Source: Streptomyces corallincola
GTDB lineage: Bacteria > Actinomycetota > Actinomycetes > Streptomycetales > Streptomycetaceae
NCBI RefSeq assembly: GCF_019104725.1
Contig: NZ_JAHRXF010000002.1
Location: 186,001-250,000 of the forward strand
DNA length: 64,000 nucleotides
Direction: 5' to 3'
Part shown: one piece after another, positions 1 to 64,000 of the stretch
Layout of the letters: every line of letters begins with the position of its first letter
Position numbering within the stretch: position 1 is the first letter of the stretch
Translations under genes and position numbers: made by a program
The notes under the pieces: generated by a model
Database searches by the model: none
Told to the model about the DNA's origin: nothing
What the model saw: only the letters and a program-made list of their open reading frames with translations

Positions 1-128
1 AAGACCAACGCGGCCAGCAGACACGCGATCCACACGGCGCGGCCGATCCTTCCCCAGACGCGCCGGGCGCGTGAGCGGGGCGGTGGTGTGTACGCGCGGG
101 GCCCGGCGTTCCGGTCGTGCCCTCGCAT
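1..128 (-). CDS. N-terminal part of a membrane or secreted protein (partial)
   Basis: An open frame runs off the left edge on the minus strand. It begins with ATG at 128 and gives about 42 visible residues: a basic, proline-rich cytoplasmic stretch (MRGHDRNAGPRAYTPP...), then RRVWGRIGRAV, then a hydrophobic run WIACLLAALV that looks like the start of a signal anchor. The rest of the gene is outside the window, so no family can be named. The ribosome binding site is weak (AGGCG upstream). It lies on the same strand as the PadR operon downstream of which it could be read. It could be a chance frame; the charge-then-hydrophobic pattern is the only support. Confidence 0.45.
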   Translation of the reverse strand, partial: MRGHDRNAGPRAYTPPPRSRARRVWGRIGRAVWIACLLAALV

Positions 129-385
129 CCGGTTTCGCCTGCGCTTGCGTGTGGGTTTGGGCGGGCGGTGGGGCGGGGCCACACGGTCCTCCGGTGAGGT
201 GCCCGCCGGACAGACCGTGCGGGGGCGCGGACATCGCGCCCCCCATCTGTACACCCTGAGGGGCCGTGGGCGATATCCCGCCGGGAGCGGAGCACACCGG
301 CCGGTGGCCGAGACCCGCTCGCGCACAGCGTCCCGGCCCCTCACCGGGGCACCGCCCCTCGCTACGGCGCCTCTCCTCATCTCCC

Positions 386-1438
386 TTACGGGCGCCGCGC
401 GTTCAGCAGGGCGCCGATTCTGGCCGCTGCTTCCGACAGGGCGTCGCGCGCCGTGGTGAGCTGCTCGGGGGTGACACCGTGGTCGCGGGCCGCGTCGCGG
501 ATGTCGTCCCGGAAGCGGTCCAGCAGGCGGTCCAGGTCGCGGACCGGGTCGCCGCTGCCCTCCGCGTGCGCCCACTCGGGGGCGTACTCCGCCGGGAAGT
601 CGTCCTTGGTGGTGGAGAAGACCGGGCCCCCGGCAGGGTAGGCGTCCGGTGCCTTCGGGGGGCGCCCGGTGCTCCGGTCCTTGCCGAACTCCTTCCCGAA
701 GTCCCCGAACTCCTTGGCCAGTTCGGCCAGGCCCTCGCGGACGCCGGTCGGCCAGTCGCCCCGGCTGAAGTGGGTCTGGACGCGGTCCTGCACCCGGCGG
801 GCGACGCGCTGCATCTCCTCCTGGGCCTGCGCCCGCGCCCGTGCCTGCGCCTCCTGGGCCTGGTTGCGGGCGCGCTGTGCCTCCTCGCGGGCGCGGCGGC
901 TCTCGTCCTTGGCGCGGCGGGCCTGCTCCTTCCACTCCTGCCGGACCCGGCGCATCTCCTCCTTGGTCGCGCGCCACGCCTCCCGGTCGTCCGGGGTGCC
1001 GGACTCGCCGCCGGTGCCCGCCTCCGTGCCGGTGCCACCCGTGGTGTCCCGGTGGGCTCCGGAGGTCGCCGCGCGCACCTCGCGCCGCAGATCACCGGCC
1101 GCGCCGCGCACGTCCGCCCGGATCTCGGCGGCGAGTTCGGCCACCGACTCCCGGATCTCCAGCTCCAGATCGGCCAGTTCACCGCTGCGGTCCGCCAACT
1201 CGGCCCGGCCCGCGTCCGTGATGGCGTACACCTTCCGGCCGCCCTCGGTGGTGTGCGTGACCAGGCCCTCGGCCTCCAGCTTGGCGAGCCTGGGGTACAC
1301 CGTGCCCGCCGAGGGGGCGTAGAGGCCCTGGAAGCGCTCCTCCAGCAGCCGGATCACCTCGTAGCCGTGACGCGGGGCCTCGTCGAGCAGCTTGAGCAGG
1401 TAGAGGCGGAGGCGGCCGTGGGCGAAGACGGGAGGCAT
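386..1438 (-). CDS. PadR-family transcriptional regulator with long coiled-coil tail
   Basis: About 350 residues. The first 80 or so form a PadR winged helix: GRLRLYLLKLLDEAPRHGYEVIRLLEE, then PSAGTVYPRLAKLEAEGLV and GRKVYAITDAGRAEL. The remainder is unusually long for PadR (many are 110-200 aa) and is rich in Ala, Arg, Glu and Gln (ATKEEMRRVRQEWKEQARRAKDES), a likely coiled coil, followed by an acidic C-terminal part ending in LLNARRP. The ATG at 1438 is one base after the TGA of the upstream DUF4097 gene, so translation is probably coupled. PadR proteins usually repress their own operon; the perfect inverted repeat at 2472-2499 upstream of the operon is the obvious operator. Family assignment is firm; the signal sensed is unknown. 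Confidence 0.9.
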   Translation of the reverse strand: MPPVFAHGRLRLYLLKLLDEAPRHGYEVIRLLEERFQGLYAPSAGTVYPRLAKLEAEGLVTHTTEGGRKVYAITDAGRAELADRSGELADLELEIRESVAELAAEIRADVRGAAGDLRREVRAATSGAHRDTTGGTGTEAGTGGESGTPDDREAWRATKEEMRRVRQEWKEQARRAKDESRRAREEAQRARNQAQEAQARARAQAQEEMQRVARRVQDRVQTHFSRGDWPTGVREGLAELAKEFGDFGKEFGKDRSTGRPPKAPDAYPAGGPVFSTTKDDFPAEYAPEWAHAEGSGDPVRDLDRLLDRFRDDIRDAARDHGVTPEQLTTARDALSEAAARIGALLNARRP

Positions 1439-1439
1439 G

Positions 1440-2429
1440 TCAGAGCACCTTCTTGTCGGTGGAGCCGTCGGCCGGGGCGTCCGCGGAGCCCGGACCGGAA
1501 ACGGAATTGTCCCCCGGACCGGCGACCGGCGGCCCGCTCTCCTGCCCGCCGTCGCCGTCGCCGTCCCGGCCGTTGACCGTGTCGCCGTCGCCGTGGCCGA
1601 AACCGCCGTCGCCGTCCTCGTCCTCGCCCGGCGGGCGGCGCAGCAGGGCGATCGAGCCGGAGACCGTCGTGGCCCGCAGTCTGCCGTTGCCCGCACCGAG
1701 GCGGCCGGTGATCTTGTGGGCGCCCCACTGGCCGTGCACCCGAAGGTCCTCGAAGGCGCTGGAGACCGTGCCGCTCGCGGTGTTGGCCTCGACCTCCGCG
1801 TCCGCCGGGTGCGGCAGCCGGATCGCTATCTCCCCGGAGACGCTGGTCAGCCGCACATCGGTCGGCCCGTCCGGGTCCAGGTCGATGATCATCGAGCCGC
1901 TCACGGTGTCCGCCCGCACGGCCGACCCGGCACCCTCCACCACCGTCAGGTCACCGGAGACCGAGTTGAACCGCAGGTCCCCCGTGACGGCCTGCGCCTC
2001 CAGGTTCCCCGAGACGGTGTCCGCGCGGACCGGTCCCGAGAGGCCCACCAGGGTCGTGTCACCGGTGACGCCCTTGACCACCGAGGCGCCGTCGATCCCG
2101 GAGACCACCGCGCCCGCGCCGACCACGCCCACTTCCACCCGCGTGCCGCTCGGCACGGCCAGGGAGACGACCGCGCTGCGCTTCCAGCCCTTGCGGTCTA
2201 GCCACTTCAGGAAGCCCTTCCAGGGCAGGTCGTCGTAGACCACGGACAGGGTGCCGTCCCGGTGGGTGACGACCAGCGGCGGGCCCTCGATGTCCGAGAT
2301 CTCCAGCCGGGCGGAACCCTCGTCGGTGCCCACCACGTTGACCGTTCCGTTGACGATGCGGACGCGCAGGTCGCTCACCGGGGCGTCGAAGGTCAGCTTG
2401 CGTGGCTCTGCGACGGACCACTCGGACAT
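1440..2429 (-). CDS. DUF4097 beta-helix (adhesin-like) protein
   Basis: A 329-residue protein made of repeating short beta strands such as VRADTVSGNLEAQAVTGDL, RFNSVSGDLTV and VRLTSVSGEIAIRL, the pattern of DUF4097 (right-handed parallel beta helix). There is no signal peptide or membrane span, so it is predicted cytoplasmic. The C-terminal 70 residues are low complexity, rich in Gly, Asp and Glu. ATG at 2429 is chosen because GAGGAGG sits just upstream; a longer frame to 2468 lacks a site. It is the first gene of an operon with the PadR regulator. The same pairing is common in actinobacteria and is often linked to envelope stress; that link is inference here. Confidence 0.85.
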   Translation of the reverse strand: MSEWSVAEPRKLTFDAPVSDLRVRIVNGTVNVVGTDEGSARLEISDIEGPPLVVTHRDGTLSVVYDDLPWKGFLKWLDRKGWKRSAVVSLAVPSGTRVEVGVVGAGAVVSGIDGASVVKGVTGDTTLVGLSGPVRADTVSGNLEAQAVTGDLRFNSVSGDLTVVEGAGSAVRADTVSGSMIIDLDPDGPTDVRLTSVSGEIAIRLPHPADAEVEANTASGTVSSAFEDLRVHGQWGAHKITGRLGAGNGRLRATTVSGSIALLRRPPGEDEDGDGGFGHGDGDTVNGRDGDGDGGQESGPPVAGPGDNSVSGPGSADAPADGSTDKKVL

Positions 2430-2471
2430 GGATGCCTCCTCGGGCGGGCACGGTCGCGGATGCGACACGTC

Positions 2472-2520
2472 ATATCGTGTCTCCTGTCAAACACGATATA
2501 TCGCGGTGCGCAGAAGTCAA
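2472..2520 (-). promoter_or_regulatory. Promoter with overlapping PadR-type operator
   Basis: A perfect 9-bp inverted repeat, ATATCGTGT (2472-2480) and ACACGATAT (2491-2499), is separated by 10 bases. On the minus strand TTGACT (2515-2520) and TATCGT (2493-2498), 16 bp apart, form a good -35/-10 pair whose -10 lies inside one operator arm. A repressor bound here would block the DUF4097-padR operon, giving autoregulation by the PadR protein. The inverted repeat is seen directly; assignment to this PadR is inference from position. Confidence 0.75.
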
Positions 2521-2625
2521 GGAGTCATTTCTGCTTAGGCTGTCGGTGAACACCGGAACCGCAGCACACCGGCACCACAGCCCGCCCGGCACCCCACCGC
2601 CGGGCGGCATCACGAGAGGCAGGCC

Positions 2626-2808
2626 ATGTACTTCACCGACCGCGGCATCGAGGAGTTGGAGAAGCGGCGCGGCGAGGAGGAGGTCACCTTCGAGTGGCTT
2701 GCCGAGCAGCTCCGCGCCTTCGTGGACCTCAACCCCGACTTCGAGGTCCCGGTAGAGCGGCTGGCCACCTGGCTGGCCCGGCTGGACGACGAGGACGAGG
2801 ACGAGTAG
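2626..2808 (+). CDS. Small conserved acidic protein (DUF6104-like)
   Basis: Sixty residues beginning MYFTDRGIEELEKRRGEEEV and ending in the acidic tail DDEDEDE. It is soluble, largely helical and acidic. The sequence resembles the short actinomycete family DUF6104, of unknown function. GAGAGGCAGG precedes the ATG. It is transcribed divergently from the DUF4097-padR operon and convergently with kgd, with which it shares a hairpin terminator. Function unknown. Confidence 0.8.
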   Translation: MYFTDRGIEELEKRRGEEEVTFEWLAEQLRAFVDLNPDFEVPVERLATWLARLDDEDEDE

Positions 2809-2879
2809 CCACCCGTAGGGAACGCCCCGTACGGAACGCCCGTAGACACCGACCCGGACGGGAACCCCCGCACGGAAAA

Positions 2880-2924
2880 GGGCCTGGCCCCGGACTTCCT
2901 CGGAAGGAAGCCGGGGCCAGGCCC
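2880..2924. terminator. Bidirectional hairpin terminator between the small protein gene and kgd
   Basis: A 14-bp perfect stem (2880-2893 with 2911-2924, GGGCCTGGCCCCGG and its complement) encloses a second small stem CTTCCT/AGGAAG. It lies between convergent genes and can serve both. There is no strong T-run, which is usual in high-GC actinobacteria. Confidence 0.8.
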
Positions 2925-2942
2925 GTCGTACCGCTCGGAGAG

Positions 2943-5900
2943 CTACGCGTCGAACACCTCGTGCACCAGCTGCTCCTGCTCGGCCTGGTGGCGCTTGGCG
3001 GAGCCCACCGCCGGGGACGAGCCGTGCGGGCGCGAGATGCGCCGCAGCCGCTCACCGGCCGGGATGTCCGCGCCGACCGCCAGGTCCAGGTGGTCGATCA
3101 GGTTGAGCGCGATGAACGGCCAGGCACCCTGGTTCGCCGGCTCCTCCTGCGCCCACAGGTACTTCTCGGCGTTCGGGTACTTGGCGATCTCCGCCTGGAG
3201 CTCCGCACCCGGCAGCGGGTACAGGCGCTCGATGCGGATGATCGCGGTGTCCGTGACGCCGCGCTTGACCCGCTCGGCCTCCAGGTCGTAGTACAGCTTG
3301 CCCGCCACGAAGACGACCTTGCGCACGGCCGCCGGGTCCACCGAGGCGTCCCCGATGACCGGGCGGAACTCGCCCGAGGTGAACTCCTCCGTCTTCGACG
3401 CGGCGGCCTTCAGGCGCAGCATCGACTTCGGGGTGAAGACCACCAGCGGCTTGTGGTGCGGGTTGTGCACCTGCCACCGCAGGAGGTGGAAGTAGTTCGA
3501 CGGCAGGGTCGGCATGGCGACCGTCATGTTGTTCTGCGCGCAGAGCTGGAGGAACCGCTCGACACGGGCCGAGGAGTGGTCCGGGCCCTGGCCCTCGTAG
3601 CCGTGCGGCAGCAGCAGGGTGACGCCGGACGTCTGGCCCCACTTCTGCTCGGCGGCCGAGATGTACTCGTCCACCACGGTCTGCGCGCCGTTGACGAAGT
3701 CGCCGAACTGCGCCTCCCACATCACGAGCGCGTCCGGGCGGGCCAGCGAGTAGCCGTACTCGAAGCCCATGACCGCGTACTCGGACAGCAGGGAGTTGTA
3801 GACGTTGTACCGGGCCTGCTCGTCGCCCAGGTACTGGAGCGGGGTGTGCTCCTCGCCGGTCTCCCGGTCGATGAGGACCGCGTGCCGCTGGCCGAAGGTG
3901 CCGCGCTGGGAGTCCTGGCCGGACAGCCGGACCGGGGTGCCCTCCATCAGCAGCGAGCCGACGGCGAGGGTCTCGCCCATGCCCCAGTCGATCGTCCCGT
4001 CCTCCACCATCGCGGCCCGGCGCTGGAGCTGCGGCAGCAGGCGCGGGTGCACGTGGAAGGTGTCGGGGATGTTGACCTGGGACTCCGCGATCCGCTTGAC
4101 GACCTCGGCGGAGATCGCGGTCGGGACCGCGACCGGGAAGCCGTCCTGCGGGGCCTGGGAGTCACCGGCGGCGGGCTGCTGCGCGGTGGCCTCGCGGACC
4201 TCCGTGAAGACCTTCTCCAGCTGGCCCTGGTAGTCCTGGAGCGCCTGTTCGGCCTCTTCCAGGGTGATGTCGCCGCGACCGATCAGGGACTCGGTGTAGA
4301 GCTTGCGCACCGAGCGCTTCTTGTCGATCAGGTCGTACATCAACGGCTGGGTGAAGGCCGGGTTGTCGGACTCGTTGTGACCGCGGCGGCGGTAGCAGAT
4401 GAGGTCGATCACCACGTCCTTGTTGAACGCCTGGCGGAACTCGAAGGCGAGCCGCGCCACGCGCACGACGGCCTCCGGGTCGTCGCCGTTCACGTGGAAG
4501 ATCGGGGCCTCGATCATGCGCGCCACGTCCGTCGCGTACATGGAGGAACGCGAGGACTCGGGGGCCGCGGTGAAGCCGACCTGGTTGTTGATGACGATGT
4601 GGACCGTGCCGCCGGTGCGGTAGCCGCGCAGCTGCGACATGTTCAGCGTCTCGGCCACGACGCCCTGGCCCGCGAAGGCCGCGTCACCGTGCAGGGCGAC
4701 GGGGAGGACGGTGAAGTCCGTGCCGCCCTTGTTGATGATGTCCTGCTTGGCGCGGGCGATGCCCTCGATGACCGGGTCCACCGTCTCCAGGTGGGACGGG
4801 TTGGCGGCCAGCGAGACGGTGATCTGCTCGCCGTCCAGACCGGTGAAGGTGCCCTGGGCGCCCAGGTGGTACTTCACGTCGCCGGAGCCGTGCATCGACT
4901 TCGGGTCGAGGTTGCCCTCGAACTCCCGGAAGATCTGCGCGTACGACTTGCCGACGATGTTGGCGAGGACGTTCAGCCGGCCGCGGTGGGCCATGCCGAT
5001 GACGACCTCGTCCAGCCGCGACTCGGCCGCGGAGTCGATCACCGCGTCCAGCAGCGGGATGACCGACTCGCCGCCCTCCAGGGAGAAGCGCTTCTGGCCG
5101 ACGTACTTGGTCTGCAGGAAGGTCTCGAACGCCTCCGCAGCGTTCAGCCGCCGCAGGATGCGCAGCTGCTCCTCGCGCTCGGGCTTGGTGTGCGGGCGCT
5201 CGATGCGGTCCTGGATCCACTTGCGCTGCTTGGGGTCCTGGATGTGCATGAACTCGATGCCGGTGGTGCGGCAGTACGAGTCGCGCAGCACGCCGAGGAT
5301 GTCGCGCAGCTTCATCAGGGACTTGCCGGAGAAGCCGCCGACGGCGAACTCGCGCTCCAGGTCCCACAGCGTCAGCCCGTGCTCGGTGATGTCGAGGTCG
5401 GGGTGCTTGCGCTGGCGGTACTCCAGCGGGTCGGTGTCGGCCATGACGTGGCCGCGGACCCGGTAGGAGTGGATCAGCTCGAAGACGCGGGCGGCCTTGG
5501 TGACGTCGTCGTCGTGGCTGGCGTCGATGTCCTTGAGCCAGCGGACCGGCTCGTAGGGGATGCGCAGCGCCTCGAAGATGGCGTCGTAGAAGCCGTTCTC
5601 GCCGAGCAGCAGGTTGGCGACCTGGCGCAGGAACTCGCCGGACGCGGCGCCCTGGATGACCCGGTGGTCGTAGGTCGAGGTCAGCGTCATGACCTTGGAG
5701 ACGCCGAGCTTGTTCAGGGTGTCCTGGGAGGTGCCCTGGAACTCCGCCGGGTAGTCCATCGAGCCGACGCCCATGATGACCGACTGGCCGGGCATCAGAC
5801 GCGGCACGGAGTGCACGGTGCCGAGGCCGCCGGGGTTGGTCAGCGAGACGGTGACACCGGTGAAGTCGTCCATCGTCAGCTTGCCGTCGCGGGCGCGGCG

Positions 5901-6734
5901 GACGATGTCCTCGTAGGCCTGCCAGAACTCGAAGAAGTTCAGCGTCTCGGCCTTCTTGATGGCGGCCACGACGAGCTGGCGGTCGCCGTTGGGCTTCACC
6001 AGGTCGATGGCCAGGCCGAGGTTGACGTGCGGCGGCTTGACGAGGGTCGGCTTGCCGTCCTTCTCGCCGAACGACCAGTTCATCGGCGGCATGGCCTTGA
6101 TGGCCTGCACCATCGCGTAGCCGATCAGGTGCGTGAAGGAGATCTTCCCGCCCCGCGCGCGCTTCAGGTGGTTGTTGATGACGATGCGGTTGTCGAACAG
6201 CAGCTTCACCGGGACCGCGCGCACCGACGTGGCGGTGGGCAGCTCCAGCGAGGCGTTCATGTTCTTCACCACGGCGGCGGCCGGGCCGCGCAGCGTGACC
6301 AGCTCGGGGCCCTCCGGGGCCGCGGTGGCCTCACCGGCGGGCGCGGACGGCGCGGCGGCGGGCTTCGCCGCGGGCTGCGCCTTCGGCTGCGCGGGCTGCA
6401 CCGGAGCGGCCTGGGCCGGCTTCGCGGCGGCCGGGGCGGCGGGCGCGGCCGGGGCCTGCGCGGCGGGCGCGGGCGCCTGCGGGGCGGGCTGCGGTGCCGC
6501 GGGGGCGGCGGGCGCCGCCGGGGCGCTCGGAGTCTGCGGAGCGGCGGCGGGCGCACCCGGCTTGTAGTCGGCGAAGAAGTCCCACCAGGCTCGGTCTACC
6601 GAATTCGGGTCCTGGAGGTACTGCTGATAGATCTCATCGACGAGCCACTCGTTGGCACCGAAGGCCGCGGCGGGGTTCTTCCCGGCTTGGTCGTCGGTGG
6701 AGACGCTCGAATTACTGGGGGACTGTGGCGACAC
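2943..6734 (-). CDS. kgd: Multifunctional 2-oxoglutarate decarboxylase/dehydrogenase E1 with fused acyltransferase domain (Kgd/SucA)
   Basis: About 1263 residues. Order: an E1 N-terminal helix ([19 protein letters not shown], residues 29-47), a 75-residue Ala/Pro/Gln linker, a catalytic E2-type acyltransferase domain without lipoyl domain (about 140-375, active-site motif DHRVIQG near 356), then the thiamine-diphosphate E1 part with [23 protein letters not shown] and VINNQVGFT. This fused form is typical of actinobacteria and converts 2-oxoglutarate to succinyl-CoA or succinate semialdehyde in the TCA cycle, together with separate E2/E3 subunits. GTG at 6734 (residues SPQSPSNSS follow) is preferred as the family start; a GTG at 6761 adds nine residues. 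It is monocistronic, ending at a hairpin. Confidence 0.95.
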
Positions 6735-6854
6735 GGCGGCAACCGCCCTCTTCCGCTTCACAAGGCAACTGGACAGCGGGAATAAAGGCTACGCCCCCTG
6801 GAGGGCGAAGGTCAGGTCGGGCCGGTTCTTCGTCGCGTAAGTCACATCGGAAAT

Positions 6855-6887
6855 CTTGTTTCAGGGCTTGAAATGGCGGGAAACAAG
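6855..6887. promoter_or_regulatory. Inverted repeat in the kgd upstream region
   Basis: CTTGTTTC (6855-6862) and GAAACAAG (6880-6887) form a perfect 8-bp inverted repeat with a 17-base spacer; inside it TTTCA and TGAAA form a second nested pair. It lies about 120 bp upstream of the kgd start in an A+T-richer patch of a 314-bp gene-free interval (6735-7048), where a promoter must be. It is a plausible operator, but no regulator can be assigned. I see nothing else distinct in this interval. Confidence 0.45.
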
Positions 6888-7048
6888 CGTGGTTCCGCGT
6901 CTGCGCGCGGGTGTGCGGACACGGCGGCCGCGGCCCGGCGCGCTGCCCTGGTGGGCGCGGTGCGGACCTGTCCCTGATCACACGGCCGGGAGCGTGGTGC
7001 GGGTACCCGGAGGCCAGTGGATCTTGCCGTTCCGGTCCGGACTTTACG

Positions 7049-8161
7049 TCAACTTTGGACGGAAGTCAGTCCCGGAAGGGTGATGATGATCCGACAGCCC
7101 CGCTCGGATTCGGCCACTCCGATCCGGCCGCCGTGCAGATCGACCGCCCAGCGCGCGATGGCCAGCCCGAGCCCCGTGCCGCCGTCGCTGCCGGGTCCGT
7201 GCGGGCGGGTCACCTGACCCCGGTTGAACCGCTCGAAGACCCGGTGCCACTCCGAGCGCGGGATGCCCGGACCCTCGTCCAGCACCTCCAGCTCCAGCGA
7301 CTCCGACTGCGGCCCCCGGCGCGCCTTCACCGTCACCCGGCCGTGCGGCGGGCTGTGCTTGACCGCGTTGTCGATCAGGTTGGCGACGACCTGGTGGATG
7401 CGCTCGGGGTCCGCGTGCGCGGTCAGTTCCGGCGGAGACACGTCCAGGTGCAGATGGACGTCGCTACGGGTGTGGGTGCCGGACCCGGAGGAGATCCCGG
7501 CGCGCGCCGAGGCGACCATGTTGGCCTCCTTCAGCACGCCCGACAGATACGGCCACACCTCGAAACGGCGCATTTTGAGCGGTACGACACCGTTGTCCAG
7601 CCGGGACAGGTCGAGCAGGGTCTCCACCAGGCGGCCGAGCCGCTCGGTCTGCTTCAGGGCGGTGCGCATGGTCTCCGGGTCGGCCTCGGTGAAGCCGTCC
7701 ACGATGTTCTCCAGCACCGCGCGCAGCCCGGCGATGGGGGTGCGCAGCTCGTGGGAGACGTTGGCGACCAGCTCCTTGCGCTGGCTGTCCTGCGCCTCCA
7801 GCTCGTCCGCCATCGCGTTGATCGTCTGGGCCAGGTCGCCCAGCTCGTCCCGGCGGTTCTCCCGCACCCGGCGCGTGTAGTCGCCGTGCGAGATGGACCG
7901 GGCCACCGTGTTCATCTCGTCCAGCGGCGCGGTCAGCGAGTGCGCCACGAACTGGGTGATGAGCAGGGTGGCGATCATCGAGAAGACCGTGATGAACCGC
8001 AGCTCGGTCTTGGTGTGCACCGCGATCATCGACAGACCGGTGGTGATCAGCACCGAGATGACGACCAGCGCGCCCAGCTTGGTCTTGATCGAGAACGGGC
8101 TCACGCCGCCCCAGGGTTCGTCCCCGGAGCTCCTCCGTGCGGCATCCCGTCCGTCGCTCAT
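7049..8161 (-). CDS. Two-component sensor histidine kinase
   Basis: 370 residues. Two membrane segments close together (about 30-47 and 56-73) leave almost no extracellular loop, so it may sense within the membrane or cytoplasm. HAMP follows (about 73-125), then the H-box VANVSHELRTPIAG with phospho-acceptor His137, then the ATPase with N-box VVANLIDNAVKHSPP, G1 DEGPGIP and G2 GTGLGLAIARWAV. ATG at 8161 overlaps the TGA of the response regulator (ATGA), so the two are translationally coupled and form a classical pair. The stimulus is unknown. Confidence 0.93.
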   Translation of the reverse strand: MSDGRDAARRSSGDEPWGGVSPFSIKTKLGALVVISVLITTGLSMIAVHTKTELRFITVFSMIATLLITQFVAHSLTAPLDEMNTVARSISHGDYTRRVRENRRDELGDLAQTINAMADELEAQDSQRKELVANVSHELRTPIAGLRAVLENIVDGFTEADPETMRTALKQTERLGRLVETLLDLSRLDNGVVPLKMRRFEVWPYLSGVLKEANMVASARAGISSGSGTHTRSDVHLHLDVSPPELTAHADPERIHQVVANLIDNAVKHSPPHGRVTVKARRGPQSESLELEVLDEGPGIPRSEWHRVFERFNRGQVTRPHGPGSDGGTGLGLAIARWAVDLHGGRIGVAESERGCRIIITLPGLTSVQS

Positions 8162-8898
8162 GGCGTCGGCGTCTCCAGCGCGTACCCCACACCGTGCACG
8201 GTGCGGATGCGTTCGGCGCCGATCTTCCGGCGCAGTGCCTTGATGTGGCTGTCCACCGTGCGGGTGCCGGAGGCGTCCGCCCAGTCCCACACCTCGGCGA
8301 GCAGCTGCTCGCGGGAGAGCACCGCGCGCGGGGTGTTGGCCAGGCACACCAGCAGGTCGAACTCGGTGGGCGTCAGGTGCACGTCCTCCGAGCGGACCCG
8401 GACCCGGCGCTGCGCGTGGTCGATCTCCAGCTCGCCCAGGCGCAGGATGCCGGAGCGGGGCGTGGTGGCGGCGATGGCCGCGCGCTCCACCCGGCGCAGC
8501 AGCACGTGCACCCGCGCGGCGAGTTCGCGCATGGAGAACGGCTTGGTCATGTAGTCGTCGGCGCCGACCCCGAGGCCGACCAGCATGTCGGTCTCGTCGT
8601 CCCGCGCGGTGAGCATCATCACCGGCACCGGGCGCTGGGCCTGCACGCGGCGGCAGACCTCCAGGCCGTCGAAGCCCGGCAGCATGATGTCGAGGATCAG
8701 CAGGTCGGGCTGCCACGCCTCGGCCGTGTCCACGGCCGCCGGTCCGTCCATCGCGGTCTGCACCAGGAAGCCCTCGGCCCGCAGCCGGGTCGCGATGGCC
8801 TCGACGATCGTCGGATCGTCCTCGACGACGAGCACCCGGCGCTGGGCGCCCTGGGTGTTCGTGGCCGCGCTGGTCTGGGAGGTCTGTGTCTGCTCCAT
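8158..8898 (-). CDS. OmpR/PhoB-type response regulator
   Basis: 246 residues. Receiver domain with VLVVEDD acidic pocket, phospho-acceptor Asp70 in LLILDIMLPGFDG and Lys119 in DDYMTKPFS; C-terminal winged helix with HLTPTEFDLLVCL and RTVDSHIKALRRKIGAERIRTV. The ATG at 8898 is chosen over an upstream ATG (8958) because GGGGCGGG lies before it and the longer N-terminus is not domain-like. It is the first gene of the operon and overlaps the kinase by four bases. Regulates unknown targets. Confidence 0.93.
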   Translation of the reverse strand: MEQTQTSQTSAATNTQGAQRRVLVVEDDPTIVEAIATRLRAEGFLVQTAMDGPAAVDTAEAWQPDLLILDIMLPGFDGLEVCRRVQAQRPVPVMMLTARDDETDMLVGLGVGADDYMTKPFSMRELAARVHVLLRRVERAAIAATTPRSGILRLGELEIDHAQRRVRVRSEDVHLTPTEFDLLVCLANTPRAVLSREQLLAEVWDWADASGTRTVDSHIKALRRKIGAERIRTVHGVGYALETPTP

Positions 8899-9008
8899 CG
8901 CCCGCCCCTGCTGCTTTCCGGAATCCGTGGGGTGATCCCATGACTGCTCTCGACGCACTGGAAGATCCGCGTCAGGGCAGCACCCTACGGTGACACCCGG
9001 CGCCGTCG

Positions 9009-9689
9009 CTATCCAGGGCGTACGCCGAGATGGACGGCGTCCGGAACGCCACGGGCAACGGCCACCTCTTCGGTACGCACCTGCTGGAACCCGGCATTCC
9101 GCAAGGTTCCTTCAAATTCCGGCGAGGGCCGCGCCGACCATACCGCCAGCACCCCGCCGGGGTTCAACACCCTTGCGCAGGCGGCCAGTCCGGCCGGTGC
9201 GTACAGCTCGCCGTTGTCCTCCGTGACGGTCCATCCGGGTCCGTTGTCGATGTCGAGGCACAGCGCGTCGAACGTGTCCGATGTCTCATGCACGTAAGCG
9301 ACGAGGTCCGCCTCCGCGATGGCGGTGCGCGGGTCCGCGAGCGCCTCGGCGGTCGGTCCGGACAGCGGGCCGCCGGGCCGGTGCCAGTCCACGAGGGCCG
9401 GTTCCCGCTCGACCACCGTGATCCGGCCCCAGCGCGGGTCCGCCGCCGCGTGCGCCAGCGAGAAGCCGACACCGAGCCCGCCGATCAGCACGTCCGGCGC
9501 GGTCCGGCCGTCGAGCGCGTCGTACGCCGCGTCGATCAGCAGCCGCTCCGAGCGGCCGTCGGAGGTGTCCATCAGGAAGCAGCCGTTGGCGATGATCTGG
9601 AGCAGCGTGCCCTGTCTGCGCAGCACCACCTCGCCGTACGGCCCCTCCCGCCGGTCCAGCACTTCCGGGGGCTCGGTCGTGGCAGTCAT
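9009..9689 (-). CDS. Spermidine-synthase-like SAM-binding protein
   Basis: 226 residues with the spermine/spermidine synthase fold: EGPYGEVVLRRQGTLLQII, LLIDAAYDAL, the glycine loop DVLIGGLGVGFSLAHAA, VVEREPALVDWHRP, and DALCLDIDNGPGWTV. It is shorter than true polyamine synthases, and the usual polyamine-binding aspartate context is not obvious, so substrate is unclear. Many actinobacterial genomes carry such fused-free 'spermidine synthase-like' proteins. ATG at 9689 (MTATTEPPE) follows AGGA. It is a lone gene divergent from the rhomboid-like gene. Confidence 0.75.
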   Translation of the reverse strand: MTATTEPPEVLDRREGPYGEVVLRRQGTLLQIIANGCFLMDTSDGRSERLLIDAAYDALDGRTAPDVLIGGLGVGFSLAHAAADPRWGRITVVEREPALVDWHRPGGPLSGPTAEALADPRTAIAEADLVAYVHETSDTFDALCLDIDNGPGWTVTEDNGELYAPAGLAACARVLNPGGVLAVWSARPSPEFEGTLRNAGFQQVRTEEVAVARGVPDAVHLGVRPG

Positions 9690-9852
9690 ACGGCCATCCT
9701 GCTCGAACGGCGGGCCACGCACACGTGAATTACCGGGGCGGGCGGGAGCGCGCGCCTACGGGGTCCCTGTGAATCCCCGTCCGGGTGGCGTCGGTCATAG
9801 ACAGCGGGGCCGGGGGCGCAAAGGGTGGGCCGCGACGGAAGGAGCGCCCACC

Positions 9853-10587
9853 GTGGACCGCACCCCGACGGGCGCGGCGGTGCCCGCGAACGCACTCGAC
9901 GCCGTCCCCGGACAGCGCGGCGGCCCCGCCCGCCCCGCGTCCATACCGCGCCCGCGCCAGGTCTTCCGCCCCCGCCACCTGCTCCCCACGCCCGCCGGTA
10001 CGCCCTTCACCTTCGGCTACGGCGCCCTCCTCGCCGTCACCTCCGCCTTCGCGTCGTACGCGCCCCCCGCGCTGACGCACGCGCTGTACCAGGCGTCCTC
10101 CACCGACGCGGCGCACCTCTTGAGGGCCCCGGTGCCGGTCCTGGTGGCCAGCGCCCTGTGGGTCGCGGGCGGGGTGTTCTCCCCGTTCACCGCGGCCTTC
10201 GTCCTCGCGCTGACCGCCCTGGAGCGCCGGGTGGGCGCGGCTCGCGCCTTCGGTGTCTTCCTCGCGGGCCACGTCCTGGCCACCCTCGCCACGGAACTCC
10301 CGGTGGGCGGCGCCGTGTTGCTGGGGGACCTCCCGCCGACCTCCCTCCACCGCCTCGACTACGGCATCAGCTTCGGCGTGGCCGCGGTGGTGGCCGCCCT
10401 CTGCGGCCTCCTCCGGCCCCGGTACGGCTACCCGCTGCTGGCCCTCGTCGCGGCCTTCCTCCTCCACAACCTCCTCACCCACCCCGACCCCATGACCAAC
10501 TGGGGCCACCTGATCGCCCTCACCATCGGCACGAGGACGTGGCGCCCCCTGCGGGAAGTCTCCGGCGGTCCGGCACGTTCCCGTTGA
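9853..10587 (+). CDS. Rhomboid-like multi-pass membrane protein
   Basis: 244 residues with about six hydrophobic segments after a basic, proline-rich N-terminus (GRPRQVFRPRHLL-like). The motif DYGISFG resembles the rhomboid GxSx serine loop and NWGHLIALTIG resembles the helix carrying the catalytic histidine, so a Ser/His dyad is possible. GTG at 9853 is supported by GGAAGGAG nine bases upstream. The family is annotated 'rhomboid-like' in streptomycetes; protease activity is not shown. It stands alone before lon. Confidence 0.7.
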   Translation: MDRTPTGAAVPANALDAVPGQRGGPARPASIPRPRQVFRPRHLLPTPAGTPFTFGYGALLAVTSAFASYAPPALTHALYQASSTDAAHLLRAPVPVLVASALWVAGGVFSPFTAAFVLALTALERRVGAARAFGVFLAGHVLATLATELPVGGAVLLGDLPPTSLHRLDYGISFGVAAVVAALCGLLRPRYGYPLLALVAAFLLHNLLTHPDPMTNWGHLIALTIGTRTWRPLREVSGGPARSR

Positions 10588-10637
10588 ACGGAGCCGCGCA
10601 GAGGAGGACGAGGAGGCGCGACGCGGCACCGGGCACC

Positions 10638-10728
10638 AGGGGCGCGGGGAACCGCGCGACCGGCCACGACGAACCCGCGCGCGACAACGAGCCGTACACC
10701 CTGAAGGGGCGCGGGGAACCGCGCGACC
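10638..10728 (+). repeat. Pair of identical 24-bp direct repeats (Streptomyces intergenic repeat)
   Basis: The same 24 bases occur at 10638-10661 and 10705-10728, 67 bp apart; both begin AGGGGCGCGGGGAACC and end GCGCGACC. The core matches a very common Streptomyces intergenic motif as I remember it. They lie in the 290-bp gap between the rhomboid-like gene and lon, upstream of the HAIR site. No function is known to me. Confidence 0.75.
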
Positions 10729-10835
10729 GACTCGGGCGGCCCCGCACCGAGACGCTCCGACCAGCCACGACGCATCGCTCCCCGGTGATCGCTCACAGCG
10801 AACACGAACTCGGGAACACCTACGGCCTCCGATGA

Positions 10836-10856
10836 GTTGAGTCGGCATAGCTCAAC
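10836..10856. promoter_or_regulatory. HAIR-like HspR operator upstream of lon
   Basis: GTTGAGT (10836-10842), seven bases, then GCTCAAC (10850-10856). This matches the HspR-associated inverted repeat CTTGAGT-N7-ACTCAAG with small changes at the outer and inner bases. It sits 21 bp before the lon ATG. HspR control of lon is established in Streptomyces, so heat induction by derepression is expected. Confidence 0.85.
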
Positions 10857-10877
10857 TTCACTGCCATAGGGGAGAAC

Positions 10878-13298
10878 ATGACTACTGAGTCCACGGCGTC
10901 CACGCTCATCCTGCCGGTGCTGCCGCTCGACGACGAGGTCGTGCTGCCCGGCATGGTGGTCCCACTGGACCTGAGCGACACCGAGGTCCGCGCCGCGGTG
11001 GAGGCGGCACAGGCGGCCACCCGCTCGGAACCCGGCAAGCCCCGCGTCCTGCTGGTCCCGCGCATCGACGGCACCTACGCCAGGACAGGCGTCCTCGGCA
11101 CCGTCGAGCAGGTCGGCCGACTCGCCGACGGCGACCCCGGCGCCCTGATCAGGGGCCGCGCCCGCGTCCGTATCGGCTCCGGCACCACTGGCCCCGGCGC
11201 GGCGCTGTGGGTCGAGGGCACGCGGGTGGACGAGACCGTGCCGGACCCGCTGCCCGGCCAGATCGCGGAACTGGCCAAGGAGTACAAGGCCCTGGCCGTC
11301 AGCTGGCTGCGCAAGCGCGGCGCCTGGCAGATCGTGGACCGCGTGCAGGCCATCGAGGACGTCGCGGCCCTCGCCGACAACTCGGGCTACTCACCGTTCC
11401 TGACCACCGAGCAGAAGGTCGAACTGCTGGAGACCTCCGACCCGGTGGCCCGGCTGAAGCTCGCCGCGCAGCAGCTCCGCGACCACCTCGCGGAGCAGGA
11501 CGTGGCGGAGACCATCGCCAAGGACGTGCAGGAGGGCGTGGACAAACAGCAGCGCGAGTTCCTGCTCCGCCGCCAGCTGGAGGCCGTCCGCAAGGAACTC
11601 CGCGAGCTGAACGGCGAGCGGGAGGGCGAGGAGTCGGACGACTACCGCGCCCGCGTGGAGGCCGCCGACCTCCCCGAGCAGGTCCGCGAGGCCGCGCTCA
11701 AGGAGGTCGAGAAGCTGGAGCGCTCCTCGGACCAGTCGCCCGAGGGCTCCTGGATCCGCACCTGGCTGGACACCGTCCTGGAGATGCCGTGGAACGAGCG
11801 GACCGAGGACGCGTACGACATCCAGGGCGCCCAGGCGGTCCTGGACGCGGAGCACTCGGGCCTCCAGGACGTCAAGGAACGCATCACCGAGTACCTGGCG
11901 GTGCGCAAGCGGCGTGGTGAGCGCGGGCTCGGCGTGATCGGCGGCCGTCGCGGCGGTGCCGTGCTCGCGCTGGTTGGCCCTCCTGGCGTCGGAAAGACCA
12001 GCCTTGGCCAGAGTGTCGCCCACGCGATGGGCCGGAAGTTCGTCCGGGTCGCCCTCGGCGGCGTACGGGACGAGGCGGAGGTGCGCGGACACCGGCGTAC
12101 GTACGTCGGAGCGCTGCCCGGCCGGATCGTCCGGGCCATCAAGGAGGCCGGGTCGATGAACCCGGTGGTCCTGCTGGACGAGATCGACAAGGTCGGCTCG
12201 GACTACCGGGGCGACCCGGCGGCGGCCCTGCTGGAGGTGCTGGACCCGGCGCAGAACCACACCTTCCGCGACCACTACCTGGAGGTCGAACTCGACCTGT
12301 CCGACGTGGTGTTCCTGGCCACGGCGAATGTCCTGGAGGCGATCCCGGAGGCGCTGGCCGACCGGATGGAGATCGTCCGGCTGGACGGCTACACCGAGGA
12401 CGAGAAGGTCGTCATCGCCCGTGACCACCTGCTCCCGCGCCAGCTGGAGCGGGCCGGGCTCGGCGGGGACGAGGTCGTGATCGAGGAGGACGCGCTGCGG
12501 CGGCTGGCGGGGGAGTACACCCGCGAGGCGGGCGTGCGCACCCTGGAGCGGGCGGTCGCCCGGCTGCTCCGCAAGATCGCGGCCCAGCACGAACTGGGCG
12601 AGCGCGAGCTGCCGTTCACCGTCGGCGCGGACGATCTGCGCGCGCTGATCGGGCGCCCGCACCACGTGCCGGAGTCGGCGCAGGACCCGGCCGAGCGCCG
12701 TACCGCCGTGCCGGGGGTGGCGACCGGGCTCGCGGTGACCGGAGCGGGCGGTGACGTCCTCTTCGTGGAGGCGTCGCTGGCCGACCCGGAGACGGGCGCG
12801 GCCGGTCTGACCCTGACCGGTCAGCTCGGTGACGTGATGAAGGAGTCGGCGCAGATCGCGCTGAGCTTCCTGCGCAGCCACGGCGCCGAACTGGAGCTGC
12901 CGGTCGCGGACCTGAGGGACCGGGGTGTGCACATCCACTTCCCGGCGGGCGCGGTCCCGAAGGACGGGCCGAGCGCGGGCGTCACCATGACGACGGCCCT
13001 CGCCTCGCTGCTCTCCGGGCGGCTGGTCCGCACGGACGTGGCGATGACCGGCGAGGTCTCGCTGACCGGCCGGGTGCTGCCCATCGGCGGGGTGAAGCAG
13101 AAGTTGCTCGCCGCCCACCGCGCCGGGGTGACCACCGTGATCATCCCCAAGCGCAACGAAGCGGACCTGGACGACGTCCCGGCCGAGGTGCTGGACGGAC
13201 TCGACGTCCACGCCGTGACCGACGTCCGCCAGGTCCTGGAGCTGGCCCTCGCGCCCGCCACGAGCGGCGCGGAGCCGGAGGTTCCGGCCGCGGCGTGA
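10878..13298 (+). CDS. lon: ATP-dependent protease Lon
   Basis: 806 residues, the usual Lon length. N-terminal substrate-binding domain (PVLPLDDEVVLPGMVVPLDL), AAA+ module with Walker A GPPGVGKTS near residue 365 and Walker B VVLLDEIDKVG, and the C-terminal peptidase domain with catalytic Ser699 in KDGPSAGV and Lys742 in GGVKQKLLAAHR. It degrades misfolded and regulatory proteins in the cytoplasm. AGGGGAG precedes the ATG. A HAIR operator directly upstream predicts HspR repression; a 13-bp hairpin ends the transcript. Confidence 0.98.
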   Translation: MTTESTASTLILPVLPLDDEVVLPGMVVPLDLSDTEVRAAVEAAQAATRSEPGKPRVLLVPRIDGTYARTGVLGTVEQVGRLADGDPGALIRGRARVRIGSGTTGPGAALWVEGTRVDETVPDPLPGQIAELAKEYKALAVSWLRKRGAWQIVDRVQAIEDVAALADNSGYSPFLTTEQKVELLETSDPVARLKLAAQQLRDHLAEQDVAETIAKDVQEGVDKQQREFLLRRQLEAVRKELRELNGEREGEESDDYRARVEAADLPEQVREAALKEVEKLERSSDQSPEGSWIRTWLDTVLEMPWNERTEDAYDIQGAQAVLDAEHSGLQDVKERITEYLAVRKRRGERGLGVIGGRRGGAVLALVGPPGVGKTSLGQSVAHAMGRKFVRVALGGVRDEAEVRGHRRTYVGALPGRIVRAIKEAGSMNPVVLLDEIDKVGSDYRGDPAAALLEVLDPAQNHTFRDHYLEVELDLSDVVFLATANVLEAIPEALADRMEIVRLDGYTEDEKVVIARDHLLPRQLERAGLGGDEVVIEEDALRRLAGEYTREAGVRTLERAVARLLRKIAAQHELGERELPFTVGADDLRALIGRPHHVPESAQDPAERRTAVPGVATGLAVTGAGGDVLFVEASLADPETGAAGLTLTGQLGDVMKESAQIALSFLRSHGAELELPVADLRDRGVHIHFPAGAVPKDGPSAGVTMTTALASLLSGRLVRTDVAMTGEVSLTGRVLPIGGVKQKLLAAHRAGVTTVIIPKRNEADLDDVPAEVLDGLDVHAVTDVRQVLELALAPATSGAEPEVPAAA

Positions 13299-13319
13299 CG
13301 GACGCGGCGGGACAGGGCG

Positions 13320-13351
13320 AGGCCCTGACCCCGTGAGGGGGGTCAGGGCCT
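13320..13351. terminator. Hairpin terminator after lon
   Basis: Perfect 13-bp stem AGGCCCTGACCCC (13320-13332) with its complement (13339-13351) and a 6-base loop. It lies between the convergent lon and lysozyme genes and may serve both. Confidence 0.85.
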
Positions 13352-13417
13352 CCGCCGTGCGCGCGGCGGCGACGCACGGCGGTCGGTGCGGCCACCGGCC
13401 GCGCCGCGTCGGGCCCG

Positions 13418-14245
13418 TCAGCCGTTGGCCAGGGCCTGGACGCGGTCCAGGGCGCCGTTGAACTTGTCGTGGTCGCCCACGGTCGGCCCGCTGGAGGTGT
13501 ACTGCCACATGGTCTGCACACCCCACCCGGCGGGCAGGGCGCCCACGGTGGAGGAGTAGCGGGCGATCCAGAGCGGGTTGGCCGCCGCGAAGCCGCCGTA
13601 GTTGCCGGTGCACTGGGTCCACCAGCTGGTCGCCGTGTAGATGACGGCGTCCCGGCCGGTACGGGCGCGGTAGGTGTTCAGGAAGTCCGCGATCCAGCTG
13701 ACCATCGCGGCGGGTGTCTTGCCGTAGCAGGCGTCGCCGTACGGGTTCCACTCGATGTCCAGCACGCCCGGCAGGGTCCGGCCGTCGCGGGACCAGCCGC
13801 CGCCGTGGTCCACGAAGTAGTTGGCCTGGACGGCACCGGTCGTGTTGTCCGGGGTGGCGAAGTGGTAGGAGCCCCGGATCATGCCCACGTTGTACGAGCC
13901 GTTGTACTGCTGTGCGAAGGAGGGGTTGGTGTAGTAGGTCCCCTCGGTGGCCTTGGTGTAGGCCCAGCGGACCCCGCTGTTCCACAGGGTGGCCCAGTCC
14001 ACGTTCCCCTGGTGGCCGGAGACGTCCACGCCCTCGGTCTGCGCGGCGCGGCCGGTGCGCGGGGTGCCGCCGTCACCGCCGTCGTGGGCGCGGACGCCGA
14101 TGCCGAGGTAGGCCGAACCGCGCGCGGGTGCGGTCGCCGCGTCGGCGGAGGCGAGCGGGAGGGCCAGGGAGAAGGCCGCGGTGAGGGCCGTGACCAGTAC
14201 GGAGAGGGAGCGCGCGGAGCGGTGACCGGGTCTGTGCACGGGCAT
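13418..14245 (-). CDS. Secreted GH25 lysozyme (muramidase)
   Basis: 275 residues. A signal peptide (basic RPGHRSARS, hydrophobic core, cleavage near ASADAA at about 36) predicts secretion. The GH25 fold shows GVDVSGHQGNVDW with Asp74 at the start and catalytic DIEW (Asp163, Glu165), followed by YTATSWWTQCTGNYGGF and MWQYTSSG. It resembles the cellosyl-type N,O-acetylmuramidases of Streptomyces that cleave the MurNAc-GlcNAc bond of peptidoglycan. ATG at 14245 follows GGAGG; a longer frame has no site. It is divergent from the MarR gene, with repeated CGTAG half-sites in between. Confidence 0.93.
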   Translation of the reverse strand: MPVHRPGHRSARSLSVLVTALTAAFSLALPLASADAATAPARGSAYLGIGVRAHDGGDGGTPRTGRAAQTEGVDVSGHQGNVDWATLWNSGVRWAYTKATEGTYYTNPSFAQQYNGSYNVGMIRGSYHFATPDNTTGAVQANYFVDHGGGWSRDGRTLPGVLDIEWNPYGDACYGKTPAAMVSWIADFLNTYRARTGRDAVIYTATSWWTQCTGNYGGFAAANPLWIARYSSTVGALPAGWGVQTMWQYTSSGPTVGDHDKFNGALDRVQALANG

Positions 14246-14325
14246 GGCGTGCCTCCGTCGAAAGTGGGGGGAGAAACCGGTTGATCGCTGGCGTGGGCAT
14301 GTCACAGTCACGCCGGGCAACGAAG

Positions 14326-14380
14326 CTACGCACGTAGACCACGGCGTGGGAAGGGGTCCGGACATCGCCGTTGGTCTACG
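14326..14380. promoter_or_regulatory. Inverted repeats between lysozyme and MarR genes
   Basis: CTACG-CA-CGTAG (14326-14337) is followed by an extended arm: CGTAGACCACGGCG (14333-14346) pairs with CGCCGTTGGTCTACG (14366-14380) with one bulged base. Three copies of the same half-site therefore lie in the 241-bp divergent interval. A MarR operator is a reasonable guess because the MarR gene is adjacent; a hairpin in the leader RNA is the alternative. Confidence 0.5.
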
Positions 14381-14486
14381 CCTGCGAAATACTGGCGGAG
14401 CTGCGGCTATGGCGGCAGCCGCCAGAAACTTTCAGGACCGCGAAACCGATCCTGCCAGGACCGCGAGACCGATCAGGGGAACCGAC

Positions 14487-14981
14487 GTGCACAGGGACGC
14501 AGACGGGGCCGGACAGCGCGTCGCAGGCCAGGGCGGGCCGGCCGGGGTGGACCAGGAATTCCTGGCGCTGGAACGCGAGTTGACCGTGCTGCTGCGGCGT
14601 GCCCGCGCCAGCCAGGGCGAGATGGCCCGCGAGGTCCACCCCGACCTGGAGTCCTCCGCGTACGGCCTGCTGATCCGGCTGGAGGAACTGGGCGGCCAGC
14701 GCGCCACCGCCCTCGCCGCCTACATCGGCGTCGGCAAGGCCACCATGTCCCGTCAGCTGCGCGCCCTGGAGGAGCTGGGCCTGATCGCCCGCGAGCCCGA
14801 CCCCGCCGACGGCCGCGCCTGGCTGGTCACCCTCACCGACGAGGGCCGCCACCGCGTCGGCACCGTCCGCGAGGCCCGCCGCGCCCGCTACGTCAGCCAG
14901 CTCGCCCACTGGAACCGCCGCGAGGTCGCCGAACTGGCCCGCCTGCTGCACGAGTTGAACGGTGTCGTCGAGAGGTCCTAG
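14487..14981 (+). CDS. MarR-family transcriptional regulator
   Basis: 164 residues with a MarR winged helix: EFLALERELTVLLRRARAS dimerisation helix, TALAAYIGVGKATMSRQLRALEELGLI recognition region and DPADGRAWLVTLTDEGRHRV wing. GTG at 14487 has AGGGG before it; an internal GTG is possible. It is divergent from the GH25 lysozyme gene. The TAG stop codon is the left edge of a palindromic element. Ligand and targets are unknown. Confidence 0.9.
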   Translation: MHRDADGAGQRVAGQGGPAGVDQEFLALERELTVLLRRARASQGEMAREVHPDLESSAYGLLIRLEELGGQRATALAAYIGVGKATMSRQLRALEELGLIAREPDPADGRAWLVTLTDEGRHRVGTVREARRARYVSQLAHWNRREVAELARLLHELNGVVERS

Positions 14982-15143
14982 TGCTGCGACCGGAAAGGTC
15001 CACCGGCTCGCGGCGCCCGGCACGGCACCTCGCCGCGTTGTCGCCTCTCCCGAGTACATCCAGTACGCGGGAGAGGCTCCGCCTTGCGATGCACCGCACC
15101 GGACGCCGCGAGCCTTCCGGCGAACCTTTCCGGTCACAGCACT
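14980..15143. repeat. 164-bp imperfect palindromic (MITE-like) element
   Basis: The left arm starting AGTGCTGCGACCGGAAAGGT (14980) is matched by a complementary right arm ending ACCTTTCCGGTCACAGCACT (15143). Inner blocks also pair: CTCGCGGCG with its complement, GCCTCTCCCG with CGGGAGAGGC, and GTAC...GTAC at the centre near 15062. The whole could fold into one long hairpin. Its first two bases are the last two of the MarR stop codon. A shorter relative lies at 37638-37703. No transposase is encoded. Confidence 0.8.
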
Positions 15144-15226
15144 GGCCGACGGCCGCCCCGCGCGCCCGGAGCCGTGGGGCCAGGAGTCGCGGCACCGGAG
15201 CCGTGCGGTCCGCGGCCCCCGGCCGC

Positions 15227-15289
15227 CCCGCGCGGCACCCCCCGCACGGCACCCCCGCGCGGCACCCCCCGCGCGGCACCCCCGCGCGG
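15227..15289 (+). repeat. Short tandem repeat of a 13-14 bp unit
   Basis: About five copies of CCCCGCGCGGCA with one or two bases of variation stand just 3' of the PP2C-like gene (which is on the minus strand). Together with the palindromic element it fills the 325-bp gap between the MarR and PP2C-like genes. Low-complexity expansion is the simplest reading. Confidence 0.6.
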
Positions 15290-15306
15290 ACCGGCCCCCG
15301 TACGCC

Positions 15307-16095
15307 TCACAGCTCCACGTACACCACCGACGCGTCGTCGTGCGTCTTGCTCCGGCGCAGGAACGCCCGCTCCTCCCGGTCCGCCGCCTCCCGTTCGCGC
15401 ACCCGGCGGACCAGGGCGGCGGCGCCCTCCTTGGCCACGAGGTCGAACAGGGCCGTCCAGTCGCCCTCGCGGAAGGTCTCGGTCCAGCGGGCCGCGCCGT
15501 CGGTGAGCGCGGTGAGCGCGGTGACGCGGGCGCGCGGGAGGGTCCCGGTGACCGCGCGCGCGGCGACCGAGGGATCGGCGGCGGCGGTGAAGAAGCCGCC
15601 CTCCCTGTTGCGCAGGTTCGCGTCGATCAGCGCGTCCGTGGCCAGCGCCGAGCGGGGCAGCCGGGCCAGCCGGTCGTCGAGCAGCGGGGTGACCGTGCCG
15701 TCGGGCGCCCGCACCAGCAGTGTGGAGTCCGACAGCACCAGATACTCCACGGCCTCGGCGGACCAGCGGGCCAGCACCACGGTTGCCTGCGGAGTGCGCG
15801 GGTGAGAAAGGTCACAGGTGTCCGCGTGGGCCGCCGCCGTGCGCTCCAGGGCCCGCCGGAGAATCTCCGGGAGCGTCAGATCCCGCTCGGAAACGGTCAG
15901 TTCGGTCAGCGCCCCGCCCAGCCGCGCGGTGAACCAGGGGACGGAATGCGGACAGCCGGTACCGTCACGCGGCGGGGTCACCCCGTCCAGCAGGACCACA
16001 CAACCGCCCTGCCCGTACGCGGGAACCCCGACACCGGCGAAGTCCTCGTTCGGGCGGTGCGGGTCGCCGGGCTCCGAAACGAGTTCCGTACGCAT
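15307..16095 (-). CDS. PP2C-like protein phosphatase
   Basis: 262 residues. It begins MRTELVSEPGDPHRPNEDFAG, like the PP2C N-terminus in which NED carries a metal-binding aspartate, continues with CVVLLDGVTPP (DG motif) and LSDSTLLV, and ends KTHDDASVVYVEL, the usual PP2C DD-containing C-terminus. Metal-binding motifs therefore appear largely kept, and a serine/threonine phosphatase activity is plausible. ATG at 16095 is preferred to a longer frame whose first 58 residues look non-conserved. It stands alone, divergent from cvnA. Confidence 0.75.
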   Translation of the reverse strand: MRTELVSEPGDPHRPNEDFAGVGVPAYGQGGCVVLLDGVTPPRDGTGCPHSVPWFTARLGGALTELTVSERDLTLPEILRRALERTAAAHADTCDLSHPRTPQATVVLARWSAEAVEYLVLSDSTLLVRAPDGTVTPLLDDRLARLPRSALATDALIDANLRNREGGFFTAAADPSVAARAVTGTLPRARVTALTALTDGAARWTETFREGDWTALFDLVAKEGAAALVRRVREREAADREERAFLRRSKTHDDASVVYVEL

Positions 16096-16467
16096 CCGGC
16101 CAGTCTGCACGACTGCGCCACGGGCCGCCGCGCACCCCCGCGACCGAACCGGAATCACCACGGCCGCGCAGGTCAGGAGCCGGGTTTGCGGCTCATTGGC
16201 GGGGTTCGGGAAGACGTGGCGGCGAATACTGCCAAAGCCTGCCCCGCGCGTCCAACCGGCCCACCGCACGGGACACGCGCACGCGCCGGAGGAACTTGCC
16301 CGCCAACTCCCCGCCGATGTTCACTCCTTCGGGTGGCCGGTCTTGCGATGCGCGACCACTGCCCACCGGCGCTGGGAGGGTCTGGAACCGTACGAACCGG
16401 GTGGACGCACCACTTGGCACCGAGACGACGGGGCACCATCCGGTCCCTCGGGTAAGCGACTTCAGGA
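16096..16467. other. Gene-free interval between the PP2C-like gene and cvnA
   Basis: 372 bp of divergent upstream sequence. It must hold promoters for both genes, but no -35/-10 pair, riboswitch or convincing inverted repeat stands out. Confidence 0.5.
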
Positions 16468-19401
16468 ATGCGAGCACCGGTGCAGATGAAGCGGCCTCGG
16501 CGCACAGGCAGGCAGACGGCCCCCCGGGGGACCGCCGGACGGACCCCCGTGGAGACCCAGGCCCCCGTGGGCACCGGCCGCCCCACCCATGTACGCAACC
16601 GGCTGATCGTCGCCGTCGCCGTGGTGGCCGCCGCCGTCGCCGGAGCGGGCGCCCCCGCGCTGCTCACCGCCTCCGGGAACCTCAACGACTCCCAGCGCCT
16701 CGCCACCCTCGCGGCCCGCACCCAGGACGCGCTGGCCCTCGCCGGTGCCCTCGCGGACGAACGCGACCAGGTCACCGCGTACGTCGCCGCCGGGCGCCCC
16801 AAGGACAAGGCGCCCGCCGAGCAGCAGAGCGCCCGCGTGGACCGCCGGATCGAGGACCTGCGCGCCGACACCGGCATCCCCGCCGCGCTCCGCACCGACC
16901 TCGACGGCATCGCCGCCGTCCGCCGCGCCGCCCTCACCGGCACCACCGACGCGCTCCGCACCCACCAGGGCTACTCGGCCACCCTCACCGAACTGCACCG
17001 GCTCACCGAGCAGTTGGCGCAGGCGACCCCGCCGCGCGCCGGTGCCGGGGGCGCCGCGCTGGCCCAACTCGACACCGCCGTACAGCAGTCCGCCGCCGCA
17101 CGCGGCCTGCTGCTCGCCGCGCTCGGCGTGCCGACCACCACCCGCACCACCATCGACCCGGTCACCGGCCTGCCGGTCACCACCACATCCCCGACGGAGA
17201 GCGGGCGCAAGGAGCGCGACGCGCTGACCGCCGCCGCCCAGCAGGCGAGACTGCGCGCCGACGCCGCCCTCGGCGCGTTCCGCGACACCGCGCCCGCCGC
17301 CGCGCTGGACGCCTACGACTCCACCGTCACCGGCTCCGACGTCAACTCCGCCGACAAGTACCTCGCCGCCCTCACCGACCAGCCGGTGTTCAGCGACGCC
17401 GACGCGGCCACCGACCCCAAGCGCCTGGACACCGCGCTGTCCGGCCGGATCGACGTCATGCGCGGCACCGAGGCCGCCCTGTACGACCGCCGGACCAAGG
17501 ACCTCGCCCGGCTCCGCGACGACGACGTCACCGCCCTGGAGATCCGCGTCGCCGTGCTCGGCGTGCTGATCCTGGTCACCCTCGGCGTCGCCACCGCGTC
17601 CGCCCGCACCCTCACCCGCCCGCTGTCCGTGCTCCGGCGCGGCTCCGCCCGGCTCGCCGGGGCCGAGGACCCGGCCGCCGAGGAGCCGATCGCCTTCACC
17701 GGCCGCGACGACGAGTTCGCCCAGGTCGTCCGCTCCGTCAACGCCCTGCACACGCACGCCCGTTCACTGCACGAGCGGATCGGCACCCTGGAGGCCGACC
17801 GCAAGCACCTGGTCGGCCAGCGGCAGAAGATGGCCGACGCCCGCGAGGGACTGCGCGCCGAACTTGCCGAATCCGCAGCCCACTTGGAGCGGCTGCGCGG
17901 CAGCATCGGCGGCACGTTCGTGAACCTCGCGCTGCGCACCCTCGGCCTGGTCGAGCGCCAACTCGCCGTCATCGAGGGCCTGGAGGAGCGCGAGCAGGAC
18001 CCCGAGCGGCTCGCCACCCTGTTCAAACTGGACCACTTCGCCACCGTCATGCGGCGGCACAGCGAGAACCTCCTCGTCCTCGCCGGTACCGAACACGTCC
18101 AGCAGCACCCCGGCCCGGTCCCGCTGGTGGACGTGGTCCGCGCGGCCGTCAGCGAGATCGAGCGGTACGAGAGGGTGCGCATCGCCGCGCTGCCCCCGCA
18201 CACGCACCTCGCGGGCTTCGCCGCCGACGACCTCTCCCATCTGCTCGCCGAACTCATGGAGAACGCCACCTCGTTCTCCCCGCCCGACCTCCCCGTGGAG
18301 GTCTCCGGCTGGCTGATGGAGACCGGCGAGGTCATGCTCTCCGTGCAGGACGAGGGCATCGGCCTGGCCGACGACCGCCTCGACCGCGTCAACGCCCGCC
18401 TCGCCGCCTTCGACCCCGAGACGCCGTACGAGCAGGAGGCCGAGGACGGCCTCGGCCTCGGGCTGTACGTCGTCGCCCGCCTCGCCCACCGGCACGACGT
18501 ACGTGTGCAGCTCCGGGAGCAGAAGCAGGGCGGGGTCGCCGCCGTCGTCGTCCTGCCCGCCACGCTCCTCGCACAGGCACCGGCCGCGCCCGTACCCCCT
18601 CCGGCCGCGCACGCCGACACCGGCCGGACCTTCTCCCTGCCGGGTGCCGACGCCGAGGCCAACTCCAATGTCCTGCCCACCCGTTCACCGCACCGCGACC
18701 CGCTGATCGCCCTGGCGGAACGCGCGGCCCGCACGGCGGAGAAGGACGACACCGCACCGGAGCCCCCCGCTCCCGAGGCCGCGGAGGCGCCCCCGGCCGC
18801 CGAGGCCCCCGCAGAGCCCCCCGCTGTCCAGGCCCCCGCCGAGGCGCCCGCCCCGGCCGCGGAACCCCCCGCCCCGGCCGACCCCGCCGAGGCCCACGTC
18901 CGTCCCGAGGAGTCCGCGCCGGTCACCCCCGAGATCCCCGCACGGCCGAAGGCCCCCGCGGAGACCCCGGCCGAGACCACGATGGAACTCCTGCTGCCGG
19001 ACCCGGCCCGCGAGACCCCCGGCACCGCCGGGACCGTGCGCGCCCCCGGCCACCCGTCCACCCCGGAGCCCGCCACCGCCGTCGAGCCCCGCCACCCGGA
19101 GATCCCCGGAACCCCCGAGCCCTCGGAATCCGCCGCGCCCGGCACCCCGCCCGCCGACCCCGCCGACCCGGCCGAGGCCGACGAGGTGACCGACAAGGGG
19201 CTGCCCAAGCGCACGCCCAGGGTCGCCGCGCCCGCCGCCCCGCCCCGCCAGCGCACCGGAGGGGTGGACGCCGAGGCGCTGCGCCGCAGGCTCGGCGGCT
19301 TCCGGCAGGGAGCGCGGGCCGGATACCGGGACGTCGAGGCGGAGCACGCGGAACGCACCGAAGAAGCCACGGGGGGCACAGTCGAGGAGGCAAGCAGTTG
19401 A
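16468..19401 (+). CDS. cvnA: Conservon sensor-kinase-like protein CvnA
   Basis: 977 residues. Membrane segment at about 45-68, a long extracellular helical sensor (NIT-like: LADERDQVTAYVAAG, QQSAAARGLLLAAL), second span near 361-385, HAMP, a helical region with LDHFATVMRRHSENLLVLAG, and a HATPase with ELMENATSFSPP (about 595) and DGLGLGLYVVARLAHRH (about 661). The last 300 residues are a Pro/Ala/Glu-rich tail ending near a basic FRQGARAGYRD segment. In conservons it works with CvnB, CvnC and the GTPase CvnD in a membrane-associated complex. Start ATG 16468 has only a very close AGGA; GTG 16480 is an alternative. Stop overlaps cvnB. Confidence 0.92.
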   Translation: MRAPVQMKRPRRTGRQTAPRGTAGRTPVETQAPVGTGRPTHVRNRLIVAVAVVAAAVAGAGAPALLTASGNLNDSQRLATLAARTQDALALAGALADERDQVTAYVAAGRPKDKAPAEQQSARVDRRIEDLRADTGIPAALRTDLDGIAAVRRAALTGTTDALRTHQGYSATLTELHRLTEQLAQATPPRAGAGGAALAQLDTAVQQSAAARGLLLAALGVPTTTRTTIDPVTGLPVTTTSPTESGRKERDALTAAAQQARLRADAALGAFRDTAPAAALDAYDSTVTGSDVNSADKYLAALTDQPVFSDADAATDPKRLDTALSGRIDVMRGTEAALYDRRTKDLARLRDDDVTALEIRVAVLGVLILVTLGVATASARTLTRPLSVLRRGSARLAGAEDPAAEEPIAFTGRDDEFAQVVRSVNALHTHARSLHERIGTLEADRKHLVGQRQKMADAREGLRAELAESAAHLERLRGSIGGTFVNLALRTLGLVERQLAVIEGLEEREQDPERLATLFKLDHFATVMRRHSENLLVLAGTEHVQQHPGPVPLVDVVRAAVSEIERYERVRIAALPPHTHLAGFAADDLSHLLAELMENATSFSPPDLPVEVSGWLMETGEVMLSVQDEGIGLADDRLDRVNARLAAFDPETPYEQEAEDGLGLGLYVVARLAHRHDVRVQLREQKQGGVAAVVVLPATLLAQAPAAPVPPPAAHADTGRTFSLPGADAEANSNVLPTRSPHRDPLIALAERAARTAEKDDTAPEPPAPEAAEAPPAAEAPAEPPAVQAPAEAPAPAAEPPAPADPAEAHVRPEESAPVTPEIPARPKAPAETPAETTMELLLPDPARETPGTAGTVRAPGHPSTPEPATAVEPRHPEIPGTPEPSESAAPGTPPADPADPAEADEVTDKGLPKRTPRVAAPAAPPRQRTGGVDAEALRRRLGGFRQGARAGYRDVEAEHAERTEEATGGTVEEASS

Positions 19402-19892
19402 CCGCGCCCAGTACCTTCGGGCTGAGCAGTGAGGCCCGCAACCTGCACTGGCTGCTGACCAATCTGGTCGAGGAGGTCCCCGGCATCCAGTCCGTCGCCG
19501 TGGTCTCCTCCGACGGCCTGCTCCTGCTCTCGTCCGACCCCGCCCACGCCGCGCGCGGGACGGCGGGCGGGACCAGGGGTCCCCGCGGCTCCTCGGCCGA
19601 CCTCGCCACCATCGTGTCCGGCATCGGCAGCCTCACCGTCGGCGCCGCCCGGCTGATGGACAGCGGCGCGGTCCGGCACACGATGGTCGCCATGAACGAG
19701 GGCAGCCTGTTCGTCATGTCCATCAGCGACGGCTCGCTGCTCGGTGTGCACGGCGCCGCCGAGTGCGACATGAGCGTCGTGGCGTACCACATGGCCCTCT
19801 TCGTGGGCCGCGCCGGACACGTCCTGACCCCCGAACTCCGCGACGAGCTGCGCGAGTCCCTGGAGGCCGAGTCCGCCGGGAGCGCCCGATGA
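19398..19892 (+). CDS. cvnB: Conservon roadblock/LC7 protein CvnB
   Basis: 164 residues of roadblock/LC7 (MglB-like) type: LSSEARNLHWLLTNLVEEVPGIQSVAVVSSDGLLLL, IGSLTVGAARLM and VVAYHMALFVGRAG. Such proteins act as activators or scaffolds for small Ras-like GTPases, here CvnD. The start is TTG at 19398, overlapping the cvnA TGA and preceded by GGAGG. A Gly/Arg-rich insert (HAARGTAGGTRGPRGSSA) interrupts the domain. Confidence 0.92.
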   Translation: MTAPSTFGLSSEARNLHWLLTNLVEEVPGIQSVAVVSSDGLLLLSSDPAHAARGTAGGTRGPRGSSADLATIVSGIGSLTVGAARLMDSGAVRHTMVAMNEGSLFVMSISDGSLLGVHGAAECDMSVVAYHMALFVGRAGHVLTPELRDELRESLEAESAGSAR

Positions 19893-20320
19893 GCGATCCG
19901 GCCGGGCGGAAACAGCTCCCGGTGCGCGGCGGCGACCGCAGGCCCGCCCGCGTCCGTCCCTACTCGCTGACCGGCGGCCGTACCCGCTTCGGCCACGTCC
20001 TGCTGGTGGAGACGTTCGTCGCGGCGACCTCCGCGACGGAGGCGCTGGAGGCCGCCGAGGAGCGCAGGGAGCTGCCGACGGGCACGCTCGCCGGGGTCAT
20101 GCCCGAGATGCGGGCCATCGTCGAAGTCTGCCGCCGGATGCGCACGGTGGCCGAGATCGCCGCGCTGCTGAGGATGCCGCTCGGCGTGGTCCGGGTCCTG
20201 CTGAGCGACCTCGCGGACCAGGGAAAGATCCGTGTGTACGGCACGGGGACCGGACACGGCACCGGCCGCCCGGACCGCGCGCTGCTGGAAAGGGTGCTGA
20301 GTGGACTCCGCCGTCTCTGA
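19889..20320 (+). CDS. cvnC: Conservon DUF742 protein CvnC
   Basis: 143 residues with the DUF742 winged-helix-like pattern: RVRPYSLTGGRTRFGHVLLVETFV, MPEMRAIVEVCRRMRTVAEIAALLRMPLGVVRVLLSDLADQGKIRV. Its ATG overlaps the cvnB stop (ATGA) and its 3' end overlaps cvnD by 20 bp. Part of the CvnABCD signalling complex. Confidence 0.92.
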   Translation: MSDPAGRKQLPVRGGDRRPARVRPYSLTGGRTRFGHVLLVETFVAATSATEALEAAEERRELPTGTLAGVMPEMRAIVEVCRRMRTVAEIAALLRMPLGVVRVLLSDLADQGKIRVYGTGTGHGTGRPDRALLERVLSGLRRL

Positions 20321-20984
20321 CGCCACCGGTGTCGATGCCCGCCCCGGAGGGCTCCCCGTGTCCGCCGGGCTCACCGGGCCCACCGGGTTCGTCCTGCCCG
20401 ACGAGGCCCCGAAGTCCTGGCAGGAGGACCGCACCCGCGCCCCCGTCGCCACCAAGATCCTGGTGGCGGGCGGCTTCGGCGTCGGCAAGACCACCCTGGT
20501 CACCACCGTCTCGGAGATCACGCCGCTGGAGACCGAGGCGCTGATGACCGAGGCGAGCGCGGACACCGACGACCTGACCGCCACCCCGGACAAGGTGACC
20601 ACCACGGTCGCTATGGACTTCGGGCGCCTCACGCTCGACGACGACCTCGTCCTCTACCTGTTCGGCACGCCCGGCCAGGAGCGCTTCTGGTTCATGTGGG
20701 ACGACCTCGCGCGCGGCGCGATCGGCGCGGTCGTCCTGGCCGACACCCGCCGTCTGAAGGACTGCTTCCCCGCGCTGGACTACTTCGAGAGCCGCGGCCT
20801 GCCGTACGTCGTCGCCGTCAACCACTTCGACGGCAGCGAGCCGTTCGACCCGGCGGACGTCCGGGAGGCCCTGACCGTCCCGCCGCACGTCCCCGTCATG
20901 ATCATGGACGCGCGGCGCCGGATCTCGGCGATCGAGACCCTGCTGGCCCTGGTGGCCCACGCCCTGGACGAGACCCCCGAGTAG
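20301..20984 (+). CDS. cvnD: Conservon Ras-like GTPase CvnD
   Basis: 227 residues. G1 loop GGFGVGKTT after a 45-residue N-terminal extension, G3-like FGTPGQERFWFMW, G4-like NHFDG, and a long C-terminal helix. It is the GTPase of the conservon and is the output switch of the CvnA-C complex in the models for this family. GTG at 20301 starts inside the end of cvnC. No lipid-anchor cysteine is visible at the C-terminus. Confidence 0.93.
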   Translation: MDSAVSDATGVDARPGGLPVSAGLTGPTGFVLPDEAPKSWQEDRTRAPVATKILVAGGFGVGKTTLVTTVSEITPLETEALMTEASADTDDLTATPDKVTTTVAMDFGRLTLDDDLVLYLFGTPGQERFWFMWDDLARGAIGAVVLADTRRLKDCFPALDYFESRGLPYVVAVNHFDGSEPFDPADVREALTVPPHVPVMIMDARRRISAIETLLALVAHALDETPE

Positions 20985-21051
20985 CCCCGGCCCGCCCCCC
21001 GACCAGTTTGAGCAGCACCGATCATCACCGATCAAGGAGTGCCCCACCGGT

Positions 21052-22305
21052 ATGCGGAAGATACTCGTCGTCGGAGCCGGTCAGTCCGGTCTCCAGCTCG
21101 CCCTCGGCCTCCAGTCGCACGGCTACGAGGTCACCCTGATGTCGAACCGGACCGCGGACGAGATCCGCTCCGGCCGGGTCATGTCCACGCAGTGCATGTT
21201 CGACACGGCACTCGGGCACGAGCGCGACCTCCAGATCGACTTCTGGGAGTCGCAGGCACCGAGGATCGAGGGGCTCGGCGTCTCCGTCGCCGCCCCCGGC
21301 TCGCACGACCCCGGCCCCACCGAGCGGATCATCGACTGGGTCGGCCGCCTCGACGGCTACGCCCAGTCCGTGGACCAGCGGGTCAAGATGGCCGGGTGGA
21401 TGGACACCTTCGCCCAGCGCGGCGGCCAGCTCGTCATCCACGGCGCCGCCGTCGGAGACCTCGACTACTTCTCCCGCACCTACGACCTCGTCCTGGTCGC
21501 CGCGGGCAAGGGCGAGCTGGTCTCGATGTTCGCCCGCGACCCCGAGCGCTCCCCGTACGACCGCCCGCAGCGCGCCCTCGCCGTCTCCTACGTGCACGGC
21601 CTCGGCCCGCGCCCGGAGCACCCCGACTTCGACGCCGTCCGCTGCAACCTCGTACCCGGCGTGGGCGAGCTGTTCGTGATGCCGACGCTGACCACCTCGG
21701 GCCGGGCCGACATCCTGTTCTGGGAGGGCGTGCCCGGCGGCCCGCTCGACGCGTTCGACGGCGTACGCGACCCGGCCGAGCACCTGGCCCTCACCCTGGA
21801 GCTGATGGAACGCTTCACGCCGTGGGAGTACGCGCGGGCCACCCGTGTCGAACTCACCGACGCGGGCGGCACGTTGGCCGGCCGCTACGCCCCGACCGTG
21901 CGCAACCCGGTCGCCGTCCTGCCCTCCGGCGGCCTCGCCCTCGGCGTCGCGGACGTCGTCGTCGCCAACGACCCGATCACCGGCCAGGGTTCCAACTCGG
22001 CCGCCAAGTGCGCCGCCGCCTACCTCGGCGCCATCCTGGAACACGGCGACAAACCGTTCGACGCGGACTGGATGCGCTCCGCCTTCGACCGCTACTGGGC
22101 CACCGCCCGGCACGTCACCAAGTGGACCAACACCATGCTCGCCCCGCCCCCCGGGCACGTCCTCGACCTCATCGGCGCCGCCGGACAGCTTCAGCCGGTC
22201 GCCGACCGCTTCGCCAACGGCTTCGACGACCCGGCCGACTTCGAGAACTTCTTCTACGACCCGGAGAAGACCGGCGCCTACCTGACCTCGGTCGCGGGGG
22301 CCTGA
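21052..22305 (+). CDS. StyA-like FAD-dependent styrene/indole monooxygenase family protein
   Basis: 417 residues. N-terminal FAD-binding Rossmann motif ILVVGAGQSGLQLALGL, then RTADEIRSGRVMSTQCMFDTAL typical of StyA/IndA proteins, and a C-terminal GQGSNSAAKCAAAYLGAIL flavin motif. Such enzymes epoxidise styrene or indole with FADH2 supplied by a separate reductase; none is next to it. AAGGAG lies upstream of the ATG. It begins 67 bp after cvnD on the same strand, so it may be the last gene of the conservon operon, and it converges on the atropopeptide P450. The substrate here is unknown. Confidence 0.85.
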   Translation: MRKILVVGAGQSGLQLALGLQSHGYEVTLMSNRTADEIRSGRVMSTQCMFDTALGHERDLQIDFWESQAPRIEGLGVSVAAPGSHDPGPTERIIDWVGRLDGYAQSVDQRVKMAGWMDTFAQRGGQLVIHGAAVGDLDYFSRTYDLVLVAAGKGELVSMFARDPERSPYDRPQRALAVSYVHGLGPRPEHPDFDAVRCNLVPGVGELFVMPTLTTSGRADILFWEGVPGGPLDAFDGVRDPAEHLALTLELMERFTPWEYARATRVELTDAGGTLAGRYAPTVRNPVAVLPSGGLALGVADVVVANDPITGQGSNSAAKCAAAYLGAILEHGDKPFDADWMRSAFDRYWATARHVTKWTNTMLAPPPGHVLDLIGAAGQLQPVADRFANGFDDPADFENFFYDPEKTGAYLTSVAGA

Positions 22306-22405
22306 CCGCTCGTCCGGTGCGGCGGACGGCGGCCAGGGCGCCCGGCGCAGGCCGCGGTGAACGCCGCCCGCCGAGCCGCTGACCGCGCAACCCCTCCTGG
22401 CTTCC

Positions 22406-23470
22406 TCACGAATCGGGTGTGTTCTTTGAGTGGACGATACGCACGTTTTCCACACCCATGAGCCCCGTGAGCGGAACGCGCGCGGACTTCTGGGCAGGGT
22501 CCACGATCAGCCCGCTGGAGCGCACTTTATCCAGGAGCATTTCCGCGAGGGGGAGTACCATATGGCGTCCCCAGCACCGCTCGCTGGCGTGACCGAACGG
22601 GATGTATCCAGGGGTGTTTTCCGGATCGAGTTCCGCCCAGCGTTCGGGACGGAATTCTTCGGGCCGGTCCCAGAGTGCGGGATCACGGTGGCTGAGAATG
22701 GGGAGTACGAGGATGTCGTCCTGCGGAAGAATGCGACTGTCTATTACCGGGTATTCTGGTGACGCGTTGCGGAGGATATTCCAGCTCGGTGGCAGCATGC
22801 GCAACGATTCATGGATAATGTGCCGGTTCGGAGTGTCGTCACCGAATGGAGCTCCCAGCCACATCGCGTTGGCCACCAGTGTGGAGACGGTGAAGCAGAC
22901 CGGGGCGGCCGTGCGCCGGTACAGACCCATGCCGTAGCGCCGCTCGGCATAGGTCTTCGCACCAAGACTGAGACCACCGAGGTGTGTGTGCCCGGCCCTG
23001 CGGCGCGAGGTCGGAAGGGCGGCCCCGAGGGTGATGGCGGTCCAGGTGAGCCTGGTGGTCAGCTCCAGGGCGCGGTCCATCAGAATCCGCAGCCGGTAGG
23101 GGTCGGCGCCGAGGATCAGATCCCGCAGGTAGATGTGGCCCACGTGCGGCCACGGGCCCGCCAGGTCACGCTGGTCGGCTGCGGCCTCCTTCAGCGCGGC
23201 TCGTACGTCCTTGCCGATGGCCTGCATCTGGGTGGAGGCCTGTGAGTGTGGGATGGAGCGTCCCAGCAGCGGCTTGAACGTGGGGCGTTCCGTCTTCGTG
23301 GCCGGCCTGGCCGCGAGTATCCGGTCGATGACCTCGGGCCCCGCGACGCCGATGGTGTCGGGTTCGAGACGGAACACATCCTGGCCGAGATGCTGCCGCA
23401 GGAGAGCTTCCAGCCTCGGGGCGAAAACCGTCACCCGATCGAAATTTCTGGTATCGGAGGACGACTGCAT
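22406..23470 (-). CDS. Atropopeptide-type cytochrome P450
   Basis: 354 residues, short for a P450. The K-helix ExxR is E221-S-L-R224, the PERF-like motif is FRPERW (273-278), and the haem loop is PFGHASERCWG with ligand Cys299. The canonical I-helix AGxD/ET motif is missing: the region before ExxR reads VCFTVSTLVANAM. No ferredoxin or reductase gene is adjacent. GGAG precedes the ATG at 23470. It lies 110 bp downstream of the precursor gene on the same strand, with a hairpin between. In tryptorubin biosynthesis one P450 builds the C-C and C-N bridges of the hexapeptide; this is the inferred role. Base composition looks less GC-biased than in the neighbours. Confidence 0.9.
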   Translation of the reverse strand: MQSSSDTRNFDRVTVFAPRLEALLRQHLGQDVFRLEPDTIGVAGPEVIDRILAARPATKTERPTFKPLLGRSIPHSQASTQMQAIGKDVRAALKEAAADQRDLAGPWPHVGHIYLRDLILGADPYRLRILMDRALELTTRLTWTAITLGAALPTSRRRAGHTHLGGLSLGAKTYAERRYGMGLYRRTAAPVCFTVSTLVANAMWLGAPFGDDTPNRHIIHESLRMLPPSWNILRNASPEYPVIDSRILPQDDILVLPILSHRDPALWDRPEEFRPERWAELDPENTPGYIPFGHASERCWGRHMVLPLAEMLLDKVRSSGLIVDPAQKSARVPLTGLMGVENVRIVHSKNTPDS

Positions 23471-23494
23471 CGCTGCTTCTCCAAACTGGTCTGA

Positions 23495-23534
23495 GCGGGT
23501 GCCCGACGGCTCAGAAGAACCGCAGGGCACCCGC
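23495..23534 (-). terminator. Intercistronic hairpin between precursor and P450 (attenuator-like)
   Basis: GCGGGTGCCC (23495-23504) pairs perfectly with GGGCACCCGC (23525-23534) around a 20-base loop; a second small stem CCTTTC/GAAAGG lies at 23551-23567. No T-run follows in the direction of transcription, so it more likely lowers P450 expression relative to the precursor, or protects the upstream mRNA, than ends transcription completely. Confidence 0.6.
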
Positions 23535-23580
23535 CCGGCCTACTGGCCGACCTTTCCGCGAGAAAGGACGGATGAGGGGA

Positions 23581-23661
23581 TCAGAACCAGATGTACCAGG
23601 CGTGCGCCTTCAGGCTCTTCTCGGCGGAGAGCTTGTTCTTGAGCGAGAGAAGCTTCCTCAT
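23581..23661 (-). CDS. Atropopeptide (tryptorubin-like) RiPP precursor peptide
   Basis: A 26-residue peptide. The 20-residue leader reads MRKLLSLKNK then LSAEKSLKAH: basic, helical and rich in Leu/Lys. The final six residues are AWYIWF. Tryptorubin A derives from an AWYIWY core, so this core differs only in its last residue (Phe for Tyr), and a tryptorubin B-like product is expected if memory of that structure is right. GGGGA lies four bases before the ATG. The stop directly follows the core, so no follower exists; only leader removal would be needed. The P450 gene follows on the same strand. No peptidase or exporter is adjacent, as is normal for this class. Confidence 0.92.
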   Translation of the reverse strand: MRKLLSLKNKLSAEKSLKAHAWYIWF

Positions 23662-23762
23662 TTTTCCCCACTTTCTCTGAGCGTTGCCGAAATTCACTGA
23701 CGCTTCTGACCGCAGTCCGAAAGGCTGCCGTCTCGGCGCTGGCAGGCAGTCAAGCCCACGGC

Positions 23763-23776
23763 TGACAGCCCTGTCA
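23763..23776. promoter_or_regulatory. Palindrome upstream of the precursor gene
   Basis: TGACAG-CC-CTGTCA, a perfect 6+6 inverted repeat, lies about 100 bp upstream of the precursor ATG. On the minus strand it contains TTGACA, which could act as a -35 box; a second TTGACT is close by. No clear -10 was found, so it is only a candidate operator or promoter. Confidence 0.35.
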
Positions 23777-24130
23777 ATGATGCTTTGTCGACCGCTCCTG
23801 GCGGCGGGTCGCCGGCTCAATGCATAAGTGAGGAACCAGTCCGTCCCTTCACGGCCCGCGACCATGTACTTTCCGGGAGAAGCCACCTGGCGGCGGGTGC
23901 GGGACACGAGGCGTCCGGCCGGTTTCTGAACCTTTTCGACGGTCGTGCCCGTGCACACCATGACGGGTTGTGGACAGCCCGCGCCGGGGGCCGGCCCCCG
24001 GCGCGGCCGTGCTCGCGTGACGGCATTCCACGCCCGCGGGTCGCATCGAGGCGGGAGACGTCTTGGAGCTGAGCGAGCGCCGACACGACATTCAGGTCTC
24101 CGCGCGGGCGGCGCCGGACGGTGACAGTCG
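23777..24130. other. Gene-free interval between the RiPP locus and the NlpC/P60 gene
   Basis: Frames here have no family-like sequence and no ribosome binding site worth naming. The stretch separates the less GC-biased RiPP locus from the normal backbone and probably marks one edge of the inserted DNA; no att-like repeat or transposase remnant is visible. Confidence 0.5.
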
Positions 24131-24165
24131 CGGCAGGCGGCAGGCGGCAGGCGGCAGGCGGCAGG
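24131..24165 (+). repeat. Five tandem copies of a heptanucleotide
   Basis: CGGCAGG is repeated five times without change directly downstream of the stop codon of the NlpC/P60 gene (minus strand). Likely slippage-generated, and possibly variable among strains. Confidence 0.85.
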
Positions 24166-24167
24166 CG

Positions 24168-25295
24168 TCAGCCGGAGTTGCCGTGCGGGGGCGTGGCGGG
24201 TGCGGACGGCGCCGCACCGGGTACGGCAAATCGCAGTGTGCCGGGCCGCGGGGCGTCCGGGCGGACCGCGCCGAGTACCGGGTTCGCCGCCAGCGGGGAG
24301 ACCCTGACGGTGTCGCCGGGGCGTGGGGCCTGGACCACCTTGCCCTCACCGAGGTACATCGCCACATGGGTGGCGTCCGCGAAGTACACCACCAGATCGC
24401 CGGGCCGCAGGTCGTGCAGCGGGACGCGGGCCAGCCGCGCCCACTGCTCCTGGCTGGTCCGGGGGATCGGGGTGCCCGCGTGCCGCCACGCCTCGGAGGT
24501 CAGCCCCGAGCAGTCGTACGATCCCGGTCCCCGCGCCCCCCACCGGTACGGCTTGCCGATCTGCTCCAGGGCGTAGCGCACCGCCCGGTCGCCCTCGCCG
24601 GACGGCGGCTTGTCGTCGCCGAGGGCGCCGGAGTCGGTGAGGTCCCGCTGGGCGCGGTCGGTCTCGTCCCGCTCCAGCCGGGCGAGCGCGGCGAGCTGGT
24701 CCGGGGTGAGCGAGGCGAGCATCCGCTCCACGTCCTTCAGGCGCCCGGTGACGTCGTCGCGCCGACCGCGCTGCTGACCGGCGAGGGTGAGCCGGGTGTC
24801 CAGCGCCGCGCGGGCCCGCTTCGCCAGCGCGTCCTGCTTCCGCTCCGCCCCGGCGAGCCGGGTCACCGCGGCCTGCCGCTCACGGGCCAGCTGCCCGATC
24901 ACATGCCCCTCGTCCAGCATGTGCTGCGGGTCGCGGGCGAGCAGCAGCCGCACGTAGGGGGAGAAGTCGGTGCCGCTCTGGTACTGCCTGCGGGCCAGCC
25001 GTCCGGCGTCGATCCGGCTGCCGCGCAGCGCGAGCCGTACCCGTGCCAGCTCCCCGTCCAGCCGGGCGACCACGGCCTGCTGCGCCGCCAGCCGCTCGGC
25101 GGCGGCGTTGTACGACTCGGTGGCCTGCTCGGTCTGCCGGTACAGCCGCTGAAGGTCCGTCAGCAGTTCGGACACCGGTCGGTCGGCCACCGGTCGGTCG
25201 GGCGTGGGCGCGGCCCCGGCGGGCGCGACCGGCAGCAGGACGGCCTGGGCCGCCACCACCGCCGTGCAGGCCAGCCGCCGCAGCACTCCTGACAT
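24168..25295 (-). CDS. Secreted NlpC/P60 peptidoglycan hydrolase
   Basis: 375 residues. Signal peptide (MSGVLRRLACTAVVAAQ...APAGA), a long coiled coil (about 40-215, RLYRQTEQATESYNAAAERL), then the NlpC/P60 domain with catalytic Cys262 in YDCSGLTSEAW, His310 in DATHVAMYLG and Gln322 as likely third residue. It is the RipA-like design of actinobacterial endopeptidases that cut the D-Glu-mDAP link of stem peptides. A near-perfect site GGAGGTGATC precedes the ATG. Monocistronic; no c-di-AMP riboswitch is recognised in the short 112-bp leader. Confidence 0.93.
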   Translation of the reverse strand: MSGVLRRLACTAVVAAQAVLLPVAPAGAAPTPDRPVADRPVSELLTDLQRLYRQTEQATESYNAAAERLAAQQAVVARLDGELARVRLALRGSRIDAGRLARRQYQSGTDFSPYVRLLLARDPQHMLDEGHVIGQLARERQAAVTRLAGAERKQDALAKRARAALDTRLTLAGQQRGRRDDVTGRLKDVERMLASLTPDQLAALARLERDETDRAQRDLTDSGALGDDKPPSGEGDRAVRYALEQIGKPYRWGARGPGSYDCSGLTSEAWRHAGTPIPRTSQEQWARLARVPLHDLRPGDLVVYFADATHVAMYLGEGKVVQAPRPGDTVRVSPLAANPVLGAVRPDAPRPGTLRFAVPGAAPSAPATPPHGNSG

Positions 25296-25407
25296 GTGAT
25301 CACCTCCGGAGCGCAGCCGGCGGCTCCTCCGCCCGCTTCTACGAGGTGATAATCAGACGTGCCGATATGCGGTGTGGAGCATCACTGCTCCGTCCGGCGC
25401 AACGTTC

Positions 25408-25713
25408 TCAGTCCTGCGGGTCACCCGGCTTGCCGGAAGCGCCGCCGGGGGGCTTCCCCCAGGGCAGCCGGGCCCGCAGCCCGGTCGGCCCGCCCACCGG
25501 GTCGTGCACGTACTTCCACCCCCGCACCAGCCCCAGCCGTTTCCCGTACGCGCGCGGCTCCCGCCGGTACACCAGCACGGTCGGCGGGCCCCCGGCCGCG
25601 TCCGGGACGGGGATGCGGTACGTCTTCGGCGGGTTCCCGGTCGGGCCGACCGGCACGGGCAGCGTCCGCCCGTCCATCGGGCCGCCCTCGAAAAGGGTGT
25701 CGTGACTCTTCAC
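25408..25713 (-). CDS. Conserved hypothetical protein
   Basis: 101 residues, beginning with GTG (KSHDTLFEGGPMDGRTLPVPV) and containing PKTYRIPVPDAAGGPPTVLVYRREP and YVHDPVGG. No catalytic motif, signal or membrane span. The EGGPMDGRTL and YR/P segments are typical of a small streptomycete family of unknown role. It starts ten bases after the TetR stop and is probably the last gene of that operon. Confidence 0.7.
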   Translation of the reverse strand: MKSHDTLFEGGPMDGRTLPVPVGPTGNPPKTYRIPVPDAAGGPPTVLVYRREPRAYGKRLGLVRGWKYVHDPVGGPTGLRARLPWGKPPGGASGKPGDPQD

Positions 25714-25723
25714 GTCTCAAGTC

Positions 25724-26377
25724 TCAGCCATCGGCCGCGAGCGTGCCGACGAGGGCCGCCGTCTGCGGATCGCGGGCGGCGGTCACGGTGAGCTGCGCCA
25801 CGAACTGCTCCACCAGCCAGTCCCGCAGCTCCGCCGCGGGCGGCTGCTTCCCCTCGTCCAGCCAGATCAGCGAGGCCGCCTCCACGGCCGCGATCCACAT
25901 CCGCACGGTCATCCGGAGCCGGGGTCCCGGCTCCGCGACCCCCAGGTGCCGGTGGATGTGCGCCGCCGCGGCCGTCCGCACCCCGTCCACGATCGAGGTC
26001 GTCCGTGAGGTCGCCGCCACGCTCCCGCCCCGCAGCAGCGCGCTGAACCCGGCGTCGTGCACGTCCACGAATCCCAGATACCGGTCGAGCGCCCGGCCCA
26101 GCCGGGGCAGCGCCGGACCCTGCCGGGGCTCGTCGAAACAGTTCCGCAGCTCCTCGGCCGCCGACGTCAGCGCCGCCTCGTAGAGCTGCGGCTTGCCGCC
26201 GGGGAAGTACCGGTACACCAGCGGCCGCGACACCCCGGCCGCCTCCGCCACGTCGTCGAGTGACACGTCCTCCGGCGCCCGGTGCGCGAACAGCGCCAAC
26301 GCCACCCCGAGCAACTGCCCCCGCCGCTCCTCGACTCCCAGCCGCCGATAGCCGGGCCCGACTCCGGACGCACGCAT
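25724..26377 (-). CDS. TetR-family transcriptional regulator
   Basis: 217 residues. N-terminal helix-turn-helix EERRGQLLGVALALFAHRAPEDVSLDDVAEAAGVSRPLVYRYFPGGKPQLYEAAL, then a helical ligand domain. It follows the diiron oxygenase by 54 bp on the same strand. A palindrome at 27429-27442 before the oxygenase is the likely operator, which would make this regulator control its own operon. Confidence 0.92.
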   Translation of the reverse strand: MRASGVGPGYRRLGVEERRGQLLGVALALFAHRAPEDVSLDDVAEAAGVSRPLVYRYFPGGKPQLYEAALTSAAEELRNCFDEPRQGPALPRLGRALDRYLGFVDVHDAGFSALLRGGSVAATSRTTSIVDGVRTAAAAHIHRHLGVAEPGPRLRMTVRMWIAAVEAASLIWLDEGKQPPAAELRDWLVEQFVAQLTVTAARDPQTAALVGTLAADG

Positions 26378-26431
26378 ATGAGCACCCTACGACGCCCCCC
26401 GCTTGTGGACCTGCCCGCCGGGGGAGACCCC

Positions 26432-27370
26432 CTACGCCAGCAGCCCCGACGCCTTCCACAGCCGGCGCCCCACTCCGCGCAGAACGCCTATCTCGTCCAA
26501 GAAGTCGGTGAGCCGCTTCGCTCCGCTCTGCATGACCTCCCGCCGGTGCCCACTCGCCCGCACCTGGGCGACCGCCTCCGCCCGGTCCAGCCCCACGTTC
26601 GTATAGACCTCGGGATTGACGAAGGCGACGGAGAAGAGGCGGGCGAACTCCCCGGAGGTGACCCGGGTGAACTCCTGGGACCACCGCGGAGCGGTGACCA
26701 TCTGGCGCCGCAGCTCCTCGCGGGCGTACCGGACGTGCCGTGCCTCCTCGACCACGTGGATGCGCGTGACTCCCCGCACCAGCGGCTGCACCCGCTCGTC
26801 CGGGAACGTCAGCCGCTGCATCCAGTCGAGCACCTCCTCACCGAGCAGCGTGGCGGTGAAGGACCCCGGCGTGGTGGAGACCGTCTTGAACACGCGGCCC
26901 AGGTTCTGGTGCGCCCGGCTCACCGGGTACCAGGGCGTGCCCCCGCGCTCGATCAGCCGCGCGAACATCTTCGAGTGCCGGCACTCGTCCTCGATCTCGG
27001 TGAGCGCGTACCGCACATGCGCGCTGGTCGCGGCCTTGTCGTAGACGTGCCGGACGAGCAACTGCATCAGGATCAGCTCGAACCAGATGCCCAGCGACCC
27101 CAGCGCCGCCGCCTCATGTCGGGACAGCAGCAGCCGCTGCTCCTCTCCCATCCGCTTCCACAGCGGGGTGCCGTACAGCGAGACCAGTTCCGGCGGCCAG
27201 AACCACTTGCCGTCCTCGAAGGGCGCGTCCCAGTCCAGCTCCCTGTCGGGATCGAAGGAGTGCCTGGCGGACGCGGCGAGCAGCCGCTCGGCCACCTGTT
27301 CGCGGTCCCTCAGCGCCCCGAGCGCGTCCCGCAGCCCGTCCACCGCCTCGGCGTCCGTGAGCGTCGTCAT
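26432..27370 (-). CDS. AurF-like diiron oxygenase
   Basis: 312 residues, all-helical, with two diiron ligand motifs: TEIEDECRH (Glu129, His132) and HVVEEARH (Glu209, His212), the ferritin-like pattern of the AurF p-aminobenzoate N-oxygenase family. The substrate cannot be inferred. GAGGGAG precedes the ATG at 27370. It is first in an operon with a TetR regulator and a small protein, so a ligand-induced function (detoxification or tailoring) is plausible but not shown. Confidence 0.85.
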   Translation of the reverse strand: MTTLTDAEAVDGLRDALGALRDREQVAERLLAASARHSFDPDRELDWDAPFEDGKWFWPPELVSLYGTPLWKRMGEEQRLLLSRHEAAALGSLGIWFELILMQLLVRHVYDKAATSAHVRYALTEIEDECRHSKMFARLIERGGTPWYPVSRAHQNLGRVFKTVSTTPGSFTATLLGEEVLDWMQRLTFPDERVQPLVRGVTRIHVVEEARHVRYAREELRRQMVTAPRWSQEFTRVTSGEFARLFSVAFVNPEVYTNVGLDRAEAVAQVRASGHRREVMQSGAKRLTDFLDEIGVLRGVGRRLWKASGLLA

Positions 27371-27428
27371 GGCTCCCTCACCCACCCTGTTACCCGTGGT
27401 ACGTCATCGTCGTCCTCCTTATGAGACT

Positions 27429-27442
27429 GCTTGTCAGCAAGC
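27429..27442. promoter_or_regulatory. TetR-type palindrome upstream of the diiron oxygenase
   Basis: GCTTG-TCAG-CAAGC, a perfect 5+5 inverted repeat with a 4-base spacer, about 60 bp upstream of the oxygenase start. Size and spacing suit a TetR dimer, and the only regulator in the operon is TetR. Confidence 0.6.
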
Positions 27443-27490
27443 CCGTCAATCCCCCCGCGCGGGCAAACCCCGCGAGCGGTCCACCCGCGA

Positions 27491-28975
27491 CTAGCGCGCC
27501 AGCACCGCCCGCATCACCTCCCGCGCGATCGGCGCCGCGTCCCCGCCCCCGCTGATCTCCCCCCGGTCCGCCGACGCGTCCTCCACCACCACCGCGACCG
27601 CCACCGCGGGCACCTCCGCCCCGGCCGCCTGCGCCCAGGACACGAACCAGGCGTACGGCACCCCCGAGTTGCCCACCCCGTGCTGCGCGGTGCCCGTCTT
27701 GCCGCCGACCAGCGCGCCGGGGATCGCCGCGTTGGTGCCGGTGCCCTCCTGGACCACGCCCGCCATCAGCTCCTTCAGCCGCGCGGCCGTGGCCGCCCGC
27801 ATCACCTGCCGGTCCGGACGCACCGAGGTCCCGTTCAGCGCCTGCCCGTCCGGCCGGGTGGTCCGCTCCACGAGATACGGCGTCCGCAGCCGCCCCCCGT
27901 TGGCGACCGCCGCCGCGACCATCGCCATCTGCAACGGCGTGGCCCGCGTGTTGTACTGCCCGATCGAGGACAGCGCGAGCTGCGCCCGGTCCACACTGGT
28001 GTCGAAGGTGCTCTTCGCCACCGGGAACGGCATCCGCACACCGGGGTCGTTGAACCCGAACGCCTCCGCCGTCGCCGTCATCTGCGGCACCCCCACGTCC
28101 ACCCCGAGCTTGGCGAACACCGTGTTGCACGACCACTCGAACGCGTCCCGCACCGAGGCGTCCCGGCACCCGTCGCCCTCGTTGGTCAGCCGGGTCGTCG
28201 TCCCCGGCAGCCGGTACGGATCGGGGGAGCGGGTCCGCGCGTCCAGGTTCGTCACCACACCCGCGTCCAGCGCCGCCGCCGCCGTCACCACCTTGAACGT
28301 CGAACCCGGCGGATACGTCTGCCGCACCGCCCGGTTCAGCATCGGCTGCTCCGGGTCGTGGTTCAGCCGCGCCCACGCCGACGACACCGCCTCGCTGTTC
28401 CCGGACAGCTCCGCCGGGTCGTACGACGGCGTGGACACCAGTGCCAGCACCCGCCCGGTCGCCGGTTCGACCGCGGCCACCGCGCCCCGCCGCCCGCCGA
28501 GCCCCTGGAACGCGGCCCGCTGCGCGGCCGGGTCCAGCGTCGTCACCACGTCACCGCCCGGCCCGCCGTCCCGCCGTACGTCGTGCCAGAGCGCGAACCC
28601 GCTGATCAGCGGATCGGTGCCGGACAGCACCCCGTCATGGGTGTGCTCCAGCAGCGTGGTGCCGTAGAGCTGCGAGGCGAAGCCGGTCACCGGGGCGTAC
28701 AACGGGCCGTCCCGGTAGGTGCGTTCGTAGCGGAGCTGCTCGCCGGTGTCCACCGAGCCCGTCACCGGCCGCCCGCCGACCAGGATGTTCCCGCGCGGCA
28801 CCGCGTAACGGGCGATCACCGCGCGCCGGTTGGCGGGGTTGTCGTCGTACGCCCCGGCCCGTACCACCTGCACCCGCGCCGCGTTCACCAGCAGCGCGGC
28901 CAGCAGCAGCGCGCAGAACACGCGGGCCCGCCGGATGTACGGCGCCATCGGGCGCCCCCCGCCGTACTCGCTCAC
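27491..28975 (-). CDS. Class B penicillin-binding protein (PBP2/PbpA-like)
   Basis: 494 residues. One N-terminal membrane anchor (RVFCALLLAALLVNAARV), a short dimerisation domain, and a transpeptidase with STFK (active Ser near residue 227), SCN and GKTGTAQ. It crosslinks peptidoglycan outside the membrane. The GTG at 28975 follows GGAGG; an ATG nine codons later is possible. It lies 25 bp downstream of a SEDS glycosyltransferase on the same strand, so the pair forms a complete wall-synthesis unit, distinct from the usual oriC-proximal pbpA-rodA pair because no PknB or FHA genes are adjacent. Confidence 0.93.
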   Translation of the reverse strand: MSEYGGGRPMAPYIRRARVFCALLLAALLVNAARVQVVRAGAYDDNPANRRAVIARYAVPRGNILVGGRPVTGSVDTGEQLRYERTYRDGPLYAPVTGFASQLYGTTLLEHTHDGVLSGTDPLISGFALWHDVRRDGGPGGDVVTTLDPAAQRAAFQGLGGRRGAVAAVEPATGRVLALVSTPSYDPAELSGNSEAVSSAWARLNHDPEQPMLNRAVRQTYPPGSTFKVVTAAAALDAGVVTNLDARTRSPDPYRLPGTTTRLTNEGDGCRDASVRDAFEWSCNTVFAKLGVDVGVPQMTATAEAFGFNDPGVRMPFPVAKSTFDTSVDRAQLALSSIGQYNTRATPLQMAMVAAAVANGGRLRTPYLVERTTRPDGQALNGTSVRPDRQVMRAATAARLKELMAGVVQEGTGTNAAIPGALVGGKTGTAQHGVGNSGVPYAWFVSWAQAAGAEVPAVAVAVVVEDASADRGEISGGGDAAPIAREVMRAVLAR

Positions 28976-29000
28976 GGAGCCTCCCGGTGCTCGTACCGGC

Positions 29001-30359
29001 TCATGGAGCCTCCCGTCCGTCGTACTGGCCGCGGGCCGAGTCGCTGACCCGGATCAGCAGGGCGACGATCGCCCAGTTGGTGACCACCGAGGAACCGCCC
29101 TGCGCGAGGAACGGCATCGCCATGCCGGTGAGCGGGATCAGCCCGGTCACCCCGCCCGCGATCACGAACACCTGGAGCGCCAGCAGCGAGGCGAGCCCCA
29201 CCGCGAGCAGCCGCCCGAACGGCTCGCGCAGCGCCAGCCCCGCCCGGTAGCCCCGCTCCACCAGCACCCCGTACAGCAGGACGATCGCCGCCAGCCCGGC
29301 CAGGCCCAGTTCCTCACCGGCGGTCGCCAGCACGAAGTCGGACTTCACGGCGAACCCGATCAGCACCGAGTGCCCGAGCCCGAGCCCGGTGCCGGTGACC
29401 CCGCCCGCCGCGAACGCGAACAGCGACTGCGCGAGCTGGTTCGGCCCCCGACCGGCGTCGATGGTGGCGAACGGACGCAGCCAGTCGTCGATCCGCCCCG
29501 CCACATGCGGCTCCACCTGCCCGACCGCGTACGCGCCCCCCACCGCCAGCAGCACCCCGACCGCGATCCAGCCCGTCCGGCCCGTCGCCACGTACAGCAG
29601 CACCACGAACAGCCCGAAGAACAGCAGCGAGGTCCCGAGGTCCCGCTCCAGCACCAGCACGCCGACACTGAGCAGCCAGATCGCCACGATCGGCCCCAGC
29701 ACCCGCCCGGTCGGGAACTGCATCCGCCAGAGCCGACGGCCGGTGTACGCCAGCGCGTTGCGGTTCGCGGCCAGGTACGCGGCGAAGAACACCGCCAGCA
29801 GCACCTTGGCGAACTCGCCCGGCTGGATGGAGAACCCCGCGATCCGCACCCAGATCCGGGCGCCGTTCACCGCCGGGAACAGGATCGGCAGCGCCAGCAG
29901 CGCCAGCGCGGCCACCACACAGACGTAGGAGTACCGCTGGAGCACCCGGTGGTCGCGCAGCACCAGCACCACCGCGATGAACAGCGCCACCCCGAGCGTG
30001 GACCACACCAGCTGCGCGGGCGCCGCCCGGTCGTGCGGCGTCTCCAGGTCCAGCCGGTAGATCAGCACCAGCCCCAGCCCGTTCAGCAGCACCGCGATGG
30101 GCAGCGGCAGCGGATCGGCGTACGGCGCCCTGATCCGCACCGCGACATGCGCGCACAGCGCCAGCACCCCGAGCCCCGCCCCGTACCCGGCGGCCCCCGG
30201 CGGCACGCTCCCCGTCCGCGCCAGGCCCACCGCGCAGTACCCGTACACCGACAGCAGCACGGCCAGCACGATCAGCGCCAGCTCGACCCCCCGCCGCCGC
30301 CCCACCCGCGCCCCCACGGCGGGCGGCGCGGCGACGGGGGCGGGTCCGACCTTGCTCAT
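29001..30359 (-). CDS. SEDS-family peptidoglycan glycosyltransferase (FtsW/RodA-like)
   Basis: 452 residues with about ten to twelve membrane helices. SEDS landmarks: GARIWVRIAGFSIQPGEFAKVLLAVFFAAYLA, LERDLGTSLLFFGLF, and a C-terminal GMAMPFLAQGGSSVVTNWA. It polymerises lipid II with its partner PBP encoded just downstream. Streptomycetes carry several SEDS paralogues; this one probably acts in a differentiation- or condition-specific wall process, which is inference. The ATG has only a weak ribosome binding site. Confidence 0.93.
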   Translation of the reverse strand: MSKVGPAPVAAPPAVGARVGRRRGVELALIVLAVLLSVYGYCAVGLARTGSVPPGAAGYGAGLGVLALCAHVAVRIRAPYADPLPLPIAVLLNGLGLVLIYRLDLETPHDRAAPAQLVWSTLGVALFIAVVLVLRDHRVLQRYSYVCVVAALALLALPILFPAVNGARIWVRIAGFSIQPGEFAKVLLAVFFAAYLAANRNALAYTGRRLWRMQFPTGRVLGPIVAIWLLSVGVLVLERDLGTSLLFFGLFVVLLYVATGRTGWIAVGVLLAVGGAYAVGQVEPHVAGRIDDWLRPFATIDAGRGPNQLAQSLFAFAAGGVTGTGLGLGHSVLIGFAVKSDFVLATAGEELGLAGLAAIVLLYGVLVERGYRAGLALREPFGRLLAVGLASLLALQVFVIAGGVTGLIPLTGMAMPFLAQGGSSVVTNWAIVALLIRVSDSARGQYDGREAP

Positions 30360-30508
30360 GCCCGGAACTTACCCAAAGAGGGCGTTCGTCACGTGATGTG
30401 ACGCGGGCACCCGCCGTCTTGCCCGCCCCCCGCCCCGCCTGTTCCCATGAGAGGAGGGGGCCGTGTCCCGGCGACCGGGTCCGGGGCCGTGGCGAGGGGT
30501 GAGGGCGC

Positions 30509-31306
30509 ATGGGCGAACTGCGCGTGGTACCGGCGTGGCGGCACGGCCGGGAACGGCTGTACGTCCGCGCCCGCGACGGCCGGAACATCGCCTGGTACGA
30601 CCGTGACACCGGCCGGGTGAACCTCCTCGCCGACGACAGCCGTACGGCGGTCCTGGCCGCCCTGCACCCCTTCGTCGCCGGGCCGCTGACCGTCGGCCCG
30701 CCGCCCGTCCCCACCCCCGCCGAACTGGCCAGGCTCAGCCTCCACCCCGACGACGACCTCGCCCCCAACCGCCCCGGCGAGGCCCTGCTCGTCGCCCTCG
30801 ACCGCGACCCCGGCCCCCGGCTGCGCGCCGACCCGCGCCGCCGTGCCCTGGCCGCCGAGCGCGCGGCGGGGCAGGCCCTGGACGCCCTGGAGGGCGCGGG
30901 CTGGCGCACGCTCCACTCCGTCCCGCTCCCCGGCGGCGACCGCGTCCATCACCTCCTCATCGGCCCCGGCGGCCTCTACGCCCTCCACACCGTCGCGGCC
31001 CGCGGCCACCGCGTCCACGTCCGCGACCCCGACCTGCGCGTCGGCCGCGCCGCCCCCCGCCCCACCATCCGGTACCTCCGCACCCTCACCGACCGCGCCA
31101 CCCACGCCCTCACCGCCGAGGTCCACCCCGTCCTGCTCCTCGTCGATCCCGCCACGGTCACCGTCCCCACCCCACCCCGAAGAGTCCGCGTCCTCCCCCT
31201 CTCCGACCTCCCCACCCTGGCCCGCACGGGCGGCGCCCTGAAACCGGGGGACGTGGAGGCACTGCACGCGATGGCACGGGACCGGGGGACGTGGGGGAGG
31301 GCGTGA
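30509..31306 (+). CDS. NERD (nuclease-related) domain protein, motif degenerate
   Basis: 265 residues. The core AAGQALDALEGAGWRTLHSVPLPGGDRVHHLLIGPGGLYALHTV fits the NERD pattern, but the usual Asp before the H(L/V)(V/I)GP box is His, and the Lys of the EtK box is replaced (ALHTVAARG), so nuclease catalysis is doubtful. No membrane span. GAGGGGTGAGGG precedes the ATG. It is divergent from the SEDS-PBP operon. Confidence 0.75.
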   Translation: MGELRVVPAWRHGRERLYVRARDGRNIAWYDRDTGRVNLLADDSRTAVLAALHPFVAGPLTVGPPPVPTPAELARLSLHPDDDLAPNRPGEALLVALDRDPGPRLRADPRRRALAAERAAGQALDALEGAGWRTLHSVPLPGGDRVHHLLIGPGGLYALHTVAARGHRVHVRDPDLRVGRAAPRPTIRYLRTLTDRATHALTAEVHPVLLLVDPATVTVPTPPRRVRVLPLSDLPTLARTGGALKPGDVEALHAMARDRGTWGRA

Positions 31307-31420
31307 GTGTTCGCGCGGGGCGCTGTGTCAGCCCGTATTCAGCCCGTCCGGGTGGCTGAGGGGCTGAGGGCATCTTCAGCCCCTCCGGGCATCTGTGGGC
31401 TTCCGCCCGCAGGGGGCACT

Positions 31421-31450
31421 CTCAGCCCGTCCGGCGTTTGAGGACGAGGC
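31421..31450 (+). repeat. Common Streptomyces intergenic repeat
   Basis: The 30-bp block starting CTCAGCCCGTCCGGCGTTTG and ending AGGACGAGGC matches a motif I recall as highly repeated in Streptomyces intergenic regions, here followed by a GGGTCTGGGGGCGCAGCCCCC-like hairpin. It lies in the 393-bp gap 31307-31699 between the NERD and ligD genes. Confidence 0.65.
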
Positions 31451-31600
31451 CCTCAAGGCCGACGGGGGGTCTGGGGGCGCAGCCCCCAGCGAGGGTCACT
31501 GCGGTCAGGGGCGCCGCGGTCAGGGGTCACAGGGGACGGAGTCCCCTCCACGGGAAGGGAAGGGGCGGAGGGGGCGAAGAAGCCGTGGAGCAGCCCGGTA

Positions 31601-31700
31601 GGGAACCGAGCCTCGCGGGGGAACCGAGCCCCGTAGGGAACCCAGCCCCGCAGGGGAACCGGGTCCCGCAGGGCAACCGAGCCCCGCAGGCGAACCGGGT
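31601..31700 (+). repeat. Degenerate 18-bp tandem repeat at the ligD 3' end
   Basis: About six copies of a 17-18 bp unit (GGGAACCGAGCCCCGCAG with changes; the GAAC/CAAC core recurs at 31603, 31621, 31638, 31656, 31674 and 31692) end at the ligD stop codon. Together with the repeat at 31421 it fills the gap; no gene is evident there. Confidence 0.8.
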
Positions 31701-32599
31701 CAGGACCCCCCAGCCCCCGGAGGCAACTCCACCGCACCCCCCGCCACCAGCAACCCCCCCATCAGATCCCCGAACTCCCGCACCCGCTCTCCCACATCCC
31801 CCGCCAAGAACTCCAGCTCACGCCCCCGGCGACAGTCCCGCACCTCCCCCCACTCCACCGGCAAGGACACCATCGGCACCCCCCGCGCCCGCAACGTGTA
31901 CGGCGCGGCAGTCGTCTTCCGCCCCGCGTTCTGACTCCAGTCCACGAACACCTTCCCGCCCCGCAACTCCCGCCGCATCCGATGCACCACCAACCCCGGA
32001 AGCGCCCCCTCCGCCTCCACGGCCACCCCCTTCGCGTAAGCGGTGACCCGAGAGGAGGAGGCCCCCCGCACGGCGGCCAGCAGATGCAACCCCTTGGACC
32101 CGGCGGTCTTCACGTACGCCGTGATCCCGTCGGCGGCCAGCCGCTCCCGCAGCCACAGGGCCACCTCGCAGCACTCCACCACCGTCGCCGGAGCCCCCGG
32201 ATCGAGGTCGAACACCAGCCGGTCCGCGACCTCGGGCGCCTGCACCACCCACTGGTGCGTATGGAACTCGGCCACCAGATTCGCCGCCCACACCAGGCTC
32301 GCCAGATCCTGTACGACGACCATCCGCGCCGGCCCCTCCGACCGGGGCACCTCCGCCCGCGTCACCCACTCGGGCGTACCCGGCGGCACGTTCTTGGTGA
32401 AGAACACCTGCCCGCCGGGCCCGTCCGGATAGCGCAGGAAGGACACCGCCCGGTCCCGCAGATGCGGCAGCATCACCTCGGCGGTGGTCGCGTAGTAGTG
32501 GATCAGCTCGGCCTTGGTGAAGCCGGTCGCCGGATGGATCACCTTCTCCAGGTTCCGCAGCGCGACCCGTCGCCCCTCCACCTCGGTGATTGGCGTCAT
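31700..32599 (-). CDS. ligD: LigD polymerase/primase domain protein (NHEJ)
   Basis: 299 residues, the stand-alone polymerase domain of LigD. Motifs: HYYATTAEVMLPHL, PDGPGGQVFFTKNVPPGTPEWV, DLDPG metal-binding pair (VFDLDPGA), KTAGSKGLHLLA and FVDWSQNAGRKTT. It adds or fills in nucleotides at double-strand breaks. In streptomycetes ligase, nuclease and polymerase activities are often separate, as here. The start at 32599 is divergent from ku over only 92 bp, so shared control is likely. Confidence 0.95.
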   Translation of the reverse strand: MTPITEVEGRRVALRNLEKVIHPATGFTKAELIHYYATTAEVMLPHLRDRAVSFLRYPDGPGGQVFFTKNVPPGTPEWVTRAEVPRSEGPARMVVVQDLASLVWAANLVAEFHTHQWVVQAPEVADRLVFDLDPGAPATVVECCEVALWLRERLAADGITAYVKTAGSKGLHLLAAVRGASSSRVTAYAKGVAVEAEGALPGLVVHRMRRELRGGKVFVDWSQNAGRKTTAAPYTLRARGVPMVSLPVEWGEVRDCRRGRELEFLAGDVGERVREFGDLMGGLLVAGGAVELPPGAGGS

Positions 32600-32691
32600 A
32601 AACTGACAATCCCACCGAAAAGGTGCAGGTAACCCACTCGTCCGTCGCGCTCGTCGTACCCGCTCGCCCAGGCCGACAGGAAGGCTGCCCC

Positions 32692-33786
32692 GTGCGATCC
32701 ATCTGGAACGGTGCCATCTCGTTCGGCCTGGTCAGCATCCCGATCAAGCTGGTCAACGCCACCGAGAGCCACTCGATCTCCTTCCGCCAGGTGCACACGG
32801 AGGACAACGGCCGCATCCGCTACCGCAAGGTGTGCGAACTGGAGGACCGCGAGGTCGCCCAGGCGGAGATCGGCAAGGCGTACGAGGACGCGGACGGCAC
32901 CATGATCCCGATCACCGAGGACGACCTCTCCCACCTCCCCATCCCCACCGCCCGCACCATCGAGATCGTCGCCTTTGTCCCCGCCGACCGCATCGACCCC
33001 CTCCAGATGGGCTCCGCGTACTACCTCGCCGCCTCCGGCGCCCAGGCCGCCAAGCCGTACACCCTGCTCCGTGAGGCCCTGAAGCGCAGCAACAAGGTCG
33101 CCATCGCCAAGTACGCCCTCCGGGGCCGCGAGCGCCTCGGCATGCTCCGGGTCGTCGGGGACGCCATCGCCATGCACGGCCTCCTCTGGCCGGACGAGGT
33201 ACGCGCCCCCGAGGGCGTCGCCCCGGACGAGGACGTGACCGTACGCGACAAGGAACTCGACCTCGCGGACGCCCTGATGGACACCCTCGGCGAGGTGGAC
33301 CTCGCGGACCTCCACGACGAGTACCGCGAAGCCCTGGAAGAAGTCGTCGCGGCCAAGGCGTCCGGCGAGTCCCCGCGTGAGACCCCCGAACCCGCACCCG
33401 GGGGCAAGGTGCTGGACCTGATGGCGGCCCTGGAGAACAGCGTCCGCACGGCCCGCGCCTCCCGGGGCGAGGAGGAACCGGCGGAGCCGGAGAAGACGGA
33501 GACCGCCGAGGTCAGCCACCTGTCGGGCCGCCGGAGCCGGTCGAAGCGGAAGACGGCGGAGCAGGCGGACTCGGCGGAGTCGGTGGAATCCGTGGATTCT
33601 GCGAAGTCGGCGGCGAAGAAGTCGGCCCCCCGCAAACGGGCGGCGGCGAAGAAGACGGCGGCGAAGAAGACGGCATCGGCCGGGACGGCGAAGAAGGCCA
33701 CCTCGGCCGGGACGGCCAAGAAGACCGCTTCGGCGGGGACGGCGAAGAAGGCGGCGAAGAAGACGCAGGGCAAGCGCCCGGCGTAG
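32692..33786 (+). CDS. ku: Non-homologous end-joining protein Ku
   Basis: 364 residues. The GTG at 32692 (RSIWNGAISFGLVSIPIKLV follows) has AGGAAGG upstream. The Ku core with YRKVCELEDREV, the DNA-ring region and the EYREALEEVVAAK minimal C-terminus end near 250. It is followed by an acidic Glu/Ser linker and a histone-H1-like tail with repeated AKK and SAGTAKK units. The tail probably adds non-specific DNA binding. Works with LigD in double-strand-break repair, divergently transcribed. Confidence 0.96.
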   Translation: MRSIWNGAISFGLVSIPIKLVNATESHSISFRQVHTEDNGRIRYRKVCELEDREVAQAEIGKAYEDADGTMIPITEDDLSHLPIPTARTIEIVAFVPADRIDPLQMGSAYYLAASGAQAAKPYTLLREALKRSNKVAIAKYALRGRERLGMLRVVGDAIAMHGLLWPDEVRAPEGVAPDEDVTVRDKELDLADALMDTLGEVDLADLHDEYREALEEVVAAKASGESPRETPEPAPGGKVLDLMAALENSVRTARASRGEEEPAEPEKTETAEVSHLSGRRSRSKRKTAEQADSAESVESVDSAKSAAKKSAPRKRAAAKKTAAKKTASAGTAKKATSAGTAKKTASAGTAKKAAKKTQGKRPA

Positions 33787-33906
33787 CGGCGGTAAGGGCG
33801 GCAAGGGCGGCGTGCACCGGGCCGTCCGGCCGGGCGGGGCCGCCGGATCTCGGGACCGATCGGGATTCCCTCCCATGAGACGGGACGAGTTGGGCACGAT
33901 ACGGGT

Positions 33907-34971
33907 GTGACTTATCTGGTGACCGTGTCCACGGCCCCGCCCAAGGCCGCAGGGGAGCTCGACGCGTTGCAGCGGGAGGGCGTGATCTTCCTGCTCAGGC
34001 GGGCTTTCGACTCGCTGGAGGCGATCGAGGGGCCGGACGGGATGGAGATCGAGGTGATGGACGACGTGATCGCCGCCCATCCCGGAGGCGCCCTGCTGAA
34101 GCTGTTCGTGGAGGCACCGGCGCTGGAGTTCGCGGAGGACGCGGCCCGCGAGGTGGTCGCGGAACTCCTGGAACGCACCGACCCCCTGGCCGACTGGCGG
34201 GTGACCCGCTGCGAGGTCGAACTCAACTCCGAGCTGCTCCAAGAGAGCCTGGACGCGGCGGACGGCCCGGACGCCCCGCCGACCGACCCGGCCGAGCGGG
34301 CCCGCCGCCACGCCGAGGGCGGCCCGCCCCAGGCGCCGGGCCGTCTGGACCCCGCCGAGATCGAGGCGATGCGCCGCAGGCTGCTGGCCCTGGCCCCGGC
34401 ACTGCGCGCGTACCCACCCGCGTGCTTCGGCTACGGCGACGACCCGAAGACCCGTACGGTGAGCCGGGAGGCGGCCAAAATCGCGGCGGGTGCGGTGATG
34501 TTCGCCATCGACCTGCTGGTGGACGAACTCTTCACCGACCTGGCCGGACTGGAGGAGGACGGCCCCACGGTGGCGTCGTCCGAGGCGACCTTCATGCTGC
34601 TGGACGACCTCCCGCAGCAGTACGCCGACGAGTACACCGTCCTCTTCGCCCGCCGCCTCACCGTCACCGCGGTCACCCTCACCGCCCGCCTCACCCACCC
34701 CGACCCGGTCCACCCGGCCTGCGCGGCCGAGCAGTACCTCCTGAAGTTCCTCCTCACCCAGGCCGAGGTCACGGCCGACCTCTACGACCTCCTGACGGAC
34801 GAGGTGGCAGCAGCCCTCCAGCACCTCACCCTCACCCTCACCGACTCCCTCACCCCCGACCCCGACTCCGACCCCACCACCTGGTTCACCCCCCACCACC
34901 CCGAGTCCGAGGTCCACCCGTACGCGGCCCACGACGACGAGGAGACCTTGCAGGACCCGACGCTGAAATGA
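33907..34971 (+). CDS. Hypothetical protein upstream of SWIM-domain protein
   Basis: 354 residues, acidic, mostly helical, no signal or membrane span. It starts at GTG 33907 (TYLVTVSTAPPKAAGELDAL) and ends PTLK. I do not recognise the family. Its stop overlaps the start of the SWIM-domain gene (ATGA), so the two proteins are likely made together and may interact. No convincing ribosome binding site precedes the GTG; a leaderless transcript is possible. Confidence 0.75.
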   Translation: MTYLVTVSTAPPKAAGELDALQREGVIFLLRRAFDSLEAIEGPDGMEIEVMDDVIAAHPGGALLKLFVEAPALEFAEDAAREVVAELLERTDPLADWRVTRCEVELNSELLQESLDAADGPDAPPTDPAERARRHAEGGPPQAPGRLDPAEIEAMRRRLLALAPALRAYPPACFGYGDDPKTRTVSREAAKIAAGAVMFAIDLLVDELFTDLAGLEEDGPTVASSEATFMLLDDLPQQYADEYTVLFARRLTVTAVTLTARLTHPDPVHPACAAEQYLLKFLLTQAEVTADLYDLLTDEVAAALQHLTLTLTDSLTPDPDSDPTTWFTPHHPESEVHPYAAHDDEETLQDPTLK

Positions 34972-36629
34972 CGCCGCGCACGACAGCTCCCGACCTGACC
35001 GAGGCGAGACTGAGAGAGCTGGCCGGGGAACGCTCCTTCGCACGCGGACGCGCCTACGTGGACGCGGTGTCCGCGGTGGAGGTCCGCGACGACCGGATCA
35101 GGGCGTCCGTGGCGGGCACGGAGCGGTACACGGCCGAACTGACCCTCGGCCGAAGGGGACTCGCGGGGGAGTGCGACTGTCCGTATGGGCAGGAGGGCAA
35201 CTTCTGCAAGCACTTGGTGGCCGTCGGGCTGACCGTACTGTCCACGGGGTTCGATCTCCCCCGCCGTCGGGCGAGGTCCCGTGACCGCGCCCGTGGACTG
35301 GACACCTGGCTGGCCGCCCTGCCGCACGCGGAGTTGCTGGCCCTGGTCCGTGAGGAGGCGGCGGAGAACCACGGGCTACGGCGCCGCCTGGAACTGAGGG
35401 CGGCGTCCGCCCGGCAGGACCTCACCGAAGTACGGTCCCTGATCCGCGACTTGCTCGACCTGGAACCGTTCACCCGGCAGGGCTGGATGGACCCGGCCGA
35501 CGCTCGCGCCTACGTGGACCAGGCAGGACAAGCGGTCGCGGCGATTCGCTCCCTGACGGGCTCGGGCCGGGCCGCCGACGCGGTCACCCTGGCGCGGGAG
35601 GGGATCGGCCTGCTGACCGGAACGACGGCGAGCATCGACGACGAGGACGGACGGCTCGCGGAGATCGGCGCCGGCCTCGCCCACGCCCATCACGAGGCCT
35701 GCCGCGCCGCCCGCCCCGACCCGGACGAGCTCGCGCGCTGGCTGGTCACCCACGCCTTGCGGGACGAAGCGGAGCTGACCGGCCTCGACCCGCTGGACTA
35801 CACGGACGTTCTCGGGGACCGGGGAACGACCGCCCTGCGGGAACGGGCGATCGAGGCGTGGAAGGCCAACCGTGGGGGATGGCCCGAGAAGTATCTGATC
35901 CAACGCCTGACGAAGACGGGGCGCGATGCCGACATGGTGATCGCCCTGCACGCGGCCGACCTCGCGCCCAACGGCCACACCCACCTGCTCATAGCCCGTG
36001 AACTGGAGGCCTCCGGCCGCCCCGAGGAGGCCCTCGAATGGGCCGAGCGCGGAATCCGGGAGGCGGAGAACCTGGCGACCGTCGACACCGCCCTGATCGA
36101 CCACCTCTCCGACCGCTACACCCGCGCCGACCGGCCCGCCGATGCCGCGGCCCTCCGGCGCGACCACTTCACGGCCCGCCCCTCGCTCCTCACCTACCAG
36201 CAACTGCGCGCCACGGCACAGGTCGCGGGCCACTGGCCGGCCGAGCGGGAGAGGGCACTGGCACTCCTGCGCACGGCGAACGCGACCGTACTGCTCGCCG
36301 CGCTGCTGGACGACAAGGACACCGCCGCCGCCTGGCAGACCGCCACGGAGTCCGGCGCCTCAGCCGTCCAGTGGACCACCCTCGCCGACCAACTCCGCCC
36401 CACCCGACCCGCCGACTCCCTCACGATCTACCAACGCCTCGCCACCCCCCTCACCCACCAGACCGGCACCAAGGCCTACACCCAACTCGTAGCCCTCCTC
36501 CTGAGCATCCGCGACTGCCACCAACGCCTCGGCACCCAAAACGACTTCACCCTCTACACCGCCGCCCTCCGCACCGCCCAGAAACGCAAACGGAATCTCA
36601 TCGCACTGCTGGACGAACACGGTCTGTGA
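34968..36629 (+). CDS. SWIM zinc-finger domain protein
   Basis: 553 residues. The SWIM motif CxCx(n)CxH is present as ECDCPYGQEGNFCKHLVAV (about residues 65-83). The rest is helical with TPR-like pairs (GRPEEALEWAERGIREAEN, DRYTRADRPADAAAL). SWIM proteins bind DNA or proteins; in bacteria many stand next to Snf2 helicases, but none is seen here. ATG overlaps the stop of the preceding gene. Function unknown. Confidence 0.88.
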   Translation: MTPRTTAPDLTEARLRELAGERSFARGRAYVDAVSAVEVRDDRIRASVAGTERYTAELTLGRRGLAGECDCPYGQEGNFCKHLVAVGLTVLSTGFDLPRRRARSRDRARGLDTWLAALPHAELLALVREEAAENHGLRRRLELRAASARQDLTEVRSLIRDLLDLEPFTRQGWMDPADARAYVDQAGQAVAAIRSLTGSGRAADAVTLAREGIGLLTGTTASIDDEDGRLAEIGAGLAHAHHEACRAARPDPDELARWLVTHALRDEAELTGLDPLDYTDVLGDRGTTALRERAIEAWKANRGGWPEKYLIQRLTKTGRDADMVIALHAADLAPNGHTHLLIARELEASGRPEEALEWAERGIREAENLATVDTALIDHLSDRYTRADRPADAAALRRDHFTARPSLLTYQQLRATAQVAGHWPAERERALALLRTANATVLLAALLDDKDTAAAWQTATESGASAVQWTTLADQLRPTRPADSLTIYQRLATPLTHQTGTKAYTQLVALLLSIRDCHQRLGTQNDFTLYTAALRTAQKRKRNLIALLDEHGL

Positions 36630-36878
36630 GCGGGGTCCAGTGCCCCGGCTGATGTACCCCTGCCACGGTCTGCCGCAGGAGCCGGGTGGCGACGACGACC
36701 GAACACGACTAGCGACCGCTGGAGCCAGTGCCTGCGGAGTACCGGTGGGCTGGGACACCCAACGGGCGACTGTCGGCGTACGGCGCGCGTCCTTCCGATC
36801 CGCTTCAGCAACATCGCCCGGCCCGCCGCGGTCGTCCTGAACCCGCTCGGGCAGTAGACATACGCCCGCACATACGCG
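36630..36878. other. Interval downstream of the SWIM gene, tRNA 3' side
   Basis: Part of a 307-bp gene-free stretch (36630-36936). Apart from the terminator at its right end I see nothing supportable: no integrase, no att-like duplication of the tRNA 3' end, and no family-like reading frame. Confidence 0.5.
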
Positions 36879-36918
36879 AAGACCCCATCCTCAGCGTTTC
36901 CGCTGCTGACGGGGTCTT
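36879..36918 (-). terminator. Terminator of the tRNA-Arg gene
   Basis: AAGACCCC (36879-36886) pairs with GGGGTCTT (36911-36918), with an inner CAGCG/CGCTG stem. It begins 18 bases beyond the tRNA 3' end in the direction of its transcription. The outer stem is flanked by an A/T-rich edge. Confidence 0.8.
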
Positions 36919-36936
36919 TGGGCACCGTATGAAGGG

Positions 36937-37008
36937 TGCCCCCGGCAGGATTCGAACCTGCGCACACGGCTCCGGAGGCCGTTGCTCTATCCCCTGAGCT
37001 ACGGGGGC
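36937..37008 (-). tRNA. tRNA-Arg (anticodon CCG)
   Basis: Minus strand, 72 nt. Acceptor GCCCCCG pairs with CGGGGGC, discriminator A, D-arm GCTC..GAGC, anticodon stem ACGGC/GCCGT with loop CTCCGGA (anticodon CCG, reads CGG), T-arm GCAGG TTCGAAT CCTGC. CCA is not encoded (ACCCT follows). All arms pair perfectly. Confidence 0.98.
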
Positions 37009-37195
37009 GTTGCGTGTCGGCGCTGGGGTGTTGCTTGCGGCGACGGGTAGAACACTAGCAGGTGCGGTGGGGTGATCAGGAACGGGTTGTGGGTGGGGGT
37101 GGAGGGGTGTCGCGCCGTGGGCGTCAGCCTGGGTGGGGGTGTCCCTCGCACGGGTGTAAGTCGGGAAAGACCGGACGGGGTTCGGTGGGGCGTCC

Positions 37196-37201
37196 TACTC
37201 T
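37196..37201 (+). promoter_or_regulatory. -10 box for a probable leaderless receiver gene
   Basis: TACTCT fits TANNNT and ends six bases before the GTG start of the receiver gene, the spacing expected when transcription starts at the start codon. No good -35 and no strong ribosome binding site are present. Confidence 0.45.
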
Positions 37202-37207
37202 CGGAGT

Positions 37208-37639
37208 GTGTCCGAGGTGTTCGGTCGGGTGCTTGTTGTCGATGACAACAAGGTCATCCGGCAGCTGATCAGGGTCAACCTTGAGCTGGAGGGGCTTGAG
37301 GTGGTGACCGCTTCCGACGGTGCCGAGTGTCTGGACGTGGTCCATGACGTACGGCCCGATGTCGTGACGCTCGACATGGTCATGCCCCGGCTCGACGGGC
37401 TCCGTACCGCCGCCTGCCTGCGCGCCGACCCCCGTACGCACGACCTTCCCCTCGCCCTCATCAGCGCCTGTCCGTCCGAGGAGATCCAGGCCCAGGCCGG
37501 TCCCGGCGGTCTCGACAGCGTTGTCGATGCCTTTCTGCCCAAGCCGTTCGATCCGGCCGAGCTGGTACGGCTCGTCCAGCGGCTCCTCACCGGCCGACCC
37601 CTGCCCAGGTCGCGGCCCGACGGGCTCGCCTCCGGCTAG
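37208..37639 (+). CDS. Stand-alone response regulator receiver protein
   Basis: 143 residues: one receiver domain only. VLVVDDNKVIRQLI, phospho-acceptor Asp in DVVTLDMVMPRLDG, and DAFLPKPFDPAEL with the conserved Lys. No output domain, so it acts through protein contacts (CheY/Spo0F style). No kinase is adjacent. The GTG at 37208 appears leaderless. Its TAG stop merges with a short palindromic repeat. Confidence 0.92.
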   Translation: MSEVFGRVLVVDDNKVIRQLIRVNLELEGLEVVTASDGAECLDVVHDVRPDVVTLDMVMPRLDGLRTAACLRADPRTHDLPLALISACPSEEIQAQAGPGGLDSVVDAFLPKPFDPAELVRLVQRLLTGRPLPRSRPDGLASG

Positions 37640-37703
37640 TGCCGCGGCTGGGAGGGTTCGCTGGAGGACTCGCGGCGCGGCCAACCTTTCCGGTCACCGC
37701 ACC
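37638..37703. repeat. Short degenerate copy of the palindromic element
   Basis: AGTGCCGCGGCTGGGAGGGT at the left and AACCTTTCCGGTCACCGCAC at the right correspond to the ends of the element at 14980-15143, with CTCGCGGCG in the middle; the interior is deleted. Again it begins with the last two bases of a TAG stop codon. Confidence 0.7.
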
Positions 37704-37740
37704 GCCCCGTCCGCGCACCCCGGTCTCACCCCACCTCGCC

Positions 37741-37746
37741 TACCCT
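37741..37746 (+). promoter_or_regulatory. -10 box for probable leaderless nrtL transcript
   Basis: TACCCT (TANNNT) ends seven bases before the nrtL GTG. There is no ribosome binding site, so a leaderless mRNA is the simplest model. Confidence 0.45.
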
Positions 37747-37753
37747 TGTCCCC

Positions 37754-38854
37754 GTGACCCCCGATCAGCTCTCCCGTCTCGTGCTGGACGCCGTGCGCCG
37801 GGCCGTGGACGCGGGGGAGATCGGGGGCGAGCCGCCCGTGCGGGTGCTCGTCGAGGAGCCCCGTGGTGGCGGGATCGGGGACTACGCCTCCAATGTGGCC
37901 CTCCAGCTCGCGCGCGGCGCCGGGATGCCTCCGCCGCGTGTCGCCGCGTTGCTCCGGGACCGCCTCGTCCAGGCACCCGGCATCCACGACGTCGTCCTCA
38001 CCGGGCCCGGGTTCCTGAACTTCGTGCTCGACCGCGACGCCGATCCCGCCCTCGCCGTCGTCCGTGACATCCGCGCCCTCGGTGCCGCCTACGGGCACGG
38101 TGACTCCCTCGTCGGGCAGGTCGTCGTGCTGCGGGTGCCCCGCGAGGTGCGCGCCGAGGCCGTCGCCGACGCCGTCGCCCCGATCATCGCCACCCAGGGC
38201 GGGCGGGCCGAGATCACGTACGCCGAGATCACGTATCCCCAGCCCGCAGGGCTGCGGCCCGTCCGCGTGCCGGAGGACCCGGCTCCGCTCGGTGCGGACG
38301 CCGCCCACGACCGGCCCCGCATCACCGCCGACCTGCGTCCCGTCCCCGCGCCGGAGGACCCCGCTCCGCTCGGGGCGGACGCCGCCCGGTGGGCGCTGCT
38401 GTGTCCCGCCGCCCACGACCGGCCCCGGATCACCGCCGAGCACCTCGTCCAGCGCGAGAGCAACCCCCTCTTCCGGGTGCGGTACGCCCACGCCCGCGTC
38501 CGCGCCGCCGTGCGGGACGCGGCCCGGCTCGGTTTCGCCGCCGAGCCCGGCCCGCTCGGGCTGCCGGAGGGCCCGCCGGGCCACGCGCCCGGCGCGCACC
38601 CCCTCCTCACCACCCTCCCCGCCCACCCCCGCATCCTTCTCGGCGCCGCCACCCACCGGGCGCCGGACCGGCTGGCGCGGCATCTGGTCACCGTTGCCGA
38701 TGGCGTGCTGCCGTTGTTGCCGGACGTGCTGCCGAGGGGGGACGAGAAACCCTCGGCCGCCCACCGGGCCCGGCTGGCGCTTGCCGAAGCCGCCGGGACG
38801 GTGCTCGCCGGTGGCCTGTCCCTGCTCGGTATCGACGCACCCGAACACCTCTGA
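37754..38854 (+). CDS. nrtL: ArgS-related anticodon-binding protein NrtL
   Basis: 366 residues. The N-terminal part resembles the arginyl-tRNA synthetase additional domain (LVLDAVRRAVDAGEIGG..., IGDYASNVALQLA, GPGFLNFVL) and the C-terminal part the DALR anticodon-binding domain (ESNPLFRVRYAHARVRAA). The Rossmann catalytic domain with HIGH and KMSKS is absent, so it cannot charge tRNA. A segment VPEDPAPLGADAA...HDRPRITA occurs twice in tandem (about residues 170-230). It lies just before lysA, a place where streptomycetes keep argS or this relative. tRNA-Arg binding is inference; note the tRNA-Arg gene 750 bp upstream. Confidence 0.85.
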   Translation: MTPDQLSRLVLDAVRRAVDAGEIGGEPPVRVLVEEPRGGGIGDYASNVALQLARGAGMPPPRVAALLRDRLVQAPGIHDVVLTGPGFLNFVLDRDADPALAVVRDIRALGAAYGHGDSLVGQVVVLRVPREVRAEAVADAVAPIIATQGGRAEITYAEITYPQPAGLRPVRVPEDPAPLGADAAHDRPRITADLRPVPAPEDPAPLGADAARWALLCPAAHDRPRITAEHLVQRESNPLFRVRYAHARVRAAVRDAARLGFAAEPGPLGLPEGPPGHAPGAHPLLTTLPAHPRILLGAATHRAPDRLARHLVTVADGVLPLLPDVLPRGDEKPSAAHRARLALAEAAGTVLAGGLSLLGIDAPEHL

Positions 38855-38914
38855 GGGGCCGGACAGCGCGGTCCTGCGTCCCTCGGTGAGACAGAGAGTC
38901 TGAGAGCCAACGCC

Positions 38915-40306
38915 ATGAGCCGTTCCGCCCACCCCGCGGGCCCCCGTCACGCCGACGTGCTGCCCGAGGGCCACTACTCCGCCCCGCCGACCGACCTCAA
39001 CGCGCTCGACCCCAAGGTGTGGGCGCGCACCGTCGGCCGGGGCGACGACGGCACCGTCACCGTCGGCGGCATCCCCGTCACCCGGCTCGCCGAGGAGTTC
39101 GGCACGCCCGCCTACGTCCTGGACGAGACCGACTTCCGCGCCCGGGCCCGCGCCTGGCGCACCGCGTTCGGGCCGGACGCCGACGTGTACTACGCGGGGA
39201 AGGCGTTCCTCTCCCGCGCCGTGGTGCGCTGGCTGACCGAGGAGGGGCTGAACCTCGACGTCTGCTCCGGCGGCGAACTCGCCACCGCGCTGTCCGCCGG
39301 GATGCCCGCCGAGCGCATCGCCTTCCACGGCAACAACAAGTCCGCCGAGGAGATCCGGCGGGCCGTCTCCGCCGGGGTCGGCCGGATCGTGCTCGACTCC
39401 TTCCCGGAGATCGTGCGGGTCGCGCACACCGCCCGTGAGCTGGGCGTACGGCAGAAGGTGCAGATCCGCGTCACCGTCGGCGTCGAGGCGCACACCCACG
39501 AGTTCATCGCCACCGCGCACGAGGACCAGAAGTTCGGCATCCCGCTCGCCGGGGGCCGGGCCGCCGAGGCCGTGCGGCGGGCCCTCCAGCTCGACGGGCT
39601 CGAACTGACCGGCATCCACTCCCACATCGGCTCGCAGATCTTCGACATGTCCGGCTTCGAGGTCGCCGCCCAGCGCGTGGTCCGGCTGCTGGAGGAGGTA
39701 CGCGACGAGCACGGTGTGGAACTCCCCGAGATCGACCTCGGCGGCGGTCTCGGCATCGCGTACACCAGCGACGACGACCCGCGCGAGCCGCACGAGATCG
39801 CCAAGGCGCTCACCGAGATCGTCACCCGCGCGTGCGAGGCGGCCCGGCTCGCCACCCCGCGCATCTCCGTCGAGCCCGGCCGCGCCGTCGTCGGCCCGAC
39901 CGCGTTCACGCTGTACGAGGTCGGCACCGTCAAGCAGCTCGACGGGCTGCGCACCTACGTCTCCGTGGACGGCGGCATGTCCGACAACATCCGCACCGCG
40001 CTCTACGACGCCGAGTACAGCGTCGCCCTCGTCTCGCGCCGCTCCGACGCCGCGCCGATGCTCGCGCGGGTCGTCGGCAAGCACTGCGAGAGCGGGGACA
40101 TCGTCGTCAAGGACGCCTTCCTGCCCGCCGACCTCGCGCCGGGCGACCTCGTCGCCGTACCCGCGACCGGGGCGTACTGCCGCTCGATGGCCAGCAACTA
40201 CAACCACGTGCCGCGGCCCCCGGTCGTCGCCGTGGCCGACGGTGCGGCCCGTGTCATCGTGCGGCGCGAGACCGAGGAGGACCTGCTCCGGCTCGACGTC
40301 GGGTGA
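38915..40306 (+). CDS. lysA: Diaminopimelate decarboxylase
   Basis: 463 residues. PLP-binding Lys in [29 protein letters not shown], and the substrate-side CESGDIV and [12 protein letters not shown]. It removes CO2 from meso-diaminopimelate to give L-lysine. First of the lysA-hom-thrC-thrB aspartate-family group, ending at a strong hairpin before hom, so it may be transcribed separately. ATG at 38915 follows a weak purine-rich stretch. Confidence 0.97.
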
Positions 40307-40328
40307 CCCGGGGGACACCGCCCCGGGG

Positions 40329-40359
40329 CCGGGCGGCCGGAGATCCTCCGGCCGCCCGG
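40329..40359 (+). terminator. Hairpin after lysA
   Basis: A perfect 14-bp stem CCGGGCGGCCGGAG (40329-40342) with its complement (40346-40359) and a 3-base loop. Terminates lysA or attenuates readthrough into hom. Confidence 0.75.
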
Positions 40360-40467
40360 ACCGCCCGCGCGTGAAATCCAGGTCTCATGATGCGGACCAA
40401 GGGGAGAAACCGCCGTCCGGTGCGTGAGACTGGTCCCACCGTTGCCGGTATGACGAAACGAGGTCGG

Positions 40468-41760
40468 ATGATGCGTACGCGTCCGCTGAGGGTGGCGCTG
40501 CTGGGCTGTGGAGTGGTCGGCTCAGAGGTGGCGCGCATCATGACGACGCACGCCGACGACCTCGCCGCCCGCATCGGCGCCCCCGTCGAGCTGGCCGGGG
40601 TCGCGGTACGGCGGCCCGGCAAGGTCCGCGAGGGCATCGACCCCGCCCTGGTCACCACCGACGCCACCGCCCTCGTCAAACGCGGGGACATCGACGTCGT
40701 CGTCGAGGTCATCGGCGGGATCGAGCCCGCCCGCACGCTGATCACCACCGCCTTCGAGCACGGCGCCTCCGTCGTCTCCGCCAACAAGGCGCTCCTCGCC
40801 CAGGACGGCGCCGCCCTGCACGCCGCCGCCGGGGAACACGGCCGGGACCTCTACTACGAGGCGGCTGTCGCCGGTGCCATCCCGCTGATCCGCCCGCTGC
40901 GCGAGTCGCTCGCCGGTGACACGGTCAACCGGGTGCTCGGCATCGTGAACGGCACCACCAACTTCATCCTCGACAAGATGGACTCCACCGGCGCCGGTTA
41001 CCAGGAGGCCCTGGACGAGGCCACCGCGCTCGGGTACGCCGAGGCCGACCCGACCGCCGACGTCGAGGGCTTCGACGCCGCCGCCAAGGCCGCGATCCTC
41101 GCCGGGATCGCCTTCCACAGCCGGGTCCGCCTCGACGACGTGCACCGCGAGGGCATGACCGAGGTCACCGCCGCCGACTTCCGCTCCGCCCGCGAGATGG
41201 GCTGCACCATCAAACTGCTCGCCATCTGCGAGCGCGCGGACGACGGCGCCTCCGTCACCGCGCGGGTGCACCCCGCGATGATTCCGCTGACCCACCCGCT
41301 GGCCTCCGTGCGCGGCGCCTACAACGCCGTCTTCGTCGAGGCCGAGGCCGCCGGGCGGCTGATGTTCTACGGCCCCGGCGCCGGAGGCTCCCCGACCGCC
41401 TCCGCCGTGCTCGGTGACCTCGTCGCCGTCTGCCGCAACCTGCTCGGCGGCGCGACCGGGCCCGGCGAGTCGGCGTACGCCGCGCTGACCGTCTCCCCGA
41501 TGGGCGAGGTCGTCACCCGCTACCACATCAGCCTCGACGTCGCCGACAAGCCGGGCGTGCTCGCCCAGGTGGCCACCGTGTTCGCGGAGCACGGGGTGTC
41601 CATCGACACCGTCCGGCAGCAGGGAAAGGACGGGGAGGCGTCCCTCGTCGTCGTCACCCACCGGGCCTCCGACGCCTCCCTCACCGGGACCGTCGAGGCG
41701 CTGCGCAAGCTCGACACCGTCCGAGGTGTCGCCAGCATCATGCGGGTTGAAGGAGAGTAG
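40468..41760 (+). CDS. hom: Homoserine dehydrogenase
   Basis: 430 residues. NAD(P)-binding LRVALLGCGVVGSEVARIM, catalytic ANKALLA and KMDSTGAGYQEALDEATALGYAEADPTADVEG, and a C-terminal ACT domain (ISLDVADKPGVLAQVATVFAEHG) for threonine feedback. It reduces aspartate semialdehyde to homoserine. ATG at 40468 (or 40471) has GAGG before it. Six bases separate it from thrC, so hom-thrC are one operon. Confidence 0.97.
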   Translation: MMRTRPLRVALLGCGVVGSEVARIMTTHADDLAARIGAPVELAGVAVRRPGKVREGIDPALVTTDATALVKRGDIDVVVEVIGGIEPARTLITTAFEHGASVVSANKALLAQDGAALHAAAGEHGRDLYYEAAVAGAIPLIRPLRESLAGDTVNRVLGIVNGTTNFILDKMDSTGAGYQEALDEATALGYAEADPTADVEGFDAAAKAAILAGIAFHSRVRLDDVHREGMTEVTAADFRSAREMGCTIKLLAICERADDGASVTARVHPAMIPLTHPLASVRGAYNAVFVEAEAAGRLMFYGPGAGGSPTASAVLGDLVAVCRNLLGGATGPGESAYAALTVSPMGEVVTRYHISLDVADKPGVLAQVATVFAEHGVSIDTVRQQGKDGEASLVVVTHRASDASLTGTVEALRKLDTVRGVASIMRVEGE

Positions 41761-41766
41761 GCAGCA

Positions 41767-42825
41767 ATGACCCACCAGTGGCGCGGAATCATCGAGGAGT
41801 ACCGGGACCGGCTGCCCGTCTCCGCCACCACGCCGGTCGTCACGCTCCGCGAGGGCGGTACGCCGCTCGTGCCCGCGCAGGTGCTCTCCGAGCGGACCGG
41901 CTGCGAGGTCCACCTCAAGGTCGAAGGGGCCAACCCCACCGGCTCGTTCAAGGACCGCGGCATGACGATGGCCATCTCGCGCGCCAAGGAGGAGGGCGCC
42001 AGGGCGGTCATCTGCGCATCCACCGGCAACACCTCCGCCTCGGCCGCCGCCTACGCGGTGCGCGCCGGAATGGTCTCCGCCGTGCTGGTGCCGCAGGGCA
42101 AGATCGCGCTCGGCAAGATGGGCCAGGCCCTGGTGCACGGCGCGAAGATCCTCCAGGTGGACGGCAACTTCGACGACTGCCTCACCCTCGCCCGCGAACT
42201 GAGCGACAACTACCCGGTGGCACTGGTCAATTCGGTGAACCCGGTACGCATCGAGGGCCAGAAGACGGCCGCGTTCGAGATCGTGGACATGCTCGGCGAC
42301 GCCCCCGACATCCATGTCCTCCCGGTCGGCAACGCGGGCAACATCACCGCGTACTGGAAGGGGTACCAGGAGTACGCCGCCGACGGGGTGGCCTCCCGCA
42401 CCCCGCGCATGTGGGGATACCAGGCGTCCGGCAGCGCGCCGATCGTGCGCGGCGAGGTCGTCAAGGACCCCTCGACCATCGCCACCGCGATCCGCATCGG
42501 CAACCCGGCCTCCTGGCAGTTCGCGCTCGCCGCGCGGGACGCGTCCGGCGGGCACATCGACGAGGTGACGGACCGTGAAATCCTGCGCGCCTACCGGCTG
42601 TTGGCCGCGCAGGAGGGTGTCTTCGTGGAGCCCGCCTCCGCCGCGTCGGTCGCCGGGCTGCTGAAGGCGGCCGAGCAGGGCAGGGTCGATCCGGGACAGC
42701 GCGTCGTCTGCACCGTCACCGGCAACGGCCTGAAGGACCCCGACTGGGCGGTCGCCGGAGCGCCCCAGCCGGTCACCGTGCCGGTGGACGCGGCCACGGC
42801 GGCCCAGCGCCTCGGCCTGGCCTGA
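41767..42825 (+). CDS. thrC: Threonine synthase
   Basis: 352 residues, the short bacterial type. PLP Lys in [14 protein letters not shown], phosphate loop [15 protein letters not shown], and C-terminal [10 protein letters not shown]. Converts O-phosphohomoserine to threonine. AAGGAGAG upstream. Cotranscribed with hom. Confidence 0.97.
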
Positions 42826-42935
42826 CCCACCGCGCCCGGTGCCCCGGCCCCGGCAGCCCGGACCCGCGCCCGCCCACCCCACGGCGGATGCACGGGGGGC
42901 CCACGACACGCGTCGTGCGCCTCCTGTGCGCCCTG

Positions 42936-42965
42936 TGTCGCCACGGAACCTTCCTTCGATAGGCT
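42936..42965 (+). promoter_or_regulatory. Candidate promoter for thrB
   Basis: TAGGCT (42960-42965) fits the -10 consensus, with TGTCGC 18 bp upstream as a weak -35. It lies in the 334-bp gap between thrC and thrB (42826-43159), which otherwise shows nothing distinct. A separate thrB promoter would explain the gap. Confidence 0.35.
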
Positions 42966-43159
42966 GGGAGCGAACCCGCCCGCCGCATATGCCCCCGCGC
43001 GTGGGCACGGGTCACGACGCCCCGCGGTCCGTCAGGGCCGTACGTCATCGGCAGCCCACCGATCACCGTCGGAAATCCACCGATCCCCCCGCACGGCAGC
43101 CGCGTCGCACGACCGGACGCCGTGCGGCAGTCCCGCAGGTCAAGGAGAGTCTTCGAGCG

Positions 43160-44077
43160 ATGGCCGGTCCAGCGTTCCGTGCCGCCGCCGTCCGGGTGCG
43201 CACCCCCGCCACCAGCGCCAACCTCGGTCCGGGCTTCGACGCCTTCGGCCTCGCGCTGGGTCTCTACGACGACGTCGTGGTCCGGGTGGCCGACTCCGGG
43301 CTGCACATCGACATCGCGGGCGAGGGCAGCGAGACCCTCCCGCGCGACGAACGGCACCTGCTCGTACGCTCCCTGCGCACCGCGTTCGACCTGCTGGGCG
43401 GGCAGCCGCGCGGCCTGGAGATCGTGTGCGCCAACCGCGTTCCGCACGGCCGGGGCCTCGGCTCCTCGTCCGCCGCGATCTGCGCCGGGATCGTCGCCGC
43501 GCGGGCCGTGACGATAGGCGGCGAGGCCCGCCTCGACGACACCGCGCTGCTGGAGCTGGCCACCGAGATCGAGGGCCACCCGGACAACGTCGCGGCCTGT
43601 CTGCTCGGCGGGTTCACCCTGTCCTGGATGGAGGCCGGAGCCGCCCGCGCCATCCGCATGGAGCCCGCCGCCTCCGTCGTGCCGGTGGTCTTCGTCCCCG
43701 GCAAGCCCGTACTCACCGAGACCGCGCGCGGACTGCTGCCGCGCAGCGTCCCGCACGTGGACGCGGCGGTGAACGCCGGACGGGCCGCACTGCTCGTCGA
43801 GGCGCTCACCCGGCGGCCCGAACTCCTGCTGTCCGCAACGGAGGACAGGCTGCACCAGGAGTACCGCGCCCCGGCGATGCCGGAGAGCGCGGCGCTGGTG
43901 GAGCGGCTGCGCGCGGACGGTGTCCCGGCGGTCATCTCGGGCGCCGGACCCACCGTCATGGCGCTGGCCGACGCCGGGAGCGCCGACAGGATCGAGGCAC
44001 TCGCCGGACCCGAGTGGGCGGCCAACCGGCTGGCCCTCGACGGGACCGGTGCGAGCGTGCTGCCGCTGGCGCCCTGA
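43160..44077 (+). CDS. thrB: Homoserine kinase
   Basis: 305 residues of the GHMP kinase family: RTPATSANLGPGFDAFGLAL at the N-terminus, the phosphate loop VPHGRGLGSSSAAICAG and the C-terminal ISGAGPTVMAL. Phosphorylates homoserine for ThrC. AAGGAGAG before the ATG at 43160. Confidence 0.97.
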   Translation: MAGPAFRAAAVRVRTPATSANLGPGFDAFGLALGLYDDVVVRVADSGLHIDIAGEGSETLPRDERHLLVRSLRTAFDLLGGQPRGLEIVCANRVPHGRGLGSSSAAICAGIVAARAVTIGGEARLDDTALLELATEIEGHPDNVAACLLGGFTLSWMEAGAARAIRMEPAASVVPVVFVPGKPVLTETARGLLPRSVPHVDAAVNAGRAALLVEALTRRPELLLSATEDRLHQEYRAPAMPESAALVERLRADGVPAVISGAGPTVMALADAGSADRIEALAGPEWAANRLALDGTGASVLPLAP

Positions 44078-44479
44078 CACGCGGTTGCCCGAATTGGAGA
44101 GGGGGAATGTTTGTTGGGTCCGGTAGTGTTAATCTCAAGTCTGCACCCGACCTCACCACGGCGAGGTGCTTCACGTCCCCGTCCGGGACAGACATTCTTC
44201 CGGGAGCCTCCCACACCACTCCGTACTCCGTGCGCCGTACCTGGGCAGTGCGTCGGGCGCGAGGACTGAGCGGTTCGCAGGGCACGCTCCGGAACCGGTG
44301 CTTCCACATCACGTGACACACGGTGTCGCGGCTCGGGGGAGCGCCATCACCAGAAATCTCTTCCGCCTCGTTGGCGGACCACCGCCCCGGCACGGTTCGC
44401 AGAGACAGGACCGTAGCCGGACAGCACAACCGGTCGCCGAGCCAGACAGGCCGACGTCCGCTCCAGGGAAGGACCCTTC
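44078..44479 (+). promoter_or_regulatory. Long upstream region and leader of rho
   Basis: 402 bp without a convincing gene. An A+T-richer patch (44105-44140, with TAGTGT and TAATCT) is the likely promoter, which would leave a leader of about 340 nt. The leader is C-rich in places and could carry Rho-dependent autoregulation, as known for other rho genes. No riboswitch is recognised. Confidence 0.45.
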
Positions 44480-46468
44480 GTGAGCGACACCACCGATCTG
44501 ATGGGCGCACGTGTCGAGGAGACCGCTGCCGCGCCCGCCACGGACGCCTCCGCGCCTGCATCCGGTGCCGGCTCCCGGCGGCGCCGGGGTACCGGCCTTG
44601 AGGGCATGGTGCTGGCCGAGTTGCAGCAGGTCGCCTCGGGCCTCGGCATCAGGGGCACGGCGCGGATGCGCAAGGGCCAGCTGATCGAGGTCATCAAGGA
44701 GGCGCAGGCCGGGGGCGGCAGTGCCGCGCCGAAGGCCGAGGCCGCGGACGCGGGCGAGAGCAAGCCCAAGCGCCGGGCCACCTCCAAGGCCCGTACCGGC
44801 GACGACGCCGAGAAGCGGACCGACAAGGCCGCCGCCGCTGCCGAGAAGGCCACGTCCCAGCAGCAGATCGACATCCCCGGCCAGCCGGCCTCCGACGACG
44901 GCTCCGAGCGTCGTCGCCGCCGCGCCACCGCCGAGGCGGGCGCCCCGGCCACGAGCGGCACCGAGACGGTCGCCGCCGAGGCCAAGGGCGAGTCCCGCGG
45001 CGAGGCGAGGGGCGACTCCGCCCCGCAGGCGCAGGGCGACGCGGCGGACGGCGAGGGCCGTGGCCGCCAGGGCCGCCAGGGCCGGGACCGCGACCGCGGC
45101 GACCGCCAGGGCCAGGGCCAGGGCCGGGACCGCCGCAAGGGCGGCGACGACCAGCAGGGCGGCCAGCGCCAGCAGCAGGGCCAGCAGGGCGGCGGACGGC
45201 AGGACAACCGCCAGCAGCAGGACGACGACGACTTCGACGGCGGCCGTCGCGGCCGTCGCGGGCGCTACCGCGACCGCCGGGGCCGTCGCGGGCGTGACGA
45301 GGTGGTCGGCGAGCCGCAGGTCGCCGACGACGACGTGCTGATCCCCGTCGCGGGCATCCTCGACATCCTCGACAACTACGCGTTCATCCGCACCTCCGGC
45401 TACCTGCCGGGCCCGAACGACGTGTACGTCTCGCTCGCGCAGGTCCGCAAGAACGGGCTGCGCAAGGGCGACCACGTCACCGGTGCGGTCCGCCAGCCGA
45501 AGGAGGGCGAGCGGCGCGAGAAGTTCAACGCGCTGGTCCGCCTCGACTCCGTGAACGGCACGGCGCCCGAACACGGCCGCGGGCGGCCGGAGTTCAACAA
45601 GCTGACCCCGCTCTACCCGCAGGACCGGCTCCGCCTGGAGACCGACCCCGGCGTGCTGACGACCCGGATCATCGACCTCGTGTCGCCGATCGGCAAGGGC
45701 CAGCGCGGTCTGATCGTGGCCCCGCCGAAGACCGGCAAGACCATGATCATGCAGGCGGTCGCCAACGCGATCACGCACAACAACCCCGAGTGCCACCTGA
45801 TGGTCGTCCTGGTGGACGAGCGTCCGGAAGAGGTCACCGACATGCAGCGGTCGGTGAAGGGCGAGGTCATCTCCTCGACCTTCGACCGCCCCGCCGAGGA
45901 CCACACCACCGTCGCCGAGCTGGCCATCGAGCGCGCCAAGCGCCTGGTGGAGCTGGGACACGACGTGGTCGTGCTGCTCGACTCGATCACCCGTCTGGGC
46001 CGTGCGTACAACCTCGCCGCCCCGGCCTCCGGGCGCATCCTGTCCGGTGGTGTGGACTCCACCGCGCTGTACCCGCCGAAGCGCTTCTTCGGTGCGGCCC
46101 GCAACATCGAGGACGGCGGCTCGCTGACCATCCTCGCCACCGCGCTGGTGGACACCGGGTCCCGCATGGACGAGGTGATCTTCGAGGAGTTCAAGGGCAC
46201 CGGCAACATGGAGCTCAAGCTCGACCGGAAGCTCGCCGACAAGCGCATCTTCCCGGCCGTGGACGTGGACGCCTCCGGCACCCGCAAGGAAGAGATCCTG
46301 CTCGGCAACGAGGAACTGGCCGTCGTCTGGAAGCTGCGCCGGGTGCTGCACGCGCTCGACCAGCAGCAGGCGATCGAGCTGCTGCTCGACAAGATGAAGC
46401 AGACCAAGTCGAACGGCGAGTTCCTCATGCAGATCCAGAAGACGACGCCGACCCCCGGCAACGACTGA
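44480..46468 (+). CDS. rho: Transcription termination factor Rho (with long insert)
   Basis: 662 residues versus 419 in E. coli. Rho_N ([16 protein letters not shown]..., about 40-75) is followed by a low-complexity insert of about 200 residues rich in Arg, Gly, Gln and Asp ([20 protein letters not shown] type), then the RNA-binding cold-shock-like domain and the RecA-type ATPase with Walker [10 protein letters not shown] near 414 and [11 protein letters not shown]. The RG-rich insert is typical of high-GC actinobacteria and contributes RNA binding and possibly condensate formation. GTG at 44480 has GGAAGGA upstream. Confidence 0.97.
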
Positions 46469-46493
46469 GTCGTCGCCGCACGGTGCCGCACCA

Positions 46494-46535
46494 GGGGCCG
46501 CCCCCGTCCGCCGAGGACGGGGGCGGCCCCTTTTT
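46494..46535 (+). terminator. Intrinsic terminator after rho
   Basis: A perfect 16-bp stem GGGGCCGCCCCCGTCC (46494-46509) with its complement (46515-46530), five-base loop, then TTTTT. One of the clearest intrinsic terminators in the window. Confidence 0.95.
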
Positions 46536-46837
46536 CCGCTTTTCCCGCGCGCGCCTCTCTCCGCTCTCCGTGCGTCGGGAGAGCTACGTCACACACGCCC
46601 CGTTCGTCACATCCGCCCGCCGTCCCCGTGTCACCTGTGAAAACCCCAGGTGAGGGCCGTACCGCCGTCCCGTCCCGTAACACAGGGTGCCGACCTCCGC
46701 ACCCGGTGGTTCCGTCGTGCTGTGCGGGGGCCGCCCGAGTTTTGCCCTTGGGCCCCACGGGTGACGATGGAGCGGTGACCACCGCACCCGACCCCGCCTC
46801 CAGGGAGTAGCCCGACCGGACGAGACCGAGGAGTGAC
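46536..46837. other. Gene-free interval between rho and the LCP gene
   Basis: 302 bp upstream of the LCP gene. It must carry that gene's promoter. I see a small GCTCTCC/GGAGAGC hairpin near 46563-46584, but no clear promoter boxes or regulatory RNA. Confidence 0.45.
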
Positions 46838-48010
46838 GTGTCCGCCCAGAGCACGCCGGAGCCCGGCCCGCCGGAACCCGGCACACCGGAGCCGCCGGGC
46901 CCCCGGCGCCGCGGCAGGAGCCGCCGCCGCGGGCCCCGCAGCGCCCGCCGCAAGGCGCTGCTCGCGCTGGCCTGGACGGCGGCCGGGGTGGTCGTCCTCG
47001 GCGGGGTCGGCGCCGGATACGTCTACGTCAAGCTGAACGGCAACATCCGCAGCATCGACATCGACCAGGCGCTCGGCGGACACCGGCCCGCCAAGGCCGC
47101 GGGCGGCGCGCAGAACATCCTGGTCCTCGGCTCCGACTCGCGCGCCGGGGGCAACCGGAAGCTCGGCGGTGGCACCGACGACGGCGGCGCCCGCTCCGAC
47201 ACCGCGATGATCGTGCACGTCAACGAGGGCCACCAGCGGGCGAGCGTGGTGTCCGTACCCCGGGACACCCTCATCGACCGCCCCGCCTGCACCGCCCCCG
47301 ACGGCACCCGTCGGCCCGCCGCGCACGACGTCATGTTCAACTCCGCGTACGCCACCGGCGGCGCGGTCTGCGCGGTGAAGACCGTCGAGGCCCTCACCGG
47401 GCTGCGCATGGACCACTATCTGGAGGTCGATTTCGACGGCTTCCGGAGCATCATCGACGACCTCGGCGGCGTCCCGGTCACCACCACCCGTGCCATCGCG
47501 GACCCCAAGAGCCACCTCGACCTCAAGGCGGGCACCCACACCCTGGACGGCACCGAGGCGCTCGGCCTGGTCCGCACCCGGCACGGCGTCGGCGACGGCT
47601 CCGACCTCGGCCGCATCGAACTCCAGCAGGCGTTCGTCAAGGCGCTCATGGAGCGCATCCGGCAGGTCGGCGTCTTCAGCGACCCCAAGAAGCTGTACGA
47701 CCTCGCCGACACCGCCACCCGCTCCGTCACCACCGACTCCTCGCTCGGCTCGGTCAACGCCCTCGCGGAGTTCGCGGGCGGCCTCCGGGGCATCGGCGCC
47801 GACCACCTGACGATGGTCACCATGCCGGTCCGCTACGACCCCGCCGACCCCAACCGGGTGCTGGTCCTGCGGGCCAGGGCCGCACAGGTCTGGAACGCCC
47901 TCGGGCAGGACCGCGCCATACCCGCCTCGGCCACCGAGGGCACCGCCACCGGCGAGGCGCGGGGCGTCGTGGGGAGCGCCCCGACGGCCGCCGGGGCGGC
48001 GGGGGAATAG
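46838..48010 (+). CDS. LytR-CpsA-Psr (LCP) family cell-wall polymer ligase
   Basis: 390 residues. A proline- and arginine-rich cytoplasmic N-terminus, one membrane span (LLALAWTAAGVVVLGGVGAGYVYV) and the extracellular LCP domain with LGSDSR, SDTAMIVHVN, VVSVPRDTLI and LVRTRHGVGDGSDLGRIELQQAF. LCP enzymes transfer teichoic-acid- or arabinogalactan-type polymers from undecaprenyl carriers to peptidoglycan. GTG at 46838 follows CGAGGAG. Confidence 0.95.
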   Translation: MSAQSTPEPGPPEPGTPEPPGPRRRGRSRRRGPRSARRKALLALAWTAAGVVVLGGVGAGYVYVKLNGNIRSIDIDQALGGHRPAKAAGGAQNILVLGSDSRAGGNRKLGGGTDDGGARSDTAMIVHVNEGHQRASVVSVPRDTLIDRPACTAPDGTRRPAAHDVMFNSAYATGGAVCAVKTVEALTGLRMDHYLEVDFDGFRSIIDDLGGVPVTTTRAIADPKSHLDLKAGTHTLDGTEALGLVRTRHGVGDGSDLGRIELQQAFVKALMERIRQVGVFSDPKKLYDLADTATRSVTTDSSLGSVNALAEFAGGLRGIGADHLTMVTMPVRYDPADPNRVLVLRARAAQVWNALGQDRAIPASATEGTATGEARGVVGSAPTAAGAAGE

Positions 48011-48133
48011 ATCGCCCCCCACCCCGGTTTTGGGAGATGACACCAGTCCTGGCAGACTGGTACGTCGGCCCCGGTTCACGCCTTCGCATCCCGCGACCGC
48101 GACCCGGCGCCCTCCCGAAATCTAGGAGACACC

Positions 48134-48358
48134 TTGAAGCGCGAGATCCACCCCGAGTACGTCGAGACCCAGGTGAGCTGCACCTGTGGCGCGTCGTTCA
48201 CCACCCGCAGCACCATCGACTCCGGCACCATCCGGGCCGAGGTCTGCTCCGAGTGCCACCCGTTCTACACGGGCAAGCAGAAGATCCTCGACACCGGTGG
48301 CCGTGTGGCCCGCTTCGAGGCCCGCTTCGGCAAGGCTGCCGCCGGCTCCAAGAAGTAG
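48134..48358 (+). CDS. rpmE: 50S ribosomal protein bL31, zinc-binding form
   Basis: 74 residues: [23 protein letters not shown]... with the cysteines CTC and CSEC that bind zinc (C+ form), paired in Streptomyces with a zinc-free paralogue used under zinc starvation. Start TTG at 48134 with AGGAGAC. Monocistronic, ending at a T-tailed hairpin. Confidence 0.97.
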
Positions 48359-48370
48359 CGAGCCCCCTTT

Positions 48371-48423
48371 CGCCGGTCCACGGCCGCGCCCCCGCCCGGG
48401 GCGCGTCCGGGACCGGCGTTTTT
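48371..48423 (+). terminator. Intrinsic terminator after rpmE
   Basis: CGCCGGTCC (48371-48379) pairs with GGACCGGCG (48410-48418); an inner GCGCCCC/GGGGCGC stem sits within the loop; TTTTT follows. Confidence 0.9.
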
Positions 48424-48466
48424 GGTCGCCCGCCAGCCGTCACCCCGCCGTATCAGGAGCCGAAAG

Positions 48467-49543
<1,077 letters not shown>

Positions 49544-49575
49544 AAGGCACGTACGAGCTACCACGGAGGACTTGC

Positions 49576-50421
49576 GTGAACCTGCTGCTCGCGGAGGTGG
49601 CCCAGGCCACCCAGCGGCTGGCCGACGCCGGCGTGCCCTCGCCGCGCAACGACGCGGAGGAACTGGCCGCGTTCGTGCACGGCGTGAAGCGGGGCGCGCT
49701 GCACTCCGTGCAGGACTCCGACTTCGACGCCCGCTACTGGGAGGCCGTCGCCCGGCGCGAGCAGCGTGAGCCGCTCCAGCACATCACCGGGCGCGCCTAC
49801 TTCCGGTACCTGGAACTGGAGGTCGGGCCCGGGGTGTTCGTGCCGCGCCCGGAGACCGAGTCCGTGGTCGGCTGGGCCATAGACGCGGTCCGCGCGATGG
49901 ACGTGGTCGAACCCCGCATCGTGGACCTGTGCACCGGCTCCGGCGCCATCGCGCTCGCCCTCGCCCAGGAGGTGCCCCGCTCGCGGGTGCACGCCGTGGA
50001 ACTCTCCGAGGACGCCCTCGTCTGGACCCGCCGCAACATGTCCGGCTCCCGCGTGGACCTGCGCCAGGGCGACGCCCTGACCGCCTTCCCCGACCTCGAC
50101 GGCCATGTCGATCTCGTGGTCTCCAACCCGCCGTACATCCCGCTCACCGAGTGGGAGTACGTCGCCCCCGAGGCCCGCGACTACGACCCCGAACTGGCGC
50201 TGTTCTCCGGCGAGGACGGCCTGCACCTGATCCGGGGCATCGAACGCACCGCCCACCGGCTGCTCCGGCCCGGCGGGGTCGTCGTCATCGAGCACGCCGA
50301 CACCCAGGGCGGCCAGGTGCCCTGGATCTTCACCGAGGAACGGGGCTGGGCCGACGCGGCCGATCACCCCGACCTCAACAACCGGCCACGCTTCGCCACC
50401 GCCCGCAAGGCCCTGCCGTGA
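49576..50421 (+). CDS. prmC: Release-factor glutamine methyltransferase PrmC
   Basis: 281 residues. N-terminal helical domain, then SAM motif [17 protein letters not shown] and active-site NPPY ([10 protein letters not shown]). It N5-methylates the Gln of GGQ in RF1 and RF2. GTG at 49576 has GGAGG upstream; 32 bp after prfA, so operonic. Confidence 0.97.
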
Positions 50422-50473
50422 CCACCCCCACCCCCATCAGACCGCAGTACGTGCACGAGGAGGCCAGCTAGAG

Positions 50474-51121
50474 ATGGCACGGCGATACGACACCAACGAT
50501 GCGACCGACCGTCTGACGGGTCTGCGCGAGGCCGCGTCCGCCGTCCGCCGGGGCGAACTGGTGGTGCTCCCGACCGACACGGTCTACGGCATCGGCGCCG
50601 ACGCGTTCTCCGCCGACGCCGTGGCGGACCTGCTCGCCGCCAAGGGCCGGGGCCGCAACATGCCCACCCCCGTCCTCATCGGCTCCCCGAACACCCTGCA
50701 CGGCCTGGTCACGGACTTCTCCGAGGCCGCCTGGGAACTCGTGGACGCGTTCTGGCCCGGCGCCCTCACCATCGTCGCCCGGCACCAGCCGTCCCTCCAG
50801 TGGGACCTCGGCGACACCCGCGGCACGGTCGCGGTGCGCATGCCGCTGCACCCCGTCGCCATCGAACTGCTCACCGAGGTCGGCCCGATGGCCGTGTCCT
50901 CCGCCAACCTCACCGGCCACCCCGCGCCGGAGACCTGCGACGCCGCCCAGCAGATGCTCGGGGACTCCGTCTCCGTCTACCTCGACGGCGGGCCCACCCC
51001 CGGCAACGTTCCCTCCTCCATCGTGGACGTCTCCGGGCCCGTGCCGCTGCTGCTGCGCCAGGGCGCCATCACGCCCGAGGAGCTGCGCAAGGTCGTCCCC
51101 GACCTCGAGGTGGCGAATTGA
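50474..51121 (+). CDS. L-threonylcarbamoyladenylate synthase (Sua5/YrdC/TsaC)
   Basis: 215 residues with the YrdC fold: GELVVLPTDTVYGIGADAF, AAKGRGRNMPTPVLIGS, FWPGALTIV, VAVRMPLHP and MAVSSANLTGHPAP. It makes the threonylcarbamoyl-AMP used for t6A37 of ANN-decoding tRNAs. GAGGAGG precedes the ATG. Part of the prfA-prmC operon. Confidence 0.96.
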   Translation: MARRYDTNDATDRLTGLREAASAVRRGELVVLPTDTVYGIGADAFSADAVADLLAAKGRGRNMPTPVLIGSPNTLHGLVTDFSEAAWELVDAFWPGALTIVARHQPSLQWDLGDTRGTVAVRMPLHPVAIELLTEVGPMAVSSANLTGHPAPETCDAAQQMLGDSVSVYLDGGPTPGNVPSSIVDVSGPVPLLLRQGAITPEELRKVVPDLEVAN

Positions 51122-51795
51122 CCACCCCGAACCCGGGGCGTGGCATAGGCGAGGGGGAGAGCGCGGCGGAGCGGACGACCACGTTCGGGTTCCCGCGCGA
51201 CACCTTCCGCATCCTCCACGTCAGCACCGGCAACGTGTGCCGGTCGCCCATCACGGAGCGGCTCACCCGCCACTTCGTGATGGAGCGGCTCGGCGTGCTC
51301 GGCGGCGGGCTGATCGTGGAGAGCGCGGGCACCTGGGGCCATGAGGGCGCCCCGATGGAGGTCAACGCCGAGGCCGTGCTCGGTGAGTTCGGCGCGGACG
51401 CCAGCGGCTTCACCGGCCGGGAACTGCTGGACGAGCACGTCATCATGGCCGACCTCGTGCTCACCGCGACCCGGGACCACCGCGCCCAGGTCATCTCGAT
51501 GGGTCACTCGGCGGGCCTGCGCACCTTCACGCTCAAGGAGTTCACCCGGCTGGTGCGGGCCATAGACCCCGCCACCCTGCCCCCGCTGGAGGACGGTGTC
51601 GTGCTGCGCGCCCGCGCCCTGGTGCGGGCCGCCGCCGCGCTGCGCGGCTGGCTGCTGGCGCCCAGCGCCGACGCCGACGAGGTGCACGACCCGTACGGGG
51701 CGCCGCTGCCCTTCTTCCGGTCCGTCGGCGACGAGATACGCGACGCGCTGGACCCGGTCGTGACCGCCCTCACCGGAGTCCCGGCCCACATGTGA
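51118..51795 (+). CDS. Low-molecular-weight PTP-like protein with Cys-to-Ser change
   Basis: 225 residues of the LMW-PTP fold. The P-loop is FRILHVSTGNVCRSPITE; the family consensus is VCxGNxCRS, so the nucleophilic Cys is replaced by Ser, while the Arg, the second Cys and the DPYGAPLPFF general-acid loop remain. Classical phosphatase activity is unlikely; it may bind phosphotyrosine or act on another substrate. TTG at 51118 overlaps the previous stop and has GAGGTGG before it. Part of the prfA operon. Confidence 0.85.
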   Translation: MTTPNPGRGIGEGESAAERTTTFGFPRDTFRILHVSTGNVCRSPITERLTRHFVMERLGVLGGGLIVESAGTWGHEGAPMEVNAEAVLGEFGADASGFTGRELLDEHVIMADLVLTATRDHRAQVISMGHSAGLRTFTLKEFTRLVRAIDPATLPPLEDGVVLRARALVRAAAALRGWLLAPSADADEVHDPYGAPLPFFRSVGDEIRDALDPVVTALTGVPAHM

Positions 51796-51938
51796 GCCCC
51801 GGCCGGAGCAGGACCGCTCCGGCCCGCGCCCCGAGCGCCCCGCCCCCCACGGGCCTACATTGGAGCTACGGCACCCTCGCCGGAGCCACGGCATCCCCGA
51901 CCGGAGCCACGGCCATCCCCGACCGCCCGGAGGCCCCC

Positions 51939-53180
51939 GTGCCGGTCACACCCGCCGCCCAGGCCGACGTCCTCACGGCGCAGGACCCGGAGCTGGCCGA
52001 GATCCTGCGCGGCGAACTGGTCCGGCAGGCCACCACCCTCCAGCTCACGGCCGCCGAGAACTTCTGCTCCCCGGCCGTCCTCGCCGCCCTCGGCTCCCCG
52101 CTGGCCAACAAGTACGCCGAGGGCTACCCCGGCGCCCGGCACCACGGCGGCTGCGAACTGGCGGACATGGCCGAGCGGATCGCCGTCGAGCGGGCCCGCG
52201 AGCTGTTCGGCGCCGAACACGCCAACGTGCAGCCCCACTCCGGCTCCTCCGCCGTCCTCGCCGCCTACGCGGCCCTGCTGCGCCCCGGCGACACCGTCCT
52301 CGCCCTCGGGCTGCCGCACGGCGGCCACCTCACCCACGGCTCCCGCGCGAACTTCTCCGGGCGCTGGTTCGACTTCGTCGGCTACGGCCTCGACCCCGCG
52401 ACGGGGCTCATCGACCACGCCCAGGTGCTCACCCTGGCCCGCGAACGGCGCCCCAAGGCCATCGTGTGCGGCTCCATCGCCTACCCGCGCCACATCGACC
52501 ACGCCTTCTTCCGGGACGTCGCCGACGAGGTGGGCGCCTACCTGATCGCGGACGCCGCGCACCCCATCGGCCTGGTCGCCGGGGGAGCGGCGCCCAGCCC
52601 GGTGCCGTACGCCGACGTGGTGTGCGCCACCACGCACAAGGTGCTGCGCGGACCGCGCGGCGGGATGATCCTGTGCCGCGCGGAGCTGGCCGAGCGGGTG
52701 GACCGGGCGGTGTTCCCGTTCACCCAGGGCGGCGCCCAGATGCACACCGTCGCCGCCAAGGCCGTCGCGTTCGGGGAGGCGGCCACCCCCGCCTTCGCCG
52801 GGTACGCCCATCGGGTGGTCGCCAACGCCCGCGTGCTGGCCGGACACCTGGCTGCCGAGGGGCTCGCGGTCACCACCGGCGGCACCGACACCCACCTGAT
52901 CACCGCCGACCCGGCACCGCTCGGCGTGGAGGGCCGGACCGCGCGCGGGCTGCTGGCCGCCGCCGGGGTGGTCCTGGACTGCTGCCCGCTCCCGCACGGC
53001 GAGCGCCGCGGCCTGCGCCTGGGCACGGCCGCGGTCACCACGCAGGGCATGGGGGAGGCGGAGATGGTCCGCCTCGCCGCGCTGATCGCCGCCGTGCTGC
53101 GTGGCCGTACCGAGCCGCCCGCCGCCCGCGATCAGGTGCGCGAACTCACGTCCGCGTTCCCGCCGCCCTGTTCGGGCTGA
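51939..53180 (+). CDS. glyA: Serine hydroxymethyltransferase
   Basis: 413 residues. PLP Lys in CATTHKVLRGPRGG, ENFCSPAVLAALGSPLANKYAEGYPG near the N-terminus, and DAAHPIGLVAGG. It interconverts serine and glycine with tetrahydrofolate. GTG at 51939 with GGAGG is preferred; a GTG at 51792 overlapping the previous stop would add a 49-residue low-complexity extension encoded partly by a 22-bp tandem duplication. It is divergent from canonical GlyA in several places, as in the second streptomycete copy. Confidence 0.9.
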   Translation: MPVTPAAQADVLTAQDPELAEILRGELVRQATTLQLTAAENFCSPAVLAALGSPLANKYAEGYPGARHHGGCELADMAERIAVERARELFGAEHANVQPHSGSSAVLAAYAALLRPGDTVLALGLPHGGHLTHGSRANFSGRWFDFVGYGLDPATGLIDHAQVLTLARERRPKAIVCGSIAYPRHIDHAFFRDVADEVGAYLIADAAHPIGLVAGGAAPSPVPYADVVCATTHKVLRGPRGGMILCRAELAERVDRAVFPFTQGGAQMHTVAAKAVAFGEAATPAFAGYAHRVVANARVLAGHLAAEGLAVTTGGTDTHLITADPAPLGVEGRTARGLLAAAGVVLDCCPLPHGERRGLRLGTAAVTTQGMGEAEMVRLAALIAAVLRGRTEPPAARDQVRELTSAFPPPCSG

Positions 53181-53351
53181 GCCGGGGCAGACGCACCCCG
53201 TACGCCCCGGCCCGTCCTGGTCCGGCCGCCCCCGCACAGGGGTGTGCACAGGCGGGTCTGGAACCATCGGCGCCACCCGGAAGTCCTCATCCGTATGCGT
53301 CCGTCGCTAGGGTGTGGGCTGTGATGGCCAGCGAGACCTGTGGGGAAGCCC

Positions 53352-54713
53352 GTGCGTGAATACCTGCTGACGCTCTGCATCACGGCCGCGGTGACGTACC
53401 TGCTGACAGGGCCGGTGCGGAAGTTCGCGATCGTGGCCGGAGCCATGCCGGAGATCCGGGCACGTGACGTGCACCGCGAACCCACTCCGCGCCTCGGCGG
53501 GATCGCCATGTTCTTCGGGCTGTGCGCGGGACTGCTGGTCGCGGACCACCTCACCAACCTGAACGAGGTCTTCGCCAAGTCCAACGAGCCGCGCGCGCTG
53601 CTCTCCGGGGCCGCCCTGATCTGGCTGATCGGCGTCCTGGACGACAAGTTCGAGATCGACGCCCTGATCAAGCTGGGCGGCCAGATGATCGCGGCCGGTG
53701 TGATGGTCATGCAGGGTCTGACCATCCTGTGGCTGCCGATCCCCGGTATCGGCAATGTCGCGCTGACCCAGTGGCAGGGCACGCTGCTCACCGTCGCGCT
53801 GGTCGTCATCACGATCAACGCGGTGAACTTCGTGGACGGCCTGGACGGACTCGCGGCGGGCATGGTGTGCATCGCCTCGGCGGCGTTCTTCCTGTACGCC
53901 TACCGCATGTGGTACTCGTACGGCATCGAGGCGGCGGCCCCGGCGACCCTGTTCGCGGCCATCCTCATGGGCATGTGCATCGGCTTCCTGCCGCACAACA
54001 TGCATCCGGCGCGGATCTTCATGGGCGACTCGGGCTCGATGCTGATCGGGCTGGTGCTCGCGGCCGGTGCGATCTCCGTCACCGGTCAGGTGGACCCGGA
54101 CGCCCTGGCCCTGTTCACGGGTTCCGAGAAGGCGGCCGTGCACCAGACGGTGCCCGTCTACATCCCGCTGCTGCTGCCGCTGACGATCATCGCGGTGCCC
54201 GCCGCCGACCTGGTGCTGGCCATCGTGCGCCGCACCTGGCGGGGCCAGTCGCCGTTCGCCGCCGACCGGGGCCATCTGCACCACCGCCTGCTGGAGATCG
54301 GCCACTCGCACAGCCGCGCCGTGCTGATCATGTACTTCTGGTCCGCGCTGATCGCGTTCGGGGCGCTGGCGTACTCGGTCAACTCGGCGTCCATGTGGAT
54401 CGTGCTGGGTGTCGTCTTCCTCAGCGCGATCGGGCTGGTGCTGCTGTTGCTGCCCCGCTTCACCCCGCGCGTCCCGGTGTGGGCGCAGCGCTTCGTGCCG
54501 CCGCGCTACCGCAGGCGCGGGGTGGCCGGGGCGGAGGCCGAGGACGCGTACGGCGAGCCGGCCGGGGAGGACGCCGGGGACGGCGACGACGGCGACGGTG
54601 ACGGCGATGGGGAGGCGCGAACTCCCGTGGCGGCAGGTGCTCCTGGGACGGGCGGGGCGACCGCGATCGGCTCCCGTTCGCGTCTTACCAAAGGCCGCAA
54701 GGTAAGAATCTGA
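53352..54713 (+). CDS. wecA: Undecaprenyl-phosphate GlcNAc-1-phosphate transferase (WecA/TagO type)
   Basis: 453 residues with about eleven membrane spans. Motifs: VHREPTPRLGGIAMFFG, VLDDKFEIDA, NAVNFVDGLDGLAAG, IFMGDSGSMLIG and DRGHLHHRLLEIGHSHS. It starts lipid-linked wall polymer synthesis by moving GlcNAc-1-P from UDP-GlcNAc to undecaprenyl phosphate. The C-terminus is a low-complexity Asp/Gly tail. GTG at 53352 is used; a GTG four codons earlier is possible. Directly upstream of the ATP synthase operon. Confidence 0.95.
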   Translation: MREYLLTLCITAAVTYLLTGPVRKFAIVAGAMPEIRARDVHREPTPRLGGIAMFFGLCAGLLVADHLTNLNEVFAKSNEPRALLSGAALIWLIGVLDDKFEIDALIKLGGQMIAAGVMVMQGLTILWLPIPGIGNVALTQWQGTLLTVALVVITINAVNFVDGLDGLAAGMVCIASAAFFLYAYRMWYSYGIEAAAPATLFAAILMGMCIGFLPHNMHPARIFMGDSGSMLIGLVLAAGAISVTGQVDPDALALFTGSEKAAVHQTVPVYIPLLLPLTIIAVPAADLVLAIVRRTWRGQSPFAADRGHLHHRLLEIGHSHSRAVLIMYFWSALIAFGALAYSVNSASMWIVLGVVFLSAIGLVLLLLPRFTPRVPVWAQRFVPPRYRRRGVAGAEAEDAYGEPAGEDAGDGDDGDGDGDGEARTPVAAGAPGTGGATAIGSRSRLTKGRKVRI

Positions 54714-54804
54714 CGAGAGCATTGCCAACTCGTGGGGGAACGAACGCCCCTAATACCAGACAAGTCGGCGCGGTTTTCGCGCACACGCGCTCTTTCACTC
54801 TCAT

Positions 54805-54834
54805 GTGTGACAGCGAGCACCCGAACAGGTAAAG
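54805..54834 (+). promoter_or_regulatory. Candidate promoter of the atp operon
   Basis: TGTGAC (54805-54810) and TAAAGA (54829-54834) are 18 bp apart in the 283-bp gap before atpI. TACGGT at 54856-54861 is an alternative -10. Either fits the region; neither is proven. Confidence 0.4.
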
Positions 54835-54996
54835 ACCTCATCAAATAGTTTGTGATACGGTTCACGAGAACCCCGGTGAGGACCGAAGGACCGTAGTGCG
54901 ACGGTCCCTTGGCGTGAGGAATCCAACCCTCCGGCCGGGACTACGCTCGTCCATGACGACACCCCTTCCTGCCCCCGTGAAAGCGGAGTTGCCGCC

Positions 54997-55434
54997 ATGC
55001 CGTCCAATGACGCCCGGAACCTACTGCAGATCGCTGTGCCTTCAGCGGCCGCCGGCGTGATCGCCGTCGCCGTGAGCGCCGCGGTCGCCGGAGGCAAGGG
55101 CGCGCTCGGTGCGGGTATCGGCGCGGTGCTGGCCCTCCTGTTCATGGGAATCGGCCTCTACGTGCTGCAGTGGACGGCGAAAACGCTTCCGCAGCTTTTC
55201 CAGGCGATGGGCCTCATGCTGTACATGGCCCAACTCCTGCTGCTGTTCATCTTCGTCGCGGTTTTCAAGGGCACGTCCCTTTTCAACGGCAGGGCATTCG
55301 CCGCGTCGTTGATCGCCACGACCGTCGTGTGGATGGCCGCGCAGGCCCGCGCGCATCTCAAGGCCAAGATCTTCTACATCGATCCGGACTCCGCGAAGAA
55401 CGAGAAGCGCGAGAAGACCGGACCGTCGTCGTGA
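54997..55434 (+). CDS. atpI: ATP synthase protein I
   Basis: 145 residues with four hydrophobic segments (AVPSAAAGVIAVAVSAAVAG, GAGIGAVLALLFMGIGLYVL, AMGLMLYMAQLLLLFIFVAVF, and a fourth) and a basic C-terminus. It has no signal motif; its position ahead of atpB defines it as the assembly or Mg-uptake accessory AtpI. 225 bp separate it from atpB. Confidence 0.9.
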   Translation: MPSNDARNLLQIAVPSAAAGVIAVAVSAAVAGGKGALGAGIGAVLALLFMGIGLYVLQWTAKTLPQLFQAMGLMLYMAQLLLLFIFVAVFKGTSLFNGRAFAASLIATTVVWMAAQARAHLKAKIFYIDPDSAKNEKREKTGPSS

Positions 55435-55659
55435 AGGGTAGGGGCGGGATAAAGGTCCGCGGGATCTCCTGCTATCGTCCGGTGCCAACTGCGGCATCGC
55501 GGGCGCGGGCATCCGAGCTGACGCCTGTGCGAACGCGAGGCTCGATGCCCCCCAGCCGCCCCCACACCCGTCACACCAGTCCGGTGCCGACCAGCGGCCC
55601 TGTGCCGCGCCGACACAACGAGGTTGCCGTACCCATGCGTCATGCCGAAGGAGCCCGCG

Positions 55660-56478
55660 GTGAGTGCTGACCAGACCCAGCTCGCCTTCGACTGGAGTTG
55701 CCGGATCCTGTCCGACAACGGGTGCGGCTTCCCGGCTCCGGGCCTGCACTCCTTCCTGTTCAAGCCGCTCGCCACGGTCGGCGGCTTCGAGTTCAACAAG
55801 GTGATGCTGCTCGCGCTGCTCACCTCCGTGCTGGTCGTCGCGTTCTTCTGGGCCGCGTTCGGCAAGGCGAAGGTCGTCCCCGGCAAGCTCCAGCTCGTCG
55901 CCGAGGCCGGCTACGACTTCGTGCGCCGCGGCATCGTCTACGAGACGCTCGGCAAGCGCGAGGGCGAGAAGTGGGTGCCGCTCATGGTCTCCCTCTTCTT
56001 CTTCATCTGGATCATGAACATCTGGTCCGTGATCCCGCTGGCCCAGTTCCCGGTCTCCTCGGTCTTCGCCTATCCGCTCGTCCTGGCCCTGCTGGTCTGG
56101 GTGCTCTGGATCGGCCTGACCTTCAAGCGGCACGGTTTCGTCGGGTTCTTCAAGAACATCACCGGCTACGACAAGTCGCTCGGCGCGGTGCTCCCGCTGG
56201 TCATGCTCATCGAGTTCTTCTCGAACCTGCTGGTGCGCCCCTTCACGCACGCGGTCCGGCTCTTCGCCAACATGTTCGCCGGTCACCTGATGCTGGTGAT
56301 GTTCACCGTCGCCTCCTGGTACCTGCTGAACAGCTGGTTCATCCCGGCCGCCGGTGTCTCGTTCGTGATGAGCATCGCGATGATCCTCTTCGAGCTCTTC
56401 GTGCAGGCCGTCCAGGCGTACGTGTTCGTGCTCCTCGCCTGCTCCTACATCCAGGGCGCCGTCGCCGAGCACCACTGA
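55660..56478 (+). CDS. atpB: ATP synthase Fo subunit a
   Basis: 272 residues, five to six membrane helices. The essential arginine lies in LLVRPFTHAVRLFANMFAGHLML, and FVQAVQAYVFVLLACSYI is the C-terminal helix. GTG at 55660 with AAGGAGCC upstream; a longer ATG frame from 55624 is less likely. Forms the proton half-channels against the c-ring. Confidence 0.97.
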   Translation: MSADQTQLAFDWSCRILSDNGCGFPAPGLHSFLFKPLATVGGFEFNKVMLLALLTSVLVVAFFWAAFGKAKVVPGKLQLVAEAGYDFVRRGIVYETLGKREGEKWVPLMVSLFFFIWIMNIWSVIPLAQFPVSSVFAYPLVLALLVWVLWIGLTFKRHGFVGFFKNITGYDKSLGAVLPLVMLIEFFSNLLVRPFTHAVRLFANMFAGHLMLVMFTVASWYLLNSWFIPAAGVSFVMSIAMILFELFVQAVQAYVFVLLACSYIQGAVAEHH

Positions 56479-56535
56479 GCGTCCCCGCCCGCACCACCCC
56501 CGAACGTCCGGTGGCCAACCCCCACCGGTCCGTAA

Positions 56536-56793
<258 letters not shown>

Positions 56794-56831
56794 GACCCCC
56801 GTACCGGCACGTATAGACGAAAGGCACTGAT

Positions 56832-57383
56832 GTGATCGCCAACCTGGTACAGCTGGCGGCCGAGGAGACCGAGCAGAACCCGCTCATCCCGGCCGGTCCC
56901 GAGCTGCTCGTCGGCGCCGTCGCCTTCGCCATCGTGTTCTTCTTCTTCTGGAAGAAGCTCCTCCCGAACATCAACAAGGTTCTGGAAGAGCGCCGCGCGG
57001 CGATCGAAGGCGGCATCGAAGAGGCCGACGCCATGAAGGTCGAGGCCCAGAGCGTCCTTGAGCAGTACAAGGCACAGCTCGCCGAGGCCCGGCACGAGGC
57101 GGCCCGGCTGCGCCAGGAGGCGCAGGAGCAGGGTGCCACCCTCATCGCGGAGATGCGGGCCGAAGGCCAGCGGCAGCGCGAGGAGATCGTGACCGCCGGC
57201 CACGCGCAGATCGACGCCGACCGCAAGGCCGCCGCGTCCGCGCTGCGGCAGGACGTCGGCAAGCTGGCCACCGAGCTGGCCGGCAAGCTGGTCGGTGAGT
57301 CCCTGGAGGACCACGCCCGCCAGAGCCGCGTCATCGACCGCTTCCTCGACGAGCTCGAGGAGAAGGCCGAGGCCACGCGATGA
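56832..57383 (+). CDS. atpF: ATP synthase Fo subunit b
   Basis: 183 residues. One N-terminal membrane helix (LVGAVAFAIVFFFFWKKLLPN) and a long charged helix that dimerises as the stator stalk. GTG at 56832. Overlaps atpH by four bases (ATGA). Confidence 0.97.
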   Translation: MIANLVQLAAEETEQNPLIPAGPELLVGAVAFAIVFFFFWKKLLPNINKVLEERRAAIEGGIEEADAMKVEAQSVLEQYKAQLAEARHEAARLRQEAQEQGATLIAEMRAEGQRQREEIVTAGHAQIDADRKAAASALRQDVGKLATELAGKLVGESLEDHARQSRVIDRFLDELEEKAEATR

Positions 57384-58195
57384 ACGGAGCGAGCCGCGAC
57401 GCCCTGTCCGCCGGACGCGACCGCCTGGACACGCTCACGGACTCCACGTCCGTGGACGCCGTGCGGCTCGCCGACGAGCTGGCGGCCGTCACCGCGCTGC
57501 TCGACCGCGAGCCCAGCCTGCGCCGGGTCCTCACCGACCCGGCGCAGCCCGGCGAGGCCAAGGCCGAACTGGTCCGCCGCCTGGTCGGCGGCCAAATCGG
57601 GGAGACCACCCTCGACGTGGTCTCCGGTCTGGTCCGCGCCCGCTGGTCGCAGCCCCGCGACCTGGTGGACAGCCTGGAGCAGCTGGCCGACATCGCGGAC
57701 CTCACCGCCGCGGAGAAGTCGGGCACGCTCGACGACGTGGAGGACGAGCTGTTCCGGTTCGGCCGGATCGTCAGCTCCAACACCGCGCTGCGTGCCGCGC
57801 TGACCGACCGGTCCGCGAGCACCGCCGCGCAGGCGGAGCTGCTGCGCCGCCTCCTCGGCGGCCGGGCCAAGCCCGCCACCGAGCGTCTGGTCGTCCGTCT
57901 CGTCACCGCGCCGCGCGGACGTAGCCTGGAATCGGGACTGGAGTCCCTGTCCAAGCTCGCCGCCGAGCGCCGGGACCGGCTCGTGGCGACGGTGACCTCC
58001 GCGGTACCGCTGAGCGACCCGCAGCGGCGGCGCCTGGGCGACGCCCTGGCGAAGCTCTACGGCCGCCGGATGCACCTGAACCTGGACGTGGACGCCGATG
58101 TCATCGGCGGCATCCGGGTGCAGGTCGGTGATGAGGTCATCAACGGTTCGCTCGCGGACCGCCTGGACGACGCCGCCCGCCGCATGGCGAGCTAG
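57380..58195 (+). CDS. atpH: ATP synthase F1 subunit delta
   Basis: 271 residues, longer than E. coli delta (177) as in other actinobacteria. OSCP/delta pattern ends VIGGIRVQVGDEVINGSLADRLDDAARRM. Links the b stalk to F1. Translationally coupled to atpF. Confidence 0.97.
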   Translation: MNGASRDALSAGRDRLDTLTDSTSVDAVRLADELAAVTALLDREPSLRRVLTDPAQPGEAKAELVRRLVGGQIGETTLDVVSGLVRARWSQPRDLVDSLEQLADIADLTAAEKSGTLDDVEDELFRFGRIVSSNTALRAALTDRSASTAAQAELLRRLLGGRAKPATERLVVRLVTAPRGRSLESGLESLSKLAAERRDRLVATVTSAVPLSDPQRRRLGDALAKLYGRRMHLNLDVDADVIGGIRVQVGDEVINGSLADRLDDAARRMAS

Positions 58196-58318
58196 CAGCA
58201 ACTCAACAGATACGTCTACGGCCCTGGTTGGGCCGTGCAGAGGATTCACCTCGTACGGGGGGAATCCCGATCCCCCCAAGTGAAACTTCGGGCCCAACAA
58301 GGAGAGCAGGGAACCCAG

Positions 58319-59911
<1,593 letters not shown>

Positions 59912-59933
59912 CGTAAAGGAAGGGACCTGACTC

Positions 59934-60851
59934 ATGGGAGCCCAGCTCCGGGTCTACAAGCGTCGCATCCGATCCGTCACCGCGACCAAGAAGATCACCA
60001 AGGCGATGGAGATGATCGCCGCCTCGCGCGTCGTCAAGGCGCAGCGCAAGGTTGCGGCCTCCGCGCCGTACGCGACCGAGCTGACGCGCGCGGTCACGGC
60101 GGTCGGAACGGGTTCGAACACCAAGCACCCGCTCACCACCGAGGCGCAGAACCCGGCCCGTGCCGCGGTCCTGCTCCTCACCAGCGACCGCGGTCTGGCC
60201 GGCGCCTTCAACTCCAACTCCATCAAGGCCGCGGAGCAGCTCACCGCGCGCCTGGAGCGTGACGGCAAGCAGGTGGACACGTACATCGTCGGCCGCCGCG
60301 GTGTCGCCCACTACAACTTCCGCGAGCGCAAGGTCGCGGAGTCGTGGACGGGCTTCACCGACGAGCCGTCGTACGCGGACGCCAAGCGGGTCGCGGCGCC
60401 CCTGATCGAGGCCATCGAGAAGGAGACGGCGGACGGCGGCGTGGACGAACTCCACATCGTCTACACCGAGTTCGTCTCGATGATGACGCAGACGGCGCTG
60501 GACGCGCGGCTCCTGCCGCTGCGTCTGGACGAGGTCGCGGCGGAGGCGGCCCCCAAGGGCGAGATCCTTCCGCTGTACGACTTCGAGCCGTCCGCCGAGG
60601 ACGTTCTCGACGCGCTGCTGCCGCGGTACGTCGAGAGCCGGATCTACAACGCGCTGCTCCAGTCGGCCGCTTCGAAGCACGCCGCCACCCGGCGTGCGAT
60701 GAAGTCGGCCACCGACAACGCCGGTGAGCTGATCAACACGCTCTCCCGGCTTGCCAACGCGGCCCGCCAGGCCGAAATCACCCAGGAAATCAGCGAGATC
60801 GTCGGTGGCGCCAGCGCCCTGGCCGACGCCACCGCGGGGAGTGACCGATAA
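59934..60851 (+). CDS. atpG: ATP synthase F1 subunit gamma
   Basis: 305 residues. N-terminal [28 protein letters not shown] and the C-terminal coil [41 protein letters not shown] form the central shaft. Its TAA directly abuts the atpD ATG. Confidence 0.98.
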
Positions 60852-62288
<1,437 letters not shown>

Positions 62289-62303
62289 CCCCCGTGCTCG
62301 TCC

Positions 62304-62332
62304 GGAGGGGGCGGGTGTGTCCCGCCCCCTCC
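62304..62332 (+). other. Intercistronic hairpin between atpD and atpC
   Basis: A perfect 12-bp stem GGAGGGGGCGGG with its complement around TGTGT, followed by a second 8-bp stem (62359-62366 with 62373-62380, CACCCGGC/GCCGGGTG) just before the atpC site. Without a T-run these may partly attenuate transcription, or stabilise the atpD end, and so reduce epsilon production. Confidence 0.6.
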
Positions 62333-62399
62333 GTCACGCCCCCTAGAATTGACCCCAACACCCGGCACTACCGCCGGGTGGTGACCCGAGGAGCCACCC

Positions 62400-62777
62400 T
62401 TGGCTGCTGAGCTGCACGTCGAGCTGGTCGCCGCGGACCGCCAGGTCTGGTCCGGCGAGGCCACCCTGGTCGTCGCGCGTACCACGTCCGGCGACATCGG
62501 CGTCATGCCCGGTCACCAGCCGCTGCTGGGTGTGCTGGAGTCGGGCCCGGTGACCATCCGCACGAGTGACGGCGGGACGGTCGTCGCCGCCGTGCACGGC
62601 GGTTTCGTCTCGTTCGCGGACAACAAGCTATCCCTGCTGGCCGAGGTCGCCGAGCTCTCCGACGAGATCGACGTCCAGCGCGCCGAGCAGGAACTGGAGC
62701 GCGCGAAGGCGGAGGACGACGACGAGGCCAAGCGCCGCGCCGATGTCCGCCTCCGGGCGGCGACGGCGGCGCGTTGA
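62400..62777 (+). CDS. atpC: ATP synthase F1 subunit epsilon
   Basis: 125 residues: AAELHVELVAADRQVWSGEATLVVARTTSGDIGVMPGHQPLLGVL, the beta-sandwich, and a C-terminal helix pair AEQELERAKAEDDDEAKRRADVRLRAA. Start TTG at 62400 after CGAGGAG. Last gene of the atp operon. Confidence 0.97.
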   Translation: MAAELHVELVAADRQVWSGEATLVVARTTSGDIGVMPGHQPLLGVLESGPVTIRTSDGGTVVAAVHGGFVSFADNKLSLLAEVAELSDEIDVQRAEQELERAKAEDDDEAKRRADVRLRAATAAR

Positions 62778-62802
62778 CCCACCGCGCCGCGTGATGACGT
62801 CA

Positions 62803-62867
62803 CTCAGCCGCGGTCGGTCCGGAGCAATCCGGACCGACCGCGGCTGAGGCGGATGTGGGTGTTTTTT
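62803..62867 (+). terminator. Terminator of the atp operon
   Basis: A perfect 21-bp stem (62803-62823 with 62828-62848, arm beginning CTCAGCCGCGGTCGGTCC) closed by a GCAA tetraloop, and a run of six T (62862-62867) 13 bases further on. A very stable hairpin. Confidence 0.92.
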
Positions 62868-62925
62868 CCGTTCCATTACCTGATAGTTCGCGTTCAGTTC
62901 CCCGCAGGGGAGACGAGGAGGGTCG

Positions 62926-63378
62926 GTGCCGATGGTCCTCGCTCTGACCGTGTGCGGGATCGTGGTCGTGCTCGCGGCCCTGGGACTCTTCCTGTTCGGG
63001 CTGCGCCGCAGACTGATCCAGCGCTCCGGCGGGACCTTCGACTGTTCGCTGCGCTGGGACGTCACCGGTCCCGGCGACACCGGTGGCAAGGGCTGGAGCT
63101 ACGGCGTCGCCCGCTACAACGGCGACCGCATCGAGTGGTACCGCGTCTTCTCCTACGCGCCGCGTCCGCGCCGCACGCTGGAGCGCGCCGCGATCGAGGT
63201 CGCCGGCCGCCGCCTGCCCGAGGGCGAGGAGGAACTGGCCCTGCTCTCCGACGCGGTCGTCCTGACCTGTGTGCACCGGGGCACCCGGCTCGAACTGGCG
63301 ATGAGCGAGGACGCGTTGACGGGGTTCCTGGCGTGGCTGGAGGCTGCCCCGCCCGGACAGAGGGTGAACGTCGCGTAG
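62926..63378 (+). CDS. DUF2550 membrane protein
   Basis: 150 residues: one N-terminal membrane helix (VLALTVCGIVVVLAALGLFLFGL) and a cytoplasmic beta-rich domain with RSGGTFDCSLRW, KGWSYGVARYNGDRIEWYRVFSYAPRPRRTLERA. DUF2550 follows the atp operon in many actinobacteria; function unknown. GTG with GGAGGG upstream. Its stop codon lies inside the following hairpin. Confidence 0.9.
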   Translation: MPMVLALTVCGIVVVLAALGLFLFGLRRRLIQRSGGTFDCSLRWDVTGPGDTGGKGWSYGVARYNGDRIEWYRVFSYAPRPRRTLERAAIEVAGRRLPEGEEELALLSDAVVLTCVHRGTRLELAMSEDALTGFLAWLEAAPPGQRVNVA

Positions 63379-63393
63379 CGGCGTTCACCCTCT
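63359..63393. terminator. Hairpin terminator at the DUF2550/chitinase convergence
   Basis: A 12-bp stem AGAGGGTGAACG (63359-63370) with its complement (63382-63393) contains the DUF2550 stop codon in its loop. It lies between convergent genes. Confidence 0.8.
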
Positions 63394-63410
63394 GCCGTAC
63401 CGCGTGCGGG

Positions 63411-64000
63411 TTACGAGATGCCGTTGCTGAGCGCGGTCACGAGTTCGCCGTTGGCGGTGTCACCGCTGAACTCCCAGAAGAACGCGCCGCCGAGGCCCTG
63501 GTTCTTCGCCCAGGCCATCTTGGTGCCGATGGTGGCCGGGGTGTCGTAGGACCACCAGTTGCTGCCGCAGTGCGCGTAGGCGGTGCCCGCGATGGTGCCG
63601 GTGACCGGGCAGGACGTCTTGAGCACCTTGTAGTCGGCGATACCGGCCTCGGGGGTGCTGGGCGCCGGTCCGGTGGCGGTGCCGCCGGGGGCGTCCTGGG
63701 TGACGCCGGTCCAGCCTCGCCCGTAGAACCCGATGCCGATCAGCAGCTTGTTCGCGGCGACGCCCTTGGAGCGGAACTTGGCTATGGCGTCCGCCGTGTT
63801 GAAGCCCGCCTGCGGGATGCCGGGGTACGAGGTGAGCGGGGAGTGCGGGGCGGTCGGGCCCTGGGCGTTGAAGCCGCCGAAGAAGTCGTACGTCATCACG
63901 TTGTACCAGTTGACGTACTGCGCGGCGACCGCGTAGTCGGCCGCGTCGATCTTGCCGCCGCTGGAGGCGTCGGCGGTGACGGCCGAGGTGATCAGGTAGT
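63411..64000 (-). CDS. GH18 chitinase, C-terminal part (partial)
   Basis: About 196 residues visible; the start lies beyond the right edge. Typical Streptomyces GH18 features: QYVNWYNVMTYDFFGGFN (YxxxMTYD motif), LLIGIGFYGRGWTG, and GTKMAWAKNQGLGGAFFWEFSGDTANGEL. The catalytic DxxDxDxE motif is upstream of this part. Secreted hydrolysis of chitin is expected. Confidence 0.93.
   Translation of the reverse strand, partial: YLITSAVTADASSGGKIDAADYAVAAQYVNWYNVMTYDFFGGFNAQGPTAPHSPLTSYPGIPQAGFNTADAIAKFRSKGVAANKLLIGIGFYGRGWTGVTQDAPGGTATGPAPSTPEAGIADYKVLKTSCPVTGTIAGTAYAHCGSNWWSYDTPATIGTKMAWAKNQGLGGAFFWEFSGDTANGELVTALSNGIS

Follow-up and report, generated by a model that had tools for sequence, protein, structure and literature searches.

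AWYIWY is the core of tryptorubin A. Atropopeptides are an established RiPP family, for which the available text of PMC11450843 describes 683 putative loci, a KSLK motif in the precursor, a two-gene design, a docking model and a dedicated tool, AtropoFinder; an atropopeptide rule is also listed in antiSMASH 8.0. WYIWY is the tryptorubin B sequence (PMC11450843). The same residues end LauA, the precursor that belongs to LauB1 (PMC12352619), and LauB1 makes the three-bond tryptorubin B (PMC11450843). Varsorubin B1 carries three tryptorubin-type bonds including a pyrroloindoline, with a calculated ion of 791.3511 corresponding to WYQWL minus 4 H, and receives these bonds despite a Leu as its final core residue (PMC11450843). 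Minus 6 H, relative to the respective core, is found for laurentirubin B, which has four bonds, and for its hexapeptide; the last Tyr is used only by a second P450, LauB2, in the aryl-ether bridge (PMC11450843). SvaB yields products with three bonds and with one, and a ribosome site added before svaB resulted in a 100-fold yield gain (PMC11450843); ScaB is promiscuous and forms one bond, with a loss of 2 Da (PMC12352619).

We analysed a stretch of 64,000 nucleotides from Streptomyces corallincola (the window), in which two genes had been proposed, from the letters alone, to form a tryptorubin-type locus. Both were found at that place on the minus strand (Table 1), and leader type, KSLK motif, core, partner and phylogeny all agree with this identity. 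We therefore hold it highly probable that they constitute a two-gene atropopeptide cassette, consisting of a KSLK-leader precursor and a family P450 predicted to cross-link AWYIWF. Since the family is already published, with its 683 putative loci and its antiSMASH 8 rule, the locus is an addition to it and not a new kind. It is ordinary as a kind, and what stands out are the rare core, the signs of recent acquisition and the stem in the spacer.

The tryptorubin-type loci of Streptomyces sp. SID11385 and SPB074 share with the window the two-gene order, the 26-residue precursor, the sequence KSLKAHAWYIW and the single P450, but their cores end in Tyr where that of the window ends in Phe, and the GC content of the cassette here is lower; the SPB074 cassette also occupies a different chromosomal place. 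The laurentirubin locus (lau, S. laurentii; available text of PMC11450843) has a family precursor and the same first P450 type, but adds a second P450 and a C-terminal Tyr for the aryl ether, whereas the only other P450 on the contig of the window (E ≤ 1e-10) lies about 55 kb away and the core has a C-terminal Phe. The scabrirubin locus (sca, Embleya scabrispora; PMC11450843, PMC12352619) likewise combines a KSLK leader, a WxxW core and one P450, but its core is TWFIWYS and its product is described as a tetrapeptide with a single bond. The biarylitides (P450Blt; PMC13417212) are also P450 cross-linked RiPPs, but their precursor is a pentapeptide encoded by an 18-bp gene, unlike the 26-residue, leader-bearing precursor in the window.

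Precursor and P450 genes

The precursor gene measures 81 bp including its stop codon, starts with ATG, and its peptide is present once in the genome. All residues (1-26) of MRKLLSLKNKLSAEKSLKAHAWYIWF align to positions 1-26 of NF038372 (tryptorubin_fam), the curated NCBI model for tryptorubin family RiPP precursors, with an E-value of 7.5e-13 and 48.5 bits, over the cut-off of 33 bits. PMC11450843, in its available text, characterises atropopeptide precursors by length and motif, and places KSLK at 17-20 in its alignment; the peptide falls within the expected 10-40 aa, with KSLK (elsewhere a close variant) separating leader and core. The core has its Trp at position 2, is a hexapeptide as is usual, and ends immediately 5' of the stop codon (AWYIWF-stop), while its xWxxWx pattern assigns it to the bitryptides, the WxxW subset. 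The expectation that gene callers and cluster finders would miss such a precursor is outdated, given the NCBIfam precursor model, the antiSMASH 8.0 rule and AtropoFinder.

Table 1. Positions of the features discussed, numbered along the window
Feature	Coordinates	Strand	Basis
Precursor gene, 26 codons and stop	23581..23661	-	Encodes MRKLLSLKNKLSAEKSLKAHAWYIWF; NF038372 tryptorubin_fam match
KSLK motif, residues 15-18 of 26	23608..23619	-	Predicted P450-docking element of the leader; sequence and family motif in PMC11450843
Predicted core AWYIWF, residues 21-26	23584..23601	-	Position equals that of the AWYIWY cores of SPB074 and SID11385
110-nt spacer with stem-loop	23471..23580	-	Arms 23517-23534 and 23495-23512; GGAG ribosome site 23479-23482; shuffle z, inverted repeat, two-sided changes
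Cytochrome P450 of the atropopeptide type (354 aa), predicted to cross-link the core	22406..23470	-	PF00067 E 2.2e-14; identity to family P450s; tree
ExxR motif (E221, R224)	22799..22810	-	E..R.LP.SWN in 106/106 distinct family P450s
Haem-ligand motif FGHASERCWG (Cys299)	22568..22597	-	FGHxxERCWG in 105/106 distinct family P450s
Segment with no equivalent at the same junction of relatives; limits of the inserted DNA approximate	22307..24241	.	Ends of homology; neighbours without P450

The P450 gene follows the precursor after a gap of 110 bp. We prefer the ATG at 23470 as its start, given a GGAG 8 bases before it; a GTG at 23530 is an alternative that would extend the protein to 374 aa. PF00067 covers only the C-terminal part, yet truncation was rejected as an explanation, as the relatives are of like length (343-415 aa by our own ORF calls in 130 locus records, window included). 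The AlphaFold model is confident (pLDDT 83, pTM 0.86) and matches P450 structures, with a best TM of 0.60 among the 50 solved structures listed; the top match in a sequence search of solved structures scored 42 bits, in the C-terminal part. The closest P450 found, from Streptomyces sp. Tu6071 (P450 alone seen), is 76% identical, followed by those of SID11385 (75%) and SPB074 (73%), which stand beside AWYIWY precursors and are the nearest P450s with an observed precursor, both following MRLLFSLKNK(M/L)SQQKSLKAHAWYIWY. A plasmid collection contained 18 records with P450-level similarity of 67-71%.

Phylogenetic placement was assessed by a quick tree search, with SH-aLRT support only, of 53 family P450s (window included), thinned from 106 at 88% identity. 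The ApyO family was sought as an outgroup, but no member was found in 101 genomes, where its control likewise gave no match, and hence P450s from the same genome were used: eight of the 13 with a readable frame (of 19 loci), all on long branches. These eight lie outside the family on a long branch with support of 99, while the window P450 pairs with the SPB074-type P450 at SH-aLRT 99, nested among precursor-bearing family loci. A position outside the RiPP P450s had been named as a reason to abandon the assignment; instead, the enzyme falls inside the atropopeptide P450s, in a tree that holds no characterised P450s of other RiPP families.

A structured spacer between the two genes

The 110-nt spacer folds with -62.7 kcal/mol, giving a z of -5.5 against dinucleotide shuffles, whereas the 110 nt upstream of the precursor are not structured (z 0.8); the corresponding spacers of SID11385 and SPB074 have z of -3.9 and -1.5, respectively. 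Strong folding of the precursor-P450 spacer is enriched in the family: z was ≤ -2 in 69 of the 94 distinct spacers no shorter than 60 nt, a count that overstates independent events because the spacers are related, against 7/94 random windows, 16/84 co-directional and 8/30 convergent intergenic regions (Fisher p ~2e-13 for family versus co-directional, relatedness ignored). The intergenic controls were delimited with our own rough gene caller in 45 loci, minus those below 12 kb. Five of the 99 distinct spacers were left out as shorter than 60 nt, including L025 and L018, both without structure, and the spacers of L007, L093, L121 and L118 fold barely better than their shuffles.

In eight aligned spacers, hand-chosen from the branch of the window and neighbouring branches, and with measures that relatedness can inflate, the 16-pair stem shows two-sided changes at five of its 16 pairs, with 93.8% of cells paired versus 38-48% when the pairing is slid. 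Cells paired and covariation score both beat 500/500 shuffles, while the observed values were reached by 2/500 shuffles for cells with two-sided changes, 11/500 for two-sided pairs and 69/500 for further pair types. The AWYLWY group (11 rows) has a second stem of different sequence with three two-sided pairs, although two of the 11 rows lack it and its covariation term is unfavourable (+2). A terminator scan gave one site, in the spacer at 23534-23522 on the minus strand, with 0.8 expected by chance, and Rfam had no match within 20000-27000. The main texts of PMC11450843 and PMC12352619, as available, make no mention of an intergenic stem-loop.

In our reading, the stem likely keeps P450 output below precursor output; the 100-fold gain obtained with svaB fits, but does not prove, a stem that throttles the P450. 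If the stem-loop sets the enzyme dose, it would point to a simple way of improving yields, which are low for these peptides. The wider proposal is that in atropopeptide loci a selected RNA stem-loop, kept by compensation, throttles the P450 relative to the precursor, that this explains the svaB result, and that here it travelled with a newly acquired deoxy-tryptorubin cassette; we advance it tentatively, leaning slightly towards doubt.

Genomic setting of the cassette

Homology to relatives ends near 22306 and restarts at 24242-24258 in the 16 that have a match on the right-hand side. The right limit is imprecise and could be closer to 24168, since the NlpC gene is itself divergent at its end. 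Of 18 same-genus stretches, 16 contained both flanking genes, the StyA-type oxygenase and NlpC/P60, at distances of -20 to 2032 bp (≤371 bp in 12/16), and none of the 18 junction stretches contained a P450 match at E 1e-10. The two exceptions are a contig end (L156) and SPB074 (L151); in SPB074 no NlpC was found at this place and the cassette lies elsewhere (740 kb vs 1,929 kb). Two genomes (G003 and G016) have a family precursor on another contig as well. With regard to composition, the P450 gene has 64.6% GC versus 72.0% in its surroundings, and this deficit of 7.4 points is the largest of 76 loci (maximum deficit of the 75 others 7.1, median difference +0.6); its third-position GC is 77.5%, versus 95.7 and 92.8% in the two neighbours. 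Because the P450 is low in GC and the flanks adjoin without the cassette in relatives, recent acquisition is the simplest reading of these sequences. Inspection of the ORF lists recognised no transposase or integrase among the translations around the junction, a repeat search gave no strong repeat pair flanking the segment, and the single tRNA in 15000-32000 is at 30543.

Its low GC points to a late entry into this genome, so that expression may be poor, and one alternative takes this further by supposing that the cassette is a recent arrival now silent or decaying in its host. The GC deficit, the empty junction in relatives and the distance to the nearest P450 found (76% identity) speak for this, but neither frame is broken, the ribosome sites and key residues have been retained, only three positions conserved in at least 95% of family P450s are altered, all mildly, and the pairing of the spacer stem is kept. 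On balance we consider silence or decay somewhat unlikely. A sigma-70 scan of 22250-24200 found no promoter; such scans represent Streptomyces promoters badly.

We also considered whether cassette and neighbours form one cluster, and rejected this because relatives have the conservon-like, StyA-type oxygenase, NlpC, TetR, ferritin-like and PBP genes but not the cassette among them. The conservon-like operon and StyA-type oxygenase at 16468-22305 are found in Streptomyces relatives; from their arrangement, we take the operon members to be a histidine kinase, a roadblock protein, a DUF742 protein and a small GTPase. Two repeat features were seen on the NlpC side: a perfect 28-bp palindrome (CCGCGCCGGGGGCC/GGCCCCCGGCGCGG) at 23979-24006, in the gap upstream of the precursor, and GCGGCAG-type repeats at 24130-24175, with three 18-nt copies 14 bp apart, spanning the NlpC stop by the edge of the inserted segment.

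Predicted product

In the mechanism that we propose, the leader helix and KSLK would dock on the P450 and the core would thread into its active site, where the enzyme likely makes three bonds, i.e. a Trp2-Trp5 C-C bond, a Trp2-Tyr3 C-N bond and a bond from Trp5 to a backbone nitrogen (pyrroloindoline), for a predicted net loss of 4 H. Release of the product, as the hexapeptide or as the pentapeptide WYIWF, would fall to a host protease encoded outside the locus. By analogy with varsorubin, the C-terminal Phe should be tolerated, since the Leu of varsorubin does not prevent the three bonds and the final residue lies outside the bonds held in common. Lacking the phenol of Tyr, this Phe would make the product a deoxy analogue of tryptorubin, without the capacity for a LauB2-type aryl-ether bridge as in laurentirubin, and the locus would add an easily tested natural tryptorubin variant lacking the C-terminal phenol.

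For three-bond chemistry (-4 H), arithmetic predicts C49H52N8O8 with [M+H]+ 881.3981 for the hexapeptide and C46H47N7O7 with [M+H]+ 810.3610 for the pentapeptide, and the same calculation returns the published ions of varsorubin B1 and laurentirubin. The original prediction of AWYIWF minus 6 H for three crosslinks needs correction: three tryptorubin-type bonds cost 4 H, as in varsorubin B1, and minus 6 H belongs to four-bond laurentirubin, so that its value would be 2 Da too low. The corrected mass spares a search at the wrong m/z.

A different outcome would be that the P450 forms a single Trp-Trp bond and that proteases trim both ends, leaving a scabrirubin-like monocycle, WYIW or WYIWF, with a loss of 2 H. 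For a single bond, the predicted [M+H]+ would be 883.414 for the hexapeptide and 812.377 for the pentapeptide. The 2 Da loss in ScaB products (PMC12352619) and the one-bond by-product of SvaB (PMC11450843) give precedents for this, and by analogy with the described enzymes the number of bonds varies with the P450. The window P450, however, pairs in the tree with a P450 beside an AWYIWY precursor, and LauB1, acting on a precursor with a WYIWY end, yields a three-bond product. We thus judge the monocycle unlikely, and retain three bonds as the expected chemistry.

Distribution within the family

Of 392 genomes sampled from the genus, among them that of the window, 47 matched NF038372 (42 over the cut-off), against none of 14 control genomes. 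The locus set comprises 130 records including the window, with several genomes present twice, and in 125 of these the P450 is preceded, at no more than 500 bp and in the same orientation, by a motif-matching precursor. Although the GC-rich DNA here has many short ORFs, a chance reading frame adjoining an unrelated P450 is vanishingly improbable, being ruled out by the curated model match (E 7.5e-13) and by the 129 other locus records (counting duplicates), in which the two genes are arranged in identical order.

The 99 distinct precursor-spacer pairs found by motif have cores ending in Tyr (81), Ile (14), Phe (2), Val (1) or Trp (1). AWYIWF is thus uncommon (2/99 distinct loci), and its two occurrences are on separate branches, the second locus (G262, L026) standing beside a Streptacidiphilus AWYIWY locus; the P450 of the window therefore belongs to a different branch from that of the only other AWYIWF locus seen. 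Based on these positions, the change from Tyr to Phe at the core end probably arose twice. Neither the AWYIWF core nor NF038372 was found in the literature searched, which consists of main texts and includes few subscription papers.

The remaining five of the 130 records also have a precursor: three contain KNLK, one has a diverged leader (L089), and the fifth is L078. KNLK replaces KSLK in L022, L090 and L114, of which L022 and L114 represent the same genome (G358), and this variant is absent from the motif list in the available text of PMC11450843. The L089 precursor, MAKKIREAIFGARSFKRVAWYHWY, has no KSLK-type motif at all and lies about 115 bp upstream of a family P450; it would escape the motif filter described for CoreFinder. 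Finally, the family P450s P0053, P0059, P0077, P0090, P0112 and L091 are labelled Collimonas, Micromonospora, Paraherbaspirillum, Caulobacteraceae, Dyella and Burkholderia, labels that go beyond the genera named in the available text of the literature.
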